Shown: positions 1-64,000 of the stretch, piece by piece | Numbering within the stretch: position 1 is the first letter of the stretch | Layout: each line of letters begins with the position of its first letter | Source: Thermincola carboxydiphila | Lineage (GTDB): Bacteria > Bacillota > Thermincolia > Thermincolales > UBA2595 | Assembly (NCBI GenBank): GCA_016841725.1 | Contig: JAENYP010000013.1 | Coordinates: 1-64,000, forward strand | Direction of reading: 5' to 3' | Length of the DNA: 64,000 bases | Translations under genes and position numbers: made by a program | Notes under the pieces: generated by a model | Seen by the model: only the letters and a program-made list of their open reading frames with translations | Told to the model about the DNA's origin: nothing | The model's database searches: none

Positions 1-109
1 TGTTAGCAAGCATTTGATTGTATATAAACCGAACACAGCCAAAGGTTTTATTTATGAGCACGGCTTGTTCTTTGTTTGGATAAAGGCGGTATTTATATGC
101 TTTATTCAT
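1..109 (-). mobile_element. tnpB: IS200/IS605-family TnpB (OrfB), N-terminal fragment, cut by window edge
   Basis: Reading leftward from an ATG at 109, the frame stays open to base 1 and begins MNKAYKYRLYPNKEQAV, then KTFGCVRFIYNQML. This is the typical start of TnpB/OrfB proteins of IS200/IS605 elements (RNA-guided nucleases encoded by the transposon). Only 36 codons are inside the window, so the RuvC-like catalytic domain cannot be checked. A GGTGAG ribosome binding site lies just before the ATG. A good promoter and a LexA-like box lie upstream (see separate entries). The family call rests on the N-terminal motif alone but is fairly distinctive. Confidence 0.8.
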
Positions 110-143
110 AGCTTCTCACCCTGGCTTTCAAATATATAAACCA

Positions 144-157
144 CGAACTTATGTTCG
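144..157. promoter_or_regulatory. LexA-like (SOS) operator in the tnpB promoter
   Basis: CGAACTTATGTTCG is a perfect inverted repeat in the CGAAC-N4-GTTCG form of the Gram-positive LexA/DinR box. It lies directly downstream of the -10 element of the minus-strand tnpB promoter, where a bound repressor would block transcription. The match to the family consensus is seen in the sequence; LexA control of this promoter is inferred. Confidence 0.6.
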
Positions 158-158
158 T

Positions 159-187
159 ATTTTACCATGATTTGAGCAATCTATCAA
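159..187 (-). promoter_or_regulatory. sigma-A-type promoter of tnpB
   Basis: On the minus strand TTGATA (182-187) is followed after 17 bp by TAAAAT (159-164), about 50 bp before the tnpB ATG. Spacing is ideal and both hexamers are close to consensus. The LexA-like palindrome follows immediately downstream. Confidence 0.65.
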
Positions 188-220
188 CAAATTTAGGGAG
201 AAAAAGGAGGCAATTCATCA

Positions 221-266
221 CCCGCCTACGCTCTCACTAGCGTGAGCAAGGTAGCTTAGAGGCGGG
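221..266 (-). repeat. Hairpin at the presumed left end of the IS200/IS605 element
   Basis: CCCGCCT (221-227) pairs with AGGCGGG (260-266), and an inner CTCAC/GTGAG pair (233-237/242-246) forms a second stem. Subterminal hairpins of this kind are bound by TnpA at IS200/IS605 ends. The element boundary is not certain but must lie between here and the neighbouring gene end at 297. Confidence 0.5.
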
Positions 267-296
267 AGACTTCTTGCTGCAGGCGGTTAAATCTGC

Positions 297-1541
297 CTAG
301 ATATGGCTAATCTCAGGTCCGTCAGGTCCCGCAAGGTGGGTGAGGGTCTCGTCCCATACCTCCAGCAGCCTTTGATAGTCCTCGTAGGAAAGCCAATCAT
401 CAGTCCCCATCTGGTAATCGGTGATTGCCTTTTCGACAGGAATCACCCTTGATTTTAGCCGTCCTTTATCCGTGTACCTGTGTACCCATACCGGGACATA
501 TTCTGCGCTGTCCAGCCGAATGCTGCCGGTTTCGATCTCTTTTTCCACAGTAAGGGTAACAATTATACCGGTATCCCTGTATCGCCCCTTTTGCCCGGAG
601 ACAAAGTTACCCAGGGAATAAGCCGCAAACAGACCGCCCTCCCGTTCTGTATCACGTACAGCCATTGGCTGGATAACATGTGTATGGCTTCCGGCCACAA
701 TATCTGCGCCGGACGCAAATAATTCCTCCACCACCTGTCTCTCCTGGTCACCGGGAATGCGGCGGTACTCTACCCCGTGATGAGGGTTGACAATTACTAC
801 TTCTGCTCCCTCTTGCCGCAGCAGGTCAATATCCTGCCTCACCTGCCTTATATCCAGCAAATTCACCAGATATTCCTTGCCCCTGGGAACAGGAAGTCCA
901 TTGGTGCCGTATGTATATGACAGGATGCCCAGTTTCACACCCTTAACATCAACTATCAGTGGCACCCGGCTGCTGTCAGCAGATGCAAAAGTTCCGGTAT
1001 GCAGCATTCCTGCCTCCTCCAGGTGCTCAATTGTTTTCAGAACACCATATTCCCCTCTGTCCATGGAATGGTTGTTGGCAGTTGTCAGCACATCAATACC
1101 TGCTTCCCTAAGGGATAACAGGATTTCTTCCGGACTGTTGAACTTAGGGTAGCCGGTATATCCCTTCTCCCGCCCTGCCAGTGTCGTTTCCAGGTTCGCA
1201 ATGGTAATGTCTGCTGCCCCCAGATACTCGGCCACTTCATCAAAAACACCAGCAAAGGAATAGGTTCCTGTCTGCCTGTCATAGGCATAGGCCAGTTGGT
1301 CAGAATGTACCATAATGTCTCCGGCAAGTGCAATACTTATCTTAATTGTTTCAGGCGGCAGATACACTGTTTGGGATACGGCGGAACCATCAGCCGGAAC
1401 AGCCTGATCCGCGCCAATATTTGTCTGTCTACAGCCTAGCGGTATCAGGACACCCAAAACCAGCACTGCTGTCAGCAGCAAATAAAAGGCTGAACACGAT
1501 TTATTTTTTGGGCTTAATTCACTGAAATAAATTTTTAGCAT
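297..1541 (-). CDS. CapA-family exported protein (poly-gamma-glutamate synthesis / metallophosphatase fold)
   Basis: 414 residues. The N-terminus has a basic start, a hydrophobic segment (about residues 18-37) and a cysteine in the context IPLGC, so it is probably an exported, possibly lipid-anchored protein, although the lipobox is not classic. The rest carries CapA/PgsA-family motifs: GDIMVHSDQ, ANLETTLAG, ANNHSMDRGEYG, the metal-site-like NPHHGVEY and GSHTHVIQP, and YSLGNF near the C-terminal third. CapA proteins adopt a calcineurin-like phosphoesterase fold and are needed for polyglutamate capsule export in Bacillus, but many family members stand alone, as here, with no capB/capC nearby. 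The exact substrate cannot be told. The start has a GAGAGGGG stretch unusually close to the ATG. Confidence 0.85.
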   Translation of the reverse strand: MLKIYFSELSPKNKSCSAFYLLLTAVLVLGVLIPLGCRQTNIGADQAVPADGSAVSQTVYLPPETIKISIALAGDIMVHSDQLAYAYDRQTGTYSFAGVFDEVAEYLGAADITIANLETTLAGREKGYTGYPKFNSPEEILLSLREAGIDVLTTANNHSMDRGEYGVLKTIEHLEEAGMLHTGTFASADSSRVPLIVDVKGVKLGILSYTYGTNGLPVPRGKEYLVNLLDIRQVRQDIDLLRQEGAEVVIVNPHHGVEYRRIPGDQERQVVEELFASGADIVAGSHTHVIQPMAVRDTEREGGLFAAYSLGNFVSGQKGRYRDTGIIVTLTVEKEIETGSIRLDSAEYVPVWVHRYTDKGRLKSRVIPVEKAITDYQMGTDDWLSYEDYQRLLEVWDETLTHLAGPDGPEISHI

Positions 1542-1686
1542 CCCCTCTCGGAACCGCTGTACAACGGCGTTAGCTATCTACCAATAATACAATACCATAT
1601 ATTGCCACAAATATGTTTGGTAAGACTGTAAAATACTAGGCTTGAAAGTGGTTTTTTACCTATTATCAATCTAAGGAGGTGACAAT

Positions 1687-2094
1687 ATGACTTTTCACCA
1701 GCAGATTCAAAATCAAATGCAGCAGCTGCAGCAGGTTGAACGTAATGCAAGCCAGCAGGCCCAGCAAATCCAGCAAATGGCATCACAGCTGAGCCAGCAA
1801 ATGTCCCAGATGAACAGCCTGATGTCTCAGATGTCAAACCAGGTTAGTTCCCTTTCCATGACTCAGGCCGGATTTGGCGGTGGAATCCAAGGCTCTTTTC
1901 AGCCGGCAGCTGACTGGTCTCAAAGGACCATTTCCACTCCAGGCTATGGTCAACCTGGCCAGTTCAGCTCAGGCGGACAATACGGCGTGTCTTCACAGGC
2001 AGGCCAATTCGGCTACTCGGGACAATCAGGAAACCCCGGAGATATCCCTACAGGCCGTTCAGCGTTTAATACTAACAAAGACCTTAATCAGTAG
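1687..2094 (+). CDS. Gln/Met-rich small protein with Gly-Gln-rich tail, function unknown
   Basis: 135 residues, preceded by an excellent site (AAGGAGGTGACAAT before the ATG). Residues 1-60 are dominated by Gln, Met and Ser in a heptad-like pattern suggesting a coiled coil. Residues 65-120 are a flexible Gly/Gln/Ser/Tyr-rich region with repeated GQF/GQ motifs. There is no signal peptide or membrane segment. The composition resembles small spore-coat or surface-associated proteins of Firmicutes, but no family is recognised and no function is assigned. A hairpin terminator follows at 2128-2170, so it is probably a single-gene unit. Confidence 0.75.
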   Translation: MTFHQQIQNQMQQLQQVERNASQQAQQIQQMASQLSQQMSQMNSLMSQMSNQVSSLSMTQAGFGGGIQGSFQPAADWSQRTISTPGYGQPGQFSSGGQYGVSSQAGQFGYSGQSGNPGDIPTGRSAFNTNKDLNQ

Positions 2095-2127
2095 CAGGCA
2101 TAAACGAAAGACAGGATGAAATGAGCC

Positions 2128-2170
2128 GGGATGAGTTTATTTCCAAGGAAATACTCATCCCCTCTTTAAT
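2128..2170 (+). terminator. Intrinsic terminator after the Gln-rich gene
   Basis: GGGATGAGT (2128-2136) pairs with ACTCATCCC (2153-2161), with additional A/T pairs inward, followed by a T-rich run (CTCTTTAATTTT). Confidence 0.7.
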
Positions 2171-2223
2171 TTTGAGAATCTGAAAAGAACCGAACATAGG
2201 TGAGGCTTTTTAGCGCAATTTCT

Positions 2224-2231
2224 GGTATAAT
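2224..2231 (+). promoter_or_regulatory. Extended -10 element before the acidic small protein gene
   Basis: TGGTATAAT is an extended -10 sequence about 50 bp upstream of the start at 2283. No convincing -35 hexamer is present, as is common for extended -10 promoters. Confidence 0.45.
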
Positions 2232-2282
2232 TAAACACAAGATAATCAGCACATAAATATATTGAGATGAGGAGGTTAATTA

Positions 2283-2609
2283 ATGTCCAAAAAACACATT
2301 GAATTTGAAGCAAAAATAAAGGTCAAAGATAAAGTGGATGCTAAAACCCTGCTGGGCCTGCTGAAACACCTTACAAAGGACCTGGGCTTTTCTATCAAAA
2401 AAATTGAATCAGACGAAATAACACTGTTAAGAGCAGGGAAAACTCCGCCGCCGAAGGGTGAAAAAACACAGCCCGCCGCCGAAGGAACCGAAGAGGGCGC
2501 AGCTGAAGTTGAAATAGAGGTTTCATCTGATGAACTGGAAATTGAAATTGAATCAGAAAATATTGAAACAGTAAAGGACCTGGCCGCAAAAATAGCAGCT
2601 CTGTTATAA
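2283..2609 (+). CDS. Acidic small soluble protein, function unknown
   Basis: 108 residues with a strong ribosome site (GAGGAGGTTAATTA). The N-terminal third is basic and amphipathic (MSKKHIEFEAKIKVKDK). The middle has a short Pro/Ala linker (TPPPKGEKTQPAAEG). The C-terminal half is very acidic with alternating E-I-E patterns (EVEIEVSSDELEIEIE), suggesting beta strands. There is no signal peptide, Cys or metal motif. No family is recognised. It is probably cytoplasmic. Confidence 0.7.
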   Translation: MSKKHIEFEAKIKVKDKVDAKTLLGLLKHLTKDLGFSIKKIESDEITLLRAGKTPPPKGEKTQPAAEGTEEGAAEVEIEVSSDELEIEIESENIETVKDLAAKIAALL

Positions 2610-2640
2610 CTCCGCATCTGGGCTTACATACATATATTTA

Positions 2641-3477
2641 TTATTTCAAGGTCTGTTTCAAGGCCTCAAACTGAAAACCCTGGTTCTGCAGCATATCAAT
2701 AACGGTGGGCAAGGCTCTGGCTGTAGCCATATGCCCCTTTCCATCATGCATAATTATTATCATTTCCGGCCACAGGTCTTCTTGCAGGCTCTGCTGCCGG
2801 ATTTTTTCAATTATTTCCGTAGCTGTCAGGTATGGTTTTCTGGAGTCATAGGACTCTACGTTCCAATCCACTAGCCGGTAACCCTTTTCAGCAAGAAACT
2901 TTTTCGCAGACTCGCTTTTTCGGACTGCTCCTCCAGGGTCTCTAACCATTTGAGGTCTCTTCCCCGTAATGCGAAAAATGGTCTCTTCATTTTGCCTTAT
3001 AGATTCCAGCAAACTGTTCTTTCCGGAATAAATCCCCTGATACCGGTGATTAAAAGTATGATTTCCTATAGAATGGCCTCTTTCGGCTGTATCCCGCAAT
3101 ATCTCAGGATACTTCTCAATTTCAGTCCCCACAACAAAGAAAGTCGCTTTTATACCGTAACTGTCCAGGGTATCAAGTATCAATGGGGTGACTACACTGT
3201 CGGGGCCGTCGTCAAAGGTAAGGTATACCTTTTTCTGCCCGCCTGCTGGTTCAACTGACTTATGTTCCAGGTTTACAATCATTTCACTGCCGGTTGATTT
3301 TACAGTGTCTCCGTTATTTTCCGCACCTGCACTGTAAAAAGCCTGATTCATCGATGTTTTTGATTCCCTTAGAATATATGGAAATCCCGTGACCCCCAGC
3401 TGTTTTGCTGCCACACACCCTTGGTTCACGAATGCCAGAAAAATTATTAAAAACATTATCATAGTTTTTTTTCCCAA
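2641..3477 (-). CDS. Exported polysaccharide deacetylase (NodB / CE4 family)
   Basis: 278 residues starting from TTG at 3477. A hydrophobic N-terminal segment ends at a cysteine (NQGC), so it is secreted or lipid-anchored. The NodB domain covers about residues 80-275 and shows the CE4 motifs: TFDDGPD (catalytic base Asp and metal Asp), HSIGNHTFNH (two metal-binding His), VRDPGG (Arg of motif 3, with Gly replacing the usual Tyr), DWNVESYD (motif 4) and IIMHD (motif 5 His). Such enzymes de-N-acetylate peptidoglycan or other N-acetylglucosamine polymers in the wall. It is transcribed away from the DUF1015 gene and likely stands alone. Confidence 0.88.
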   Translation of the reverse strand: MGKKTMIMFLIIFLAFVNQGCVAAKQLGVTGFPYILRESKTSMNQAFYSAGAENNGDTVKSTGSEMIVNLEHKSVEPAGGQKKVYLTFDDGPDSVVTPLILDTLDSYGIKATFFVVGTEIEKYPEILRDTAERGHSIGNHTFNHRYQGIYSGKNSLLESIRQNEETIFRITGKRPQMVRDPGGAVRKSESAKKFLAEKGYRLVDWNVESYDSRKPYLTATEIIEKIRQQSLQEDLWPEMIIIMHDGKGHMATARALPTVIDMLQNQGFQFEALKQTLK

Positions 3478-3585
3478 CTTCAGGTCCCCCTGGTCATAAT
3501 TAATTTTCTTATTTAAATTATTTCGACATATTTCGCGTATCGCCTGCCTTTAATCTGCAATTTACTGTAAAATAATAACTTCAAA

Positions 3586-3614
3586 TTGAAATTCAGGCAG
3601 GAATATATTAAAAT
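3586..3614 (+). promoter_or_regulatory. sigma-A-type promoter of the DUF1015 gene
   Basis: TTGAAA (3586-3591), 17-bp spacer, TAAAAT (3609-3614), about 60 bp before the start codon at 3675. Confidence 0.6.
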
Positions 3615-3674
3615 AAATGGGAATGACTAATCTTAAAACTTTTCACATTTCACCATACTAAGGAGGTTCTACAA

Positions 3675-4976
3675 TTGGCGACAATAATTCCATTCAGGGG
3701 TATCAGGTATGACTCCGGCAGAGTTAATATTAATGATGTAATTACCCCTCCCTATGACGTCATAGACGCGTCAGGGCAGGATTATTTCTATCAAAAAAAT
3801 CCCTATAATGTTATCAGACTGGAATTGGGCAAAAACTTTCCCGAGGATTCAGATAATGACAACAGATATACCAGGGCAGCAAAATATCTTGGAGAATGGC
3901 TTCAATCAGGGGTTCTGAAGCACGAAGAGAACCCTTCTGTTTATCTCTATGAACAGGAGTTCGATGTTAAGGGAGAGAAAAAAATCCGCAGCGGTTTTAT
4001 TGCCGGTGTACAAGCCAACGACTACAGTAAAGGCGAGGTCCTGCCACATGAGGAAACACTGCCGAAACACAAGGCTGACCGCCTTAATCTGATGAAGGCA
4101 ACTATGGCTAATTTCAGCCCAATTTTCGGGCTGTATGCTGATCAGGAACATGTTATCGAAAATGCCCTGGAAAATGCCAGAGGAAGTCGTCAGCCGGATG
4201 CTGAGGTTACCGACAGCCAGGGTGTAATTAACAGGCTTTGGGTCATCTCAGATGAAAAAGCTTTAGGATTGATAAAAGCAAAAATGTCAGGAGAGAAAAT
4301 ATTTATTGCCGACGGTCATCACAGATACGAAACTGCCGTTAATTTTGGCAGGGAAATGGCAGCCCAGGGTAAAGAAGGCTATGACTACCTAATGGTCTGT
4401 TTGGTGAACCTGTACAATAAAGGGCTGGTTGTTTTTCCCACCCACCGGGTTGTTAAAAATATTACAGACCTGGATATCACCAGGCTTCTCAACGAACTGA
4501 GCACAGATTTTTCGGTTACCGAACTCCCTGCAGGAACATCACTCGATAACTTTACAGAACTGTTGGAAGCCAAAGGTGCAGCTGGACCTTCCTTTGGTGT
4601 TTATGCAGGTGACAGCAAATACTATATTTTAACCCTGACGGAACCGGACAGACTCAACTCATTAACTGAAAATGAACATTCAGCCGGATGGAAACGCCTG
4701 GATGTCACTATACTCCATACACTGATTCTGGAAAAATACCTTGGTATAGGAAGCAAACAAAGAGCCGATGAAAGCAATCTTATTTACGTCAGGGACGAAG
4801 CAGCAGCGAAGGAATTTGTGGACAGCGGCGCAGCCCAGCTGGCGTTTTATATGAATGCAACCAAAGTACAGGAAGTAACCGACATTGCCACCAGCGGAGA
4901 GAAAATGCCACAGAAATCAACCTTTTTTTACCCCAAGGTGATCACCGGGCTGGTTATGAACGATTACGAGAGATAG
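3675..4976 (+). CDS. DUF1015 family protein
   Basis: 433 residues from a TTG start 9 bp after AAGGAGG. It has the family's hallmark N-terminus (IIPFRGIRYD, then TPPYDVID), LPHEETLPKHKADR around residues 120-135, and the strongly conserved ADGHHRYETA motif near residue 215. DUF1015 proteins are full-length at about 400-430 residues and often lie near serine biosynthesis genes, but their reaction is not established; the conserved His/Asp-rich motifs suggest an enzyme. It has its own promoter and no obvious operon partner. Confidence 0.88.
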   Translation: MATIIPFRGIRYDSGRVNINDVITPPYDVIDASGQDYFYQKNPYNVIRLELGKNFPEDSDNDNRYTRAAKYLGEWLQSGVLKHEENPSVYLYEQEFDVKGEKKIRSGFIAGVQANDYSKGEVLPHEETLPKHKADRLNLMKATMANFSPIFGLYADQEHVIENALENARGSRQPDAEVTDSQGVINRLWVISDEKALGLIKAKMSGEKIFIADGHHRYETAVNFGREMAAQGKEGYDYLMVCLVNLYNKGLVVFPTHRVVKNITDLDITRLLNELSTDFSVTELPAGTSLDNFTELLEAKGAAGPSFGVYAGDSKYYILTLTEPDRLNSLTENEHSAGWKRLDVTILHTLILEKYLGIGSKQRADESNLIYVRDEAAAKEFVDSGAAQLAFYMNATKVQEVTDIATSGEKMPQKSTFFYPKVITGLVMNDYER

Positions 4977-5026
4977 GCAGTATCCCACAAGTTAACGGCA
5001 GGTATTCTTTTTAGCTATCAAATATA

Positions 5027-5144
5027 GGAAGTGGCAGACACATTCCTCCAGAACGGCTACGACTCAGTTTGTTACCGGTTCCCGCATAGCGGGAACCGAC
5101 AAAGGACGTCAGACTCGTTCTTCCGGAACATATCTGCCACTTCC
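5027..5144. repeat. 118-bp imperfect palindrome (MITE-like element)
   Basis: The whole stretch folds back on itself. The outer arms are GGAAGTGGCAG (5027-5037) and CTGCCACTTCC (5134-5144), the inner arms GGTTCCCGC (5077-5085) and GCGGGAACC (5089-5097) with a 3-nt loop, and matched blocks (TTCC, GAACG, GAC, TTTGT) lie between. A further AAAGTGGCAGG follows on the minus strand at 5168-5178. The layout fits a small non-autonomous mobile element; no coding capacity is credible inside it. Confidence 0.6.
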
Positions 5145-5209
5145 CTAATTTATGCTCAAAATTAAACCTGCCACTTTTAACTTGTGGAATACTCCTCCTA
5201 CTCCAGAAA

Positions 5210-5803
5210 CTAATCCGCCTCACATTCATCCACGTGACAGTCAGCCATGCTGTAGACAAATGTGAACCTGGTGGCATGCTCCATCTCATCTGTCATGGCC
5301 ACAAACATGATATCCCTTACCCTCATACTTGTTGTTGCCAGGAGCATTTCGCGGTACATCTCGGCTGCCTCCAGTTCATCTTTTACCGATTTCATGACCC
5401 CGGTGCAAAATGCAGGCATCTGGATGTTCGGTTCACTAACCACAGGTTGTCTCCCTGTCAACTCCAGGTAAAGCCGGCAAAACATACTGTAATGCTTCTT
5501 CTCATCATCCCTGGCATGAAGGATGAAATCCCTGGCTTCCTCACAGGGCGCAATAGCAGCTAGTTCAGTGTAGAATTTAGCCGCCTCATACTCGTCATTT
5601 ATGGCAGTTGCCAAATCACTGATAAATTTGTTGAAATCTGAAAACATCATAGCCCCTCCGGCTGGATAACCTCCTGCAGGATATCCACCTGCAGGATATC
5701 CACCTGCCGGATAGCCGCCTACAGGATATCCACCGGCGCCGGCGACAGGCCCGTAAGGATTGTTCAGTACAAATGGTTTTATTGGCAGTCCCCCATAAAA
5801 CAT
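5210..5803 (-). CDS. Ferritin-like di-iron protein with Gly-Tyr-Pro repeat N-terminus
   Basis: 197 residues; the site is AAGGGGG before the ATG at 5803. Residues 1-50 are proline/glycine rich, with five tandem GGYPAG-type pentapeptides. Residues 52-195 form a four-helix ferritin-like bundle with the paired iron ligands visible: YEAAKFY and DEKKHY in the first helix pair, LEAAEMY and DEMEHATR in the second (two E...ExxH sets). It may be a rubrerythrin-like or spore-associated protein that handles iron or peroxide. GYP-rich tails are common on surface or coat proteins. No rubredoxin domain is present. Confidence 0.75.
   Translation of the reverse strand: MFYGGLPIKPFVLNNPYGPVAGAGGYPVGGYPAGGYPAGGYPAGGYPAGGAMMFSDFNKFISDLATAINDEYEAAKFYTELAAIAPCEEARDFILHARDDEKKHYSMFCRLYLELTGRQPVVSEPNIQMPAFCTGVMKSVKDELEAAEMYREMLLATTSMRVRDIMFVAMTDEMEHATRFTFVYSMADCHVDECEAD
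5661..5735 (-). repeat. Five 15-bp tandem repeats encoding GGYPAG units
   Basis: Five consecutive 15-bp units; two adjacent copies (5676-5690 and 5691-5705) are identical, others differ at one to three bases. This pattern allows copy-number change by slippage and alters only the length of the flexible N-terminal tail. Confidence 0.85.
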
Positions 5804-5962
5804 ATCAGAAATACCCCCTTAAACTTTACTCCTTACCATTCTATGCAGCAAATAAGTAGTGTGCTAAATATTAATTTTCATGTATCCTAATACAAAATCT
5901 TAGGCAAAATAAATTGGAACAATAGAAAAACAACCGTGACCGTTGTCAAAAGGAGCAGCTTT

Positions 5963-7039
5963 ATGAATATTTCATCATTCAAAAACTCAGTATGGGTTTA
6001 CCGCATTTTTGAGATTACAGATGAAATTGACCTGAGGAATGTGGAGCGCGTCTTGTCACCTGAAAAGCCCACCTCCCGTATGCGGTTGAGCCGTGTCAGG
6101 CCAAAATCGATCCATATAGGCAACCCTCCGGTAACAGTTGATTTAGGGTCCAGGGAGCTTTACCTTAACGGGGAACCGTACCCGGTGACTGCATCAGCCA
6201 GGATCTATGACCTTGGAGTGGTTAGTCTTGTGCTCAAAATAGGGCTGACCGAAGATATCAATTACGAAAAGCTCAGAGATCTTTCCGTGTTTCTATACAA
6301 TACTGATGAACTGGAACCGTTATTTGACAATTACCTGGAAATTATTAAAAAAAGCCTCCACATAACGGTATCTGAACCCATTGAAGAATTCATGGAGGAT
6401 TTTGTGATTTATTTTTTTGGGAAATGGGACTCTTCCTGGAATCCGGTGCCCATCCTGCTTGCCGAAAAGGAGCCGGTCAGTGAACAGACAGAGCAGGAAA
6501 CCATGAAAAACATTTTTTCCTATAGCCCCGGAGATCTCACAGTGGTAACCTGGGACTCCGCCCTTGTCTACGACTCGGAAGGAAGCACCGATATCCCTGA
6601 CCTTATTGAATTTGCCATCACTCAATTATTGGAGTTGCGGTACTATGACAGCATATTATCAACTGAGCTAGACCGTATGTATGATTTAATAGAAATGGCT
6701 GATAAGGAAGGCTGGTGGACCAGACTGCGGCAGTACCGCCGCATTATGAAAAACCTTATGGAATTGGTTATTGACATTGCCGTGACCACTGAAAGAATCC
6801 AGAAACAGCTCAAAGTCACTGAAGATGTTTTTTATGCCCGGGTTTATGGGGCTGCCCTGTCAATTTTCCGTACCAGAGAATGGACCGACAGTATCCAGCA
6901 CAAAGTGAAGTTGATACAGGGTAATTATGCCATGCTTAGTGATGAGGTTATCAACCATCGTTCAATGCTGCTGGAAGTGGCTATTGTTGCTCTCTTTGTC
7001 TTTGAAGTCATTCTCACTCTGGTTGAGAAGTTGTTCTGA
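5963..7039 (+). CDS. RMND1/DUF155-like membrane-anchored protein
   Basis: 358 residues from the ATG at 5963, chosen because AAAGGAG lies 9 bp upstream; an in-frame GTG at 5936 lacks a site. The C-terminal half is mostly helical (about residues 190-330, including ERIQKQLKVTEDVFYARVYG), ending in NHRSMLLEVAIVALFVFEVI, which resembles the C-terminal membrane hairpin of DUF155 / Rmd1-Sif2-RMND1 proteins. In mitochondria that family supports translation; the bacterial role is not defined. The 3' end overlaps the convergent radical SAM gene by 26 bp. Confidence 0.65.
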   Translation: MNISSFKNSVWVYRIFEITDEIDLRNVERVLSPEKPTSRMRLSRVRPKSIHIGNPPVTVDLGSRELYLNGEPYPVTASARIYDLGVVSLVLKIGLTEDINYEKLRDLSVFLYNTDELEPLFDNYLEIIKKSLHITVSEPIEEFMEDFVIYFFGKWDSSWNPVPILLAEKEPVSEQTEQETMKNIFSYSPGDLTVVTWDSALVYDSEGSTDIPDLIEFAITQLLELRYYDSILSTELDRMYDLIEMADKEGWWTRLRQYRRIMKNLMELVIDIAVTTERIQKQLKVTEDVFYARVYGAALSIFRTREWTDSIQHKVKLIQGNYAMLSDEVINHRSMLLEVAIVALFVFEVILTLVEKLF

Positions 7040-7985
7040 AAGCAGCTCCATTGGTATAGTTAAATTTTTTACCCTGCCAGGTATCCCTTTCTGCCATCAC
7101 TTCTTCTATCCTTCTCCTGATTTTCCACCAGCTGGTGGCCCAGTTGCAGAAATAAAGGCTGCCCTGGGGACCCTTGCCGACAAGCCTCTGGATAACAATT
7201 CGGGGATCGAGGTACTCCAGAAAAAGAACTACCCTGTCAATATACTCGTCAAGGGATATCACCTCAAACTCGCCCTTCTTGTACATTTGGCCCAATAAGG
7301 TATCCTTAACAATATACAGGGAATGAAGCTTGACATAATCAACTCCCAGCACAGAACACACCTTGGCAGATTCGATAGCATCTGTTTCATTATCCCAGGG
7401 CAGATTCAGGATTAGGTGGACAACTGTATCGATTGACCTTTTTTCTGTCCTGAGAACCGCATCAATAAACTCTGCCAGCGAATGGCCCCGGTTTATCCTT
7501 TGCAGGGTATGATAATTAACAGTCTGCAGTCCCAGTTCAATATTGATGTCAAGCCCTTTCTCCTCCTTTATGCTTTTCAGGAAATCAAGATAGGCATCAC
7601 TTATACAGTCAGGTCGTGTGGATATTGAAATTCCGAGAATGTCAGGGACAGCGGCGGCTGCCAGTACATTTTGCCTGAAGGTTTCCAAATCACAATATGT
7701 ATTGGTAAATGCCTGAAAATAGGCAAAAAAGCGTCTCGCATTAAACCTTTTTCTAAAAAAAGCCTTGTTTTGCTCAAGCTGGCGGGGAATATCCATACTG
7801 CTGGGCAGACATTCAAAACCAGCCCCTTCTTCGTCACAGAAAATACAGCCCCCGGTGCCAAGTGTACCGTCCCTGTTTGGACAGGTGCCGGGAAGGTTGA
7901 CAGGCAGCTTGTAGACCTTTTCACCATACTTATTTTTCAGGTAAGCCGAATACTCATTATACCTGACTCTTTGCTCATTTGACAT
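7014..7985 (-). CDS. TIGR01212 family radical SAM protein (YhcC-like)
   Basis: 323 residues. The N-terminal iron-sulfur region reads TCPNRDGTLGTGGCIFCDEE, the expanded cysteine spacing typical of the TIGR01212/YhcC branch of radical SAM enzymes. The family signature continues with ISTRPDCI (about residue 120), IELGLQT, RINRGH and LILNLPWD. Length fits the family (300-330). Substrate is unknown; related proteins act in tRNA modification. It overlaps the end of the convergent membrane protein gene by 26 bp. Confidence 0.9.
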   Translation of the reverse strand: MSNEQRVRYNEYSAYLKNKYGEKVYKLPVNLPGTCPNRDGTLGTGGCIFCDEEGAGFECLPSSMDIPRQLEQNKAFFRKRFNARRFFAYFQAFTNTYCDLETFRQNVLAAAAVPDILGISISTRPDCISDAYLDFLKSIKEEKGLDINIELGLQTVNYHTLQRINRGHSLAEFIDAVLRTEKRSIDTVVHLILNLPWDNETDAIESAKVCSVLGVDYVKLHSLYIVKDTLLGQMYKKGEFEVISLDEYIDRVVLFLEYLDPRIVIQRLVGKGPQGSLYFCNWATSWWKIRRRIEEVMAERDTWQGKKFNYTNGAAFRTTSQPE

Positions 7986-8127
7986 TGTTTACACCCCCGT
8001 TATATCTAGTTTGTAGTCCGGCTTAGTATTGCCAGTTGGACAGGTTCCCCATTCCATCTACAACTTACCTCCTATTGTACCACACTTAAAAAGCCATACT
8101 ATAAAAGGACAATAAGGAGGTGGTCCT

Positions 8128-9489
8128 TTGTTAGCATGTCTCCCTAAACTGCCTTTTGAACCGCATAATTACCAGGTTCAGACTGCCAAAAGGGTTCTGC
8201 AGGATATGGACTGCCGGGCCCTGATTGCCGATGAGGTCGGTCTTGGTAAAACCATTGAAGCAGGGCTCATTATCAAAGAAATGATTGCCACCGGGCAGGC
8301 AAAAAAAGTCCTGATTCTGACCCCGGCCTCACTTGTCCAACAGTGGTGGGCAGAACTAAACGAAAAATTCGGGCTTAACTTCTGGGTCAGCCGCAAAGGC
8401 CCCTGGGCCTGGTCCGGAAACTTTGTCATCGGGTCTCTGGATAAGGCAAAAAGAGAAGAACACAGCACACTTATCCTGGAAAATAAATACGACCTGGTGG
8501 TCATAGATGAGGCCCATAAACTGAAAAACCGGAAAACCGGGAACTGGACATTTGTATCAAAACTCAACACCAGTGGGCTTGTCCTGCTGACGGCAACACC
8601 TCTGCATAACAAGCTTGAGGAAGTATATAACCTGGTGTGCCTTCTAAAACCGGAACTGTTCCCTGATTACGCGAGCTTTCTCGATCACTACCAATTGAAT
8701 CCCAAATCACTGATAAGCGAGATGCGGGAGAAACTTCAGGATGTTATGATTCGAAACCTGACCCGGGAACTGGGAGTTAAAAATATCTCCCGCAAAGTGA
8801 GCCTGATTCCGGTAGATACGACTGAACTCGACAAACAAATCTATGCCAAAATCAAATTGTACCCGGGCACATTCCTTTCACTGCTGCTGTGTAAAGAATT
8901 CTGCAGCAGCTATTCAGCCCTTTATGATACCCTGCAAAAAAAAGGGGATACTGAAATCCTGGCCATGTTGGAGGAATGTGAAATCTCCGCAAAGCTGAAA
9001 CACCTGGAAATGATTCTCAGGAATCACAAGGGGAAAGTTCTGGTGTTTACAGAATATATTCAGACACAGCACTATATTGCCCGTTACCTGATGATGCATA
9101 ATATCAGGTTTATTCTCTTCAATGGGAAGCTGGGGAGGAACCAAAAAGAATGGGTAAAACACCTCTTTGAAAAAAGGGATATCCCGGTTATGATTTGTAC
9201 TGATTCCGGTTCCCAGGGTCTAAACTTCCAGTACTGTGATGTTATTGTCAATTTTGACCTGCCCTGGAACCCCATGAAGGTTGAACAGCGAATTGGCCGG
9301 ATTGACCGGATCGGACAAAAATCCAGCAGTGTATATATATACAACTTTATCATGAAGGATACCATTGAAGAAAAAATATTTTCTGTCCTTGGCGAAAAAA
9401 TCACCCTGTTTAATGAATGTATCGGAGAACTAGACAAGATTCTGGTTGACAATGAAGCAGAGCTTTACAGCATGATGAACAGAATGTAA
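8128..9489 (+). CDS. SNF2 / RapA-like superfamily II helicase (ATPase)
   Basis: 453 residues from a TTG start 7 bp after AAGGAGG. It is a compact SNF2 core without accessory domains: Q-like motif PHNYQVQ, Walker A DEVGLGKTIEAG (about residue 37), motif Ia ILTPASL, DEAH box VVIDEAHKLKNR, motif III LLTATPLHN, and C-terminal helicase motifs VFTEY, TDSGSQGLNFQ and QRIGRIDRIGQ. These proteins translocate on DNA to displace bound proteins or RNA polymerase; E. coli RapA is about twice as long, so this is a short relative. It appears monocistronic. Confidence 0.9.
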   Translation: MLACLPKLPFEPHNYQVQTAKRVLQDMDCRALIADEVGLGKTIEAGLIIKEMIATGQAKKVLILTPASLVQQWWAELNEKFGLNFWVSRKGPWAWSGNFVIGSLDKAKREEHSTLILENKYDLVVIDEAHKLKNRKTGNWTFVSKLNTSGLVLLTATPLHNKLEEVYNLVCLLKPELFPDYASFLDHYQLNPKSLISEMREKLQDVMIRNLTRELGVKNISRKVSLIPVDTTELDKQIYAKIKLYPGTFLSLLLCKEFCSSYSALYDTLQKKGDTEILAMLEECEISAKLKHLEMILRNHKGKVLVFTEYIQTQHYIARYLMMHNIRFILFNGKLGRNQKEWVKHLFEKRDIPVMICTDSGSQGLNFQYCDVIVNFDLPWNPMKVEQRIGRIDRIGQKSSSVYIYNFIMKDTIEEKIFSVLGEKITLFNECIGELDKILVDNEAELYSMMNRM

Positions 9490-9523
9490 CCCTGATGTTT
9501 CCATGATCTTCCCGGCGTATTAA

Positions 9524-9555
9524 AAAGCAGCTCAGCCGTACTGGCAAGCTGCTTT
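9524..9555 (-). terminator. Intrinsic terminator for the GGDEF gene (possibly bidirectional)
   Basis: AAAGCAGCT (9524-9532) pairs with AGCTGCTTT (9547-9555). On the minus strand the hairpin is followed by TTTTTAATA, a clear U-tract; on the plus strand the T-run is weaker. It separates the converging helicase and cyclase genes. Confidence 0.8.
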
Positions 9556-9570
9556 CTGTTAATTAAACAT

Positions 9571-11136
9571 CTAGCCGATATTCTTTTTGATATTCACTCC
9601 AGACTCGTGGGGACCATAGCAGACAACTCTGTTCCGACCGCTGCCTTTAGCCATGTAAAGGGCATCATCAGCAATCTTGACAATCTCCTTGACTCCCATG
9701 GGTGGTTTCCACGCCGCCAGGCCGATACTCAGGGTCATCTTACAGGAATCTCCTTTATGTTGAAACACGTGGGCTTCCACAGTACTGCGCAGCCTCTCCA
9801 TAAGCTGATACGCGCCGGTAAGATCAGTATGTGGCATAATAACCGCAAATTCCTCTCCCCCGTACCTGGCTGCCAGGTCTGAAGCCCGCACCTTATCCCT
9901 TACCAGGACGGCCAGTTCCTTTAGTACCATATCTCCAAAAATATGCCCATACCTGTCATTAATTTTTTTAAAGTAATCCAGGTCCATCATGGCAACAACA
10001 AATTTAAGATGGTATCTTTCTGTCTTTTTCACCATCTCCCCCAGATGCCGGTAAAAATATGCATTATTAAACAACCCGGTCAACCCGTCAGATGCAGACT
10101 GCATTTCCAGTCTTTTCAGGTGGGCAACATTCCGGAAACCTGCGGCAGCGATTTCAGCAACTGTTTTGAAGTATCTTTCATAATAATCCGCCTGCAGGTA
10201 ATCCCGCTGTCCACGAATAATGATAATACCCGATTCCGCCTTGTTACCCAGTGGTAAAATAAAGAAACCGAAATCATATTGGAGGTTTTTCAGAATTTCC
10301 GGTCCGAGTTCTTCCCCTGTCTCAAATCCCAGTTCCACGCCCCAGTCAACCTGTTCAGATTCGTAGGAATATATTTCTGAACATACTCCATTATCCCCGC
10401 AGCCAAAAAATACCTTCATCCCCTTAACAGGTACAACCGGGTCTATCGTCTCAAAGAGCAGGTCACATATTGTGTGGTATTCCCTGGCCTGATTCAGTTC
10501 CTTACTGAACCTGTAGAGGAGTTTACTCTTCCGGTATTCCTGGTCAAGTACATCTTTTTCCCTTTTGGTATTGCTCTCTAACCGTGTCATAATACCAACA
10601 TAATGTGAGAAGGCAAAATACAGGGGTAATATAACAGCTGCAAAATTAAACGGTTTCAGCGGGTGGTAGCCCGGGGAGGCCATAACAGCGCCGAGATATG
10701 TTCCCAGACATATCATTGTCACAATTAACCCATGTTTAGCGCCATAGACAATCCGGCAGTTAGCCAAAGCTAACAGGTAAAGCAGTAAAAAGGGGCTGAC
10801 AATACCGCCCGACAGGTAAACACCTGCAGAGCTAAAAACCACATCAGCCACTGCAAAAAACAACACCACCCGGTCACCAAAACGCAGGGCCCTGGAATAC
10901 ACTAAAAACATGATCCATTCTGCTGCCAGGAGATACACAAAACCTGCTATAAGCAATGCACTTAAGGCAGATAAAGAAAAGTCCCTTTCAAAGGACTTCC
11001 AAATAAACATAAGTATGGTCCAGATAACGGCAATGACAAATGAAAGGTATCTGAAATTCTGCAGATACCGCATTAAAATACCGTGAGGACTTCTGTTGTA
11101 AGGATAACCGGCCTTAAACAGGCTCAGAACAACCAT
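9571..11136 (-). CDS. Membrane-bound diguanylate cyclase (GGDEF) with GAF-like sensor region
   Basis: 521 residues from the ATG at 11136, chosen for the GGAGAAGG site; an upstream in-frame TTG at 11157 is less likely. Residues 25-195 hold about six hydrophobic segments. A cytoplasmic helix follows, then a GAF-like region (about 210-340). The catalytic domain has GLFNNAYFYRH, DLDYFKKINDRYGH and GGEEF, with an RxxD inhibition site (RASD) exactly five residues before it. It should therefore make cyclic di-GMP from two GTP and be product-inhibited. No PDE domain and no c-di-GMP riboswitch was seen nearby. Confidence 0.92.
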   Translation of the reverse strand: MVVLSLFKAGYPYNRSPHGILMRYLQNFRYLSFVIAVIWTILMFIWKSFERDFSLSALSALLIAGFVYLLAAEWIMFLVYSRALRFGDRVVLFFAVADVVFSSAGVYLSGGIVSPFLLLYLLALANCRIVYGAKHGLIVTMICLGTYLGAVMASPGYHPLKPFNFAAVILPLYFAFSHYVGIMTRLESNTKREKDVLDQEYRKSKLLYRFSKELNQAREYHTICDLLFETIDPVVPVKGMKVFFGCGDNGVCSEIYSYESEQVDWGVELGFETGEELGPEILKNLQYDFGFFILPLGNKAESGIIIIRGQRDYLQADYYERYFKTVAEIAAAGFRNVAHLKRLEMQSASDGLTGLFNNAYFYRHLGEMVKKTERYHLKFVVAMMDLDYFKKINDRYGHIFGDMVLKELAVLVRDKVRASDLAARYGGEEFAVIMPHTDLTGAYQLMERLRSTVEAHVFQHKGDSCKMTLSIGLAAWKPPMGVKEIVKIADDALYMAKGSGRNRVVCYGPHESGVNIKKNIG

Positions 11137-11237
11137 AAGATACCCTTCTCCCCCCAAAAGACTACCTTATATCTTTAATTCACCTGCCTGCTCAAATTTC
11201 CTTCTTTTTAAATTAATTTACCTTTTTACGTTGATGG

Positions 11238-11531
11238 TTACATTATTTTAGCCGAAAGGTCTATTACAAGCAGAGCAAGGCCCATACTCAAAAGACTAAT
11301 GATAAAATTAACGGCCAGTTGTTTTGACCCTGTTTCCTTAAACAGTTTTTTAAGTATCACATTTATTACCACGAGATAAATCGTTGGAGCCAAAATAGTA
11401 AAAATAATGGAATTGGCTGTTTTACTTATGGGCATAAATGCATATACCATGAAAACCAAAAAAGCAAAAAACCAGAAAATCAGCCCGGCAGTCACGGATA
11501 ATAGGAATTTAAGCATAATTGTAAACACCAT
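11238..11531 (-). CDS. Small integral membrane protein, function unknown
   Basis: 97 residues with a GAGGTGG site before the ATG at 11531. Three hydrophobic helices are clear (about residues 7-32, 41-60 and 74-95), separated by a short Lys-rich loop (KKLFKETGSK). No family is recognised. It precedes neither flank in an obvious operon: the cyclase start is about 100 bp downstream, and the MacA-like gene ends about 56 bp upstream. Confidence 0.6.
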   Translation of the reverse strand: MVFTIMLKFLLSVTAGLIFWFFAFLVFMVYAFMPISKTANSIIFTILAPTIYLVVINVILKKLFKETGSKQLAVNFIISLLSMGLALLVIDLSAKIM

Positions 11532-11587
11532 AATACCACCTCAGTGCCTATTATCCCACAAGCGGCTGCAAAAGTATGTGATTTGAC

Positions 11588-13096
11588 TCACTTTCCGGCC
11601 TCAAAAGCAGGGTTTGCCAGGACTTCCTCCCCTTCTGTTAATCCACCTGTAATTTCAATATATTCATCACCTTTAAGTCCGGTATCCACAGTCCTGGTTT
11701 CCGGCCCTTCAGACGCGGGTATCATTACTGTAGCTTTACTGCCTTCGAAAATGACCGCCGTAACCGGTAATCGCAGAACCCCTTCTTTCTTTGCGGTAAT
11801 AACATCTGCATCCCCGGTCATTCCTGCTTTCAAAGGTCCGGGAGCCTCGATTCTAATCTTCGTCTCAAATACTACACTACTGCCCTCAGCTTCACCCTGG
11901 CTGGCGATATATACCACCTGCCCGGGAAAAGACCGGTTGCCAAAGGCGCCTGCATAAACCGCTGCTTCCTGCCCTAACCGGAGTACCGGCATATCGGCTT
12001 CTTCCACCGTTGCTTCCAGTTCCATGCCCTGGGCCGCCGAAATAACCATGGCCGGTCTATCCTGAGGAGGTTCCTGACCTGAACTGATGTTAAGTTCCGT
12101 GACAACGCCATCCTGTCCTGCATAAACACGGTATTTTTCGATTTCATTCTGTTTTATCTCCCAGGCCAGCTCTGCCTGCCTCAAAGCAAGGCTGCACCGG
12201 TCAATTTCCACCGTGCTTTCACTGGTATCAATCCTGGCAATGACATCATCTTTACCTATATTTTGCCCCTCCCGGACCTCCAGTTGCAGCACGGTCCCGG
12301 AAGCAGCAGCTCTGGCGGTAACCTCATCTGCCTCCTCAACCCCAGCGCTGCTGAAAGAACTTACCAAGCCACCCCCGGCAAAGGCAACCTCCACTGAAGC
12401 CTGAATGCCCGCAGCCACTGCACCCGGATTTCGGAAGCGTACGGTAACATCATGGATTTTGCCCCCTCCGGAAGCAGCCCTGCCGGCCCTGTCAACATCC
12501 ACAACAATACCCTCCAGATAAGACATGTACTCCGAAAGACATACTGTTGCTTTTGATCCATTGTTAATTTTTTCAATACCCATAGGCCCAAAGGGGGTCG
12601 TTACCTCTAAAAACCCAGGGTCGGTGATTTTGGCCACCGGTGTGTTCTTTTCAACCCTGTCACCTTCTCTGACAAGTACCTGTGTTATTCTCCCGGAAGC
12701 CTGTGCCCTTACCGAATCAGAACCGGCAGCCAAGGATGCCTCTTCCAGGTCCCGTTTCCTGCCTTCACATTCCAGTTCCGCCTGCTCCAGGGCAAGCCTG
12801 GCATCTTCATCTTCCATGGTAAAAAGCAGGTCCCCGGCCTTTACCCGTTCCCCTTCCTTAACCAAAATAGCGGTAACTCTGGCTTTGACCTCTGGGATTA
12901 ATTCCTCCCTGGAAGAATCGGAAATGACCCCCTGGGCAAACACCGATTTTATTACACTGCCCCTGGTTACCTTTACATTTGGGACATTAACGGCTGCCGG
13001 CACAGATTCCGCGGCGGAATACTTCCATACGACGATACCGCAAATTATTGCACTTACCAAAATGATTATGCCTGTGACCACATACTTCTTTTTCAT
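11588..13096 (-). CDS. HlyD/MacA-type periplasmic adaptor protein of an ABC exporter
   Basis: 502 residues from the ATG at 13096, which has TTGGAGGTACAT in front; an in-frame TTG at 13108 is part of that site. One N-terminal membrane anchor (residues 5-24). It contains two biotinyl-lipoyl-like units in tandem (ILVKEGERVKAGD and VLVREGDRVEKN early; LQLEVREGQNIGKDD later), a helical hairpin, then the beta-barrel and MP domains typical of RND/MacA adaptors (ATVEEADMPVLRLGQ; LKAGMTGDADV; LPVTAVIFEG). It should bridge the MacB-like permease just downstream to the cell surface. Longer than E. coli MacA (about 370) because of the duplicated lipoyl unit. Confidence 0.85.
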   Translation of the reverse strand: MKKKYVVTGIIILVSAIICGIVVWKYSAAESVPAAVNVPNVKVTRGSVIKSVFAQGVISDSSREELIPEVKARVTAILVKEGERVKAGDLLFTMEDEDARLALEQAELECEGRKRDLEEASLAAGSDSVRAQASGRITQVLVREGDRVEKNTPVAKITDPGFLEVTTPFGPMGIEKINNGSKATVCLSEYMSYLEGIVVDVDRAGRAASGGGKIHDVTVRFRNPGAVAAGIQASVEVAFAGGGLVSSFSSAGVEEADEVTARAAASGTVLQLEVREGQNIGKDDVIARIDTSESTVEIDRCSLALRQAELAWEIKQNEIEKYRVYAGQDGVVTELNISSGQEPPQDRPAMVISAAQGMELEATVEEADMPVLRLGQEAAVYAGAFGNRSFPGQVVYIASQGEAEGSSVVFETKIRIEAPGPLKAGMTGDADVITAKKEGVLRLPVTAVIFEGSKATVMIPASEGPETRTVDTGLKGDEYIEITGGLTEGEEVLANPAFEAGK

Positions 13097-13122
13097 ATGT
13101 ACCTCCAAAAAAACACGTTAAA

Positions 13123-14484
13123 CTACTCCTGCCTGATAGCATTCAGAGGGCTCAGCCTGGCTGCCCTGACCGCAGGGTATATTCCTGCCAGTACTCCCAC
13201 CAGGGTGGCAAAGGTGAGAGCAAACAAAGCCAGCCACACCGGGATAACTGCAATATCCCCCACCGCTTCCTCGGGAATTCCCAGGAAATTGGCACTCCTG
13301 TATATAAAATTTATGATTCCGGCAATAGCATAAGAAATAACCAGTCCGGCCATACCTCCGAGAAATCCAATCGTACCCGCCTCAATAAGAAACATTTTGC
13401 GGATGTTGGGAATTGTCGCCCCCAGGACCTTGAGGATGCCGATTTCCCTGGTGCGTTCCAGGATGGACATGACCATGGTGTTAATGATCCCTATTGTAGC
13501 CACCAACAAAGAAATGGCGCCAATACCACCCAGGATCATCTGGATTATAAAAAAGGCCTTGTTAACTTCCTTCAGCTCAGTAATCGGTGAAAATGCCCGG
13601 AACCCCATTTGCCGGATGCATTCAACCACATACTCAACCTTCTCTCTTTCAGGTACCCTGACAGTCAGGTTCATGTAGCTTTCCCGGCCTTCTCTCAGAG
13701 AGACCCCGCTTTGTAATGCTCCGGCCCAGTTATTGAGTTCCCTTACCATATCCAGAGGTACATAAATCACGCTGGAGCCCGGAGAACTCCGGGTCTCTGA
13801 AAGCATACCCACCACCTTCACCTTTATGGTTTTAGAAACATTTTTACCCCCCGGCCCTGTTTTGGCCGCAGTCAGGGTTACTGTGCGGTTAACCAGCTGG
13901 GTCCTTGGCACATCATCTGACAGCCGGGCCGGTTGGACTACGGAAGCCGGGGCCGCTGCGGAATTTTGCTGCTCCTCTCCCGAATCCCTGCGAGGACGTC
14001 TCTTCTCCCTGAGCATTTCAGGCACATAATAGCCTATTACCGCTTCATTACTGCCTCCTGTGAGGTATTTCCCTTCTGCCATATCATAATCAAAATTAAT
14101 GCCTGCCAGGGCATCAACCCCAATTACCTCTGTACTACACGTCTTCCGGTCAACCTGCAGTTCGACCTGACCCGAATTATACTGTGACTTGGGCATCACT
14201 GCCTTAACTCCCGGTATGGACCTGATCTGTTCAGCAGCGCCTTCATCAAGTTTGTTTACCTGACTGTGGGTAGTCATATCATAGTTGGGATATACCTCTA
14301 TCTCTGTAAGGCTGCCAAACATACTGATACTGCGCACTGCATTTTCTTTGAGCCCGATGGCCAGAGACATCATGGCCACTATGGCTGCAGTTCCAATGGT
14401 AACTCCTATAGCCGTAAGTATGGTACGCCCCTTACGGCGCCTCAGGTTGCGGGTGACAATTATTAATGTATCACTAAACTTCAT
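13123..14484 (-). CDS. MacB/FtsX-type ABC transporter permease
   Basis: 453 residues. The topology is that of MacB_PCD-FtsX permeases: one N-terminal helix (LTAIGVTIGTAAIVAMMSLA), a large extracytoplasmic domain (about residues 50-310), then three helices ending in the FtsX signature (ERTREIGILKVLGA and a C-terminal VRAARLSPLNAIRQE). Its ATG overlaps the stop of the ATPase gene by one base, so the two are translationally coupled. With the adaptor it forms a mechanotransmission-type exporter for a peptide, lipoprotein or small molecule; cargo unknown. Confidence 0.9.
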   Translation of the reverse strand: MKFSDTLIIVTRNLRRRKGRTILTAIGVTIGTAAIVAMMSLAIGLKENAVRSISMFGSLTEIEVYPNYDMTTHSQVNKLDEGAAEQIRSIPGVKAVMPKSQYNSGQVELQVDRKTCSTEVIGVDALAGINFDYDMAEGKYLTGGSNEAVIGYYVPEMLREKRRPRRDSGEEQQNSAAAPASVVQPARLSDDVPRTQLVNRTVTLTAAKTGPGGKNVSKTIKVKVVGMLSETRSSPGSSVIYVPLDMVRELNNWAGALQSGVSLREGRESYMNLTVRVPEREKVEYVVECIRQMGFRAFSPITELKEVNKAFFIIQMILGGIGAISLLVATIGIINTMVMSILERTREIGILKVLGATIPNIRKMFLIEAGTIGFLGGMAGLVISYAIAGIINFIYRSANFLGIPEEAVGDIAVIPVWLALFALTFATLVGVLAGIYPAVRAARLSPLNAIRQE

Positions 14485-15182
14485 TACAGGCCTCCACTGC
14501 TCTCTTCTTCTCCGTCTATCAGACCGTCCCTCAGATAAATCACCCGGTCGGCGCGCCCTGCAACTGCATGGTCATGGGTTACCACTACAAAGGTCTGGCC
14601 TTTTTCCCTGTTCATTTCCTGCATCAGGTCCATAATTTCCTGTTCAGTACGGCTGTCAAGATTTCCGGTGGGTTCGTCAGCCAGTACCAGCCGGGGGCTG
14701 TTTACCAGTGCGCGGGCAATACTGACTCGCTGCTGCTGCCCTCCACTCAGTTCATTTGGTTTATGGTCAGCCCGTCCCGAGAGACCAACCATTTCGAGAA
14801 CTCTCCGGGCCATATCCCTTCTCCGGGCTGCCGCGACCTCGGCAAAAATAAGGGGAATTTCTACATTTTCCAATGCCGTGAGGTCAGGCAGCAGGTTGTA
14901 GGACTGAAAAATAAAGCCTATCTGCTCCCGCCGAAACAGGCTTAACTGGTCTTCACTCATTTCTGTGATCTCACTGCCGCAGCACATTATTTTACCACCG
15001 GTCGGCCTGATCAGGCCTCCAATCAGATTAAGCAGAGTTGACTTTCCAGACCCCGAGGTGCCGCAAAGGGCTATGAATTGACCATCCAGGACTGTCATGT
15101 CAATTCCGAACAAAACAGGGACTTCAATTTTACCCAGGTTGAAGGAGTGTTTTAAACCCTCAGTTATAATAAGTTCCGGCAT
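14484..15182 (-). CDS. LolD/MacB-type ABC transporter ATP-binding protein
   Basis: 232 residues, full length. Walker A GTSGSGKST (about residue 41), Q-loop region FIFQSYNLLPDLTALENV, ABC signature LSGGQQQR, Walker B LVLADEPTGNLD and the switch His in VVVTHD are all intact. It is the first gene of the ATPase-permease-adaptor operon (15182 to 11588). The FQSYNLL stretch is typical of the MacB/LolD/FtsE subfamily. Confidence 0.93.
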   Translation of the reverse strand: MPELIITEGLKHSFNLGKIEVPVLFGIDMTVLDGQFIALCGTSGSGKSTLLNLIGGLIRPTGGKIMCCGSEITEMSEDQLSLFRREQIGFIFQSYNLLPDLTALENVEIPLIFAEVAAARRRDMARRVLEMVGLSGRADHKPNELSGGQQQRVSIARALVNSPRLVLADEPTGNLDSRTEQEIMDLMQEMNREKGQTFVVVTHDHAVAGRADRVIYLRDGLIDGEEESSGGL

Positions 15183-15358
15183 AGTTTCTCTCCCGCTTTT
15201 TGTTATTCAGCGCTTACCAACAAAATACTATACTAACCGTCTCACAAACCTTAGACGCACAAAAGGGCAAAAATTCTTCACCTGAATCAAAAAATTTATT
15301 AAGCGGGTTCTGCCATGACTCAATTTTGACAGGAATCGCCCAGATACGCCAAGCCGCG

Positions 15359-15387
15359 TTGTAGGCTGCTGCATCATATGTTATAAT
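15359..15387 (+). promoter_or_regulatory. Probable promoter of the O-antigen-ligase-like operon
   Basis: A perfect TATAAT (15382-15387) lies 17 bp after a weak TTGTAG (15359-15364), about 40 bp before the ATG at 15430. Confidence 0.5.
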
Positions 15388-15429
15388 AACTCAGGATAAC
15401 ATATACTACTACTAGACGGAGGATTAAAA

Positions 15430-16680
15430 ATGCTCTGGTGGAAAGAACGCTCACTGACAGACAGGTTTGTAATTTCCCTGCTCTCCCTGATGATGCTGTA
15501 CCCCGGTATAGACTATGTGCTGCGCAGCATTTTGCCCATCCCCGTTCTTGGGTCACTATGGGACGAGCTTACCCTGGTTACCCTGCTGACAGTACTTGGT
15601 CTTAAACTTATTTTCAGTCCCCCGGAAAGGTCAACCGGGACTACCAGGGTGATGGGGCTCGTAATGGCAGCCGGCCTGGCTCTTTTAGTGCTAAATCTGA
15701 CTGACCTGAAAATCAATATTGAAGGCTACCGGGCCATGTTCCAGTATATGCTGGTGTTTTTCACCGCCTTTTACCTGATACATAAAAATGAAGATGCCAA
15801 ACTGCTGCTGACAGTTGCTGTCATTTTGGGGGCTGTACTCGCTGTCCACGGCATCTGGCAGTATATTGTCGGTGTCCCCATGCCCGGACGCTGGGTAGAT
15901 GCCGGTGAAGCTGTGCGTACCAGGGCTTTTTCCATCATCAACAGCCCTAATGCCCTGGCTGGCCAAATGGCATTTCTGGCCCCAATCGCGCTGGGACTGG
16001 CAGCATCAGAAAAAACCTGGCCAAAGAGACTGCTGTGGCTGGCTGCTGCCGGTTTACTGGTGCTGTGCCTGCTGTTTACCGGGACCAGAGGGGCTTGGCT
16101 GGCTTTTGCCTTTGCTCTGGCAGTAATCGGGGTTATTTTCGACCGGCGCCTGCTGGCTGCCGGAGTTGTAGCCGTAGTTCTGATAGTTCTGTTCGTACCG
16201 GCAGTCAGTAACCGGATTTCTTACCTGTTTACTCCTGAATATATGTCCAAAAGCGCTGCCAGCGGCCGTATCAAAAGGTGGCTGGACGCTTATGACCAGA
16301 TGACCCTTGAGCCCCTGTTCGGCACAGGTCTGGGACATTACGGCGGCGCTGTGGCGGACCGGGCTTTTGGGACCCCATCGGTTGACAATTATTATATGAA
16401 AACTCTTGCCGAAACAGGCCTGGTCGGCCTGGGGCTGTTTCTCTGGCTTATGGCCACAGTAATGCACCAGGGCTATCGCGCCTGGCAGGCTTTGGCCAAC
16501 CCACGCTGGCGTTATGCTGCGGCCGGCATTTTTACCGGTCTCCTGGCAGTACTGTTTCACAGCGGGGTCGAAAATATCTTCGAAATACCCTACCTGAGTA
16601 CATATTTCTGGTTAACGGCAGGCCTCCTGGCAGGAATGCCTTACAATGATGCCGAGACTGGAGGTGCCGCCAATGAATAG
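15430..16680 (+). CDS. O-antigen ligase / polymerase-like membrane protein
   Basis: 416 residues with a GACGGAGG site. Ten or more hydrophobic segments. The conserved O-antigen-ligase (Wzy_C) region is visible: FTGTRGAWLAFAFALA (about residue 215) and the large loop ending FGTGLGHYGG...VDNYYMKTLAETGLVGLGLF, a family hallmark. Such enzymes join or polymerise lipid-linked glycans outside the membrane. In a Firmicute the acceptor would be a wall or exopolysaccharide glycan, not LPS. Its end overlaps the next gene by 8 bp. Confidence 0.85.
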   Translation: MLWWKERSLTDRFVISLLSLMMLYPGIDYVLRSILPIPVLGSLWDELTLVTLLTVLGLKLIFSPPERSTGTTRVMGLVMAAGLALLVLNLTDLKINIEGYRAMFQYMLVFFTAFYLIHKNEDAKLLLTVAVILGAVLAVHGIWQYIVGVPMPGRWVDAGEAVRTRAFSIINSPNALAGQMAFLAPIALGLAASEKTWPKRLLWLAAAGLLVLCLLFTGTRGAWLAFAFALAVIGVIFDRRLLAAGVVAVVLIVLFVPAVSNRISYLFTPEYMSKSAASGRIKRWLDAYDQMTLEPLFGTGLGHYGGAVADRAFGTPSVDNYYMKTLAETGLVGLGLFLWLMATVMHQGYRAWQALANPRWRYAAAGIFTGLLAVLFHSGVENIFEIPYLSTYFWLTAGLLAGMPYNDAETGGAANE

Positions 16681-18382
16681 GCCGGCAAAATTTGCAGTCA
16701 ATACCCTTATCTACATAGTCTTTGCCGGTTACCTGTTTATACTGTATGAATTGCTGATAGTCCCGGCCATTCTTGACTGGTCACTTTATGGTATCTTTCT
16801 CTCTCTTGGCATTGTCGGGCTGCTGATCTATGCCCTGCCTCCCGCCCACCGCAGGAACCTGAGCGTGCTGGGCCTGACATTTCTACTGATGGTCAGAGCC
16901 CTGGACAATATCTCATTCCTGGAATGGTATTTGAGGATACCGGGGGTGCTGGCGGTTTTTATCATCCTGGGGTTTACCGGCCAGGTCCTCGGCAGGATTG
17001 CACCCACCCGTTTTCTTACGGTATTCCTGGTAGCCCTGGTTATCAACCTCAGCATCACCCTGGACGAGGTGCCTCTCTGGAGCGAATTCAGCATCAAGTG
17101 GCGCAGCCCTGTACTCTACCTGCAGGGCGGTACTGTAGACTATTTCCCGCTGCAGTCTGCTGATCTTAATGATGACGGGATGACAGAAATTATCACCCAG
17201 GGAAACCTTAATGCTGTGAAAAAAGCACGTGAGAATCCCCTGGACAAAGATAAAGAAAACAAACTGCTGTGGAATGAGAATAATGAATATTTGGTATTTG
17301 GCTGGAACGGGCGGACCTTTGACCGGTTGGAAAACACCGGTTATTCACAAAAAATTTTGGTCAGCGCTCTGCAGAAGGACTATATTAATTTCCCTTATTA
17401 TACCACAGACTGGAGCCGGTCAGAAGAAGCCCTGAAACAGAATCTCAACCCCCTCGCTGACCTGGACGAAATTGTCAGCAGAACCATGCGTTTTGGAGAT
17501 ACTCCTTTTTATAACCTGGCTCTCAGTTTAGAAAGCACCCGAATGAGACAGGAAAGCTGGAACCGCCTGATAAACGGCATGGTTCAACAGCAGGAAGCGT
17601 CCTCAGCGAAGGATGTTCCGGTGTCATCAGTAAACATCACGGAACCTTTCGAACTCTCTGCTGAAATCACAAATTCAGAATTGCAGGGAACTTTTGCCGG
17701 GAAAGAATTCTCAGCGGCCACAGAAGCCACCGCCATTCTCGGCGCCGGACGCCTGCTAAGTGGCACATCCGCCCAGTTGGCAGTTCTGGGGACCAAACTC
17801 CAGATACTGGATGTCAGCCCTTCAGGTGAGATTAAGCTGATTAACGAAATCACCGGGGAACAGATACCTGACATTAGCAGCGCTGAAGCGCTGCTGGCTG
17901 ATGTGGATGCAGACGGTACAGATGAGCTGATGCTGAATACTGAACAGGCCAGAATACTGAAACTGGAGGATACAGGCAGCTGGAAAGTACTCTGGGCCAG
18001 TACAGACGATACCTTTCGTTTTGAGGGGTTCGCCTCACTGGGCCCGGATCAGAAGCCACACATTATCGCACTCTCCAAGAGTAATGTCCGCAACAACAGG
18101 ACCCGTTTCATGACGGGTTATGAATATACTTCACAGGGGCTGCAGCAAAAGTGGCGGGTGTTCTCGGGAATGATTAACCTGACTGCGGCAGATTTTGACG
18201 GTGATCAGGAAAATGAGCTGGCAGGTTCCGTCTATAAAAAGCATCTGGTCATGGTGCTGGAGAAGCACCGCCTGCCGGTAGTTCCGGCCCTATACGGCCT
18301 GACCCTGCTGCTGGTACTCGCAGGAATTGGCATCAGGCTACGACGACCTCACACCCGGGAAAGGGGTGGCGCAGATGTATAA
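16673..18382 (+). CDS. Membrane protein with FG-GAP/VCBS-like calcium-binding repeats
   Basis: 569 residues from the ATG at 16673, preceded by GGAGGTGCC and overlapping the ligase gene's stop. Residues 1-135 contain four to five membrane helices; the rest is extracytoplasmic until a last helix (PALYGLTLLLVLAGIGI). Three Asp-rich FG-GAP-type loops are present: SADLNDDGMTEI (about 165), LADVDADGTDEL (about 415) and AADFDGDQENEL (about 515), suggesting a beta-propeller that binds calcium. Function unknown; operon position suggests a role in surface glycan handling or sensing. Confidence 0.75.
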   Translation: MNRPAKFAVNTLIYIVFAGYLFILYELLIVPAILDWSLYGIFLSLGIVGLLIYALPPAHRRNLSVLGLTFLLMVRALDNISFLEWYLRIPGVLAVFIILGFTGQVLGRIAPTRFLTVFLVALVINLSITLDEVPLWSEFSIKWRSPVLYLQGGTVDYFPLQSADLNDDGMTEIITQGNLNAVKKARENPLDKDKENKLLWNENNEYLVFGWNGRTFDRLENTGYSQKILVSALQKDYINFPYYTTDWSRSEEALKQNLNPLADLDEIVSRTMRFGDTPFYNLALSLESTRMRQESWNRLINGMVQQQEASSAKDVPVSSVNITEPFELSAEITNSELQGTFAGKEFSAATEATAILGAGRLLSGTSAQLAVLGTKLQILDVSPSGEIKLINEITGEQIPDISSAEALLADVDADGTDELMLNTEQARILKLEDTGSWKVLWASTDDTFRFEGFASLGPDQKPHIIALSKSNVRNNRTRFMTGYEYTSQGLQQKWRVFSGMINLTAADFDGDQENELAGSVYKKHLVMVLEKHRLPVVPALYGLTLLLVLAGIGIRLRRPHTRERGGADV

Positions 18383-19169
18383 GAAAACCATGCTGCCGTT
18401 CTTTCTAGTCCTGGCAATACTTATTTTTTCCGGTGGGTGTACCTATAAGTCAGGGCCTAAAACTATGCCCCAGGGTGCAGTAACGGAAAAGGTGAAAACA
18501 GTTTTGCCTGACCCTGAAAATACAGCGGAACTCCTGAAAAAGGCTGCCGCCAAAACCGACCGCGAAGGCCGCAGGTTCTGGTTTCAGGGCTGGACTTCCT
18601 CAAAAATACAAAAAAGAAAGACCACCAGTATGTTCAACCAGGGTACTGTCGACCGGGATAAAGGCTTTATCATTGATGCCAGTATCCTGCAAAAGAAATA
18701 TACCTATTACCGGTGGAATGACAAGCTTTATGTAAATCAATACGGAAAGTGGCGTCGTGCCGGGTCTGATCAGGTCCCCCCCGACCCCTTTGCCGGATTT
18801 GAAAAGCTTAACGGGGCAGCAGAAAAGATGCGGCAGCTTCCCAATGAAATAATTATGGGGCAGCAGTGCCTGGTCCTGCAGGCAGAACTAAAAGGATCCG
18901 AAATTGCCCAACTGGTGCCCTCAGGTATTGAACTGCCGGAAGACAGCTACTCCCAGGACTTGTTGGACAGGGCTGCAATGGTCTTAACGGTGTGGATAGG
19001 TACAGAGGATAATTTTATCTATCAATATAAAACCAGTCTGGAAATGCCTGTTCCGGGAGCCGGAAGCCTGACCCAGGAGACCTTTTATAAGTTCTGGGAC
19101 TACAACAGCCCCAGTGTCCAGCTGACCACCCCGGACCGTGTAGAGCGCTACCTGGATGATGAATCGTAA
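18375..19169 (+). CDS. LolA/LppX-like lipoprotein
   Basis: 264 residues from the ATG at 18375 (GGGGTGGCGCAG in front), overlapping the previous gene by 8 bp. Signal peptide with lipobox FSGGC near residue 23. The mature part, beginning after a Lys/Thr-rich linker, has alternating strands with aromatic residues (FWFQGWTSSKIQKRKTT; YTYYRWNDKLYV) and could be a LolA-like half-barrel that holds a lipid. Third gene of the operon. The assignment to this fold is by pattern only. Confidence 0.65.
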   Translation: MYKKTMLPFFLVLAILIFSGGCTYKSGPKTMPQGAVTEKVKTVLPDPENTAELLKKAAAKTDREGRRFWFQGWTSSKIQKRKTTSMFNQGTVDRDKGFIIDASILQKKYTYYRWNDKLYVNQYGKWRRAGSDQVPPDPFAGFEKLNGAAEKMRQLPNEIIMGQQCLVLQAELKGSEIAQLVPSGIELPEDSYSQDLLDRAAMVLTVWIGTEDNFIYQYKTSLEMPVPGAGSLTQETFYKFWDYNSPSVQLTTPDRVERYLDDES

Positions 19170-19176
19170 ATTTTTC

Positions 19177-19200
19177 GAGGCTGCTCAAAAGAGCAGCCTC
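19177..19200. other. Strong hairpin between two converging genes
   Basis: GAGGCTGCTC (19177-19186) and GAGCAGCCTC (19191-19200) form a perfect 10-bp stem with an AAAA loop. It sits between the converging lipoprotein and giant cytochrome genes and probably ends transcription or protects 3' ends, but neither strand shows a good U-tract. Confidence 0.55.
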
Positions 19201-19206
19201 ACATGT

Positions 19207-22200
19207 TTAAAAGCTTTTCGGATAATCATGGGTCTTCCAACTATGACAATCGTTACACCATGGCTCTTGATATGTTCCCCTTACTTCTCCATACCATTGT
19301 TTATTATGGCCATGGCACCTGAAACAGTTGGAAATATGAGACTCCTCCAGTACCATAGGAAAATCGTGAGACTCTGGACCCCATTCCGTTTCTATATCCC
19401 CCGACCAGCCATTGTGACACTCTAAACAGGATTCATGCCAATCATTTATTATATCCCCAGCATGACAGGATTGACAAAAAGGTTTAGCGCCGGTGCCATT
19501 AGCCTGGATTACCGATATCCCGCTGTTTCCGTTTACGGTTTCACGCAAGTGGTAAACATTTGCGCTCCCATGGGGGTCATGACAGTCGTCACAGGCTAGC
19601 CGGCTGCTCCCCTTTAAATACGGGTCCAGTAAATGGCTTGTAGTGCCTGTGTAATCGCCATGGTAGTCATTGACAGCGCTTGTCGGTATATCGGCCGGTG
19701 GTGGTGTTCCCATTAGGACACCGGAGGGAGCCACATTATCATGACACTTGTTACAGAAGCCGGAGTTCTCTTTATTTCTGAAGATTGTAACTGTACTATC
19801 TGTACTATATTGACCCGAACCCAACAGCTGCCAGGACTGGGTAGTGAAATTCCATATATAAACTGCTGTCTCATGGTTCGGTGTAGGTTCACCATGCCCT
19901 ACCCATTTGACCGATAAGCGGTTTATTGAAGACAGTGGTTCATCAAACAGGAACTTGTAAAGTTGATAGTTATAAGAACCTTCAGATGAAGCCCGGTCTG
20001 TTGACCACTTGTTTCCATCGAGGGATGAAGCACTGTCCTTCTGAGTACTGCCGGCGGGGAACCCGGGGTTTTCGAAATCAGGCATTGTACTGCTTTCCCA
20101 TGCTTCAGAGGTGGGAGAATTGGGATAATAAGGTATTCCGCCCTCTGAATAGACACCAATGCCAACAGTCAGATAGTTGGTATTTAGTGAATAGTGGTCA
20201 GGCAGTGCTACAGGCTCTTTTGGTTCAACTCCCTTTAAAGTCCGGTAACTGGCCACCTTTAACGGTGTCTCTGTCACCGGCTCCAAATTCGCAATTAGGG
20301 TTTTTGCAAATCGTGCCAAGGCCTTCAAAGATTGTACGAGTTTATCCCATGATTTTACAATCTTCTGCCAAAGACTTAACTCATTACTATGTTCCCTTGT
20401 GTTCCATTCTTTATTATATTTTTTCAGTTCAGCCGGATATTCACCAAGTGAATCCGGAAGCTGGGACATATCCATACCCCGAAATGGCAGGGGTTGGGCC
20501 TTTGCCAGCTCATATTCTTTATAATAAACCCAAGGTTTGAGGACAAAGGACCTGGTCATCCCAGGTGCCGGAGGCGGCAGGGCTTTGAAGCTGACGGTGA
20601 GTTCGTCACCGGTATCCATGACTGCCAGCTTATCATCAACCTCATTCACCAACGGTATAACATCACCATACCTGGTGAACTTACCTTCGTGCAGGATTAC
20701 GATGTCATCCAGTTGATAGTAGTCAAAGTATGGTGCGGGGTACTTGGTCGATTCTGATACGCCATGATAGTCCAGCCTGGCTTCCAGCAGCTCCAGGTCA
20801 GTTATCTTTAACCTGGCCTGTGGTGTTGTATCAACCCCCACGAAATCTATGTGCGGCCGGTGCATTCCCCTTAGCCGGACCATGTATTTCTTAGTTCCCT
20901 TCCCGAATTTTCCGGTGAGGTCAAGAACAGATGTCCTGGTCATACCGTTGATTTGCTTTATAGCTTCACGCTGCCAGGTTCCATCGGGCTGGAGGACCTC
21001 TACAAAATGGCGGGCTTTTTTGGCATCCTTCCGCTCACGGTCTGCCTTTCGCTCCAAATAACCGGTAAATTCAGTCCAGCCGGTAATAACCAGTTTAATT
21101 TCATCTGCGCCGCTTAAATCACCAAGGTCAAAGGTGAACTGGTTATCATCCCCATATGAACCCTTTGCATGCCTGTTATCGACTCTGCTGACTAATTCGG
21201 TGACATCCACCGGGGCCGTAAGTTCCCCTCCGCTGTAGACCGGATTGTTGACATAGCTGGCTTTCTTGACGGGTTTAACATCAGCGCTATAAGAGTAAAC
21301 CTTGATAGGTTGTTTGCCTCTGACAAGATCGTTGATCGTAATCCTGGTGCCCTCAGGATGGTCTACAGCCTGCAGACCTGCATAATCAATGTAGTCAACT
21401 TCATCTCTTTCTGATTTAAGTTTGATGGTATATTGCCCGTCTTTTTCCTGGAGTTTATTCCACGGAATGGGCACAGGGAGGTTCGGGAAGATTTCGGCAA
21501 ACTTACCCGGCCTGACTTCAAGCCCTACGTCTGACCCCGCAAGGTCAGTGATGAACTCATACTTCTTTCCGTTCCAGACATAAAGATTGGGGCAGGATGC
21601 ACCTCCGTCGTGGTCAAAGTAAGCCGTGAGCGAATAGGGGCCTTCAGCGCCATATATGTCCTTTGCCTGAACCTTCCATTCATACGTATTAAGATAAAGA
21701 TTTGTAACACTGGTATCCCAAAAGGTCTGGCCCACAGGCAGCCAGCCGGAATTAAATGTCTGGTAAACAGCCTGATTGGTTACTGAAACACGATACCTTA
21801 ACTGGTCCTCGTCAGGGTCCAAAGCCGGATCCCATTCCAAACGAACCGCCTCTGTCTCAATACCCACCGGCAGGGGCTGCGGGACGTTTCGTAAACTGGA
21901 TGGGGCTCCCGGCGGAGCTGAAAGTTTGATTATCCCGCTGTCTGAATAAGCAGTATTTCCGAGAGGATCAGCAGACTTAGCCCGGTAGTAATAATTCACA
22001 CCGATTTCTAAATTGCTTAAAGTAACAGAATGTGATGCCCCTGTTGCTGACCCGTATAAAGCGCTGGAATTACCTTCTGTATAAACATATTCACCGACAA
22101 TGGTCCCCCATTCCAGCTGCCTGGTGGACCACTCGTTAGCTGTCCAGGTTATTGCTGCACTGTATGCCGCGTTATTAACAGTATGGGATAAATTGCTTAT

Positions 22201-25200
22201 CACCGGAGGGGTCCCGTCATGCTTGGCTTTTGCCAGTACATACAGCGTTCCATCACTGTAAACATAATCTTTAATTCCTTTGTCCACCCACTGGTCCAGT
22301 ACTGTGTAACGGTTATCCGGGTCTACAGTCTTGTTTGCAGCATCATTCAAATGCGGGTCATGGCAGTTGACACACTGAACCCGGGTTCCCCCGGCATCCT
22401 GTTCTGTGGTGTCTATACTGTGCCGGGCAGTTGCGTTGGGCCCTGCAGTGAATCTGTCCTCAATATCGATACCCATGGCAGAATTAGCCGGGTTACTGTG
22501 GCATCCCAGTCCGTCGCCAAAGCAGCCTGACTCCAGACCTTCCTGCAGCTGTTTTGGGATCACGTTTCCGGCCCCGTCAGCTTTGCCATGCGGGTTATGG
22601 CAGATGCCGCAATAACCGGCAGGAACGGAATGGTCTGTAGCCAGCACTTCCAGTTCTATGTAGTCGGTATTTAGGGAGAAGTGTCCTGCCCCGGCCGGAG
22701 TTTCCTGAGTGACCTCGGTTCTCTTATTTGCACTGTTTTCAGTTACATTCAAATTATTTTCGGAGACATTATTCCCTGTCTTAGAAGCCGGCCCGGCTGC
22801 AGAACTTTTTAATATTAGACCCCATATCTTCTGTAATTTGGCAAACAACTTAGTGATAAAGTGTTTTAGCTTAGTCAGGATACCGGTCTTCCCGGCAGAA
22901 CTGCCGTCAGTATAAAGAGAGTTCATAATTGCCTGTCTTTCAGGGGCAATAACCTTGCCGTTCTCCAGTTTATGTTCCCTTGTGTTCCATTCTTCCACAT
23001 ATGCTCTCAGTTCATCGGGATATTCTCCCAGTGAATCCGGGTATGAAGAAATATCCATGCCCCTAAAGGGCATTGGGTCTACCCTGGCTTCTGACAATTC
23101 CTTGTAATAAGCCCAGGGCTTAAGAACATATGAACGTGTCATACCGGCAGCCGGCAGAGGCAGGGCTTTAAAGGATACTGTAAGTTCGTCCCCGGTATCC
23201 ATTACTACCAGCTTGTCGTTTATTGCTTCAACCAGAGGCAGGACATCACCATACCTGGTAAATTTCCCTTCGTGAATCCATAATCCAAAAGAACGCTTTT
23301 TTTCATAATCAAAATCCGGCGCGGGGTACTTGGTATAACTTGAAGGCACGTCATATTCCAGGATAGCTTCCACCATTTCCAGGTCGGCTGCTTTGGTATC
23401 TGCCTGTTTGGTCGTGTCCACACCGATAAAATCAATGTGCGGACGGTATAATCCCCTAAGCCGCACTATATATTTTGGGGTACCGGCAGGAAACTTCCCT
23501 GTGAGGTCAATAACCGCTGTCTTAGTATAGCCCGGGATGTGCATGATCACTTCACTCTGCCAGGACCCGTCCGGCTGTAAAATTTCCAGGAGCCTGGGGG
23601 CTGTCTTGAGTCCCTCAGCCGCCTTTTCTAGCCGCTCCGCCCTCTCCTCAGAAGTGGCAAACTCTGTCCAGCCTTTAATAACAAGTTTAATTTCTTCAGC
23701 ATGGCTCAAGTCACCGAGGTCCAGTTCATACTGGTTATCATTAAATAATGACCCAATGGTGTGACGGTTATCAATTTCGCTGACCAACTCAGTGACATCA
23801 ACAGGTGAGCTGATTTCACCCCCTGACCAGGTGGGGTTATTTATGTAAGTTGCCCTTTTAACGGGTTTTACCTTTTCACTGTAGGCATATATCTTATACG
23901 GTTCTTTATGCCGGACAAACTCATTCAGGGCTATATTTGTCCCTATGGGATGGTCTACTGCCCACAGGACAAGGCTATCGATATAATCAACTTCATTCTG
24001 TTCATTCTTTATTTTGATAATGTATTTCCCGTCTTTTTCTTTGAGCATCCCTCCGGGGATAGCTACCTGTTCATCGGGAGTGGGACCCAGGTATTCTCCG
24101 GGAGCCTTTTCCAAACCTATATTGGAACCTGCCACTATGTCTGTATTAAAGCGGAATTTTTCTCCATCCCAAGTATATAAAATAGGGCATGACCATGCCA
24201 GAGTCTGAAAATTGCCTGTCGACCATTCAGAAATTGAGCCGTAACTGTCTTTGGACCTTACCCGCCAGTACCAGGTATTCGGCACATCATCTCCAACATG
24301 AGTTACAGTTGTTGACCAATTAGTAGCGCTTGTATCCGGCAATTGCTTGTAAACAGTAGAAAAATCAGATGCTTTACTAATCTGCAAATCGTAAGTTACC
24401 GGGTTTCCGTCAGGGTCAATTACCGCATCCCAGGCAAAATTAATTGTAAAGGTATAATTAGCTTCCTGCTCCTGATTAGCTATCGCATGCAGACTCGGTC
24501 TTCCGCTTTTGGAGACGAAAGAGCCTGTCTGCTGGGCTTCATTGCCTAAGGCATCAGTAGTGCGTATACGGTAGTAATAAGTCTGGCCTGCAGTAAGTCC
24601 TGATAATCTAAGCGAATGCGATTTCACCAGGCTGTCATTGCCAACAGTCGTCCCGTATTCAGTGGTACTGCCATAATCCACAAAGGAGGTGGCCTTTTCG
24701 TCGGTTATCCAGCCTATCTCATTCCAGTATGAAGTTGTATTATACAAAGGGCCCCAGCCGGGCGAAACAGACGGAGGTGTATTATCATGTTTGGCCCTGG
24801 CCAGTATGTAGACATCATTATCGTTGTCCAGGTAGTTTTCGAAACCGGAGGTTATCGTCCATGTCAGGGTGCCCGGATTACCGGGATCACCCAGTTGCGC
24901 GCTTGCTAGTTGTTCCCACTGTTGCTCATTTTTGTTCCATACCAGTACATCGGTTGGATGATTATCCGTAGGTTCTCCGTATCCGGTCCATTGTCCAACC
25001 AGTCGCTTGATATCTGCCAGTACCTGGTTTACGTGAAACTTATACATCTGGTAATTATAATGGTCCTGGGTAGCAGTCAGACCTGTGGACCAGAAAACAG
25101 AATCAGGGCTCTCGATATTACCTGACTGTACTGCTGTAGCCGGGGTGCCCGGAGTTGAAGGGGTCGGTGGCTGCTCTACGGGTCCTGTAGATTCCCAGGC

Positions 25201-26283
25201 CTCAGAGCCATCGTTATTCATGGCATAAGTGGAAGAAAAAGGCATATTCTCGGCACCCGCGCTGCCGTGTGGAGTATTCTCATAAGTATCAATGCCACGA
25301 TAAGAATAATTATCGGGACGGACAACTGAATCGTCATCATGACATGATGTACAAAGAGTATTTCCTTCAGCTCTTCTGTAATAGGAGACACCCGTTTTTC
25401 CATGGGGTTCGTGACAGTTGAGGCAGAGTGCCGCCCCATATCCGGTGCCGCTGTAAGTAGTTGTGGCCACAGTCGAGTTTTCTTTGAAACCATGATACAC
25501 CGCATTAAAAACTGTACTCCCCGAATACCGGCCCTCACCGTCTGTATGACAGCCAAAACAAACGGAGTTGTTATTCCCGTTTACTTGATTTACAGTTCCA
25601 TCAGGGCCGGTTATGGTATTTCTTAAAAGCATATCATAAGGCGAACCATGGGGCTGATGGCAGCGGGCACATTTAATCATGGTCCCCGAGGCAGGCGGGT
25701 CCATATTTATATCATGTGGAGTATAGACAAAATCTGTCAGCATGTCCCCACCGGGAAGACTGCTGTCACTGCCGTGACACGCGCCACATACGGAATTCCC
25801 TGAGGAATAAGCGGCCTCACCTAATGCCAGCAGACTGGCAGTCCCTCCGGCTGATTTCTCATTTGCCAGGTGGGGGTCATGACAGTTGGTGCACTTCTGG
25901 GTCCCTGAAGGCACAGGGTGCAGTGACCCGGCACCTGAATATACCGATGATCCTATAGTTTCCTCCCCAAACTCCCCCCTGATGTTGGGACTTGCGTTGC
26001 TTCCATCATGACACGAATAACAGGTCTCTCTCTGGGTATACCCAGTTAACAGGTACGAGCCAAAGGAACTGTGGGTGGAATGGCATTTTTCACACAGAGA
26101 GTTGGCGTCATAGTTGCCATGCGGATTTGCAGCGGGTTCTGCAGCAGGTTCTGCAGCGGGTTCTGCAGCAGGTTCTGCAGCAGCCTTAAATCCGCCTGTC
26201 AATATATAAAACAGCCCGTATGCTATCAAGGAAAATACGGTTATAATAAGTGTTACTTTCCTTAATTTGCTCATTAGCTTCAA
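19207..26283 (-). CDS. Giant multiheme c-type cytochrome with FN3 domains (paralog 1)
   Basis: 2358 residues from a TTG at 26283 (GGAGGAAGG 8 bp upstream; ATG at 26274 is the alternative). Signal peptide in residues 1-33, then four AEPA repeats. Heme sites: eight CxxCH between residues about 60 and 320 (CEKCH, CYSCH, CTNCH, CGACH, CARCH, CFGCH, CLNCH, CTSCH), two canonical plus one CX6CH (CFGDGLGCH) around 1230-1320, and six at 2178-2355 (CNKCH, CDDCH, CQSCH, CLECH, CFRCH, CNDCH): 16 CxxCH in all. Between them lie FN3-like domains and two copies of a 400-residue module beginning SCP.LY.W.G (about 697 and 1562) and ending in EWNTREH. Doubled-CxxCH cytochromes carry electrons; this one should be exported and lie across or outside the wall. 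No SLH, sortase or C-terminal anchor seen. Paralog lies at 37838-45070. Confidence 0.88.
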   Translation of the reverse strand: MKLMSKLRKVTLIITVFSLIAYGLFYILTGGFKAAAEPAAEPAAEPAAEPAANPHGNYDANSLCEKCHSTHSSFGSYLLTGYTQRETCYSCHDGSNASPNIRGEFGEETIGSSVYSGAGSLHPVPSGTQKCTNCHDPHLANEKSAGGTASLLALGEAAYSSGNSVCGACHGSDSSLPGGDMLTDFVYTPHDINMDPPASGTMIKCARCHQPHGSPYDMLLRNTITGPDGTVNQVNGNNNSVCFGCHTDGEGRYSGSTVFNAVYHGFKENSTVATTTYSGTGYGAALCLNCHEPHGKTGVSYYRRAEGNTLCTSCHDDDSVVRPDNYSYRGIDTYENTPHGSAGAENMPFSSTYAMNNDGSEAWESTGPVEQPPTPSTPGTPATAVQSGNIESPDSVFWSTGLTATQDHYNYQMYKFHVNQVLADIKRLVGQWTGYGEPTDNHPTDVLVWNKNEQQWEQLASAQLGDPGNPGTLTWTITSGFENYLDNDNDVYILARAKHDNTPPSVSPGWGPLYNTTSYWNEIGWITDEKATSFVDYGSTTEYGTTVGNDSLVKSHSLRLSGLTAGQTYYYRIRTTDALGNEAQQTGSFVSKSGRPSLHAIANQEQEANYTFTINFAWDAVIDPDGNPVTYDLQISKASDFSTVYKQLPDTSATNWSTTVTHVGDDVPNTWYWRVRSKDSYGSISEWSTGNFQTLAWSCPILYTWDGEKFRFNTDIVAGSNIGLEKAPGEYLGPTPDEQVAIPGGMLKEKDGKYIIKIKNEQNEVDYIDSLVLWAVDHPIGTNIALNEFVRHKEPYKIYAYSEKVKPVKRATYINNPTWSGGEISSPVDVTELVSEIDNRHTIGSLFNDNQYELDLGDLSHAEEIKLVIKGWTEFATSEERAERLEKAAEGLKTAPRLLEILQPDGSWQSEVIMHIPGYTKTAVIDLTGKFPAGTPKYIVRLRGLYRPHIDFIGVDTTKQADTKAADLEMVEAILEYDVPSSYTKYPAPDFDYEKKRSFGLWIHEGKFTRYGDVLPLVEAINDKLVVMDTGDELTVSFKALPLPAAGMTRSYVLKPWAYYKELSEARVDPMPFRGMDISSYPDSLGEYPDELRAYVEEWNTREHKLENGKVIAPERQAIMNSLYTDGSSAGKTGILTKLKHFITKLFAKLQKIWGLILKSSAAGPASKTGNNVSENNLNVTENSANKRTEVTQETPAGAGHFSLNTDYIELEVLATDHSVPAGYCGICHNPHGKADGAGNVIPKQLQEGLESGCFGDGLGCHSNPANSAMGIDIEDRFTAGPNATARHSIDTTEQDAGGTRVQCVNCHDPHLNDAANKTVDPDNRYTVLDQWVDKGIKDYVYSDGTLYVLAKAKHDGTPPVISNLSHTVNNAAYSAAITWTANEWSTRQLEWGTIVGEYVYTEGNSSALYGSATGASHSVTLSNLEIGVNYYYRAKSADPLGNTAYSDSGIIKLSAPPGAPSSLRNVPQPLPVGIETEAVRLEWDPALDPDEDQLRYRVSVTNQAVYQTFNSGWLPVGQTFWDTSVTNLYLNTYEWKVQAKDIYGAEGPYSLTAYFDHDGGASCPNLYVWNGKKYEFITDLAGSDVGLEVRPGKFAEIFPNLPVPIPWNKLQEKDGQYTIKLKSERDEVDYIDYAGLQAVDHPEGTRITINDLVRGKQPIKVYSYSADVKPVKKASYVNNPVYSGGELTAPVDVTELVSRVDNRHAKGSYGDDNQFTFDLGDLSGADEIKLVITGWTEFTGYLERKADRERKDAKKARHFVEVLQPDGTWQREAIKQINGMTRTSVLDLTGKFGKGTKKYMVRLRGMHRPHIDFVGVDTTPQARLKITDLELLEARLDYHGVSESTKYPAPYFDYYQLDDIVILHEGKFTRYGDVIPLVNEVDDKLAVMDTGDELTVSFKALPPPAPGMTRSFVLKPWVYYKEYELAKAQPLPFRGMDMSQLPDSLGEYPAELKKYNKEWNTREHSNELSLWQKIVKSWDKLVQSLKALARFAKTLIANLEPVTETPLKVASYRTLKGVEPKEPVALPDHYSLNTNYLTVGIGVYSEGGIPYYPNSPTSEAWESSTMPDFENPGFPAGSTQKDSASSLDGNKWSTDRASSEGSYNYQLYKFLFDEPLSSINRLSVKWVGHGEPTPNHETAVYIWNFTTQSWQLLGSGQYSTDSTVTIFRNKENSGFCNKCHDNVAPSGVLMGTPPPADIPTSAVNDYHGDYTGTTSHLLDPYLKGSSRLACDDCHDPHGSANVYHLRETVNGNSGISVIQANGTGAKPFCQSCHAGDIINDWHESCLECHNGWSGDIETEWGPESHDFPMVLEESHISNCFRCHGHNKQWYGEVRGTYQEPWCNDCHSWKTHDYPKSF
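26129..26176 (-). repeat. Four 12-bp tandem repeats encoding AEPA units
   Basis: Four 12-bp units alternate GCAGCGGGTTCT and GCAGCAGGTTCT, so the true unit may be a duplicated 24-mer. They encode the Ala-Glu-Pro-Ala linker just after the signal peptide. The paralog has a single AEPA, so the array expanded here. Confidence 0.85.
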
Positions 26284-26480
26284 AAACCCGTCCTTCCTCC
26301 CGGAGACAGTGTTGTAACTATTCAGTAGGAATATCTTGGTTATACAATAAGGTATTTGTAATGCCGCTTAGTACTACATGCTTTAGTATATTAGGTTCTA
26401 CCATACCGCTAAAATTCCTCCTGCAATTGGACGAACAGGAAGATTTTTTACAGGTTGTTAACTTTTTTGCTAATTTGGTC
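26284..26480 (-). promoter_or_regulatory. Leader region conserved with the second giant cytochrome gene
   Basis: This leader matches 45071-45275 upstream of the paralog. Shared blocks include AATTCCTCCTGCAATTGG (26413-26430; 45212-45229), at 139 and 142 bp from the aligned ATGs, and GTTAACTTTTT within a T-rich block (about 26456). The distances and order are kept although intervening bases differ. No riboswitch class was recognised; a shared promoter or leader signal is likely. Confidence 0.55.
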
Positions 26481-26537
26481 AGACCAGCCCCAGTGTCCAA
26501 TTAACCTTTTAAAATACTCTTTGGCAAATAGCTACCT

Positions 26538-26569
26538 AAAAGTGGCATTTCATCCCGGGAAAGTGGCAT
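26538..26569. other. Paired AAAGTGGCAT motifs, possible IS21-type end remnant
   Basis: AAAGTGGCAT occurs at 26538-26547 and again at 26560-26569, separated by TTCATCCCGGG-like sequence. Repeated GTGGCA motifs with CCGG between them are typical of IS21-family ends, but no transposase is nearby. A related GTGGCA arrangement is found at 5027-5178. Confidence 0.3.
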
Positions 26570-26571
26570 GC

Positions 26572-27564
26572 CTATCTTCTTCCACGCGGGCTGCGGGAAT
26601 CAATGTAATCCTGCAGCCACTTTTTTGAAGATAACCAGAGGTTTCCCTCTTTAACGGCCTTCAGTTTCCCTTCCTGAGCCAAACGGCGCAGGTAGCTTGA
26701 TTGGTATTGGATACCTTCAGCTAACGTACTTAGCGTGACCAAGTCTTCTTCACCTGAGAGCTTCGGCAGCATAAGTTTATTTAAATTGTCCCTTACAGCT
26801 CTTGCAACAAGTTCTACAAGCATTGTATAATCGGGATTTTTGCCCTGCGCCCGTTCAAGTGCCCTGAGATATTTCGGACGCTGGCTTTTTAAAATAATTG
26901 CCGGGGGATAACCATTGACAATCAGAATATAGTTCATTAACAGGCGGCCAGTTCTGCCGTTTCCATCATTAAAAGGATGTATTTTTTCAAATTCTGAATG
27001 GATTACAGCTACCCATTCGCAAACATGGGAACTGCCAGAACCCAAATTTATTTTGTGAATCAACTTATTTATTAAATCAGACACGTCTCCAGAAGGGGGA
27101 AGTTTGAGAGAGCTTCCCCTAATTCTTGGTGCAGTGCCTCTGCGAAACTGGCCTGGCTTATCTCCTGTGACCGGCGGATAAGATATCCAGACAGGTCCCA
27201 TAAGTAAATTGTGTATATGGCTTATATGCTGAACTGTTACTGTTTTATCGTGTTGTTCATAGGATCCCACGGCTTGCTCATAAACCCATCTTGCTGCATT
27301 GGAGTAACCTTGCACTTCCAGGTAATGCCGAATTTCTTTGTTGCCACTCACTATTTCCTGTTCAACCAGCTTATAAATTTCCCGGGAATTTAGAGTATTC
27401 CCTTCGAGAGCTGTAGAATGATGTGTTTCTTCAAGCCAAATATCCCTCCAGATTTCATTGGCTTCCAGACTTGAAGGAAATCCACCCGTTTCTTTATGGA
27501 ATACGATTATTTCACTATTAACTTTCTCAAGTAATTTTTTTAAGTTGGGTCTGCCTCTGTTCAT
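26572..27564 (-). CDS. Fic-family AMP-transferase-like protein with C-terminal HTH
   Basis: 330 residues from the ATG at 27564 (TTGGAGGAAAGC in front). The catalytic motif HPFNDGNGRTGR is intact (about residue 207). An N-terminal inhibitory helix motif, STALEGN (about residue 50), marks it as a class II, self-inhibited Fic protein. The C-terminal 70 residues (TLSTLAEGIQYQSSYLRRLA, then KLKAVKEGNLWLSS) look like a winged-helix DNA-binding domain. Fic enzymes usually attach AMP to a target protein. Its promoter is studded with TAGCTA motifs, so it may regulate itself. No antitoxin gene is seen. Confidence 0.9.
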   Translation of the reverse strand: MNRGRPNLKKLLEKVNSEIIVFHKETGGFPSSLEANEIWRDIWLEETHHSTALEGNTLNSREIYKLVEQEIVSGNKEIRHYLEVQGYSNAARWVYEQAVGSYEQHDKTVTVQHISHIHNLLMGPVWISYPPVTGDKPGQFRRGTAPRIRGSSLKLPPSGDVSDLINKLIHKINLGSGSSHVCEWVAVIHSEFEKIHPFNDGNGRTGRLLMNYILIVNGYPPAIILKSQRPKYLRALERAQGKNPDYTMLVELVARAVRDNLNKLMLPKLSGEEDLVTLSTLAEGIQYQSSYLRRLAQEGKLKAVKEGNLWLSSKKWLQDYIDSRSPRGRR

Positions 27565-27584
27565 AATGCTTTCCTCCAAATTGT

Positions 27585-27660
27585 AGCTATAATTTTAATA
27601 TAACCACTTAGCTACTATTTTATTGTAGCTTTTTATTAAACTATTTTCAATAGCTATAAT
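27585..27660 (-). promoter_or_regulatory. fic promoter with repeated TAGCTA operator-like motifs
   Basis: TTGAAA (27645-27650), 17-bp spacer, TACAAT (27622-27627) form a good minus-strand promoter. TAGCTA-type motifs flank the -35, overlap the -10 and lie again near the ribosome site (ATAGCTATTG, AAAGCTACAA, GTAGCTAAG, ATAGCTACAA). The spacing suggests binding sites for a repressor, possibly Fic's own HTH domain. Confidence 0.6.
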
Positions 27661-27695
27661 AAAACCACGGGCTAGCCCGTGGTTTTATTATAGCT
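27652..27695. terminator. 44-bp perfect palindrome, terminator of the hem operon
   Basis: The 44 bp are perfectly self-complementary about the GCT|AGC centre (27671-27676). The GC-rich core CCACGGGCTAGCCCGTGG is flanked by A-run and T-run, giving a bidirectional intrinsic terminator downstream of hemY. Its outer arms contain the same AGCTATAAT sequence as the fic operators, so the site may have two roles. Confidence 0.8.
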
Positions 27696-27740
27696 GAGAC
27701 ATTAATTAGCATTTTTCACTCATTTCCGGGAGCCTGCTTG

Positions 27741-29165
27741 CTACTGAATGCCAAGGTATTCCAAGGCCCCTTGAGCTGCCTTTTTCCCTACATTGATACA
27801 GTCCGGGACGCCTACTCCCCGGTAGGAGCCGCCGGCCACAAAAAATCCGGGATTGGCTGCGGCCCTGGTCTCAATGGCTGCCACCCTGTCCAGATGGCCG
27901 ATTGTATACTGGGGCATACCCTTGACCCACCGGAAAATTCTGTGCATTACAGGGGCAGCAGTAAGACCGATAATATCCTTCAATTCATCAAGCACCATCT
28001 TTAGCAAGGTTTCATCATCCTGAAACACCAATTCCTGGTTCATGGCCCCGCCGACAAAAGCCCTGATGAGTACATGCTCCTTATCCGGGGTACGGTAGTC
28101 CCACTTGGTTGAGCTGTAAGTTCCGGCCTTGATTTTTCTTTTCTCCGAGATAGGCACGATAAATCCAAAGGCTTCCAGGGATGTGCCTACATCAGAGCGC
28201 CTGAAGGCTAGATTCACAGTAGCCGATGTAGCCTGAGGGATGCCTGCCAGGTTATCTGCCATAGCCTTATCCATATCTTCGACTACTTTGGCTGCCTCAT
28301 GAGCCGGTGCGGTTACGATCACGGCATCGGCAGCAACAGGTTCTATACCGTCTATATGGACCATGTACCCACCGCCGGTTTTCTGCTCAATGTGGGTGAC
28401 GGTTTTTCCGGTAAGAATCTTGTTAGGCTCCAGTTTTGCTGCCATTGTATCGGTCAGCTCTCCCATGCCCCCGATAAAAGTCATAAAAAAGGTTTTTTTC
28501 GGCTTTCCGGGTTCCGGCGGCTTGGGTTTTGGCATCTTTCCACGAGCTGCCAGCATTGCCCTGAGAAGGCTTCCATGATTCTGTTCCATCTGAATAAACC
28601 TGGGGAAGGTAGCCTTAAGGCTCATCTTGTCAGGATCCCCGGCATGGATGCCCCCGATTAGAGGTTCTGCTATTTTATCCAGCGCCTCCTTACCCAGCCG
28701 GCGGTTAACAAAACTGCCCAGGGTTTCATCCCCATCTGTCTGTTTTTTGGGGATAAAGAAGTCAAAGGCCATACGTATTTTACCTGGCCAGGAGATTAAA
28801 GGACTGAGGGCAAAAGGCACCAGCTTGGTGGGTACAAGTCCCATCAGCCCATCGGGAAGCCTATTCAACCTTTTATTGGCAAAAACATAAGTCCGCTTGC
28901 TGGCCTCATTACTGCCCATTATGCGGTCCTCTATTCCTGTATCCCTGGCCATGTCGAAGCAGCCGGGTTTGTCTGCCAGGAAACAGTCAGGCCCGCCTTC
29001 CACCGTATATCCGTCAATCTGCTCGGTCCAGATTTTTCCGCCCAGGCGATTATCTTTTTCAACAAGGAGATAATCCACCTTTTCTCCGGACTCCAGCGCC
29101 TTTTGCAGCATATATGCTGCCGACAGTCCGGTGATTCCGCCACCGATTACAACTACCTTTTTCAT
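27741..29165 (-). CDS. hemY: Protoporphyrinogen / coproporphyrinogen III oxidase (FAD)
   Basis: 474 residues from the ATG at 29165. The FAD-binding Rossmann motif GGGITGLSAAYML lies at the N-terminus, followed by DNRLGGKI (about residue 40), and the C-terminal FAD contact FVAGGSYRGVGVPDCI. This is the HemY/CgoX branch, an oxygen- or acceptor-dependent oxidase. In Firmicutes it usually makes coproporphyrin III in the coproporphyrin-dependent heme route. It ends the hemE-hemH-hemY operon, 19 bp after hemH. No hemQ (chdC) is in the window. The intact length matches the family. Confidence 0.93.
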   Translation of the reverse strand: MKKVVVIGGGITGLSAAYMLQKALESGEKVDYLLVEKDNRLGGKIWTEQIDGYTVEGGPDCFLADKPGCFDMARDTGIEDRIMGSNEASKRTYVFANKRLNRLPDGLMGLVPTKLVPFALSPLISWPGKIRMAFDFFIPKKQTDGDETLGSFVNRRLGKEALDKIAEPLIGGIHAGDPDKMSLKATFPRFIQMEQNHGSLLRAMLAARGKMPKPKPPEPGKPKKTFFMTFIGGMGELTDTMAAKLEPNKILTGKTVTHIEQKTGGGYMVHIDGIEPVAADAVIVTAPAHEAAKVVEDMDKAMADNLAGIPQATSATVNLAFRRSDVGTSLEAFGFIVPISEKRKIKAGTYSSTKWDYRTPDKEHVLIRAFVGGAMNQELVFQDDETLLKMVLDELKDIIGLTAAPVMHRIFRWVKGMPQYTIGHLDRVAAIETRAAANPGFFVAGGSYRGVGVPDCINVGKKAAQGALEYLGIQ

Positions 29166-29184
29166 GCTCAACCACCCCGTTTTC

Positions 29185-30144
29185 TTAGTGATGTTCTTTG
29201 CTGTCCAACTCCCTCAACACTATATCTGCCATAGCCCTGATGAAGAGTTCTGCGGTGTTCAGCGCAGCTGACCTGTGGAAATTAAGCCCAATGGATTGGG
29301 CGTGGTTTTTCTGGGCTATGTCAATATCATAAAGGGTCTCAATGTGGTCGGAAACAAACCCGATAGGTACTACCATGACATCCCTGGCCCCATTTTCCCG
29401 GAGATGTTCCATGACATCTTCCACCATGGGGCCCAGCCATTCTCCGCGACCGCCTCCCTTGCTTTGGTATGCAGTTTGCCAATTGCTGAGATGAAGCTTC
29501 TCCACAACCTGCTTCACTGCGGAATCAAACTGAGCGACATAGGGATCGCCGCCTCTGATATATTCTACAGGCAGTGAATGGGCGCTGAAGATGACCGGAA
29601 TATCTGCCCTTTGCTCTTCGGCGAAGCGTTCCAGACCCTGAATAACCCTCTCGGCAGCTGCATCTATAAACAGCCTGTTGGCGTACAGCGGCCCTGCCAC
29701 CACGGTATCCGGAAACCTTGCTCCCTCCGGCAGGCTGCTTTTGATTTCGGAAATTGCCTTGTCCAGTTCATCTTGGTAGGCGCCGGTACTGACTTTTGAG
29801 AAAAAAGGTGCAAGGCTGACCGCAATAATCTTCTCTACTCCGCTGTCAATCAATTCTGCAAGGCCTTCCCTGATAAAGGGATGCCAATGACACATACCAA
29901 CTGTCACCCGGTAATTTTTGTTGCCGGCACAGAGGTATTTCTCCAGTCCCCTGGCCTGTTCCCGGGTTATTTCAGGTAAAGGAGAATGACCACCAATCAA
30001 CCGGTAACGGGCTTTGACCTTTTCCACCAGCTCTGGCGGAGGCGTTCTGCCTCCCATTAAGTTTTTCATAAACGGCTCAATAGCTTCCGGGGCATCCGGG
30101 CCCCCGAAAGCCATGAGCAGCACACCTATGGGACTGACACTCAA
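29185..30144 (-). CDS. hemH: Ferrochelatase (coproporphyrin/protoporphyrin)
   Basis: 319 residues from a TTG start, with AAGGAGG 7 bp before it. Inserts Fe2+ into the porphyrin ring. The catalytic His lies in IFSAHSLP (about residue 183) and the conserved acidic residues in GFVSDHIETLYDID (about residue 265). LMAFGGPD at the N-terminus is the family opening. Middle gene of hemE-H-Y, 25 bp after hemE. In the CPD pathway this enzyme is CpfC. Confidence 0.95.
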   Translation of the reverse strand: MSVSPIGVLLMAFGGPDAPEAIEPFMKNLMGGRTPPPELVEKVKARYRLIGGHSPLPEITREQARGLEKYLCAGNKNYRVTVGMCHWHPFIREGLAELIDSGVEKIIAVSLAPFFSKVSTGAYQDELDKAISEIKSSLPEGARFPDTVVAGPLYANRLFIDAAAERVIQGLERFAEEQRADIPVIFSAHSLPVEYIRGGDPYVAQFDSAVKQVVEKLHLSNWQTAYQSKGGGRGEWLGPMVEDVMEHLRENGARDVMVVPIGFVSDHIETLYDIDIAQKNHAQSIGLNFHRSAALNTAELFIRAMADIVLRELDSKEHH

Positions 30145-30169
30145 CCTAATCCCTCCTTATCTGCGCCCT

Positions 30170-31201
30170 TTAACGGCGGCTGTACTTATGGACTGCCTCC
30201 ACAAGGGCAATAGCATGTTCAACAGGAGTTTCCTTATTTATTCCATGGCCCAGGTTAAATATATGTCCGGGTCTGTTACCGGCCATATCAAGTATCTTCC
30301 TGACCTTTTCTTCAATTACGCTGGGAGGGGCAAACAGTGTAAAGGGGTCAAGATTCCCCTGTACTCCCCGGTCATAACCCACCCGTTTCCAGGCATCATC
30401 AAGGTTTATTCTCCAGTCAAGGCCAATCACATCCCCGCCTGCTGCAGCAACCAGTTCCAGCATTGAGGAGGCATTGTTGGCAAAATGAATTACCGGAACT
30501 CCCTCATCCCGCAGTCCGTCAAGGACATATTTTGAATGTGGCAGCACATACTGCTCATAATCATCCGGTGAAAGCGCCCCTACCCATGAATCAAACATCT
30601 GTACAGCCTGAGCCCCTGCCTTTATCTGGGCTTTGAGATACTTCAGCAGGACTTCCGAGATTTTTTTCATCAGGGAGTCCCATACATCAGGAGCCTGCCA
30701 CATCATTGACTTGCAGTTTTTGTAGTCCTTGGAACCGCCGCCCTCGATGATGTAGCTGGCTATAGTAAACGGCGCTCCCGAAAAACCGATCAGGGGGACC
30801 CTTCCCTCAAGTTCCTTACGAATTAAGCGTATGGCATCCAAAACGTATGGAGTTGCCTCTTCAGCCTCAAGAATGCGAATCTTATCGACATCATCTTTAG
30901 TCCTGACAGGATTGGAAATCACCGGCCCTTCGTTTTTGGCAAAAGCCAGTTCAATTCCCATCCCCTCAAGGGGCAGCAGAATATCCGCAAATAATATTGC
31001 GGCATCCACACCCAGCCTGTTTACCGGCTGCAGGGTAACTTCAGCAGCCAGGTCCGGTGTTTTGCACATCGTCAGAAAGTCATATTTCCGTCTAATCTCC
31101 ATATATTCAGGCAGATAGCGCCCAGCCTGCCTCATCAGCCAAACCGGAGTACAATCAACCTCTTCTCTCCTGCACGCCTTTAAAAATCGGTCATTCTGCA
31201 T
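30170..31201 (-). CDS. hemE: Uroporphyrinogen decarboxylase
   Basis: 343 residues with GAGGAGG before the ATG. It decarboxylates uroporphyrinogen III to coproporphyrinogen III. The signature PVWLMRQAGRYLPEY is at residues 20-34, with the catalytic Asp in FADILLPLEGMG, and the second signature GFSGAPFTIASY (about residue 138). First enzyme gene of the hem operon, starting 70 bp after the marR gene in the same direction, so the four genes probably form one transcription unit. Confidence 0.96.
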   Translation of the reverse strand: MQNDRFLKACRREEVDCTPVWLMRQAGRYLPEYMEIRRKYDFLTMCKTPDLAAEVTLQPVNRLGVDAAILFADILLPLEGMGIELAFAKNEGPVISNPVRTKDDVDKIRILEAEEATPYVLDAIRLIRKELEGRVPLIGFSGAPFTIASYIIEGGGSKDYKNCKSMMWQAPDVWDSLMKKISEVLLKYLKAQIKAGAQAVQMFDSWVGALSPDDYEQYVLPHSKYVLDGLRDEGVPVIHFANNASSMLELVAAAGGDVIGLDWRINLDDAWKRVGYDRGVQGNLDPFTLFAPPSVIEEKVRKILDMAGNRPGHIFNLGHGINKETPVEHAIALVEAVHKYSRR

Positions 31202-31271
31202 TACTGCGCCTCCTCGTCATTTGTTTGTAAAATTAACTTTATTTTGTCCCAAAAGCAGGGCTTAAACCCCG

Positions 31272-31685
31272 TTATTCCTCAGCCAGGGATTTAAGCAGCA
31301 GCTTTATTCCCCTGACAATGGTTTCCTGTTCTTCCGGAGACAATCTCTCAAACATCTCTTCAATAACTCTGTCCCTGCGCCTGCCAAGTGTTTCCATAAA
31401 CTTTCTGCCTTCGGAAGTCAGCTCCAGCCAAAAAACCCGCCTGTCTTGTTCATCCTGTCTCTTTACTATCCAGCCTTTAATCTCCATCCTCCGGAGAAGT
31501 CTGGCAGCAGCAGGCAGCTTACTGTTGATATGGTTTGATATTTCCCCTACAGTTACGGACCCGCGGCCAATTATGCGCAGGACCCGAAACTGCTGTGCGG
31601 TAATATCAGCATCCCCGTAAATCTTAGGTCCCATATAAACCATTACCTGGGGGAAAAGTTCGCTGAATTCCTGATATGGATACAT
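31272..31685 (-). CDS. MarR-family transcriptional regulator
   Basis: 137 residues with a GCAGGTGAAATAA site. Winged HTH in the centre: TAQQFRVLRIIGR (helices), VGEISNHINSKLPAAARLLRRME (recognition helix region) and a wing around KRQDEQDRRVFWLELT. MarR proteins are dimers that bind inverted repeats and respond to small ligands. It lies just before hemE on the same strand, and its own upstream region carries eight 17-bp operator-like repeats, suggesting it senses heme, a porphyrin or a redox ligand to control heme synthesis; that ligand is inferred. Confidence 0.88.
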   Translation of the reverse strand: MYPYQEFSELFPQVMVYMGPKIYGDADITAQQFRVLRIIGRGSVTVGEISNHINSKLPAAARLLRRMEIKGWIVKRQDEQDRRVFWLELTSEGRKFMETLGRRRDRVIEEMFERLSPEEQETIVRGIKLLLKSLAEE

Positions 31686-31736
31686 TTATTTCACCTGCTT
31701 CATCATTTTGGTGACTAAAAAAACCTACCCATGTTA

Positions 31737-31872
31737 ATATGTTACTAATGTAAACATGTTACCAGTGTAAATATATTACTGATGTAAACATGTTACCAAT
31801 GTAAACATATTACCGATGTAAACATGTTACCAATGTAAACATATTACCAATGTAAACTGTTTACGTCTGTAA
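31737..31872. repeat. Array of eight 17-bp repeats upstream of marR-hemEHY
   Basis: Eight contiguous 17-bp units, consensus ACATGTTACCAATGTAA, the last one degenerate. Every unit contains TTAC-N4-GTAA, so the array alternates TTAC and GTAA half-sites in a constant rhythm. No spacers separate units, ruling out CRISPR. Lying 50 bp upstream of the marR start, it looks like a cluster of MarR-dimer operators; 17 bp is about 1.6 helical turns, so neighbouring dimers would sit on different faces. Confidence 0.85.
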
Positions 31873-31914
31873 ATAATTATACCAACCAAACCTGCAGAAA
31901 TCAATAATAATGTT

Positions 31915-33234
31915 TTACATGTGTAAAGATTTTTTCTGCCACGCATGGTGAGCCTTCTTCATTTCCAGATGCATGCCAATTTCCTTCATAAAACTGAGCA
32001 AATGGGTTGCCGGGAAACCTTTCTGAGGTATCCTGCAAATTCTCTTAGCCACCCTTCTCAAGCTGTAAAGCTCGCGGCGCAGCCGGTGGTATTCCTCTTC
32101 CCGTCTGAACACCGACATTTTGGGATCAGGATGTTCAAATACAGCATTGATACCGGTGTAATGCTCCCATCCCTGTCCCGGCAGCAGATAATCCCGGTAT
32201 TCTTCAAAAAGTTCGGTCCCGGGAAGAGGCATCAGCAGAATAGGATGGATACCTACATTCAGGGAGTCGGCAATCTCCAGAGTTCTTTTAAAGCTTTCAA
32301 TGTCATCATACCTGCCGCCCACTACTACAAAAAGGACAACATATATGCCATGGCTCTGGATACGCTTGATAGCTTCAACCCTGGCTGTGCCCTGCTTCCC
32401 TGCCGCCCCAAAGTGTCTCAGCCCGGCTTCAGAATTGCTCTCCCACCCGGCCATTACTGAAAAAAGCCCGCTTCTCCCTGCTGCAGCAAGTAAGCGGTCC
32501 CCGTCATTTCCCTGAACTGTTTTCAAATCTCCAAATCCATACCAGCGCTTTTTGGGGACCTGTGCTAATTCCTCAAACAACTGCAAATTTCTCTTAATGT
32601 CCCCACCCCAGATATTGTCATCACCGTTAAACCATATCTTACCCGCACGTGATTCTATCTCTGCAGCAACTTCATGGACCGGGCGACAGCGTATTGATTT
32701 ACCGTAAACGCCTGGTACGCTGCAAAACCTGCAGCTGTATGGGCAGCCCCTCATGGTAAAAAAAGCCCGGAACCGGTAGTCCCTTTTAAGGTCACTGTCA
32801 TAGGGAACAGGAATACCATCCAGCGGCATTTTCCGGCCCCGGTAAATACCTTTGAGTTTTCCTGCTTTGGCATCAGCCAATAACTCCGGCCATACCGACT
32901 CCGCCTCTCCGATGACCACAGCATCGGCATGACCCGCTGCCTCTCCGGGAAGAATCGTGGGATGAATCCCTCCCATCACCACGCGAAGCCCCCGCAGGCG
33001 GCACTCATCAGCAAAACGGTATGCCCAGGAAGCAGTGACTGTCATCGTGCTGACAGCTACAAGGTCGGTGTTCAGTTCTGCCGGATTAACCGGGGTCTTA
33101 TTGGCATCAATCAGCTCAACTTCAGCTGACGGGTCAGCCTGAAGGGTGAGGGCTGCCAGGTATTCCAGTATTGGCGGCAGTACCGGAGACCGTTCAGAAA
33201 AAGGATACCTGGGAAATATTATGGTTATTTTCAT
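31915..33234 (-). CDS. B12-binding-domain radical SAM protein
   Basis: 439 residues from the ATG at 33234, which overlaps the luxE-like stop (ATGA). N-terminal cobalamin-binding-like Rossmann domain (VMGGIHPTILPGEA, then AVVIGEAESVWPELL), without a clear DxHxxG ligand. The radical SAM cysteines are in MRGCPYSCRFCSVPG (about residue 170), and an iron-sulfur-supporting VVGGRYDD segment follows. The C-terminus is basic and helical. Substrate is unknown; class B radical SAM enzymes include methyltransferases. Its translational coupling to an acyl-protein synthetase suggests a shared pathway. Confidence 0.85.
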   Translation of the reverse strand: MKITIIFPRYPFSERSPVLPPILEYLAALTLQADPSAEVELIDANKTPVNPAELNTDLVAVSTMTVTASWAYRFADECRLRGLRVVMGGIHPTILPGEAAGHADAVVIGEAESVWPELLADAKAGKLKGIYRGRKMPLDGIPVPYDSDLKRDYRFRAFFTMRGCPYSCRFCSVPGVYGKSIRCRPVHEVAAEIESRAGKIWFNGDDNIWGGDIKRNLQLFEELAQVPKKRWYGFGDLKTVQGNDGDRLLAAAGRSGLFSVMAGWESNSEAGLRHFGAAGKQGTARVEAIKRIQSHGIYVVLFVVVGGRYDDIESFKRTLEIADSLNVGIHPILLMPLPGTELFEEYRDYLLPGQGWEHYTGINAVFEHPDPKMSVFRREEEYHRLRRELYSLRRVAKRICRIPQKGFPATHLLSFMKEIGMHLEMKKAHHAWQKKSLHM

Positions 33235-34493
33235 TGCTTTATCATCCTGTCGGCCACTGTGGAGCATGGGTGGCCCTGTTTCATCATCCCATCGGCCACT
33301 GTTGAGCATGGGCTCCCTTGTTTCATCATCCCATCGGCCACCGTTGAACAGGGATGCCCGCCGCCGGTGCCCAGGATCCAGTCTTTAAGTGTTCCCCCGG
33401 GAAGTTGGAGATCATACCCCGGGACGTTTGCGGAACGCCCCAGTATTTCAAACCCCCGGTCTGTTTCGTAACCTATATTGTCAGTCTGCACAGCCAAAAC
33501 GGTTGCCCTGTTGGTCAGGTCATAATGTCTGATAAGGCCCAGTTCCCCTTTAGGCATGTGTTGACCGGTCCTGATTCCCACAACTGTTGTCCTGGTCCAC
33601 GGCAGGTCACATTTATAGCGTTCCCCTGCGGTTATCCCGCTCAGGTGGTCCCGGAGTACATTATCAAAATAATTTGTCCCACTCTCACCCATGCCCAGGG
33701 TATTTACACAGAAGTGTGCGGGAATTCCCAACAGGTAATTGACCACCTCATAAAACCGCTCCCGGGAACACTCGCCAAAAGTGCCCTGATAGCCGCCGCC
33801 GTCACATACCCGGCTTCCGGGGGGCAATTTAAAGTTAATTCCCCGTTCACAACACTGGTTGTAAAAAAACACAAATCCTGAAGTAGCCCCCATCAGGCAT
33901 ACAGGGTCGCCCTTTTCCACTGCCTCATTGAGGTCTGCTATCAGTTCAGATACTTCCAGACCATTGGGCGTAATGTAGTACTTACTGTCCGCAGTACCAA
34001 ATTCATTTTTTGCCTGTTCCAGCCCATAAGCCATGGGCATACCCGGAGCTGCCTTGGGAGACGGCACCAAAAGCATTATGCGCATCCGCTCCACATCAGG
34101 AAAGACGAACTCCTTGGTGAGCATGTAATTGCAGCGTTTAATCATTTCGAGGCTGTTTTTATCCCTGTATATCTTGCCTCTGGCATGAGGATCCGTAGTA
34201 CCGCTGGTCAAAAGAGAAAGTTCGGTCTCAGAAAGAGGAAATGATGCAATCACGGTTTCTTTAAATGCATTTGTAGGCAGTGGTGGTATCTCTGACCAGT
34301 GAGTAACGCCCCCAGGGCTAACCCCCTTGGAGCGGCACAGGTTTTGATATATTTGGTTTTCATAATACTGATGATTAAATTCCTTTAATGCCAGATTATT
34401 AAACGTCTCTTCATCATGATAGCTGATACCCTTTTCTATATAGGCAAGAATCTCTCTGTCCAGTTCTTCTCTGGCCACAGGATTTTTTTCCAT
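33231..34493 (-). CDS. LuxE-type acyl-protein synthetase family protein
   Basis: 420 residues. Shows the LuxE/acyl-activating features LLTSGTTDPHARGK (phosphate-binding P-loop of ANL enzymes, about residue 95), FVFFYNQCCERG, DGGGYQGTFGECSRERF (about 240) and TDNIGYETDRGFEILGR near the C-terminus. LuxE activates fatty acids as acyl-AMP and loads them onto a cysteine. No luxC or luxD neighbour. The last 42 residues are three copies of a 14-residue repeat (see below). It starts 15 bp after the ccsA stop, so it is part of the ccs operon. Confidence 0.82.
   Translation of the reverse strand: MEKNPVAREELDREILAYIEKGISYHDEETFNNLALKEFNHQYYENQIYQNLCRSKGVSPGGVTHWSEIPPLPTNAFKETVIASFPLSETELSLLTSGTTDPHARGKIYRDKNSLEMIKRCNYMLTKEFVFPDVERMRIMLLVPSPKAAPGMPMAYGLEQAKNEFGTADSKYYITPNGLEVSELIADLNEAVEKGDPVCLMGATSGFVFFYNQCCERGINFKLPPGSRVCDGGGYQGTFGECSRERFYEVVNYLLGIPAHFCVNTLGMGESGTNYFDNVLRDHLSGITAGERYKCDLPWTRTTVVGIRTGQHMPKGELGLIRHYDLTNRATVLAVQTDNIGYETDRGFEILGRSANVPGYDLQLPGGTLKDWILGTGGGHPCSTVADGMMKQGSPCSTVADGMMKQGHPCSTVADRMIKQ
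33234..33359 (-). repeat. Three 42-bp tandem repeats at the 3' end of the luxE-like gene
   Basis: Units 33234-33275, 33276-33317 and 33318-33359 are about 85-90% alike and encode PCSTVADGMMKQG-type 14-mers. They lengthen the C-terminus with a Cys-containing repeat of unknown use and end exactly at the stop/start overlap with the next gene. Confidence 0.85.
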
Positions 34494-34508
34494 GCTGCAA
34501 TCCCCCTT

Positions 34509-35375
34509 TTAATCTGACCCTTGCAGGTATATGCTGTCGGAATTAACAAATCTGTCGTGAATGGTTGGGTACAGATATGGTGCACCATAAAATGAAAATA
34601 CCACAATAACGACCACAGCTATATGCAGCCAGGAAGCCAGCTTTCCTTTGATACCGGTTAATCTTAGATGCAGATAAAGTCCATAAACCAGCCAGCTAAT
34701 CAAAGACCACGTTTCTATTGGATCCCAGCCCCAGTAACGGCCCCATGACTTGTAAGCCCATACCGCTCCTGAGGCAATCATAATGCCAATCATAAGAAAT
34801 GCAAAAAGGGTAATCCGGTGGCCCAGGTAGTCCAGCCTGTCCAAATCAGGAAGTTTTTCCAGTAATGGATTGCCTCTGCCTCCTGCTGTCTGCCTGCCCT
34901 TAACCAGGTAGGCGATACTCAAACCTGCGGCAACCAGGACCCCACCAAGAGCAAGAGTGGCAAACAGCATGTGAATTCCCAGCCAGTAGGTGAAATAGGT
35001 CTTTGGCAATTCGGTAAGCTCAGTTGAACTCATCACACCGATTCCGGTCATCAGGGTCGCCACCGGCAAAACCACAGTACCGGCAATAGTGACCTTTGGT
35101 TTCCAATATTGAATGATACTATAAAACAAGAGCACTCCTCCGGCATATATGGTATAAACTTCATAAGCCCCAATGCTGGGGACATGTCCCGTTTGTATCC
35201 AGCGCAGGACCAGCGCTGCAGCCATCGGCAATATGGCAATATGGGCACAGGTGACCCCGTAATTCTGCAGCTTTTCTTGCTTAAAACTCAGGGCGCTGAA
35301 AAAACAAACCGTGGCCAAAAAACAAAAGCTGACCGCTAACCATAGTAATACCAGCTGAGTCTCTATACTAGTCAT
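34509..35375 (-). CDS. ccsA: Cytochrome c biogenesis protein CcsA/ResC
   Basis: 288 residues with AAGGAG before the ATG. Eight or so membrane helices with the tryptophan-rich WWD-like motif WGRYWGWDPIETWSLISW (about residues 215-232), which handles heme at the outer face, and conserved His residues in HMLFATLALGG and HLRLTG. With ResB it forms the system II heme-lyase that attaches heme to CxxCH cysteines on exported apocytochromes, here presumably the two giant cytochromes. 23 bp after resB. Confidence 0.93.
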   Translation of the reverse strand: MTSIETQLVLLWLAVSFCFLATVCFFSALSFKQEKLQNYGVTCAHIAILPMAAALVLRWIQTGHVPSIGAYEVYTIYAGGVLLFYSIIQYWKPKVTIAGTVVLPVATLMTGIGVMSSTELTELPKTYFTYWLGIHMLFATLALGGVLVAAGLSIAYLVKGRQTAGGRGNPLLEKLPDLDRLDYLGHRITLFAFLMIGIMIASGAVWAYKSWGRYWGWDPIETWSLISWLVYGLYLHLRLTGIKGKLASWLHIAVVVIVVFSFYGAPYLYPTIHDRFVNSDSIYLQGSD

Positions 35376-35397
35376 TATTATTACTCCTTTGCAAACC

Positions 35398-36519
35398 TTA
35401 TGCCGTATTTTTAATGCTGCTTCTCACGGCAGGAAATGGCCGGCTTAACAGGGTAATTGACAGCCCTGAAATTGCCATCATGATTCCGGCAAATACCAGA
35501 TTAGCCCCCGGGTCATAAACCGCCAACAGTTCCGTCCAGGGCTTTACCTGCTCAAAAGTCAGGCTGTAACCGCCAAGTTGGACAGTTCCTCCCAGGGGAA
35601 CTACTTCCTGTGCCGAAATCCCATTATTGTTGTCCACCGTAATAAACAGACCGGGGTTGTCCAACTGATATGACCTGTTAACTGAACTTGCAGCACTCCC
35701 GCCAACAGCTATATCAGGGTAAAAGTTCACGGAAACAATATAGGGTAAAGAAGCTATCCGCAGGTTTTTTTCTGAATAAGACCTGATATCATCAGAAAAC
35801 TCTGTGGTCTGCAATGGTACAGTAATAGCTTCCGTTTTCCCCGCACTGCTCCTGGCGCTAATCTTTACCGCATAGCCATAAGCATTGGGGAACATATAAA
35901 GGCCCCGGTAGGAAAACTGCTCCAGCTCAGCTAAATCATAGCCCCTGTCAGGACCAGTCTTGTCAGATATGGCTAGGTATGATAATATCTCTTTTATTCC
36001 CCCTGAATTATTAAATATCATCTCTTGTTTGTCCAGGGTAAAGCTGATAACCGGTTCACCGGTGCGAATGCCAGTATCTGTTTCCAGGCCGCGGGTAGAC
36101 TGCTCCTCAGCAATCAATGCCCGGTACGGTATCTGTTTAGTGTCACCTTCAATCAGTTTAATCGTACAATATGTCCGGTAAGAACCGGTAACCAGGGTCC
36201 CGACAATTATCACTGCCAAGCCGGCATGAAAAAGCACCGAACCCCAACGGCTCAAAACTCTGCCTTTTAATCTAAACTGCCTGATAATCCTGTCTGTTGT
36301 ACATACTGCAAGATTTACCAGCAGGGCAGCCGCTAATGCCTTAAACCACCAATAGCGGTATACATTTCCCGTCTGGGAAAGACCTGAGGGGTCCCATCGC
36401 CCCATCAGTTCAAAGGCGTCCACGGTAACCGCAGCGGAAATCATGAAAATTAACACTACGGCCAGAACCCTGGATTTAGCCAAAGTCCATATTTTTACCA
36501 GATACCGCTTCGCTGCCAT
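35398..36519 (-). CDS. resB: Cytochrome c biogenesis protein ResB/Ccs1
   Basis: 373 residues. Three N-terminal membrane helices (about 15-35, 60-80, 95-118), the third containing the conserved His (FHAGLAVIIVGTLV), then a large extracytoplasmic domain and a final helix near residue 340. This is the standard ResB plan, slightly short. Partner of CcsA in system II cytochrome c maturation. GGGAGGGG site directly before the ATG. Confidence 0.92.
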   Translation of the reverse strand: MAAKRYLVKIWTLAKSRVLAVVLIFMISAAVTVDAFELMGRWDPSGLSQTGNVYRYWWFKALAAALLVNLAVCTTDRIIRQFRLKGRVLSRWGSVLFHAGLAVIIVGTLVTGSYRTYCTIKLIEGDTKQIPYRALIAEEQSTRGLETDTGIRTGEPVISFTLDKQEMIFNNSGGIKEILSYLAISDKTGPDRGYDLAELEQFSYRGLYMFPNAYGYAVKISARSSAGKTEAITVPLQTTEFSDDIRSYSEKNLRIASLPYIVSVNFYPDIAVGGSAASSVNRSYQLDNPGLFITVDNNNGISAQEVVPLGGTVQLGGYSLTFEQVKPWTELLAVYDPGANLVFAGIMMAISGLSITLLSRPFPAVRSSIKNTA

Positions 36520-36554
36520 ATTCCCCTCCCGTCCACTATTTCTGCAGTCGCAAA

Positions 36555-37814
36555 CTATTCCTGACCTGAATCGCCATATACATCTTTCGTAACTTCTGCA
36601 GCCTCTGTACCGCCCTTTTCCTTGTCAGGCCCGCCATCCACGTCTTCTCCAACGGCCTCGATATCGTATTTCGGTGTGTTTTTCGGACCTTTCCTGGCAT
36701 TATTTATTTTGACCCACTTATCAAGGACCAGTTCTTTTTTCAGTTGGGTGGCATTACCCAGATAGTCTACGGGAAACGGATTTTCCAGGGAGACAAATTC
36801 CCTGTGCCTGGACAAAACCTTTTTATCGGAAGGACGGAAACCATATTCAGCAAAGCTGTCCTGAGACTCTGAGTTAAACAGAAAATCAATAAACTCGTCA
36901 ATCAGTGTCTTATAATCATCATCCTTGATTTTTTTCATCTTATACACAGTCAGGTCAGCCATTACCGTATTTGGTGGCACAACCATTTCCACGGAATCAT
37001 TTTTCGCAACTGTTGTAAGGGCCCTACTCTCAAACCAGAGGAGAACATCACCGACTTCATGTTCCAGGAACTGAATTCCGGCTCCGAGTGAAGTACTCGA
37101 ATTATATACAGCATTTTGCTCCACCTCCCGGAGTAATTCCAGGGCAGCCTGCTTATCCCTGCGGCCGGTTTCCACCTCAGAACCCTTGAGCGCTGAACCA
37201 TAAATACCGTATACAGGCCAAAAACCCGCTGCATTTATGGGATTTGGGTGAACAACCATCACCTCCGGTCGCGTCAGATCCTCATAAGTATAAATTCCCT
37301 TGGGGTTTCCCTGGCGCACCAGAAAAACAACAGGGGTACTGTATACCACGCCACGGTTGGCTTCCTTCTGCCACCTGGTGGTTTCATAACCTCTTCTGAC
37401 AGAGTCATGAGCCGAAGTCGAAATAAGTACATGAGCCGGCTCTCCATTAACCATAGTGGCTATTTTATCGAAGTCCAGTGTGGAATAACCGGCCTCAAAC
37501 CTTACCTGCTCTCCTGTTTTCTGATACCAGTATTCTTTAAAAGCAGGTATGATTTCATTAAAGAGTGGTTTGTTGCTGACACAGGTAAAGGCCAGATAAA
37601 TGGTTTTGACACCGCCGCCTTTAGAAGTGGGGTCAACATAGTCCCCGGCAATTGTATTGCCCTCGTCCCCGATGATAATATCCCTCTGTCCAACCCTGTA
37701 CTTCTCTTTTTCGGGAGAGGCTGCCTGGCCCTCATGCTGCCACGCGTAAACCGCCAATGCGGTCAGCAGGGTGGTTACAAGAATCATTCTGATTATCACA
37801 GACCTTTGTTTCAT
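36555..37814 (-). CDS. Exported sulfate-binding-like solute-binding protein
   Basis: 419 residues with an ACAGGAGGTG site. Signal peptide (VTTLLTALAVYAW...AA). Two-lobed type 2 periplasmic binding fold of the Sbp/CysP kind: KTGEQVRFEAGYSTLDFDKIA, AHVLISTSAHD, GVVYSTPVVFLVRQGNPK, HPNPINAAGFWPVYG. The last 60 residues are charged and low-complexity (DVDGGPDKEKGGTEAAEV). No transporter permease or ATPase lies nearby; it opens the resB-ccsA operon and directly follows giant cytochrome 2, so a metal, oxyanion or heme-related ligand is conceivable. Confidence 0.8.
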   Translation of the reverse strand: MKQRSVIIRMILVTTLLTALAVYAWQHEGQAASPEKEKYRVGQRDIIIGDEGNTIAGDYVDPTSKGGGVKTIYLAFTCVSNKPLFNEIIPAFKEYWYQKTGEQVRFEAGYSTLDFDKIATMVNGEPAHVLISTSAHDSVRRGYETTRWQKEANRGVVYSTPVVFLVRQGNPKGIYTYEDLTRPEVMVVHPNPINAAGFWPVYGIYGSALKGSEVETGRRDKQAALELLREVEQNAVYNSSTSLGAGIQFLEHEVGDVLLWFESRALTTVAKNDSVEMVVPPNTVMADLTVYKMKKIKDDDYKTLIDEFIDFLFNSESQDSFAEYGFRPSDKKVLSRHREFVSLENPFPVDYLGNATQLKKELVLDKWVKINNARKGPKNTPKYDIEAVGEDVDGGPDKEKGGTEAAEVTKDVYGDSGQE

Positions 37815-37837
37815 GACTACACCTCCTGTCGGAGTCT

Positions 37838-40800
37838 TTAAAAGGCCCTGACCGGCTGACCAAGGTAGCAGTGGTCACACCCTGAACTATGTGCCGGATA
37901 GGTAGCGCCATGATAATGACAGCTGGCACAGGCCCTGCCAAAATCATCTGCCATCGGCGGAGTACTGTCCCCATGGTCCTCCCGGTGACACCCCAGGCAT
38001 CCCTCATGGAAATTATACAGGGTTCCGGCATGGCAGCTCTGGCAAAAAGCAAGAAACTCGGTATTATTGGCCAAACCGGTGCCGGATATTTTCCCCGGTG
38101 TCTGCCCATTGGGATTATCCTTCAGGTGATAGAGGCTTTCTGAACCGTGCAGGTCGTGGCAATCATAACACTGCAATGTCGTATTCCCCCGGGTATATGG
38201 GTTTTTTATGGTCCCGTTAACACGCCCGATGCCAAAATCCGCCTGGTAAGTCTGATAACCGCCGGTGCCGCCATGGATATCACCGGTATAGGTAGAGCCA
38301 ATGTTCCTGGTTATCGGACCAAGGTCCACACCCTGGGGTGCCGTACCATCGTGGCACTTATTACAGTATGGCTTCATATCAACATTCTTAGGGATACTGA
38401 TACTGGTTTCAGAACCCATTTTCTGGTTAACAACATCATCCCACTTAGAATAAACAAAGTTCCATACTCCTAAGTTAACATTGTAGCCATCAGAGTTTTC
38501 CCCATAGCCCTTCCAGAAAATGTTGAAACTATACAGGTTTGCCGGGTCCTCATTGATAGCAAACCTAAACATCTGGTAATTGTACTCCCCATCATCCTGG
38601 TTAGGGGTCGGATAATAATCAGTGGTGAAATACTCACTATCATCACTTAGGACTGCAGAGAACTCATCAGATGCCGGGCTGCCTGGCATCGACGGCGTAG
38701 GTTCAGCGCTGCTCTGCCACATGCCAAATCCTGCAGAATTCGCATCATACACACTGATTGCAGTACCTTTGTCTGCCTGTAACTTAATATAGTTTGTATT
38801 TAATGAATAATGTCCCTCAGGTGGCTGCTCCAGAAAATCTTCCGGATAATAATTGGGTTGATATGGTATCTCCTGATAAACCGACTCGGCTGTCCTGACA
38901 TCGGGACCGCCAAATAATCTGGCCCATAGCCCTTGCAGGGAATCCAGGATACCGCTCAGGAAACTCTTGATCCTACCAAGGATGCCGGATTTATCCTCAT
39001 TTGAACGGTATTCAGCGATATCATTGGCATCACCATGAATTCGGGTGTTCCATTCTGCCACGTATTCCTGCAGTTCTCTGGGATATTCCCCCAAAGAATC
39101 CGGCCATTTAGACATATCCATATCCCGGAAAGGCATGGGATAAGTTTTGGCATACTGATATTCCTTATAATACTGCCACGGCTTTAAGACAAAAGTCCTG
39201 GTCATTCCCGGTGCGGGAGGCGGCAGAGCCTTAAAGGTTACCGTAAGCTCATCACCTGTATCCATTGCTACCATCTTATCATCTATTTTCTTGACCAGTG
39301 GCAGTACATCTCCATACCGGGTGAACCTGCCTTCATGAACCAGGGTTTTGACTGTCAAATTATCATAATCGTGATATGGCGATGGGAACTTGGTATATTT
39401 CGCCATCCCGCGAAACTGCAGCTGTGCCGTCAGCGGCTCCAGGCTGGTTTTCTTGGCAATGGAATCAGGAGTAGTATCCACACCCACAAAATCAAAGTGC
39501 GGCCTGTACATGCCCCTAAGCCTGACTACATATTTTGTAGTGCCTGCGGGAAATTTCCCTGTCAAATCAATGGCTACCGGTTTGGTGTAACCGGAAAAGT
39601 GCTTAATTTTTTCAGATTTCCAGGTGCCATCAGGCTGCAGAATTTCTAATAACCTCGCGGCTGGTTTAATCCCCTTTTTAATGTTTTCCACCCGCTGCGC
39701 CCGTTCCCGGGCATCGGCATACTCAGTCCAGCCAATGGCTACCAACTTAATGTTCCTGGCGCCACTTAAATCTCCCAGGTCAAAGATAAACTCATTATCA
39801 TCAAGCAGTGTCCCACTGGCGTGCCGGTTGTCAATTCTGCTTACCTCTGCAGTAATATCAACAGGTTTGGATTTTTGACCACCGTTATATGTGGGATTGT
39901 TAATATAGGTAGCTCTTTTAACGGGTTTAACATCTTTGGCATAAGTATGGATAACCGGCGGGTTGTCCTCCCGCTGAAAATCATTTAAAGCTAATCTGGT
40001 ATCCGTGGGATGGTCTACAGCCTGCAGGACCAGGTTGTCTATAAAATCGACTTCGTCCCGTTCTGTTTTGATTTTAATTGTATATAGACCGTCTTTTTCC
40101 TTCAATTTACCCCACGGAATAATCACCGGCAGGTCCGGAATCGGCACCGAATACTGGCCCGGGGCCTTCTCCAGTCCCACATTGGAACTGGCGAGGTCAG
40201 TAATAAACTCAAACCCTTCCCCATCCCAGGTATACAGGACAGGACATGAGCTGGGCGGCCCGTAATGAGTAATTGATTTTACCGTTGACCAGGCAGATTC
40301 AGTTCCCCAGTTATCCCAGGATTTTACCCTGAAATAATAAGTAATCACCGCATCATAATCACATGATTGGGCAATATCCCAGCTGGTGGTACTTATCCAG
40401 CCGGAATTGCCAACCGTATTGGTAAAATTACTGGTGGTGCTCACCTGCATATAATACTCAACTGTATCACCCGGGTCAGGGTCGTAAACCTCACTCCAGA
40501 CGGCACTTAATGTAAAATTAAATTCATCAGGTGCCGAATCAGTGACAGTCGAGATAGTCGGTACTCCGGGAGATCTGCTTGTCATTATGGTGAAATTTTC
40601 GCTGGTAGTTGTGTTACCCCGTAAGTCCTGTGATTTCAGCCGATAAGTATACTCCGTTCCCGCAACCAGTCCGCTCAGGTGAACGCTGTGAGAAGTTCCC
40701 GGAGAGCTGTTGGTCCCCTCAGAATACGCAAAACCATAAACAGCGTAATTGACAGTATCATTATATTCCACCCACCGGGATGTCTTTTCATTGGTCTGCC

Positions 40801-43800
40801 AGATAACATCAAATGCAGTGCCGGTCGAATTAACAATTGAGGGCCCGGAAGTGATTACCGGAGGAGTACTGTCCAGTACCCGGTCATCTGAAAACACATA
40901 GTTTCCTGACGGGTCAACTGCATAAACCCGGTAATGATAGTTGGTATAAAGCTCCAGTCCGGACAGTCCGGCTGTAAAAGAAGTAGCCAGAAAATTCTTG
41001 TTAACCTGGGTCCCATAAGCAGTGGTAGGACCATATTCCATATAACCCGATGTCTTTTCATTAGTGCTCCAGGCAATGCTGGCAGTGGTTTCATTCATAG
41101 CTGATACATAAGGATTTGTGGCAAATGCCGGTTCCTGTCCGTCATGCCTTGCTCTAATCCGCAGGTAGACCTTCCCGGATTCATCCACATATTCAGGTAT
41201 GTTGCTGGTAAGAGAGTAAATGCTGTACCTGTTATCCGGATCTACCAGCCGGTCTGTGGCTGTATTCAAATGTGGTTCATGGCAATTAAAACAATCCAGC
41301 TTGGTTCCCTGAGCCGTTTGTTCCGCAGGGTCAACACTGTGATGTGACAGCGGATTGGAACTGGCGGTGAACTTATCATACAGGTTTACGCCATGGACGG
41401 AATTGTCCGGGTCACTGTGACATCCCAGCCCCCCGCCGAAGCAGGTGCTGCTCTGCCCCATCTGGAGCTGTTTGGGGAAAGGATTTCCGGAGGTATCAGC
41501 TTTACCGTGAGGGGTATGGCAGTTGCCGCAATAGCCCTCAGAAACCCCCGGGTCAACAGCCCGCACTTCCAGTTCCACATAATCGGTATTCAGTGAATAA
41601 TGATTAACCGGATTAGCAGCAAGTCTCTTTGAATTGGAAGGGATGGCAGAACTCTTATCTGTCGGACGGTCAGTTGTAAAACCGCCTGCAAGGTTGTCCA
41701 GTTTGACTGCAACCCAGTCAAATACCCTCGCAGCCTGTAACTTAAACCTTTGCAGGATACCTGGCTGGCCCCGGTCGTAAGTCCGGATTTCTTTGTTATT
41801 TTGAACGGAATTGTCCCCAGCTTTATGGACTCTGGTATTCCACTCTTTAACGTATTCCTTCAGTTCCTGGGGATATTCCCCCAGAGAATCAGGGTACAGT
41901 GACATGTCCATGTCCCTGAAAGGCATAGGCTCAACCTTGGCCTCCGATAATTCCTTATAATATCCCCAGGGCTTTAAGACAAAGGATCTGGTCATCCCGG
42001 CAGCCGGAGGAGGAAGGGCCTTAAACGATACTGTAAGTTCATCACCTGTATCCATGACTACCAGCTTATCATCAATCTGCCGGACCAGGGGTAGAACGTC
42101 ACCATACCTGGTGAAGCTGCCCTCATGAGTCCAGAGGTTGAAGTTCCTGACATCATAATAATCAAAATATGGAGACGGAAATTTTATGTAGGATGCAGGG
42201 GTGGCATAATTAAGTTCAGCACTGTCCAATCTAAGAGGTGTTACCGTTATATCTGCCTGCGGGGTAGTGTCAACCCCGATAAAATCCAGATGGGGCCGGT
42301 ATAATCCCCTGAGCCTGACCACATATTCTTTGGTACCCTCTGCAAATTTTCCGGTAAGATCGATTACAGCGGTCTTAGTGTACCCTGGGATGTGCTTTAT
42401 TTCTTCAGACTTCCAGGTGCCATCAGTCTGCAGTACCTCTACATAATGCTTTGCAGTTGGGCGGTTTTCTACAGCGGTCTGCACCCTTAGCTCCCTGTCT
42501 GCAGCGGTGGCAAACTCGGTCCAGCCAACCACCACAAGCTTGACTTCCTGAGCATCACTCAGGTCCCCAAGTTCGAGAGTAAATTGATTATCATCAAATA
42601 ACTTGCCGACAGCGTGCCTATTGTCAATCCTGCTGACAAGCTCTGTCACATCTATGGGAGCACCGGCGTCACCACCGCTCCAGGTAGGGTTATTGACATA
42701 AGTGGCTTTTTTTACCGGGTTGAGATTTTTACTGAAAGTGTAAACTTTATATGGTTCCGCTCTCCGGACAAAGTCATTGAGGCCGATGCGGGTGTCTACA
42801 GGATGGTCTACTGCTTCCAGGACCAGGTTATCAATAAAATCTACTTCGTGTTGTTCGTTCTTAATTTTAAGGACATAATACCCGTCTTTTTCTTTAAGAA
42901 GGTCATCCGAAATTGTGACTTGTTCATCCGGATAAGGGGTCTTGTATTTTCCCGGGGACATCTCAAGCCCAACATCTGACCCTGCCACAATATCAGTAAC
43001 ATATTCAAATTCCTCGCCATTCCAGGTATATAAAATCGGGCAGGAGTTGACCCAGGTCGTGAAGCTGTCGGTTGACCAGTCTGATACCGAGCCGTAGCTG
43101 TCTTTGGCCCTCACTCTCCAGTACCAGGTATTGGAAGTATTGACCCCCCCCGAATGGGTTACGGTAGTGGACCAGCTGGTGGAACTGAGATTAGGCTCTT
43201 CTGAATAAGAACTGAAATCTGCAGCCTTGCTGATTTGAATGTCATAGGTTAATGGCTGACTGTCCAGGTCAGGTACACTGTTCCATTCGAGAGTCACATT
43301 GAATTCAAAGACACTGTCCTGTTCCAGATCCCCCTCCGGCGTAAGTACCGGAGAACCACACCGGGCATCAAAAGAACTCGTTTCAACTGTCTCATTACCC
43401 AGCCTGTCCACAGTAGTAATCTTATAATAATATGTTTGTCCGGCCACAAGGTCTGACAGCCTCACTGAATGGGAGGTCCTGTACCCGGCAACAGTAAGGT
43501 GTGTCCCATAAGCAGTTGTTGTGCCGTAATCTACTCTGGTTGTGGCCTCCTCATCTGTAGTCCAGACTATATCAGCCCATTTCGATGTCGTATTGAACCG
43601 GGGCCCCCAGCTTGATACCACTGGGCCTGTCCCGTCATGTTTGGCCCGGGCCAGAATATATATATCATTATTTTCATCAAGATATCTGTCGAAGTCTGAT
43701 GTCCTCAGCCATGTAAATGTCCCGGGGGAACCCAGCTGCTGTGATGCCAGGGCCTCCCAGCCGGGTGTATTTTCATTCCAGATAAACAATTCGGTGGGGT

Positions 43801-45070
43801 ATCCTGTCGTGGGTTCACCGTAACCAATCCATTTCCCGCTCAGTTCTCTCAGGTTAATCAAATTTTGATTTACATGAAATTTGAAAACATGGAAATTATA
43901 CTCCTGGTCTAAGGCTGAACCGGTAGTCCAGTAAACACCGTCACTGGAAGCCGCCTTTGACTTGTCACCTGCAGAGGCCGGTGTCCCAGGGCTCGACGGG
44001 GTAGGCTGTTGACCGAGAGGGCCATAGGCCTCCCAGACCTCAGTCCCGCCGGTCTCAGCATTATAGGTGTATACTCCCGGAGGCGGCTCGGCTGAAGCGT
44101 GGGGTGTGTCATTATAGGTATCTATACCCCGGTAGGAATAATCATCCGGACGAACAACTGACTCGTCATCATGACATGTTGTACAAAGCGCATTTCCCTC
44201 AGCTCTTCTATAGTACGAGACACCCGTTTTCCCATGGGGTTCGTGGCAGTTCATGCAGAGTGTGGCCTCATATTCGGTTCCGCTGTATGTAGTCGTGGCC
44301 ACAGTCGAGGAGGTCTTTGAACCATGGTAGGTCGCATTAAACACTGCACTCCCCGAATAGCCGCCGGTGCCAACTGTATGGCAGCCAAAACAAACGGAAT
44401 TATTATTCCCGCTTACCTGGTAGACCACTCCACCAGGACCGGTTATCGTATTCCGTAAAAGCATATCATAAGGCGAACCGTGGGGTTGGTGACAGCGGGC
44501 GCATTTAATCCCGGTCCCCGAGGCAGGCGCTTCCATGTTTATATCATGTGGACTGTAAACAAAATCTGTCAGCATATCACCGCCAGGCAGACTGCTCCCG
44601 CTGCCGTGACAGGCGCCACATACGGAATTCCCAGAGGAATAAGCGGCCTCACCTACCGCCAGCAGCCCGGCAGTCCCTCCGGCTGATTTCTCGTTTGCCA
44701 GGTGGGGGTCATGGCAGCTGGTACATTTCTGGGTGCCTGCAGGTACAGGGTGCAAAGACCCGGTATCTGAGTATACAGATGACCCGATGGTTGCCTCACC
44801 AAACTCCCCTCTGATATTGGGACTTGCATTATGCCCATCATGGCAGGAATAACAGGTCTCTCTCTGGGTTGACCAGGTCATCAGGTACGCGCCGGTCGAG
44901 CCGTGGGTGGAATGGCAATTATGGCACAGCGAATTAATGTCATAATTGCCATGCGGATTTACAGCGGGTTCTGCAGCAGCTCCAAATCCGGCTGTTAAAA
45001 TATAAAACAGCCCGCATGCCATCAGAGAAAATACGGTTATAATAAGTGTCGTTTTTCTCGAAATGCCCAT
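37838..45070 (-). CDS. Giant multiheme c-type cytochrome with FN3 domains (paralog 2)
   Basis: 2410 residues from the ATG at 45070, matching the paralog's start region; an open extension reaches 45121 but has no site. Signal peptide, single AEPA. Heme motifs: eight N-terminal CxxCH (CHNCH, CYSCH, CTSCH, CGACH, CARCH, CFGCH, CMNCH, CTTCH), two plus the CX6CH CFGGGLGCH near residue 1180-1280, and five C-terminal (CNKCH, CYDCH, CQSCH, CLGCH, CASCH from about 2238). The last site of the paralog is here CDHCY, so one heme is lost: 15 CxxCH in total. Two copies of the SCP.LY.W.G module (about 675 and 1607) and FN3-like domains (more of them in the second half than in paralog 1). Same orientation, upstream of the ccs genes; likely a heme-rich extracellular electron conduit. 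Confidence 0.88.
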   Translation of the reverse strand: MGISRKTTLIITVFSLMACGLFYILTAGFGAAAEPAVNPHGNYDINSLCHNCHSTHGSTGAYLMTWSTQRETCYSCHDGHNASPNIRGEFGEATIGSSVYSDTGSLHPVPAGTQKCTSCHDPHLANEKSAGGTAGLLAVGEAAYSSGNSVCGACHGSGSSLPGGDMLTDFVYSPHDINMEAPASGTGIKCARCHQPHGSPYDMLLRNTITGPGGVVYQVSGNNNSVCFGCHTVGTGGYSGSAVFNATYHGSKTSSTVATTTYSGTEYEATLCMNCHEPHGKTGVSYYRRAEGNALCTTCHDDESVVRPDDYSYRGIDTYNDTPHASAEPPPGVYTYNAETGGTEVWEAYGPLGQQPTPSSPGTPASAGDKSKAASSDGVYWTTGSALDQEYNFHVFKFHVNQNLINLRELSGKWIGYGEPTTGYPTELFIWNENTPGWEALASQQLGSPGTFTWLRTSDFDRYLDENNDIYILARAKHDGTGPVVSSWGPRFNTTSKWADIVWTTDEEATTRVDYGTTTAYGTHLTVAGYRTSHSVRLSDLVAGQTYYYKITTVDRLGNETVETSSFDARCGSPVLTPEGDLEQDSVFEFNVTLEWNSVPDLDSQPLTYDIQISKAADFSSYSEEPNLSSTSWSTTVTHSGGVNTSNTWYWRVRAKDSYGSVSDWSTDSFTTWVNSCPILYTWNGEEFEYVTDIVAGSDVGLEMSPGKYKTPYPDEQVTISDDLLKEKDGYYVLKIKNEQHEVDFIDNLVLEAVDHPVDTRIGLNDFVRRAEPYKVYTFSKNLNPVKKATYVNNPTWSGGDAGAPIDVTELVSRIDNRHAVGKLFDDNQFTLELGDLSDAQEVKLVVVGWTEFATAADRELRVQTAVENRPTAKHYVEVLQTDGTWKSEEIKHIPGYTKTAVIDLTGKFAEGTKEYVVRLRGLYRPHLDFIGVDTTPQADITVTPLRLDSAELNYATPASYIKFPSPYFDYYDVRNFNLWTHEGSFTRYGDVLPLVRQIDDKLVVMDTGDELTVSFKALPPPAAGMTRSFVLKPWGYYKELSEAKVEPMPFRDMDMSLYPDSLGEYPQELKEYVKEWNTRVHKAGDNSVQNNKEIRTYDRGQPGILQRFKLQAARVFDWVAVKLDNLAGGFTTDRPTDKSSAIPSNSKRLAANPVNHYSLNTDYVELEVRAVDPGVSEGYCGNCHTPHGKADTSGNPFPKQLQMGQSSTCFGGGLGCHSDPDNSVHGVNLYDKFTASSNPLSHHSVDPAEQTAQGTKLDCFNCHEPHLNTATDRLVDPDNRYSIYSLTSNIPEYVDESGKVYLRIRARHDGQEPAFATNPYVSAMNETTASIAWSTNEKTSGYMEYGPTTAYGTQVNKNFLATSFTAGLSGLELYTNYHYRVYAVDPSGNYVFSDDRVLDSTPPVITSGPSIVNSTGTAFDVIWQTNEKTSRWVEYNDTVNYAVYGFAYSEGTNSSPGTSHSVHLSGLVAGTEYTYRLKSQDLRGNTTTSENFTIMTSRSPGVPTISTVTDSAPDEFNFTLSAVWSEVYDPDPGDTVEYYMQVSTTSNFTNTVGNSGWISTTSWDIAQSCDYDAVITYYFRVKSWDNWGTESAWSTVKSITHYGPPSSCPVLYTWDGEGFEFITDLASSNVGLEKAPGQYSVPIPDLPVIIPWGKLKEKDGLYTIKIKTERDEVDFIDNLVLQAVDHPTDTRLALNDFQREDNPPVIHTYAKDVKPVKRATYINNPTYNGGQKSKPVDITAEVSRIDNRHASGTLLDDNEFIFDLGDLSGARNIKLVAIGWTEYADARERAQRVENIKKGIKPAARLLEILQPDGTWKSEKIKHFSGYTKPVAIDLTGKFPAGTTKYVVRLRGMYRPHFDFVGVDTTPDSIAKKTSLEPLTAQLQFRGMAKYTKFPSPYHDYDNLTVKTLVHEGRFTRYGDVLPLVKKIDDKMVAMDTGDELTVTFKALPPPAPGMTRTFVLKPWQYYKEYQYAKTYPMPFRDMDMSKWPDSLGEYPRELQEYVAEWNTRIHGDANDIAEYRSNEDKSGILGRIKSFLSGILDSLQGLWARLFGGPDVRTAESVYQEIPYQPNYYPEDFLEQPPEGHYSLNTNYIKLQADKGTAISVYDANSAGFGMWQSSAEPTPSMPGSPASDEFSAVLSDDSEYFTTDYYPTPNQDDGEYNYQMFRFAINEDPANLYSFNIFWKGYGENSDGYNVNLGVWNFVYSKWDDVVNQKMGSETSISIPKNVDMKPYCNKCHDGTAPQGVDLGPITRNIGSTYTGDIHGGTGGYQTYQADFGIGRVNGTIKNPYTRGNTTLQCYDCHDLHGSESLYHLKDNPNGQTPGKISGTGLANNTEFLAFCQSCHAGTLYNFHEGCLGCHREDHGDSTPPMADDFGRACASCHYHGATYPAHSSGCDHCYLGQPVRAF

Positions 45071-45275
45071 TAGCCTCCACCACCTGTGGTCTCCCATGAG
45101 ACAGTGTTCTAAACGATTCATCAGAAAGAATATTTTGGTTATATAACACGGGTTATTCTAGTGCCAGTAAGTACTATGGTGCTTAGTATAAATATTCTAC
45201 AATATCGCAATAATTCCTCCTGCAATTGGATGAACCGGCAACTTTTTTACAAATTGTTAACTTTTTCGTTATGTT
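45071..45275 (-). promoter_or_regulatory. Leader region conserved with the first giant cytochrome gene
   Basis: Counterpart of 26284-26480. AATTCCTCCTGCAATTGG (45212-45229) and a TTTTTTAC...GTTAACTTTTT block (45243-45266) keep their order and distance to the start codon (142 versus 139 bp). Both read as AGGAGG-containing sequence on the minus strand, well upstream of the real ribosome site. Confidence 0.55.
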
Positions 45276-45322
45276 TCGCAGACCGACCCAAATCAGGATG
45301 GCGGCAGGCCCTGCGGCCTGAC

Positions 45323-46565
45323 TTAAACAGCCCTGCTCAAAACTGCGGCAGCTTCTGCTCTGGTGAGGTTTCCGTCAGGTTTGAAGGTGCCATCAGGATA
45401 CCCGCTCATGATGTTGCGGCCTGTAATCAGAAAAATCTCTTTTTGGGCCCAGTGATTCTTTATATCCGAAAAACCGGCTGCCACATCCTGGCCTCCCGCA
45501 CCCTCTTCCAACTGTAGAGCCTTTTTCAGAACCACAGCTGTCTCAGCACGGCTGATGGGACTGTCAGGACCAAAGGTGCTGTCACCATATCCGTTAAGCA
45601 GTCCCTCTTCCTTCACGGCAGTAATATAAAGGCCCTCAGGATCAGAAACCAGCACACGGTAATACTTGGCCCCCCCCTCACCGGGGTAAAGCAGCCGTTC
45701 GGCAGTATAACTGTCGGCAGCAACCATTATGGGCTGACCGAGCCTGGCATTAGGCGAATCATATTCCAGGAGAGTATATGTCAGGGGATTATCCTTATCA
45801 TCCAGGCTGCGGCTCCACTGAAACTTATAATAAGGGGTGGTATACTCGCCATACCTCCTTCCGGTCATTACCAGGACCGGGGCCGCAGGCGCCTGGTTTA
45901 AGCCTTGTACAGGCTGTCCTGCCAGCTGCATCCAGTATTGATAAAGACCTGGCAAACAACTGAACATAGTCAGATGCAGCTATTTCAACCGGCTGCCATT
46001 GGTGGTCCGCATTCTCATCTGAATTAACATTTTTATTATTCAGCAGTCCCCGCAATTTTGCATACCGGGTATCCCGCCAATTCCCATGGAGGTCAGCATT
46101 CTCCTGTTTAAACAGGTAGTATAGCGTAAAATGATGGCCATATTCGTGGGCAAGGGTCACGGCCATACCGTTTTCTTCTTTTTCATCAGGGTCTGGAAAA
46201 TATATTATTTCATTATCTTTTAAAAATTCCCGCTCCTCTCGCCCGTCACTCCATGTTGTTGTCTCAATGCCGCCGCGATACATACTACTGTAGTTACCCT
46301 GGTATATTTTCACTCTCTTGAAGAACCTAATCTCCTCAAAATGTGTATTGCGCATCAGCTCATCCCAGACTGTTTGCAACTCGGCCTGTTCTGTCCATTG
46401 GGGGTGATAACTTAAAATCTCGATTCCATTGGGACCGGTGTAAGTGGCAAGTAAAGGCTCACTAAACGGCGCAGCCAAAACAGGCACAGCGCCTGTAACA
46501 GATGTCAGTGTGAACACACTATCCACTATTAATAAGATGAAGACCCGGTTCAAGAATCCTGTCAT
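45323..46565 (-). pseudogene. Frameshifted zinc metalloprotease with C-terminal SLH domains
   Basis: Two adjoining frames together give one protein of about 415 residues. The upstream part (ATG at 46565, GGGAGGTGTC site) has a signal peptide and HEYGHH, the HExxH zinc site (about residue 135), up to ASDYVQLF. The reading frame then shifts near 45950-45960. The downstream frame continues with an FN3-like stretch and two SLH motifs (GYGDSTFGPDSPISRAE and GYPDGTFKPDGNLTRAE) that bind wall polysaccharide. A true gene would be a cell-surface protease. A one-base indel or sequencing error could explain the break. Confidence 0.75.
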
Positions 46566-46797
46566 TTTTGACACCTCCCTAAAAGACCCCTTGCTATGGC
46601 AAAAGAGCCATTTTATTTTTTCTACTTTTTGCTGCTTTTTCCTCCAATAAAATTTCTAATTTTGCTCAGGTGTAAAGGTAAATAAAGTTAACAGAAAAAT
46701 GCAACTATCTTCTCTCAAAAAAGAGGAGTCAGGGGCATTAAAGAAGAATTTATATAAACTTTAAACAATTGAACAGTAAGCACTACGGAGGTATGTC

Positions 46798-48153
46798 ATG
46801 GTAGATAATAATAATTCTGAATTTATGGACCACCTCACAGCACTGGCCAAAAGGAACAATAAAATAAGAAGCGAAAATTATGCCCGGTATGATGTCAAAA
46901 AAGGGCTCAGGAACAGCAATGGGACAGGTGTACTGGTTGGCCTTACAGAAATCGGTGAAGTTCACGGCTACATTATAGATGAAGGTGAAAAAATTCCGGT
47001 TGAAGGACGGCTTAATTACCGGGGCATCAATGTAAATGACCTGGTCAGCGGGTTTCAAAACGAAGCACGCCACGGTTTCGAAGAGGTGTGTTACCTGCTG
47101 CTTTTCGGCGAGCTTCCCAATGCAGAACAGCTGGAGAAATTCAGCGATATAGTTGGCCGGTACAGGATACTGCCTGAAGGTTTTCTCAGAGATATGATCC
47201 TCAAGGCACCCAGTAAGGATATAATGAATAAGCTGGCCCGAAGTATCCTGGCCAGCTACTCATATGATCCCAACCCCGATGATACCAGAATGAAAAATGT
47301 CCTCAGGCAGAGTATCGAATTAATCGGACGCTTCCCAACCATGACAGCATATGGCTATCAGGCAATGGCTCATTACCACAAGAATGAAAGCATGTTTATT
47401 CATAAACCTAACCCCAAACTGGGAACAGCAGAGAATTTTCTCCTGATGATTCGCCAGGATGGTAAATACAGCAAAACTGAAGCCGACACTCTTGACCTGT
47501 CTCTTGTTCTTCATGCCGAACATGGCGGAGGAAATAATTCCGCTTTTACAACACGTGTAGTCTCTTCCTCCGGGACAGACACATACTCAGCCATAGCCGC
47601 AGCCGTGGGATCCCTTAAAGGCCCCCGACACGGCGGGGCAAATATAAAAGTAATGCAAATGATGACAAATATTAAGGAAAATATTTCTGACTGGAAAGAC
47701 CTGGATGAAATAGAATGGTATCTTGAAAAAATCTTGGCGCGGGAAGCCTTTGATAAATCAGGACTCATTTATGGTCTGGGACATGCCATATATACCCGCT
47801 CTGATCCAAGGGCCGAACTGCTCAAACAGAAGGCCTTCGCACTGGCGAAAGAGAAAAGCAAGGTGGGTGAATACAATCTCTACCTGGCGATTGAAGAATT
47901 GGCGCCGAAGGTATTTTCAAGGGTCAGAAAATTAAACAAAAACCTCTGTATTAATGTTGATTTTTACTCCGGTTTTGTATATAGCATGCTAAACATTCCC
48001 CTGGAACTGTGCACCCCCCTGTTTGCAGTCGCCCGGGTGCCGGGATGGTGTTCCCACAGAATAGAGGAAATGGTAACAGTTAAGACGATAATGCGGCCTG
48101 CCTATAAAAGTGTGGTTAACCAAAAAGATTATGTACCTTTGCACGACAGGTAA
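46798..48153 (+). CDS. Citrate synthase (citrate/2-methylcitrate synthase family)
   Basis: 451 residues, with TACGGAGG 6 bp before the ATG. Active-site residues are visible: His in LHAEHGGGNN (about residue 240), the second His in GLGHAIY (about 325), and the catalytic Asp in NVDFYSG (about 390). It condenses oxaloacetate with acetyl-CoA; an N-terminal 40-residue extension precedes the GLRNSNGTGV start seen in clostridial members. A strong hairpin overlaps its stop codon, so it is monocistronic. A methylcitrate role cannot be ruled out. Confidence 0.92.
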   Translation: MVDNNNSEFMDHLTALAKRNNKIRSENYARYDVKKGLRNSNGTGVLVGLTEIGEVHGYIIDEGEKIPVEGRLNYRGINVNDLVSGFQNEARHGFEEVCYLLLFGELPNAEQLEKFSDIVGRYRILPEGFLRDMILKAPSKDIMNKLARSILASYSYDPNPDDTRMKNVLRQSIELIGRFPTMTAYGYQAMAHYHKNESMFIHKPNPKLGTAENFLLMIRQDGKYSKTEADTLDLSLVLHAEHGGGNNSAFTTRVVSSSGTDTYSAIAAAVGSLKGPRHGGANIKVMQMMTNIKENISDWKDLDEIEWYLEKILAREAFDKSGLIYGLGHAIYTRSDPRAELLKQKAFALAKEKSKVGEYNLYLAIEELAPKVFSRVRKLNKNLCINVDFYSGFVYSMLNIPLELCTPLFAVARVPGWCSHRIEEMVTVKTIMRPAYKSVVNQKDYVPLHDR

Positions 48154-48189
48154 ATTTACAGGGATGCCGGATGGCGTCCCTGTAAATTT
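48152..48189 (+). terminator. Hairpin overlapping the citrate synthase stop codon
   Basis: AAATTTACAGGGATGCC (48152-48168) pairs with GGCGTCCCTGTAAATTT (48173-48189), 16 of 17 pairs, loop GGAT. The U-tract is short (AAATTTCTCTG), so termination efficiency is uncertain. Confidence 0.65.
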
Positions 48190-48271
48190 CTCTGAATAAT
48201 ACCGGTTTAGAATTAGAATACTATCTAATATAAACTTGTAATACCAATTAAGTCAAAAGGGGTATTGTTCT

Positions 48272-48784
48272 ATGGTGCAAATCGGTAATATTCACTTTGG
48301 AAAAGCCCAGACAGCAGTTGAGCCTACCATCAATATCATAGAAGCAGGTATATTATGGGATTTGATGACAGCCAGATATAAGTGTCTGGAGGAAACGAGA
48401 TTATACCACAGTTTCGCCCATGATGAGGAACTAATAGCAATGTTGGCATATGGAATCAGATTTCTGGAAGACCAGGTTAATGTACTGGAAAAACAGATGT
48501 CTCTGTTTAGACTGCCAATGCCCTACCAGCCGCCTAAAAGTGTCAATAGGACAGAAAACGGCATGGTACTCAATGACCGTTTTATTTTTGCCCAGGTCTT
48601 TGAAGGCTGTCAGAATTTTATTGACCACATGGCACAAGCCAGCCGCAACATCCTCACAAATGACCCACTGCGCCATATAATAGTAGATTTTCTGACCAGT
48701 GAACTTTCCCTTTTTGATAAACTGGTCAAGTTTGCCAAGGTAAAAGGATGGCTCCAAGTGGTTCCGGTATTTAAGCCGGAATAA
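48272..48784 (+). CDS. DUF3231-like helical protein
   Basis: 170 residues, with an AAAAGGGG site. All-helical, hydrophilic, with His/Glu-bearing helices (LEETRLYHSFAHDEELIAM near residue 45; DHMAQASRNIL near 120). The pattern is like DUF3231 / spore-associated ferritin-like proteins. No signal peptide. It is followed by a terminator and is on its own after citrate synthase. Function unknown. Confidence 0.5.
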   Translation: MVQIGNIHFGKAQTAVEPTINIIEAGILWDLMTARYKCLEETRLYHSFAHDEELIAMLAYGIRFLEDQVNVLEKQMSLFRLPMPYQPPKSVNRTENGMVLNDRFIFAQVFEGCQNFIDHMAQASRNILTNDPLRHIIVDFLTSELSLFDKLVKFAKVKGWLQVVPVFKPE

Positions 48785-48825
48785 ACAAGAAAGACCGGAT
48801 TTTAATCAGGAAGCTTTACAAACTT

Positions 48826-48858
48826 AATACAGGATGTATAGACACCCTGTATTTTATA
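48826..48858 (+). terminator. Intrinsic terminator after the DUF3231-like gene
   Basis: AATACAGG (48826-48833) pairs with CCTGTATT (48846-48853) followed by TTATA. Confidence 0.6.
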
Positions 48859-48897
48859 CATAGTCAATATGACTGCTGCTTAATTTTTTAAAACGGG

Positions 48898-49395
48898 TTA
48901 TTGGGCTGTCTTGCCATATGTAACGGTGCCTTCTTTTGCAGTAATATTATAGATAAAGCTTAAACTTGAACCATCGTCCTTTGTCCCAGCTAACATAAGG
49001 CTTTCCTGGTCTGCTATATTCATACCGTTCTTATAGCCCATTTCGGTAAGTACAGCTACATATTCCCTGGCATCATCGGAAGCCATCTCAGTAAATGTAA
49101 CCGTGCAGGATTCCTCACCGGCTCTTATAACTCCAGTCACCGTGGCCTTTGGTTCAGGCAGGTCTCCCATAGCATCCTGCGGCCAAGCCATATTCTCACC
49201 TGCTTCAAAAGAACCGCCTTCACCCTCCACTTTGACGCTGCCTTTGTCGATATCCACCTGAGCTCCGGTTGCCGATTCCACAATTTTTTCTGTAGCCTTT
49301 TCAGCAATCTTGTCTTCAATGCTGCCACAGCCCAGAAGGCCAAACATGAGAAAAGCAAATAGCACACAGGCCAAAATCCGGTTTCTCTTCTTCAT
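48898..49395 (-). CDS. Small lipoprotein, function unknown
   Basis: 165 residues with AAGGAGGGAAGAA before the ATG. Signal peptide with a good lipobox (FGLLGC, Cys about residue 23). The mature part is short: an amphipathic helix (IEDKIAEKATEKIVESATG), an Asp/Gly-rich strand region and a C-terminal beta domain (TVTGVIRAGEESCTVTF). It resembles small clostridial lipoproteins of the DUF6591 type, but the match is by eye. Confidence 0.75.
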   Translation of the reverse strand: MKKRNRILACVLFAFLMFGLLGCGSIEDKIAEKATEKIVESATGAQVDIDKGSVKVEGEGGSFEAGENMAWPQDAMGDLPEPKATVTGVIRAGEESCTVTFTEMASDDAREYVAVLTEMGYKNGMNIADQESLMLAGTKDDGSSLSFIYNITAKEGTVTYGKTAQ

Positions 49396-49452
49396 TTCTT
49401 CCCTCCTTAAATGTTTGTCCCCGCATGCAAAGATACTTGCATCATACTGAAA

Positions 49453-49481
49453 TTATACTGCTGCATCCATATTTTTTCAAC
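49453..49481 (-). promoter_or_regulatory. sigma-A promoter of the lipoprotein gene
   Basis: On the minus strand TTGAAA (49476-49481), 17 bp spacer, TATAAT (49453-49458). Confidence 0.7.
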
Positions 49482-49541
49482 TATATATTATTATGGATAT
49501 TATTATGGAATTATTGTCATATAATTTTAAACCTTAGCTAA

Positions 49542-49571
49542 AAAACAGCGATTCTCATAAACCGCTGTTTT
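49542..49571 (-). terminator. Intrinsic terminator of the DEAD-box helicase gene
   Basis: CGCTGTTTT (49563-49571) and AAAACAGCG (49542-49550) pair; on the minus strand the stem ends in a TTTTTT run. Confidence 0.8.
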
Positions 49572-49586
49572 TATTGCTGCCGCTAC

Positions 49587-51023
49587 CTATGAAATTTTCT
49601 TAGATCTTTTGGGCCTCTTACTATTAGCCCTGAAGCTCTTATTTCTTTCACCTCTGCCCTGAGATGCTGTGCGACCGCGCTTATCGTATGAGTGCGTCTT
49701 TTGCCGCATCGGAACCGGTTCGGTCAAGGTTACCGGAGTTGTATCAGTTTCTTTAGCCAAAAGTTTCAGCGCAGCTGATAATAAGGAAACCGAATCATTG
49801 GTCTCAAGCAGGCTTTCTGCCATTTTCTTATATTGACGAGTGCCACCCTCATCAAGTGTTTGCATCAACTTGTTAACTGCTAACTGCTGCTGGCTCTCTA
49901 TGGCTTCATTCACGGTCGGGATTGGTTTGCGCACAATTTTCCTCTTGGTGATTTGCTCAATTAACCTTAGGTAACCAAGTTCTCTGGGAGTTACTAAGGT
50001 TAAAGCCAAACCGCTTTTACCTGCCCGTCCTGTTCGTCCAATCCGGTGGACATAACCCTCCGGATCCTGAGGAATATCGAAATTATAAACATGGGTAACA
50101 TCAGTGATATCCAGTCCGCGGGCAGCTACATCGGTAGCCACCAATATTTCGGTAACACTTTTCTTGAAATTGCGAATGACACTGTCCCGCTTGCTCTGGG
50201 TGAGATCCCCATGTATCCCTTCAGCAGAATACCCCCGTTTGTTGAGCCCTTCAGCAATCTCATCCACCCTCTTTTTAGTCCGGCCAAATATAATGGCCCG
50301 CTCGGGTGACTGAATATCAAGTAAACGGCAGAGCACATCGAACTTCTGTTTTTCCTGTACCTCAATGTAATTCTGTTCCGTATTTGGGACAGTAACCTCT
50401 TTAGCCCCTACACTGACAGATTTCGGGTCAATCATAAACCGGCGCGCCAAATTTTGGATGGCCTTGGGCATTGTGGCCGAAAAAAGCAAGGTCTGCCGCT
50501 CTGTGGGGACTTCCTCAAGAATTGTTTCAATATCCTCTATAAACCCCATATTCAGCATCTCATCTGCTTCATCAAGGACCACTACAGATACCTGCTGCAG
50601 TCTGACGGTTTTCCTTCTCATGTGGTCCATCAGGCGCCCCGGTGTCCCTACAATTATCTGAGGCCGGTTTTTCAGCGCCCTGATCTGGCGGGTAATGTCC
50701 TGCCCTCCGTAAATAGGCAGCGCCCGAACACCCTTATGCTGACCGATTTTGTTTATTTCCTCAGCTACCTGAATAGCCAGTTCCCTGGTCGGTGTAACCA
50801 CTAATCCGTCGATTTTGTCATTTCCGGTATCCGCCTTTTCCACCAGTGGAATCCCAAAGGCTGCTGTTTTACCGGTCCCGGTTTGGGCCTGACCGATAAT
50901 ATCCCTGCCGCTTAGTGCAGGTATAATTGTCTGTTCCTGAATGGGAGTTGTTGCTTCAAACCCCATATCTGTTATAGCCCGGGTAACCGGTTGGCTTAAC
51001 CCAAGCTCGTTAAATGTATGCAA
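49587..51023 (-). CDS. cshA: DEAD-box ATP-dependent RNA helicase (CshA-like)
   Basis: 478 residues. Canonical DEAD-box core: Q motif [12 protein letters not shown], Walker [11 protein letters not shown] (about residue 46), [21 protein letters not shown] (LFSATMP), and helicase C motifs ARGLDI and [10 protein letters not shown]. The C-terminal 70 residues are basic ([17 protein letters not shown], ending in RPKRSKKIS), an RNA-binding tail. The length fits CshA of Firmicutes, which works in the mRNA degradosome and at low temperature. Lies downstream of, and on the same strand as, the cold-shock gene. Confidence 0.92.
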
Positions 51024-51096
51024 TATTTAAAACCCCTTTCTTTTTCTTACTATAATTTGCAATTTTACTTAAAGTTATTTATTCTGCCAAAAAAAC

Positions 51097-51130
51097 AAGG
51101 ACATTTCCCCTCAACCAGGAAAATGCCCTT
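51097..51130 (-). terminator. Intrinsic terminator of the cold-shock gene
   Basis: AAGGACATTTCC (51097-51108) and GGAAAATGCCCTT (51118-51130) pair almost fully; on the minus strand a TTTTTTT run follows. Confidence 0.75.
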
Positions 51131-51152
51131 CTTTGTTTAATTTGATTTAATC

Positions 51153-51350
51153 TTAAAGACCGATTACATTGGCTGCTTGTAAGCCGCGGTTACCTTCGAC
51201 AACATCAAATTCTACATCCTGGCCTTCGTTCAGAGTCTTGAAACCTTCGCTCTGAATCGCTGAGAAGTGAACAAAGATGTCGCCACCCTCATTACTTTCA
51301 ATAAAGCCAAAACCTTTTTCTGCATTGAACCATTTTACTTTACCTTGCAT
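51153..51350 (-). CDS. Cold-shock protein (CSD)
   Basis: 65 residues from the ATG at 51350 (AAGGAGG in front); the longer reading frame to 51404 is untranslated leader. RNP1 KGFGFIE and RNP2 IFVHFSAI are intact, with the family opening [13 protein letters not shown]. Binds single-stranded RNA/DNA as an RNA chaperone. Its mRNA has an unusually long leader (see promoter entry), a known feature of cold-shock genes. Confidence 0.96.
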
Positions 51351-51474
51351 ATTGTATAGCCTCCTTCTAAATAAATTTGAATCAAAAAGCAGATACCCAA
51401 ACACTTTTTGTCAAACCATTACAGGAGACTCAAAGCTCGTTCAAGTTTTTCACTACTTCTTAACACCAATTGAT

Positions 51475-51503
51475 AGTGTATCATGAATATTTTGGAATTG
51501 CAA
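51475..51503 (-). promoter_or_regulatory. Promoter of the cold-shock gene with a long 5' leader
   Basis: TTGCAA (51498-51503), 17-bp spacer, TACACT (51475-51480) on the minus strand. It places the start site about 115-120 nt before the start codon at 51350, leaving a long leader that could fold in response to temperature. Confidence 0.55.
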
Positions 51504-51576
51504 GTATTTTTTTTATTTTTTTTCTGAATATCACTACAAATGCCTGCTGTAAGTGCCCTGCTTAACGTTAATAATT

Positions 51577-53034
51577 TCATTCAAATTCTTCTAGCTTTTT
51601 GATCTCAAGAAGTGCGTCATCATCATCCTTTTTCAGCCTTTGCCGATTAAATAATTCATAGTGCTGCAACGCCTTTGCCTCTGCAATTTCCTTGGAAATT
51701 TTCCCTGCATTCAGCAGAATTTCACGCTCATTGAATTTCAGAAAGCCATCCAAAGCTTTAATCCAGTCCTTCATGTACATTGGTATTTGTCTTTTAGCCC
51801 TGTCTTCGGCATAATCCAAAAACATTGTAACTATCCTGTTCAGTTCAGCTACTTCTTTTTCGCTTAAATAATTTTTGGCAACAGTGACATCACTTTTTCT
51901 TACTTTATTGCCGGCAAAACATGTCAGTCCCATATTGTCCTTTGAAGAATCCGCCCGCTCTGCTATAAGTTCAGCTGCAGTATGACCATGAACTGAATAG
52001 TGAAGTTTATTTTGCACTGCAGCAAAGAACTCTTTAGTCATCTCCAGGTTGGGATCGTAATCCACGGCGAGAGTATAAATATCCTTGACCTTTTGATAGA
52101 AGCGCTTTTCCGACGCCCGAATATCACGAATGCGCTCCAGCAGCTCGTCAAAGTAGTCGACACCAAACCTTTTCGGGTCTTTCAACCGTTCATCATTCAT
52201 GGCAAAGCCCTTTTTCATATACTCTGTGAGGACTTCACTGGCCCACCGCCGGAATTGATTGCCAACGTGTGAGCGCACTCTGTAGCCAATGGCTAAAATC
52301 ATGTGAAGGTCATAATGTTCAACGTCTCTGGCAACCTTTCGGCTACCTTCATTTTGAACTATTCGGAATTTCCGAATAGTTGCTTCCTTACTTAATTCAC
52401 CATCATCAAATATGTGCCTGATATGCTCATTTATTGTGTTAGTGCCTTTTTGGTATAGCAGAGAAAGCTGTTTTTGGCTAAGCCAAATAGTGTCTTCTTC
52501 AAAAAAAACATCAATTTTCGTACGACCGTCTTCTGTTTGGTATATTAAAAGTTCGCCCTTCGGGTAATCATTAGATTTGTCTTTCAAGCAAAACACATCC
52601 CTAAATATTGATGTAACCACATCTATATTATACCGAACATATGTGTGCTGCGCAATATCACAATGGATTGGTTTCCATATAAAATCTCCCTGGTTTTTGC
52701 TCAGGGAGATTATCGCAAGGTAAAGTGACAAGGGTTGAGCAGGTAATAATAAGACATTTTCATTATGCCACCGCAGATACTGCCACGAAGGCTTTTCCTG
52801 AACATTATCCGGTATCTCCGTCAACTTCTTCCCATGAAAAGCATAATACTCTCTGCCATTGCCATAATCCTCTTTACTTCTCTTACTAACTTCCACATTC
52901 AAGCCCTCATCTATGGTTATATACCCCCCTTCACTCCCATTTACATAAACCAAAAACCTGCCCCCCAAAGGGACAGGTTCATATCCGTTGCTGCAAAAAG
53001 TACTATAACTTACTATTACTACAAGGATTGCCAA
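51577..53034 (-). CDS. RhuM-family protein with an atypical N-terminal extension
   Basis: 485 residues as read from TTG at 53034. Residues from about 150 on match RhuM (Salmonella virulence RhuM family): LLIYQTEDGRTKIDVFFEEDTIWLSQKQLSLLY, then EGSRKVARDVEHYDLHMILAIGYRV. The first 146 residues are not part of that family; they contain ITIDEGLNVEVSKRSKED and WQYLRWHNENVLLL. A promoter and alternative starts (GTG 52596, TTG 52587) lie in the middle, and a shorter protein of about 336-339 residues would be family-sized. Its role is unknown; RhuM genes are often in mobile or defence islands. Confidence 0.7.
   Translation of the reverse strand: MAILVVIVSYSTFCSNGYEPVPLGGRFLVYVNGSEGGYITIDEGLNVEVSKRSKEDYGNGREYYAFHGKKLTEIPDNVQEKPSWQYLRWHNENVLLLPAQPLSLYLAIISLSKNQGDFIWKPIHCDIAQHTYVRYNIDVVTSIFRDVFCLKDKSNDYPKGELLIYQTEDGRTKIDVFFEEDTIWLSQKQLSLLYQKGTNTINEHIRHIFDDGELSKEATIRKFRIVQNEGSRKVARDVEHYDLHMILAIGYRVRSHVGNQFRRWASEVLTEYMKKGFAMNDERLKDPKRFGVDYFDELLERIRDIRASEKRFYQKVKDIYTLAVDYDPNLEMTKEFFAAVQNKLHYSVHGHTAAELIAERADSSKDNMGLTCFAGNKVRKSDVTVAKNYLSEKEVAELNRIVTMFLDYAEDRAKRQIPMYMKDWIKALDGFLKFNEREILLNAGKISKEIAEAKALQHYELFNRQRLKKDDDDALLEIKKLEEFE
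52627..52655 (-). promoter_or_regulatory. Internal promoter of rhuM with degenerate LexA-like box
   Basis: TTGCGC (52650-52655), 17 bp, TATAAT (52627-52632) on the minus strand. Inside the spacer CGAACATATGTGTG (52634-52647) differs from a perfect CGAACATATGTTCG box by two bases. This suggests that the RhuM portion can be expressed on its own, perhaps under DNA-damage control. Confidence 0.5.
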
Positions 53035-53082
53035 TCACCTGCATTTTCGACACAAAATTTTATATTATCCTCCAACTTCACT

Positions 53083-53817
53083 CTACAAACGGTCTACGGC
53101 GCTCATCAGCCCATGTATCAGCGCCTGAGGCCTGGGCGGGCAGCCGGGAATATAGACGTCTACCGGCAAAATATTATTTACTCCGCCTGAACTGGCGTAA
53201 CTCTTGCCGCAAATCCCCCCGCTGCAGGCACACGTACCTACAGCCACCACCATCTTAGGGGCAGGCGCTGCCTTAAAGGTTTTCCGCACAGCAATTTCAA
53301 GATTTCTGGTGACCACACCGGTAACCATTAAAATATCAGCATGCCTGGGTGAGGCCGCGAAACTGAAACCAAGGCGCTGGATATCGTAAACAGGTCCGGT
53401 CAAAGCCCCCATTTCCCAATCACAGGCGTTGCATGAACCTGAATCAAGGTGGCGGATATGTACAGATCTGCCAAATATTTTGCTGATTTTTTCCCTGCAT
53501 ACTTTTTCTGTCAGTTCATAGGTTGTTCCTAAGGAGACAGCGCCACCGGCACAGGCATCCTGGCAGTAGCCACAGAAAATACATTTTTTAGGATCAATTG
53601 ACCAGTAACCTGCCAAGTCGTTTAGCTTAGTTTCACCGGTATCATTTAGCTTAATAGCTCCGGTTGGGCACTTTCCAGCACATTTGCCACATTTAAGACA
53701 GCTGTTCTCCTGCCATTCCGGAAGCCCCCTAAAGCCCTGTGGAGCAAAATCTTTTTCTTTAGGATATCCGGTGGTGATCACCCCGGTCTGAAAGCTTTTT
53801 CGAAAAATCCTTAGCAT
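53083..53817 (-). CDS. Hydrogenase small subunit fused to a 2x[4Fe-4S] ferredoxin domain (HyfH-HyfI-like)
   Basis: 244 residues. The N-terminal half has two four-cysteine clusters (CLKCGKCAGKCP about residue 39-50; CIFCGYCQDAC about 80-90). The C-terminal half is NuoB/HycG-like, with the proximal cluster Cys in SGSCNACDWE, GTCACSGGICG and PGCPPRP. In E. coli these are two separate proteins (HyfH and HyfI). It passes electrons from a soluble donor to the [NiFe] site of the adjacent large subunit. Last gene of the hyf operon. Confidence 0.9.
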   Translation of the reverse strand: MLRIFRKSFQTGVITTGYPKEKDFAPQGFRGLPEWQENSCLKCGKCAGKCPTGAIKLNDTGETKLNDLAGYWSIDPKKCIFCGYCQDACAGGAVSLGTTYELTEKVCREKISKIFGRSVHIRHLDSGSCNACDWEMGALTGPVYDIQRLGFSFAASPRHADILMVTGVVTRNLEIAVRKTFKAAPAPKMVVAVGTCACSGGICGKSYASSGGVNNILPVDVYIPGCPPRPQALIHGLMSAVDRL

Positions 53818-53828
53818 GCATTTCCCCC

Positions 53829-55442
53829 CTACCTGTCAAAACACGAATAACACAGCTCGAAACTCTTATTTATCAGCGGGAAATCCGGTACAATATTTCC
53901 CGGCACTGTAGTGGGTAGAACTGCCCAGTTGCAGTATGATGCCGACCTGACCATATGCCTGAATATAGTGCCGTCCTCCCCGGACATTACAAAATGGACA
54001 TTTTCACCCCGGGCAGATTCAGTAATTCCGACGGCGCAGCAGAACGGGCTCATCTCCCCTAATGATTCTCTGATGACGCCCGCCGGCATAGATTCCAGAG
54101 CCTGCCTGATAATTCCCATCGAGGCAGCGGTTTCATCGATCCTGATTCTAAACCTGGCTAACACATCCCCCTGTTTATATACCGGGACTCTAAACGTTAC
54201 TCTGTCATAAGCAGCATAAGGGTGATCCCTTCTGACGTCCCGGTCTGCTCCCACTGACCTGGCAGCAGGTCCGACAGCATGCAAATCAACAGCAGTCTGC
54301 AAGCGGAGAATACCCGTTCCTTCAACACGGTCAAGATAAGATTGCGTACTCAGCAATATATCTGTCAGTTCGATAAAGTCCTTTTCAACAGCCTCTAATG
54401 TATTAAGTATGACCCCACAGTGATTTTCGTTAATATCCCGCCGAACTCCTCCAGGTATGTTTACACCCCGCAGGAACCTGCTGCCAAAAACCTTCTCATT
54501 CAGCCTCATGATTTCTTCCTTGAGCCTGGCGCCGTGCATGGTGCCAAAGGCGAATCCAACCCCGGCACAAATATTTCCGATATCTCCGATATGATTATAG
54601 AGCCGCTCCAGTTCCAAACCAATGGTTCTGATAAAATTGGCTCTGTGCGGTACTTTCGTCTGTGTCAGCTTTTCAACAGCCATACAAAAGGCTGTGGAGT
54701 GGGACAGAGAGCACGCGCCGCAAATCCGTTCGGCAATTAAAAGCCCCTTGTCCGGAGTGGTTCCTTCTGATAGTTTTTCAACCCCCCTGTGGGTATAGAA
54801 AAGCCTGGCTTCCAGGTTAATAACGTTTTCACCGACGGCGCTAAACCTAAAGTGACCTGGTTCAATTATGCCGGCATGGATAGGTCCCACAGGGATCTCA
54901 ATGACCCCTTCGCCCTCTACCTTATCAAAGAAAAAGTGCCCCTCCTGTCTTGGAACCTCACTCTCCAATTTAAAGTCACGCCGCATCGGGAAAAGATTTT
55001 GGGGCCAATCCTTATGCAGGGCCAGCCGGCGGTCATCGGGGTGATCCTTAGGCTTTAGCCCGAATAAATCCTGTATTTCCCGTTCATACCAGTGTGCAGC
55101 CGGCACATGTTTTGTAATCGAAGGAAATACCGGGTCATTTTCGGCTACAGCTGATCTGATTACCACGATAAACTTATCACGGTCACAGGCAAAAGTATAA
55201 TACAACATAAAACTGCCGTTGATTTCTCTCTCATCATTGGCAGTCATTTGAATTAGTGAAAACCCCAAATTATTGGTTAATTTAACCGCCGTAGATCTGA
55301 TAAAAGTCTTCTGAATTTCAAGATGAACTTCATCCGGATAAGGAATGGAAACATTAGTTATAATCTGTTCCCCAAGTAATTCCATGAGGTAGGTCACAAA
55401 TTGTTTGGGTTCGGTAAAACGAGGGATGCCCAATGCTGCCAT
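53829..55442 (-). CDS. hyfG: Membrane-bound [NiFe] hydrogenase large subunit with NuoC-like domain (HyfG/HycE-like)
   Basis: 537 residues. Residues 1-150 are NuoC-like (HWYEREIQDLFGLKPKDHPD). The catalytic NuoD/HycE part has the N-terminal nickel site RICGACSLSHSTAFC (about residue 242) and the C-terminal pair ELCYSCFDR at the very end. All four active-site cysteines are kept, unlike respiratory complex I, so it should bind Ni-Fe and make or split H2. The usual Asp-Pro before the last pair is Glu-Leu. A HycI-type protease would normally clip a tail, but here the protein ends right after the motif. Confidence 0.9.
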   Translation of the reverse strand: MAALGIPRFTEPKQFVTYLMELLGEQIITNVSIPYPDEVHLEIQKTFIRSTAVKLTNNLGFSLIQMTANDEREINGSFMLYYTFACDRDKFIVVIRSAVAENDPVFPSITKHVPAAHWYEREIQDLFGLKPKDHPDDRRLALHKDWPQNLFPMRRDFKLESEVPRQEGHFFFDKVEGEGVIEIPVGPIHAGIIEPGHFRFSAVGENVINLEARLFYTHRGVEKLSEGTTPDKGLLIAERICGACSLSHSTAFCMAVEKLTQTKVPHRANFIRTIGLELERLYNHIGDIGNICAGVGFAFGTMHGARLKEEIMRLNEKVFGSRFLRGVNIPGGVRRDINENHCGVILNTLEAVEKDFIELTDILLSTQSYLDRVEGTGILRLQTAVDLHAVGPAARSVGADRDVRRDHPYAAYDRVTFRVPVYKQGDVLARFRIRIDETAASMGIIRQALESMPAGVIRESLGEMSPFCCAVGITESARGENVHFVMSGEDGTIFRHMVRSASYCNWAVLPTTVPGNIVPDFPLINKSFELCYSCFDR

Positions 55443-55444
55443 AA

Positions 55445-56920
55445 TTAAATTCCCCCTGCCATTACTGAGACAACCTGTCCCAGGATGTTATCGAAAAATG
55501 AAGGTACATAGATTCCCATTACGGTTACTATAATCAGTGGCAGCAGCACCATTGCCGCTGACCATTTGCCCATTTCTCCCGGCGCTATTCTGTCTGGCGG
55601 GGACCCCAGGGCCATGCCGCTGACAGCGTAAACAATTCCGGCAAATACTAAAGTAATGAGGACTAACATTAACCCTGTAACCATGTATCTTCCCTGAGCA
55701 AAACCCGAGCTTAAAATACTGAATTCGCTTAAGAAGATACTAAAGGGCGGCGCCCCGGCAATAGCAAGACCCCCAAGAACCATTGCCGGCCCTGTTATTG
55801 GCATTGTCTTGATTACACCTTTGATTTTGCCTATCTTTTTTGAATTATATTTCTGGGTTACATTGCCGGCCACAAAAAACAGCGATGTCTTTGTTAACGC
55901 ATGGTTAAACATATGGAAGAAGGCCCCGTACAGTCCGATTTTGCCTCCTAACCCTATAGCCGCTGTGATAATTCCTATATGCTCTATGCTGGAATAGGCC
56001 AGGAGCCGTTTCAAATCATGCTGCACAATAATAAACGGCAGGGATACAGCGATGGAAAGCAGGCCAAAAATAAGCATTAAATTCGACGAAAAATCCGGCC
56101 CCAAAGAACCTGAAACAATTAAATGGAACCTGATTATTCCATACAGAGCACAGTTTAACAATACCCCTGACAGTACCGCACTAACGGGAGAAGGCGCCTG
56201 GCTATGGGCATCGGGCAGCCAGGTATGCATGGGGGCCAGACCTGCTTTGGTCCCATACCCGACCAGAATAAAAATAAAGGCAAGTTTGACTATTTTGGGG
56301 TTCAATTGGTCTGCTATGAGGATCAGGGATTCCCAGTTTAAAGCGCGGCTCCCTTCTCCAAGCACCGGTATCGCGGCATAGTATAAGAGGATTGTCCCGA
56401 ACAGAGCAAATACAATACCGACTGTACAAATTATAATGTATTTCCACGCCGCCTCCAGGGAACTCTTTTTATCGTAATATCCTACCAGAAGCGCTGAAGC
56501 CAAAGTTGTCCCTTCAATAGCTACCCACATAACACCTAGATTATTCACAACTACTACGAGAAACATTGTAAAGATAAATTCATAAAACCAGAAATAGTAC
56601 CATCTCAAACGGCTTTCAGGGACTTCTCCATGATCTATTTCGCGAGAAGTATACCCAAGAGAATATAAGCTTGCAGCCAGTCCTACGATAGCTACGATGC
56701 CGATAATGAAAGCCCCTAAAGCATCAATATAAATAAGCTGCCTATAAGCTAAAATTGCCCCTTCGCTAAAAACACTGCGGGCTACCTCAAAAGCTGCCCC
56801 AGCAGTCAGGACTCCGCCGGTTATACTGATGACTCCAATAATTTTTCTATTAGTAAAAAAGATACACATTATTGCTGTTATTAAAGGCAAAGTCAGTAAA
56901 ACTAGCGGCACTATCATCAT
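55445..56920 (-). CDS. hyfF: Proton-translocating membrane subunit HyfF (NuoN/MrpD-like)
   Basis: 491 residues, about 13-14 membrane helices, with the antiporter-like motif around GYGTKAGLAPMHTWLPDAHSQ and the conserved Lys/His in helices (HDLKRLLAYSSIEHIG). It is the NuoN/HyfF type and would pump H+ or Na+ using energy from electron transfer. It overlaps hyfE by four bases (ATGA). Confidence 0.92.
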   Translation of the reverse strand: MMIVPLVLLTLPLITAIMCIFFTNRKIIGVISITGGVLTAGAAFEVARSVFSEGAILAYRQLIYIDALGAFIIGIVAIVGLAASLYSLGYTSREIDHGEVPESRLRWYYFWFYEFIFTMFLVVVVNNLGVMWVAIEGTTLASALLVGYYDKKSSLEAAWKYIIICTVGIVFALFGTILLYYAAIPVLGEGSRALNWESLILIADQLNPKIVKLAFIFILVGYGTKAGLAPMHTWLPDAHSQAPSPVSAVLSGVLLNCALYGIIRFHLIVSGSLGPDFSSNLMLIFGLLSIAVSLPFIIVQHDLKRLLAYSSIEHIGIITAAIGLGGKIGLYGAFFHMFNHALTKTSLFFVAGNVTQKYNSKKIGKIKGVIKTMPITGPAMVLGGLAIAGAPPFSIFLSEFSILSSGFAQGRYMVTGLMLVLITLVFAGIVYAVSGMALGSPPDRIAPGEMGKWSAAMVLLPLIIVTVMGIYVPSFFDNILGQVVSVMAGGI

Positions 56921-57582
56921 CCCCGTAAATTTTTTAGATTTTCTGTATCGATGGTATCAAAGCTCCGGTTTATCCTGAAAGCCAGGATTCCCATGATTAA
57001 AACTCCAATCAGGACATCCAGGAATATCCCCAGTTCAACAACCAAAGGCATTCCATGGGTGGTCCCCACCCCGGCTAAAAAAATACCGTTTTCCATTATG
57101 ATCAAGCCCATTATCTGCATTACAGCCAATTTGCGGGTAATCATAACAAATAATCCTATCAGAATCAATGCTATTGCCGCCGGCAGGGCTTCACTAATAA
57201 TACCTGCACTTGGGCCCATGATTCTGCCTGTAACCGAATACGCTATAATTATCAAACCGGCACAGATGACAAACGACATTTTTACATTTATGTATGATTT
57301 TACTTCCCTGCAGGCCACCACCCTGCCTACCACCTTACGTAAGATATACGGAATGATTACTGCCTTAACAACTACTGTCAACAAAGCGGCTATGTAAATC
57401 TCTTTATTACCGGTAGCCCAACCCAGTGTTGCCGTTACCCCTGCCAACAGAACGGCCTGAGCGACGGCAACCTTGATAGCCGTATCCAGCCTCCGCCCTC
57501 CAACAACCATAAACGATGTTGCTATGGTAAAGGTAATTAGTAAATTCATTACAACTTGATAAACATTAACATCAGCCATCAT
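56917..57582 (-). CDS. hyfE: Hydrogenase-4 membrane subunit HyfE
   Basis: 221 residues, about six membrane helices. The GLIIMENGIFLAG stretch in the fifth helix (about residue 155) and the length are typical of HyfE/NuoK-like proteins. One-base overlap with hyfC upstream. Forms part of the membrane arm. Confidence 0.88.
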   Translation of the reverse strand: MMADVNVYQVVMNLLITFTIATSFMVVGGRRLDTAIKVAVAQAVLLAGVTATLGWATGNKEIYIAALLTVVVKAVIIPYILRKVVGRVVACREVKSYINVKMSFVICAGLIIIAYSVTGRIMGPSAGIISEALPAAIALILIGLFVMITRKLAVMQIMGLIIMENGIFLAGVGTTHGMPLVVELGIFLDVLIGVLIMGILAFRINRSFDTIDTENLKNLRG

Positions 57583-58532
57583 CAGCTACCCCCAAACAGG
57601 AACTTGGAAATAAGACCTAAAAATGCCAGCAGAAAAGATCCCATAAGAAGCTCAGGAACTTTAAACAGCCTCATTTTAGTAAAGGATGTTTCTATGACCG
57701 CAATTGTTAACCCAATTAACAACACTTTGCCTAAATAGGCCAGTAATGCAATTGCCAGCGCACCAATGCCGGTTCCGGCAGCAATGCCCCACGGAAAAAA
57801 AAGGTTCGCCAAAAGAGTAAATATCAGCAGTTGTTTTACAGAGGCTCCCAAGGTCAGGATAGCCAGCGGCTTACCGGAGTACTCCAGCAGCATTCCTTCA
57901 TGGATCATGGTCAGCTCAAGATGGGTATCCGGGTTATCGACCGGAATACGCCCCGTTTCAGCCAAAGCTACAATAAAAATCGCCCCAAAAGTCAGGATGT
58001 GGGCCGGCGTAAAAACTGCAAGTCCGGCATTGTTAACACCGGAGATGATTCCGGTAAGATTTGTGGTGCCTCCATTAATTGCCATGGTAAACAGAGAAAG
58101 CATCAGCGCCGGTTCAGCAACCGACGAAACAGCCATTTCCCGGCTGCTGGCCATGCCTCCAAAGGCGCTTCCGGCATCCAGGCCGGCCAGAGTAAGAAAA
58201 AAACGTCCCAGAGCGAACAAATAAATTACCAGTATAGCATCACCCGTATAACTTAGCAAACCTGATGTAGATATTGTTGGCATCAGCATAGCCGCCGCCA
58301 GCAGTGCGCCAAAGTATATGTAAGGGGTTACCCTGAAAATCCAGGATGCATGTTCCGATATCACCGATTCCTTTTGCATGAACTTGTATAAATCAAGGTA
58401 CGGCTGAAAAATACCCGGTCCCCTGCGAGTCTGAAAAAACGCCTTAAATTTCATAATTATTCCGGAAACGAGCGGGGCTGCCAGGACAATTACGATCACC
58501 TGAAGCAGACTCGCGGCCAAAGCCTCTGTCAT
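57582..58532 (-). CDS. hyfC: Hydrogenase-4 membrane subunit HyfC (NuoH/HycD-like)
   Basis: 316 residues, eight helices. The NuoH signature region RGPGIFQPYLDLYKF (about residue 37) and the long VDNPDTHLELTMIHEGMLLE loop (about 200) that contacts the soluble arm are present. It links the [NiFe] module to the pumping subunits. Confidence 0.92.
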   Translation of the reverse strand: MTEALAASLLQVIVIVLAAPLVSGIIMKFKAFFQTRRGPGIFQPYLDLYKFMQKESVISEHASWIFRVTPYIYFGALLAAAMLMPTISTSGLLSYTGDAILVIYLFALGRFFLTLAGLDAGSAFGGMASSREMAVSSVAEPALMLSLFTMAINGGTTNLTGIISGVNNAGLAVFTPAHILTFGAIFIVALAETGRIPVDNPDTHLELTMIHEGMLLEYSGKPLAILTLGASVKQLLIFTLLANLFFPWGIAAGTGIGALAIALLAYLGKVLLIGLTIAVIETSFTKMRLFKVPELLMGSFLLAFLGLISKFLFGGS

Positions 58533-58543
58533 TGGATTTCCCC

Positions 58544-60580
58544 CTATCTGGCAAAAATAAGTAAGGTTACCAGCGTCACAAAAATATACGCCAAATATAA
58601 ATGGATACTCCCTGATTGCAATACCCTGATTTTATCCGAAACCTTTATTAGAGTTCGGGTTACCGGACTATATATGGTGTCTTCAAACACAGGTTTAATT
58701 GATGCCTTATATTTTATAGCGCTGGTGAAATACGGCTCCTGACTGTATTCCTTCTGAATTTCACGCCTCGGCTGAAATATTTTGCGGAAGATAATCCGAA
58801 TAGGTTTAGCAAAAGAAGTTGCACTGTATTCCATTTTGGAAGAAAGGTTCATGCCACAGTTCCAGGTTTCGTCTACCCTTACTGAACCACCCTTGCCGAT
58901 GACCCGGAACACTAAGAATATCAATAAGGTCGCCGCAGCCAAAACAACCAGCAGACTCAGGGGAGAAATCCCGGTTTGAGGTTCCAGTACCGGTAATACA
59001 TTAATCCAGTGATACCCGCCCATGAGAGGCAGTGTTTCGACTCCCAGCAAGGAATCTGTAACAGGGCTTAAAAGGCTGATAATTAATATAGGGCCGACCC
59101 CAAAAACGAAACAAAGCAGAGCCAAAAGTCCCATCCCTAACCTCATGCTGACTGGAACTTCCCTGGCGTTTTCCGCATTAGCGCTTCTTGGCAGGGCCAA
59201 AAACTGAATTCCAAACGCTTTCACAAAACACGTCGCCGCTAATGCTCCCGTTAAGGCAAGGGCGGCCCCGCAAAGCGGTCCCATGATATTCAATGCTGGG
59301 GACAGGCTTCCTGAGCCCAGCATTAACAGTGATTGAAATGTAAGCCATTCACTGACAAAACCGTTAAACGGGGGTATCGCTGATATGGATATGGACCCAA
59401 TCAAAAAGAAGAAACCTGTCCAGGGCATCCTCTTCAAGAGACCTCCCAGCTTTTCTATATCTCTGGTGCCTGTTGCAAAATGAATTGAACCGGCGCCAAG
59501 AAAAAGCAGCCCTTTAAATATGGCATGGTTAAATACGTGAAATAATGCGGCCGTCAAACCTACCATGGCCATTTTATTATCACCATTGCCAATAAAAACA
59601 AGGGAAGCGCCGAGACCGATTAATATAATACCGATATTTTCAACACTGTGATAAGCAAGTAAACGTTTAATATCGTGTTCCATCAAAGCATACATTACGC
59701 CTAACAATGCGGAGATACTGCCTATGACCAGGATAAGTACTCCCCACCAAACAGAACCGCCGCCCAGTATCTCAATGACTACCTTTACAAAACCGTAAAT
59801 TGCTGTTTTTATCATCACACCTGACATGATTGCCGACACATTGCTTGGCGCAGCCGGGTGAGCTCTGGGCAGCCATATATGCAGTGGCACTATCCCGGCT
59901 TTGGTGCCGAAACCAAGGGTTACCAGGAGAAATATTATTGTTTTAAGCCGCAGCGGAAGAACACGGCCTGCTTCAGCGTACTGTAAAAAGCTGAAACTGC
60001 CGGCTTCCTTATATAGCAGCATAAAGGCCGCAATAATAAACAATGTGCCAATATGGGTCATCACTAAATAAATGAACCCGGCTTTTCTTACACTTAAATT
60101 ACAGTGATCATAAACCACCAGAAAATAAGATGAAAGTGACATTAACTCCCAGAAAAACACGAACATCAAGGCGTTGTCACTGGCCACCAGGGCAATCATG
60201 GAAAATATAAACAGATTATATAATAATCCCAAAAAACCGATATTATGTTTTCCAATATATTCGGTAACATAGCCATAAGAAAAGACAGATACTGAGAGAC
60301 AAATTACGGATATCACAGTGATAAAGAAAGCCGCCAGGGGACCAATCGTAAATCCCAGCCCTACACTTAACAATGACCAGGGCAGCATAAAATGCGCCGG
60401 TGTCCCGGTTAATAACACCATTATGCCAAGAGCCAATCCGCTTAGGGCGGCAATATTGGAGCAGGTGAATCCCATAATAATGCTTAATTTAGGCTTTTTT
60501 TGACATGCAAAAGAAAACAGGCCCCCTAATAACGGGAGGCCCATCGTGATTAAAAACAGGCTTCGGGTTAGACTGGACAT
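58544..60580 (-). CDS. hyfB: Proton-translocating membrane subunit HyfB (NuoL-like)
   Basis: 678 residues, close to E. coli HyfB (672). About 16 helices with GFGTKAGIVPLHIWLPRAHP and HDIKRLLAYHSVENIG motifs that carry the pumping Lys/His. First gene of the operon, 11 bp before hyfC. The order hyfB-C-E-F-G-HI has no hyfD; the rest of the membrane arm is present. Confidence 0.93.
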   Translation of the reverse strand: MSSLTRSLFLITMGLPLLGGLFSFACQKKPKLSIIMGFTCSNIAALSGLALGIMVLLTGTPAHFMLPWSLLSVGLGFTIGPLAAFFITVISVICLSVSVFSYGYVTEYIGKHNIGFLGLLYNLFIFSMIALVASDNALMFVFFWELMSLSSYFLVVYDHCNLSVRKAGFIYLVMTHIGTLFIIAAFMLLYKEAGSFSFLQYAEAGRVLPLRLKTIIFLLVTLGFGTKAGIVPLHIWLPRAHPAAPSNVSAIMSGVMIKTAIYGFVKVVIEILGGGSVWWGVLILVIGSISALLGVMYALMEHDIKRLLAYHSVENIGIILIGLGASLVFIGNGDNKMAMVGLTAALFHVFNHAIFKGLLFLGAGSIHFATGTRDIEKLGGLLKRMPWTGFFFLIGSISISAIPPFNGFVSEWLTFQSLLMLGSGSLSPALNIMGPLCGAALALTGALAATCFVKAFGIQFLALPRSANAENAREVPVSMRLGMGLLALLCFVFGVGPILIISLLSPVTDSLLGVETLPLMGGYHWINVLPVLEPQTGISPLSLLVVLAAATLLIFLVFRVIGKGGSVRVDETWNCGMNLSSKMEYSATSFAKPIRIIFRKIFQPRREIQKEYSQEPYFTSAIKYKASIKPVFEDTIYSPVTRTLIKVSDKIRVLQSGSIHLYLAYIFVTLVTLLIFAR

Positions 60581-60756
60581 CTTATTTACGCCTCTTATTC
60601 ATTTTGAATTTCAGAAAACATGCCTTTAGTTTATCACTTTCGCCATCAATATCAAAACAGGATATTTGTGTAAAACCTTACATATGAAGTTAAATTGTCC
60701 CATAACATGGTATTACAACCGATTTACTCAACTTTTTATAAATATACTCTAAATTC

Positions 60757-61554
60757 TTAGACATTCAAATCTCTATTCTGATAAAATAGGTAAGTCGCAC
60801 TAAATAATACTACAATAATCACAATAGACAAAATCATGTAAACAGGATCAAAACCCTGAGCGTAAATCAGGTCTTTCGCGTCAAAGTATTTGAACGGCGT
60901 AAGGTATTTAAGGTTTTCTATCCTGCTATTCAGATCTATTGCAATTGATAACATAAATGTGAACAAAAGTATTCCTGCTGCCAGGGATGGAGCAGTCTTG
61001 GGATGCTTACTTATGGCTGCTGTTGCTGTGCCGACAAGCAAAAATATCAGCTGCAAGATAAACATGCCTACCATCAATCTTGTTATGTCACCAATGACCG
61101 CTCCCCCCTTGCTATATTTTTGCACCAAAAAAATCGAGGAAACAAAAGTTGCAAGATTAAAGATTAATATATTTACTAAAGCTGCCAATAGTTTCAAGGT
61201 TATTATTTTGTTTCTGGAAATAGGTTTTAAAAACAAAAACTCTGCTGTTTTATCCCGTTCTTCCTTGGAAATAATATTTGCGCCAAGCATCGCAGCATGA
61301 ATTGTTGCCATCATTGCCAGGTAAATGAAAAGCACTCCGTAATAGCCTATAGCCGTTGTCAGATCAAAGGTCCCCATACCCAAAACAGCTTTTAGGGATG
61401 GTGGCATTTGAGCCAGGAAGTCATTAATAGATTGGCCCGAGGCCGATAAACCTGAATATTTACCCATACCACTTGCAATCAATAAGATTACACCAATACT
61501 CCATATAATAAGGGCTTTTCGATTGTCTTTCATTTCTCTCATAAACACATTCAT
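60757..61554 (-). CDS. ABC-2 type transporter permease 2
   Basis: 265 residues. Six membrane helices; N-terminal MNVFMREMKDNRKALIIWS and the KPISRNKIITLKLLAAL loop are typical of ABC-2 (NosY/YhaP-like) exporters. It overlaps the preceding permease by four bases. Cargo unknown. Confidence 0.85.
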   Translation of the reverse strand: MNVFMREMKDNRKALIIWSIGVILLIASGMGKYSGLSASGQSINDFLAQMPPSLKAVLGMGTFDLTTAIGYYGVLFIYLAMMATIHAAMLGANIISKEERDKTAEFLFLKPISRNKIITLKLLAALVNILIFNLATFVSSIFLVQKYSKGGAVIGDITRLMVGMFILQLIFLLVGTATAAISKHPKTAPSLAAGILLFTFMLSIAIDLNSRIENLKYLTPFKYFDAKDLIYAQGFDPVYMILSIVIIVVLFSATYLFYQNRDLNV

Positions 61555-62345
61555 AAGTGGATATCCCTCTTGGAATAAATAAAATAACCGGCTGTAATGG
61601 CTGTAGCAATAAAGCCTATGGCTGCAATCATAAAAGAAGATTCATAGCTGGAGTATTGCATTATGTAGGCAAAATCAAAATACTTAAAGGGAGTAATATA
61701 ACGTAAAGCATCATCTCCCGTTGCCGAAGCTAAAGCCCCAATGATAAAGAAGGTGAATACAGTACCCAGGGAGATGGGAAGTACTGATTTAATCTTAGGA
61801 ATCACCACAGAAACGATAATTCCCAAGGCCATGAAAATAAGCTGAAGGAAAAATAAGGTCAGAGAAAGCAACAAAAATATTTTTGTACTATACTCTTTTG
61901 GCTCGACCAGGGAGGCCATCATGGCTGCCGCCCCTAAGTAAAATACATTCGTAATGACTAATGAGGATAAAGCAGCCAAAAGCTTTGCAGTCATAACTTT
62001 TGAACGGGTAACAGGTTTTGTTAAGAGGAAATCGGCTGTTTTTTCACGTACTTCTTTAGATACAATGGATGTACCTAAATTAATCGCCTGAATTGCTCCC
62101 AAAAGTGAAATATATAAAAAGATATAAGAATAAAATCCTAAAATCGAACCTATATTCTCCACAGAAAGCCCTAAGGCCATCCTTAGGGCCTCGGGAAAAC
62201 CCTCCATTAATTTTTTGAACTCATCCGCTTCCCTGGAAATAGATGGAAACATTGAAAAGAGAAGAATAACTAACGTCACTAAGGCTGCTGTCCAGGTAAT
62301 CGTGAAGTTCCTATAAAACTTCAATTCATGCAGAAACATATTCAC
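61551..62345 (-). CDS. ABC-2 type transporter permease 1
   Basis: 264 residues from GTG at 62345 (AAGGGGGTC 8 bp upstream). Six helices, clearly homologous to its partner (KTADFLLTKPVTRSKVMTAK). Two related half-permeases with one ATPase make a full exporter, similar to clostridial bacteriocin-immunity or antibiotic-export systems. Confidence 0.85.
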   Translation of the reverse strand: MNMFLHELKFYRNFTITWTAALVTLVILLFSMFPSISREADEFKKLMEGFPEALRMALGLSVENIGSILGFYSYIFLYISLLGAIQAINLGTSIVSKEVREKTADFLLTKPVTRSKVMTAKLLAALSSLVITNVFYLGAAAMMASLVEPKEYSTKIFLLLSLTLFFLQLIFMALGIIVSVVIPKIKSVLPISLGTVFTFFIIGALASATGDDALRYITPFKYFDFAYIMQYSSYESSFMIAAIGFIATAITAGYFIYSKRDIHL

Positions 62346-62350
62346 AGCTT

Positions 62351-63235
62351 TTAGACCCCCTTTTCATAATAATGCAGAAAGATTTCTTCAAAATCTGGCT
62401 CCTCTATCCAGACATTGGCTATTTCTATTTCCGAAATTTTTTTCATGATCAAATTAATATTGCCTCTGAATAAAAAGCTGACAATGTTTTGCTTTACCTC
62501 CAAATTACTCACTCCACCAATATTAAAGTAATCCTGATCTAAGTTTGTAGTTGTTTGAACTTTTATTTTTTTATAGTTGTTTTCCTGTAAAGTACTTATC
62601 TTATCAAGCTGTATAATTTTACCTTCTTTAATAATAGCAACACGATCACACAATCTTTGAACCTCACTTAAAATATGGGATGAAAACAAGATTGTCGAAC
62701 CCTTTTTATTCTCTTCCTGTAATAGTTCAAAGAACTTTTGCTGCATAAGAGGATCCAAGCCACCGGTAGGTTCATCAAGGATAATCAGTTTTGGCTCATG
62801 CAGCAGTCCCTGGACAATTCCTACTTTCTTTTTATTGCCGTAGGACAAATCATCAATCTTTTTATGCAGATCAAGGTCCATGATTTCAGCCAACTCTTTT
62901 ATTCTTTCGCTGCAATCTTTTTTATAAAAGCTGGCAGAATATTTTAAGAGATCAATCACTTTCATTTTGTCATAATAAAAAACTTCCGATGGCAGGTATC
63001 CTATTTCCTTTTTTATTTCCGGCCCATACTTTATACAGTCTTTCCCGAATATTTTGGCGCTTCCACTCGTGGGATAAATTAATCCTAATAAAGTCCGCAG
63101 GGTCGTTGACTTTCCTGCGCCGTTGGGGCCGATAAAGCCAAAAATTTCTTTCTCTTCAACATTAAAACTAACATCAGTAATGCCGCGCTGCTTACCATAA
63201 TATTTGGTCAAATTATTTATTTCTATAACATTCAT
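62351..63235 (-). CDS. ABC transporter ATP-binding protein (DrrA/BcrA-type)
   Basis: 294 residues with AAGGAGACG before the ATG. Walker A GPNGAGKSTTLRT (about residue 37), signature LSYGNKKKVG (the usual LSGGQ is altered to LSYGN, common in this subfamily), Walker B LIILDEPTGGLDP and SSHILSEV switch. A C-terminal 80-residue domain is typical of BcrA-type ATPases. First gene of the exporter operon. Confidence 0.93.
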   Translation of the reverse strand: MNVIEINNLTKYYGKQRGITDVSFNVEEKEIFGFIGPNGAGKSTTLRTLLGLIYPTSGSAKIFGKDCIKYGPEIKKEIGYLPSEVFYYDKMKVIDLLKYSASFYKKDCSERIKELAEIMDLDLHKKIDDLSYGNKKKVGIVQGLLHEPKLIILDEPTGGLDPLMQQKFFELLQEENKKGSTILFSSHILSEVQRLCDRVAIIKEGKIIQLDKISTLQENNYKKIKVQTTTNLDQDYFNIGGVSNLEVKQNIVSFLFRGNINLIMKKISEIEIANVWIEEPDFEEIFLHYYEKGV

Positions 63236-63366
63236 TATCGCGTCTCCTTGATGACTTAATTAGGAACAATCCTCTGTTTACCTGGTTTTACACCCAGAGG
63301 AGATGTTATCCCCTCTCAATTTTTCCATAACTTTGGCTAAATATCCATTTCCGCTGAAGATTTCAT

Positions 63367-64000
63367 TCAATATGAAAAGCCTCCTATGGTAATTATTATT
63401 GCCCCTGCCACACCGGCAATTAATAAACCAACGTCCTCCTTGATTCCTAAAGATAGTGCAGCAGAAAAACCGATTAACGACCATATTAATGGTATCCAAA
63501 GTATCCTTTTGGGCATTTTCAAAGTCCAAAGTAACATGCCAAATGTAAAAATGGTTGTGGGACAAGGAGCAATCCCAAACATAGGCGATTGAGGGTATCC
63601 GTGACCAAATAGATATCCCAGTACAGGATAAATGACCATAGCATAAACAATTAACAGGCTGCCAACAACACCTGATAAATTCATTTTGAACTGAAAGTGT
63701 ATAGAATCTTTTAGAACACCTAATACGAAAAATAATAAGCCCTGAACTATAAACAACACACCAAACAAGTAGGCTGGTTTATTGATAGAACTAAAACTTA
63801 GGATGTGGTACATTAAACCATTCCATAACCAGAGAAATGTCATCCCGGCACTAATAAGTTTCGATGAATACCTCTTATCTCGTACTGCTAATACAACCAT
63901 TATGATGCCTAGTATATAAGCTATTATTTGCATTGGATAAACAGCTTGATTGTATAATTTGAAAACCTCTAAAAACTCATCAACAGTAAAGGGAATTTTC
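63367..64000 (-). CDS. DUF6064 family membrane protein, 5' end outside the window
   Basis: At least 211 residues are visible; the frame runs open to base 64000 through KIPFTVDEFLEVFKLY before the internal Met that begins MQIIAYILG. Six or so helices follow. That N-terminal pattern (about 24 residues before the first helix) is the DUF6064 opening, so the true start lies just beyond the window. Function unknown. Confidence 0.75.
   Translation of the reverse strand, partial: KIPFTVDEFLEVFKLYNQAVYPMQIIAYILGIIMVVLAVRDKRYSSKLISAGMTFLWLWNGLMYHILSFSSINKPAYLFGVLFIVQGLLFFVLGVLKDSIHFQFKMNLSGVVGSLLIVYAMVIYPVLGYLFGHGYPQSPMFGIAPCPTTIFTFGMLLWTLKMPKRILWIPLIWSLIGFSAALSLGIKEDVGLLIAGVAGAIIITIGGFSY

Follow-up and report, generated by a model that had tools for sequence, protein, structure and literature searches.

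Upstream of the heme-synthesis genes of Thermincola carboxydiphila, eight perfect palindromes follow one another at an exact period of 17 bp, and we estimate at about 75% the probability that these repeats form an operator array through which the neighbouring MarR protein negatively autoregulates the operon marR-hemE-hemH-hemY. As the tandem sites are confined to marR promoters and the array has decayed where marR is deleted, MarR is likely to be their binder and to act as an autorepressor. The window, i.e., the whole stretch of DNA analysed, is 64,000 nucleotides long, and the relatives with which it was compared are denoted by G numbers.

Results

The initial annotation had listed eight 17-bp repeat units, and eight perfect TTAC-N4-GTAA palindromes at exact 17-bp spacing were indeed recovered (31742-31753 to 31861-31872). 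Tandem Repeats Finder reported the array at 31726-31861, with a period of 17, 8.1 copies and 0 indels. A ninth perfect site is isolated at 31915-31926. The whole window contains 9 matches to TTAC-N4-GTAA, as compared to 0.73 expected by chance, and all of them lie within 31742-31926; none of 100 whole-window shuffles had at least nine. In the region 31686-31940 (255 bases) the 9 sites compare with a mean of 0.026 and a maximum of 2 in 5,000 dinucleotide shuffles. In G000, the genome with eight units, the tandem pair pattern of TTAC-N4-GTAA occurs at this locus only. One or two operators per promoter are customary for MarR-family autoregulators, if not strictly defining, and the earlier view that the number of sites is unusual for this family was borne out by the 9 perfect sites of G000 and the 3 to 6 of most relatives.

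On the coding (minus) strand the array unit reads TTTAC-N4-GTAA. The true unit is the palindrome centred on N4 rather than the GTAA-N5-TTAC arrangement that appears between units, because the latter is absent around the isolated site and around the separate sites in G008. Comparison of the seven interior units in G000 shows columns 7, 8, 9, 14 and 17 of 17 to be variable, and TTTAC and GTAA to be invariant. All five variable columns fall in N4 or the linker, with a hypergeometric p of ~0.009 that is mildly biased, the units having been picked by motif match. In the arrays of other genomes the half-sites are likewise invariant, and N4 and the linker differ. Adjacent units are separated by a helical phase difference of 223 degrees. 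A CRISPR or iteron array was ruled out, as the 17-bp units run head to tail without spacers and are flanked by a radical-SAM gene and marR.

The promoter of marR itself lies between two palindromic predicted operators, O1 and O2, which are conserved in orthologues. O1 (TTTACACATGTAAA; 31914..31927, minus strand), an isolated perfect 14-bp site, shares bases with the stop codon of the preceding radical-SAM gene and lies just upstream of the -35 box TTGATT (31899..31904, minus strand), which is aligned in related genomes. A 17-bp spacer separates the latter from the -10 box TATAAT with an extended TG (31876..31881, minus strand). This sigma-A-type TTGATT-17-TATAAT match (31904-31876, minus strand) is the best promoter match and is located between O1 and O2; its score alone is no better than that of shuffles, and its support comes from the placement of TATAAT in 8/8 orthologous promoters. 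O2 (TTTACAGACGTAAA; 31860..31873, minus strand), a perfect operator and the first unit of the array, lies 2 bp past the -10 box and extends over +1, as transcription would start near 31869. Seven more predicted operator units TTTAC-N4-GTAA (31741..31856, minus strand) continue in exact 17-bp register with O2 into the putative transcribed leader, and the array ends in a degenerate, in-register ninth unit (TTAACATGGGTAGG; 31724..31737, minus strand), which has a counterpart in G002. Thus, the array does lie upstream of marR, as annotated initially, but its placement relative to the promoter must be corrected, as it is found on the downstream side, within the leader; O1, the promoter, this leader position and the degenerate unit were all absent from that annotation. 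In the three members of the genus, a terminator was looked for between the upstream operon and the marR promoter, and none was found. In G003, G005 and G007, hairpins followed by T-containing sequence are present upstream of the promoter.

The first gene of the operon, marR (31272..31685, minus strand), encodes a 137-aa regulator of the MarR family, the putative binder of the sites, which matches PF01047 with an E value of 1.6e-12 and 47.6 bits against a cut-off of 24.6. The top PDB matches of its AlphaFold monomer (pLDDT 89.5) all belong to the MarR family; the model fits many MarR structures about equally and singles out no ligand class. In agreement with the earlier description of a MarR gene that leads a heme operon, marR is followed on the same strand by hemE (uroporphyrinogen decarboxylase, URO-D; 30170..31201), hemH (ferrochelatase; 29185..30144) and hemY (a protoporphyrinogen/coproporphyrinogen oxidase-like flavoprotein with an amino-oxidase fold; 27741..29171). 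The gene order hemE-hemH-hemY is that of the Bacillus hemEHY operon, which to our knowledge has neither a leading marR nor an operator array. In the open-access literature we found no report of a MarR regulator joined to hemEHY as here, nor of a MarR protein with a long tandem operator array. Known hemY relatives usually use oxygen, and the electron acceptor of this hemY (27741-29171), which belongs to the heme operon of a probable anaerobe, would be of interest.

Orthologues of the MarR protein, with identities of 57-99%, are present in G000-G003, G005, G007 and G008, which form one family, and in G025 from another family. No further ones were revealed when a MarR profile was run against 249 genomes (E <= 1e-20), and a scan of genome contigs returned six loci, all in genomes already in the comparison set. 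Wherever the contig extends far enough, hemE-hemH-hemY follows the marR orthologue, and marR is the sole DNA-binding gene of the conserved operon. When 398 genomes from the phylum were scanned, tandem sites turned up at the orthologous marR promoter of six genomes, all from a single family. The remaining two matches, outside the family, were dismissed as chance occurrences, both being inside long ORFs (1,276 and 1,075 aa) elsewhere. The gene upstream of the promoter is the radical-SAM gene in the genus and a different one in G003, G005 and G007; therefore, the sites travel with marR and not with its neighbour. The sequence TTTACCCGGGTAAA, present in both G000 and G003, was set aside, as its surroundings are unrelated.

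The initial annotation had named absence from orthologous operons, or lack of conservation in them, as grounds for refutation, and had proposed a comparison of repeat numbers. The array withstood this check and proved to be kept at orthologous marR-hemEHY promoters, with 8 tandem units counted from O2 in G000, 5 in G002, 4 in each of G001 and G007, and 3 in each of G003 and G005 (plus a one-mismatch unit in the latter). G008 has separate sites only (three, 54 and 31 bp apart), and G025, the most distant orthologue, has only degenerate sites at 17-bp steps. O2 is placed 2 bp after TATAAT in 7/8 orthologous promoters and is degenerate in G025. O1 is kept in five genomes, at a distance from O2 of 54 bp in G001, G002 and G008 and of 53 bp in G005, and is absent in G003, G007 and G025. 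As the number of units ranges from 8 to 3 and G008 has separate sites, a high number is not essential. Moreover, the separate sites of G008 and the degenerate ones of G025, together with the lack of O1 in three genomes, indicate that the operon can do without a tandem array.

In G004, the regulator and the array were lost together. Its marR gene is deleted but for the last 19 codons, which are joined directly to an array stub behind a tRNA-Ala gene (L108:2900-3060, contig G004:C103). The stub comprises two units at 17-bp spacing, a perfect one and a damaged one, and the promoter and O2 are lost. However, hemE (86% identical) and hemH are intact, as is hemY as far as the fetched stretch reaches.

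Discussion

That the sites are bound by MarR, as proposed initially, gains support from their linkage to the orthologous marR promoter and from their decay where marR is deleted; no other regulator comes close to MarR as the predicted binder. One MarR dimer would occupy each 14-bp palindrome, TTTAC-N4-GTAA(A). Dimers on O1 and O2 would frame the promoter, and with O2 over the transcription start, RNA polymerase would be blocked. Dimers downstream of O2 could raise the occupancy of O2 through contacts or through DNA-mediated cooperativity between 17-bp neighbours, those on the leader units would form a roadblock, and a ligand would release MarR and thereby open the operon. Because of the 223-degree phase between neighbours, contacts of neighbouring dimers on one face of DNA are not expected; rather than a single-face row, the dimers more probably occupy alternating faces, where they would interdigitate or be coupled by way of the DNA. 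The extra units may help the occupancy of O2, arrest polymerase within the leader, titrate MarR, or have no effect. One idea is that a roadblock could halt transcription running in from the cytochrome and cytochrome-assembly genes upstream. The steep switch and the match to sudden cytochrome demand that were envisaged initially would be conjectural additions to this scheme.

Could the sites serve a regulator other than MarR? Boxes of the CRP/FNR family have 5-bp half-sites with N4 spacing, and the 14-bp TTTAC-N4-GTAAA layout resembles FNR-type boxes. Additionally, lone TTTACA-N2-TGTAAA sites exist elsewhere, for instance in the tsaD-lgt interval, even in G004, which has no marR. However, the tandem sites occur solely beside marR and are shrunken where marR is deleted. 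Moreover, a search of G000 for TTTAC-N4-GTAAA gave 8 perfect single sites versus 5 in the reversed control, mostly inside genes, so that no regulon of a global regulator emerges, we claim no wider regulon, and a regulator of this kind is an unlikely owner of the sites. We consider it very unlikely that MarR activates the operon through O1. This would fit the five genomes in which O1 immediately precedes the -35 box and the precedent of cyanobacterial ChlR, a MarR-family activator of tetrapyrrole genes (PMC4500134), but O2 over +1 in 7/8 genomes with the array downstream is an arrangement typical of repression, three genomes have no O1, and the cysteines discussed for ChlR are absent. Least probable of all is that the repeats act as RNA, with a series of hairpins in the leader governing translation or attenuation. 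The array does lie downstream of the predicted transcription start, and folding of the leader in G000 is stronger than in shuffled versions (z -2.75). Nevertheless, the other genomes gave z values of -1.8, -0.35, -0.67, -0.12, -2.6, -0.06 and -0.57, so the structure is not conserved; O1, which has the same motif, is outside the transcript; such hairpins arise from palindromic DNA anyway; and a terminator sought in the leader was not found.

If MarR is the autorepressor acting at these sites, the role of the variable units can be read in two ways, and we put forward both with equal reserve. MarR dimers might cooperatively coat the array from O2 into the leader, with replication slippage tuning the threshold and steepness of heme synthesis between species. 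This tentative proposal, if true, would make the array an evolvable regulatory dial, of which we found no MarR-family description in the open-access literature. Just as tentatively, O1 and O2 might be the working operators and the downstream units mostly neutral slippage products that bind MarR without an appreciable regulatory effect, in which case the system would be an ordinary autorepressor with a slippage-prone operator. In support of neutrality, unit number differs (8 versus 5) between close relatives with 99% identical MarR proteins, three separate sites suffice in G008, and several genomes have a degenerate last unit. In contrast, the invariance of half-sites in arrays whose N4 and linker vary, and the exact 17-bp register held in six genomes with MarR proteins 71-99% identical, speak against it, as does the fact that unit sequences differ between genera and yet all are good operators by prediction.

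Heme, porphyrins and redox agents, suggested initially as ligands, find no support in the conserved residues of MarR. The window protein has no cysteine, nor have five of its seven relatives, and no cysteine is shared by all eight orthologues compared. Its only histidine, His52, is missing in two of the eight (G005 and G025); the orthologues have no invariant histidine and none conserved in the C-terminal half. Assignment to the heme-sensing MarR class (PefR, HsmR), which calls for a conserved axial histidine, was rejected accordingly, as was assignment to the thiol- or Fe-S-sensing class (OhrR, SarZ, ChlR), which calls for a conserved cysteine. It is possible that heme is bound through residues other than His52.

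Among the closest known systems, PefR of Streptococcus agalactiae and HsmR of Clostridioides difficile are MarR proteins able to sense heme (PMC8044140, PMC11442138). PefR offers a parallel as a MarR-family dimer with an autoregulated heme-related operon and a pseudo-palindromic operator (PMC8044140, PMC11442138). However, it controls efflux and not synthesis, its operator DNA per operon (28-38 bp) holds one pseudo-palindrome and not an array, and its heme is liganded by His114 and the N-terminal amino group, whereas the window protein has no conserved histidine in the C-terminal half. HsmR (PMC11442138; PDB 8zde), whose fold agrees with the modelled window protein at a TM score of 0.63 and 17% identity, controls hsmA; its suggested heme ligand is His50, and the single histidine of the window protein is His52, which two orthologues lack. 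Cyanobacterial ChlR likewise is a MarR-family protein with targets in tetrapyrrole synthesis, but it is an activator thought to sense oxygen by cysteines or an iron-sulfur cluster (PMC4500134), and the window protein has no cysteine. BldC of Streptomyces also forms cooperative multimers on a variable number of tandem repeats (PMC5859096), in its case as MerR-like monomers on 9-bp direct repeats, in contrast to the palindromes at 17-bp spacing and the dimers proposed here.

A tandem operator array of changing length at one native promoter would allow a direct test of how site number shapes a bacterial switch, and nature provides the series: 8, 5, 4 and 3 units, separate sites, and one loss of the regulator. 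The MarR protein is also a candidate regulator of heme synthesis for Thermincola, a Gram-positive bacterium that respires metals such as iron with multiheme cytochromes. Two related giant multiheme cytochrome genes of the window (19207-26283 and 37838-45121; 2,358 and 2,427 aa) flank its heme and cytochrome-assembly genes. At 33231-33347, a 42-bp tandem repeat (2.7 copies) is common to the overlapping ends of a luxE-like gene and the radical-SAM gene and is read in two frames. The TTTACA-N2-TGTAAA palindrome between the tsaD-like and lgt-like genes lies beside several TTATCCACA-type DnaA boxes; it is conserved in G000, G001 and G002 and also in the marR-less G004 (L090:3004, equivalent to G000:C37:4203; L091:3020; L092:3053; L095:3019), and probably belongs to another factor.
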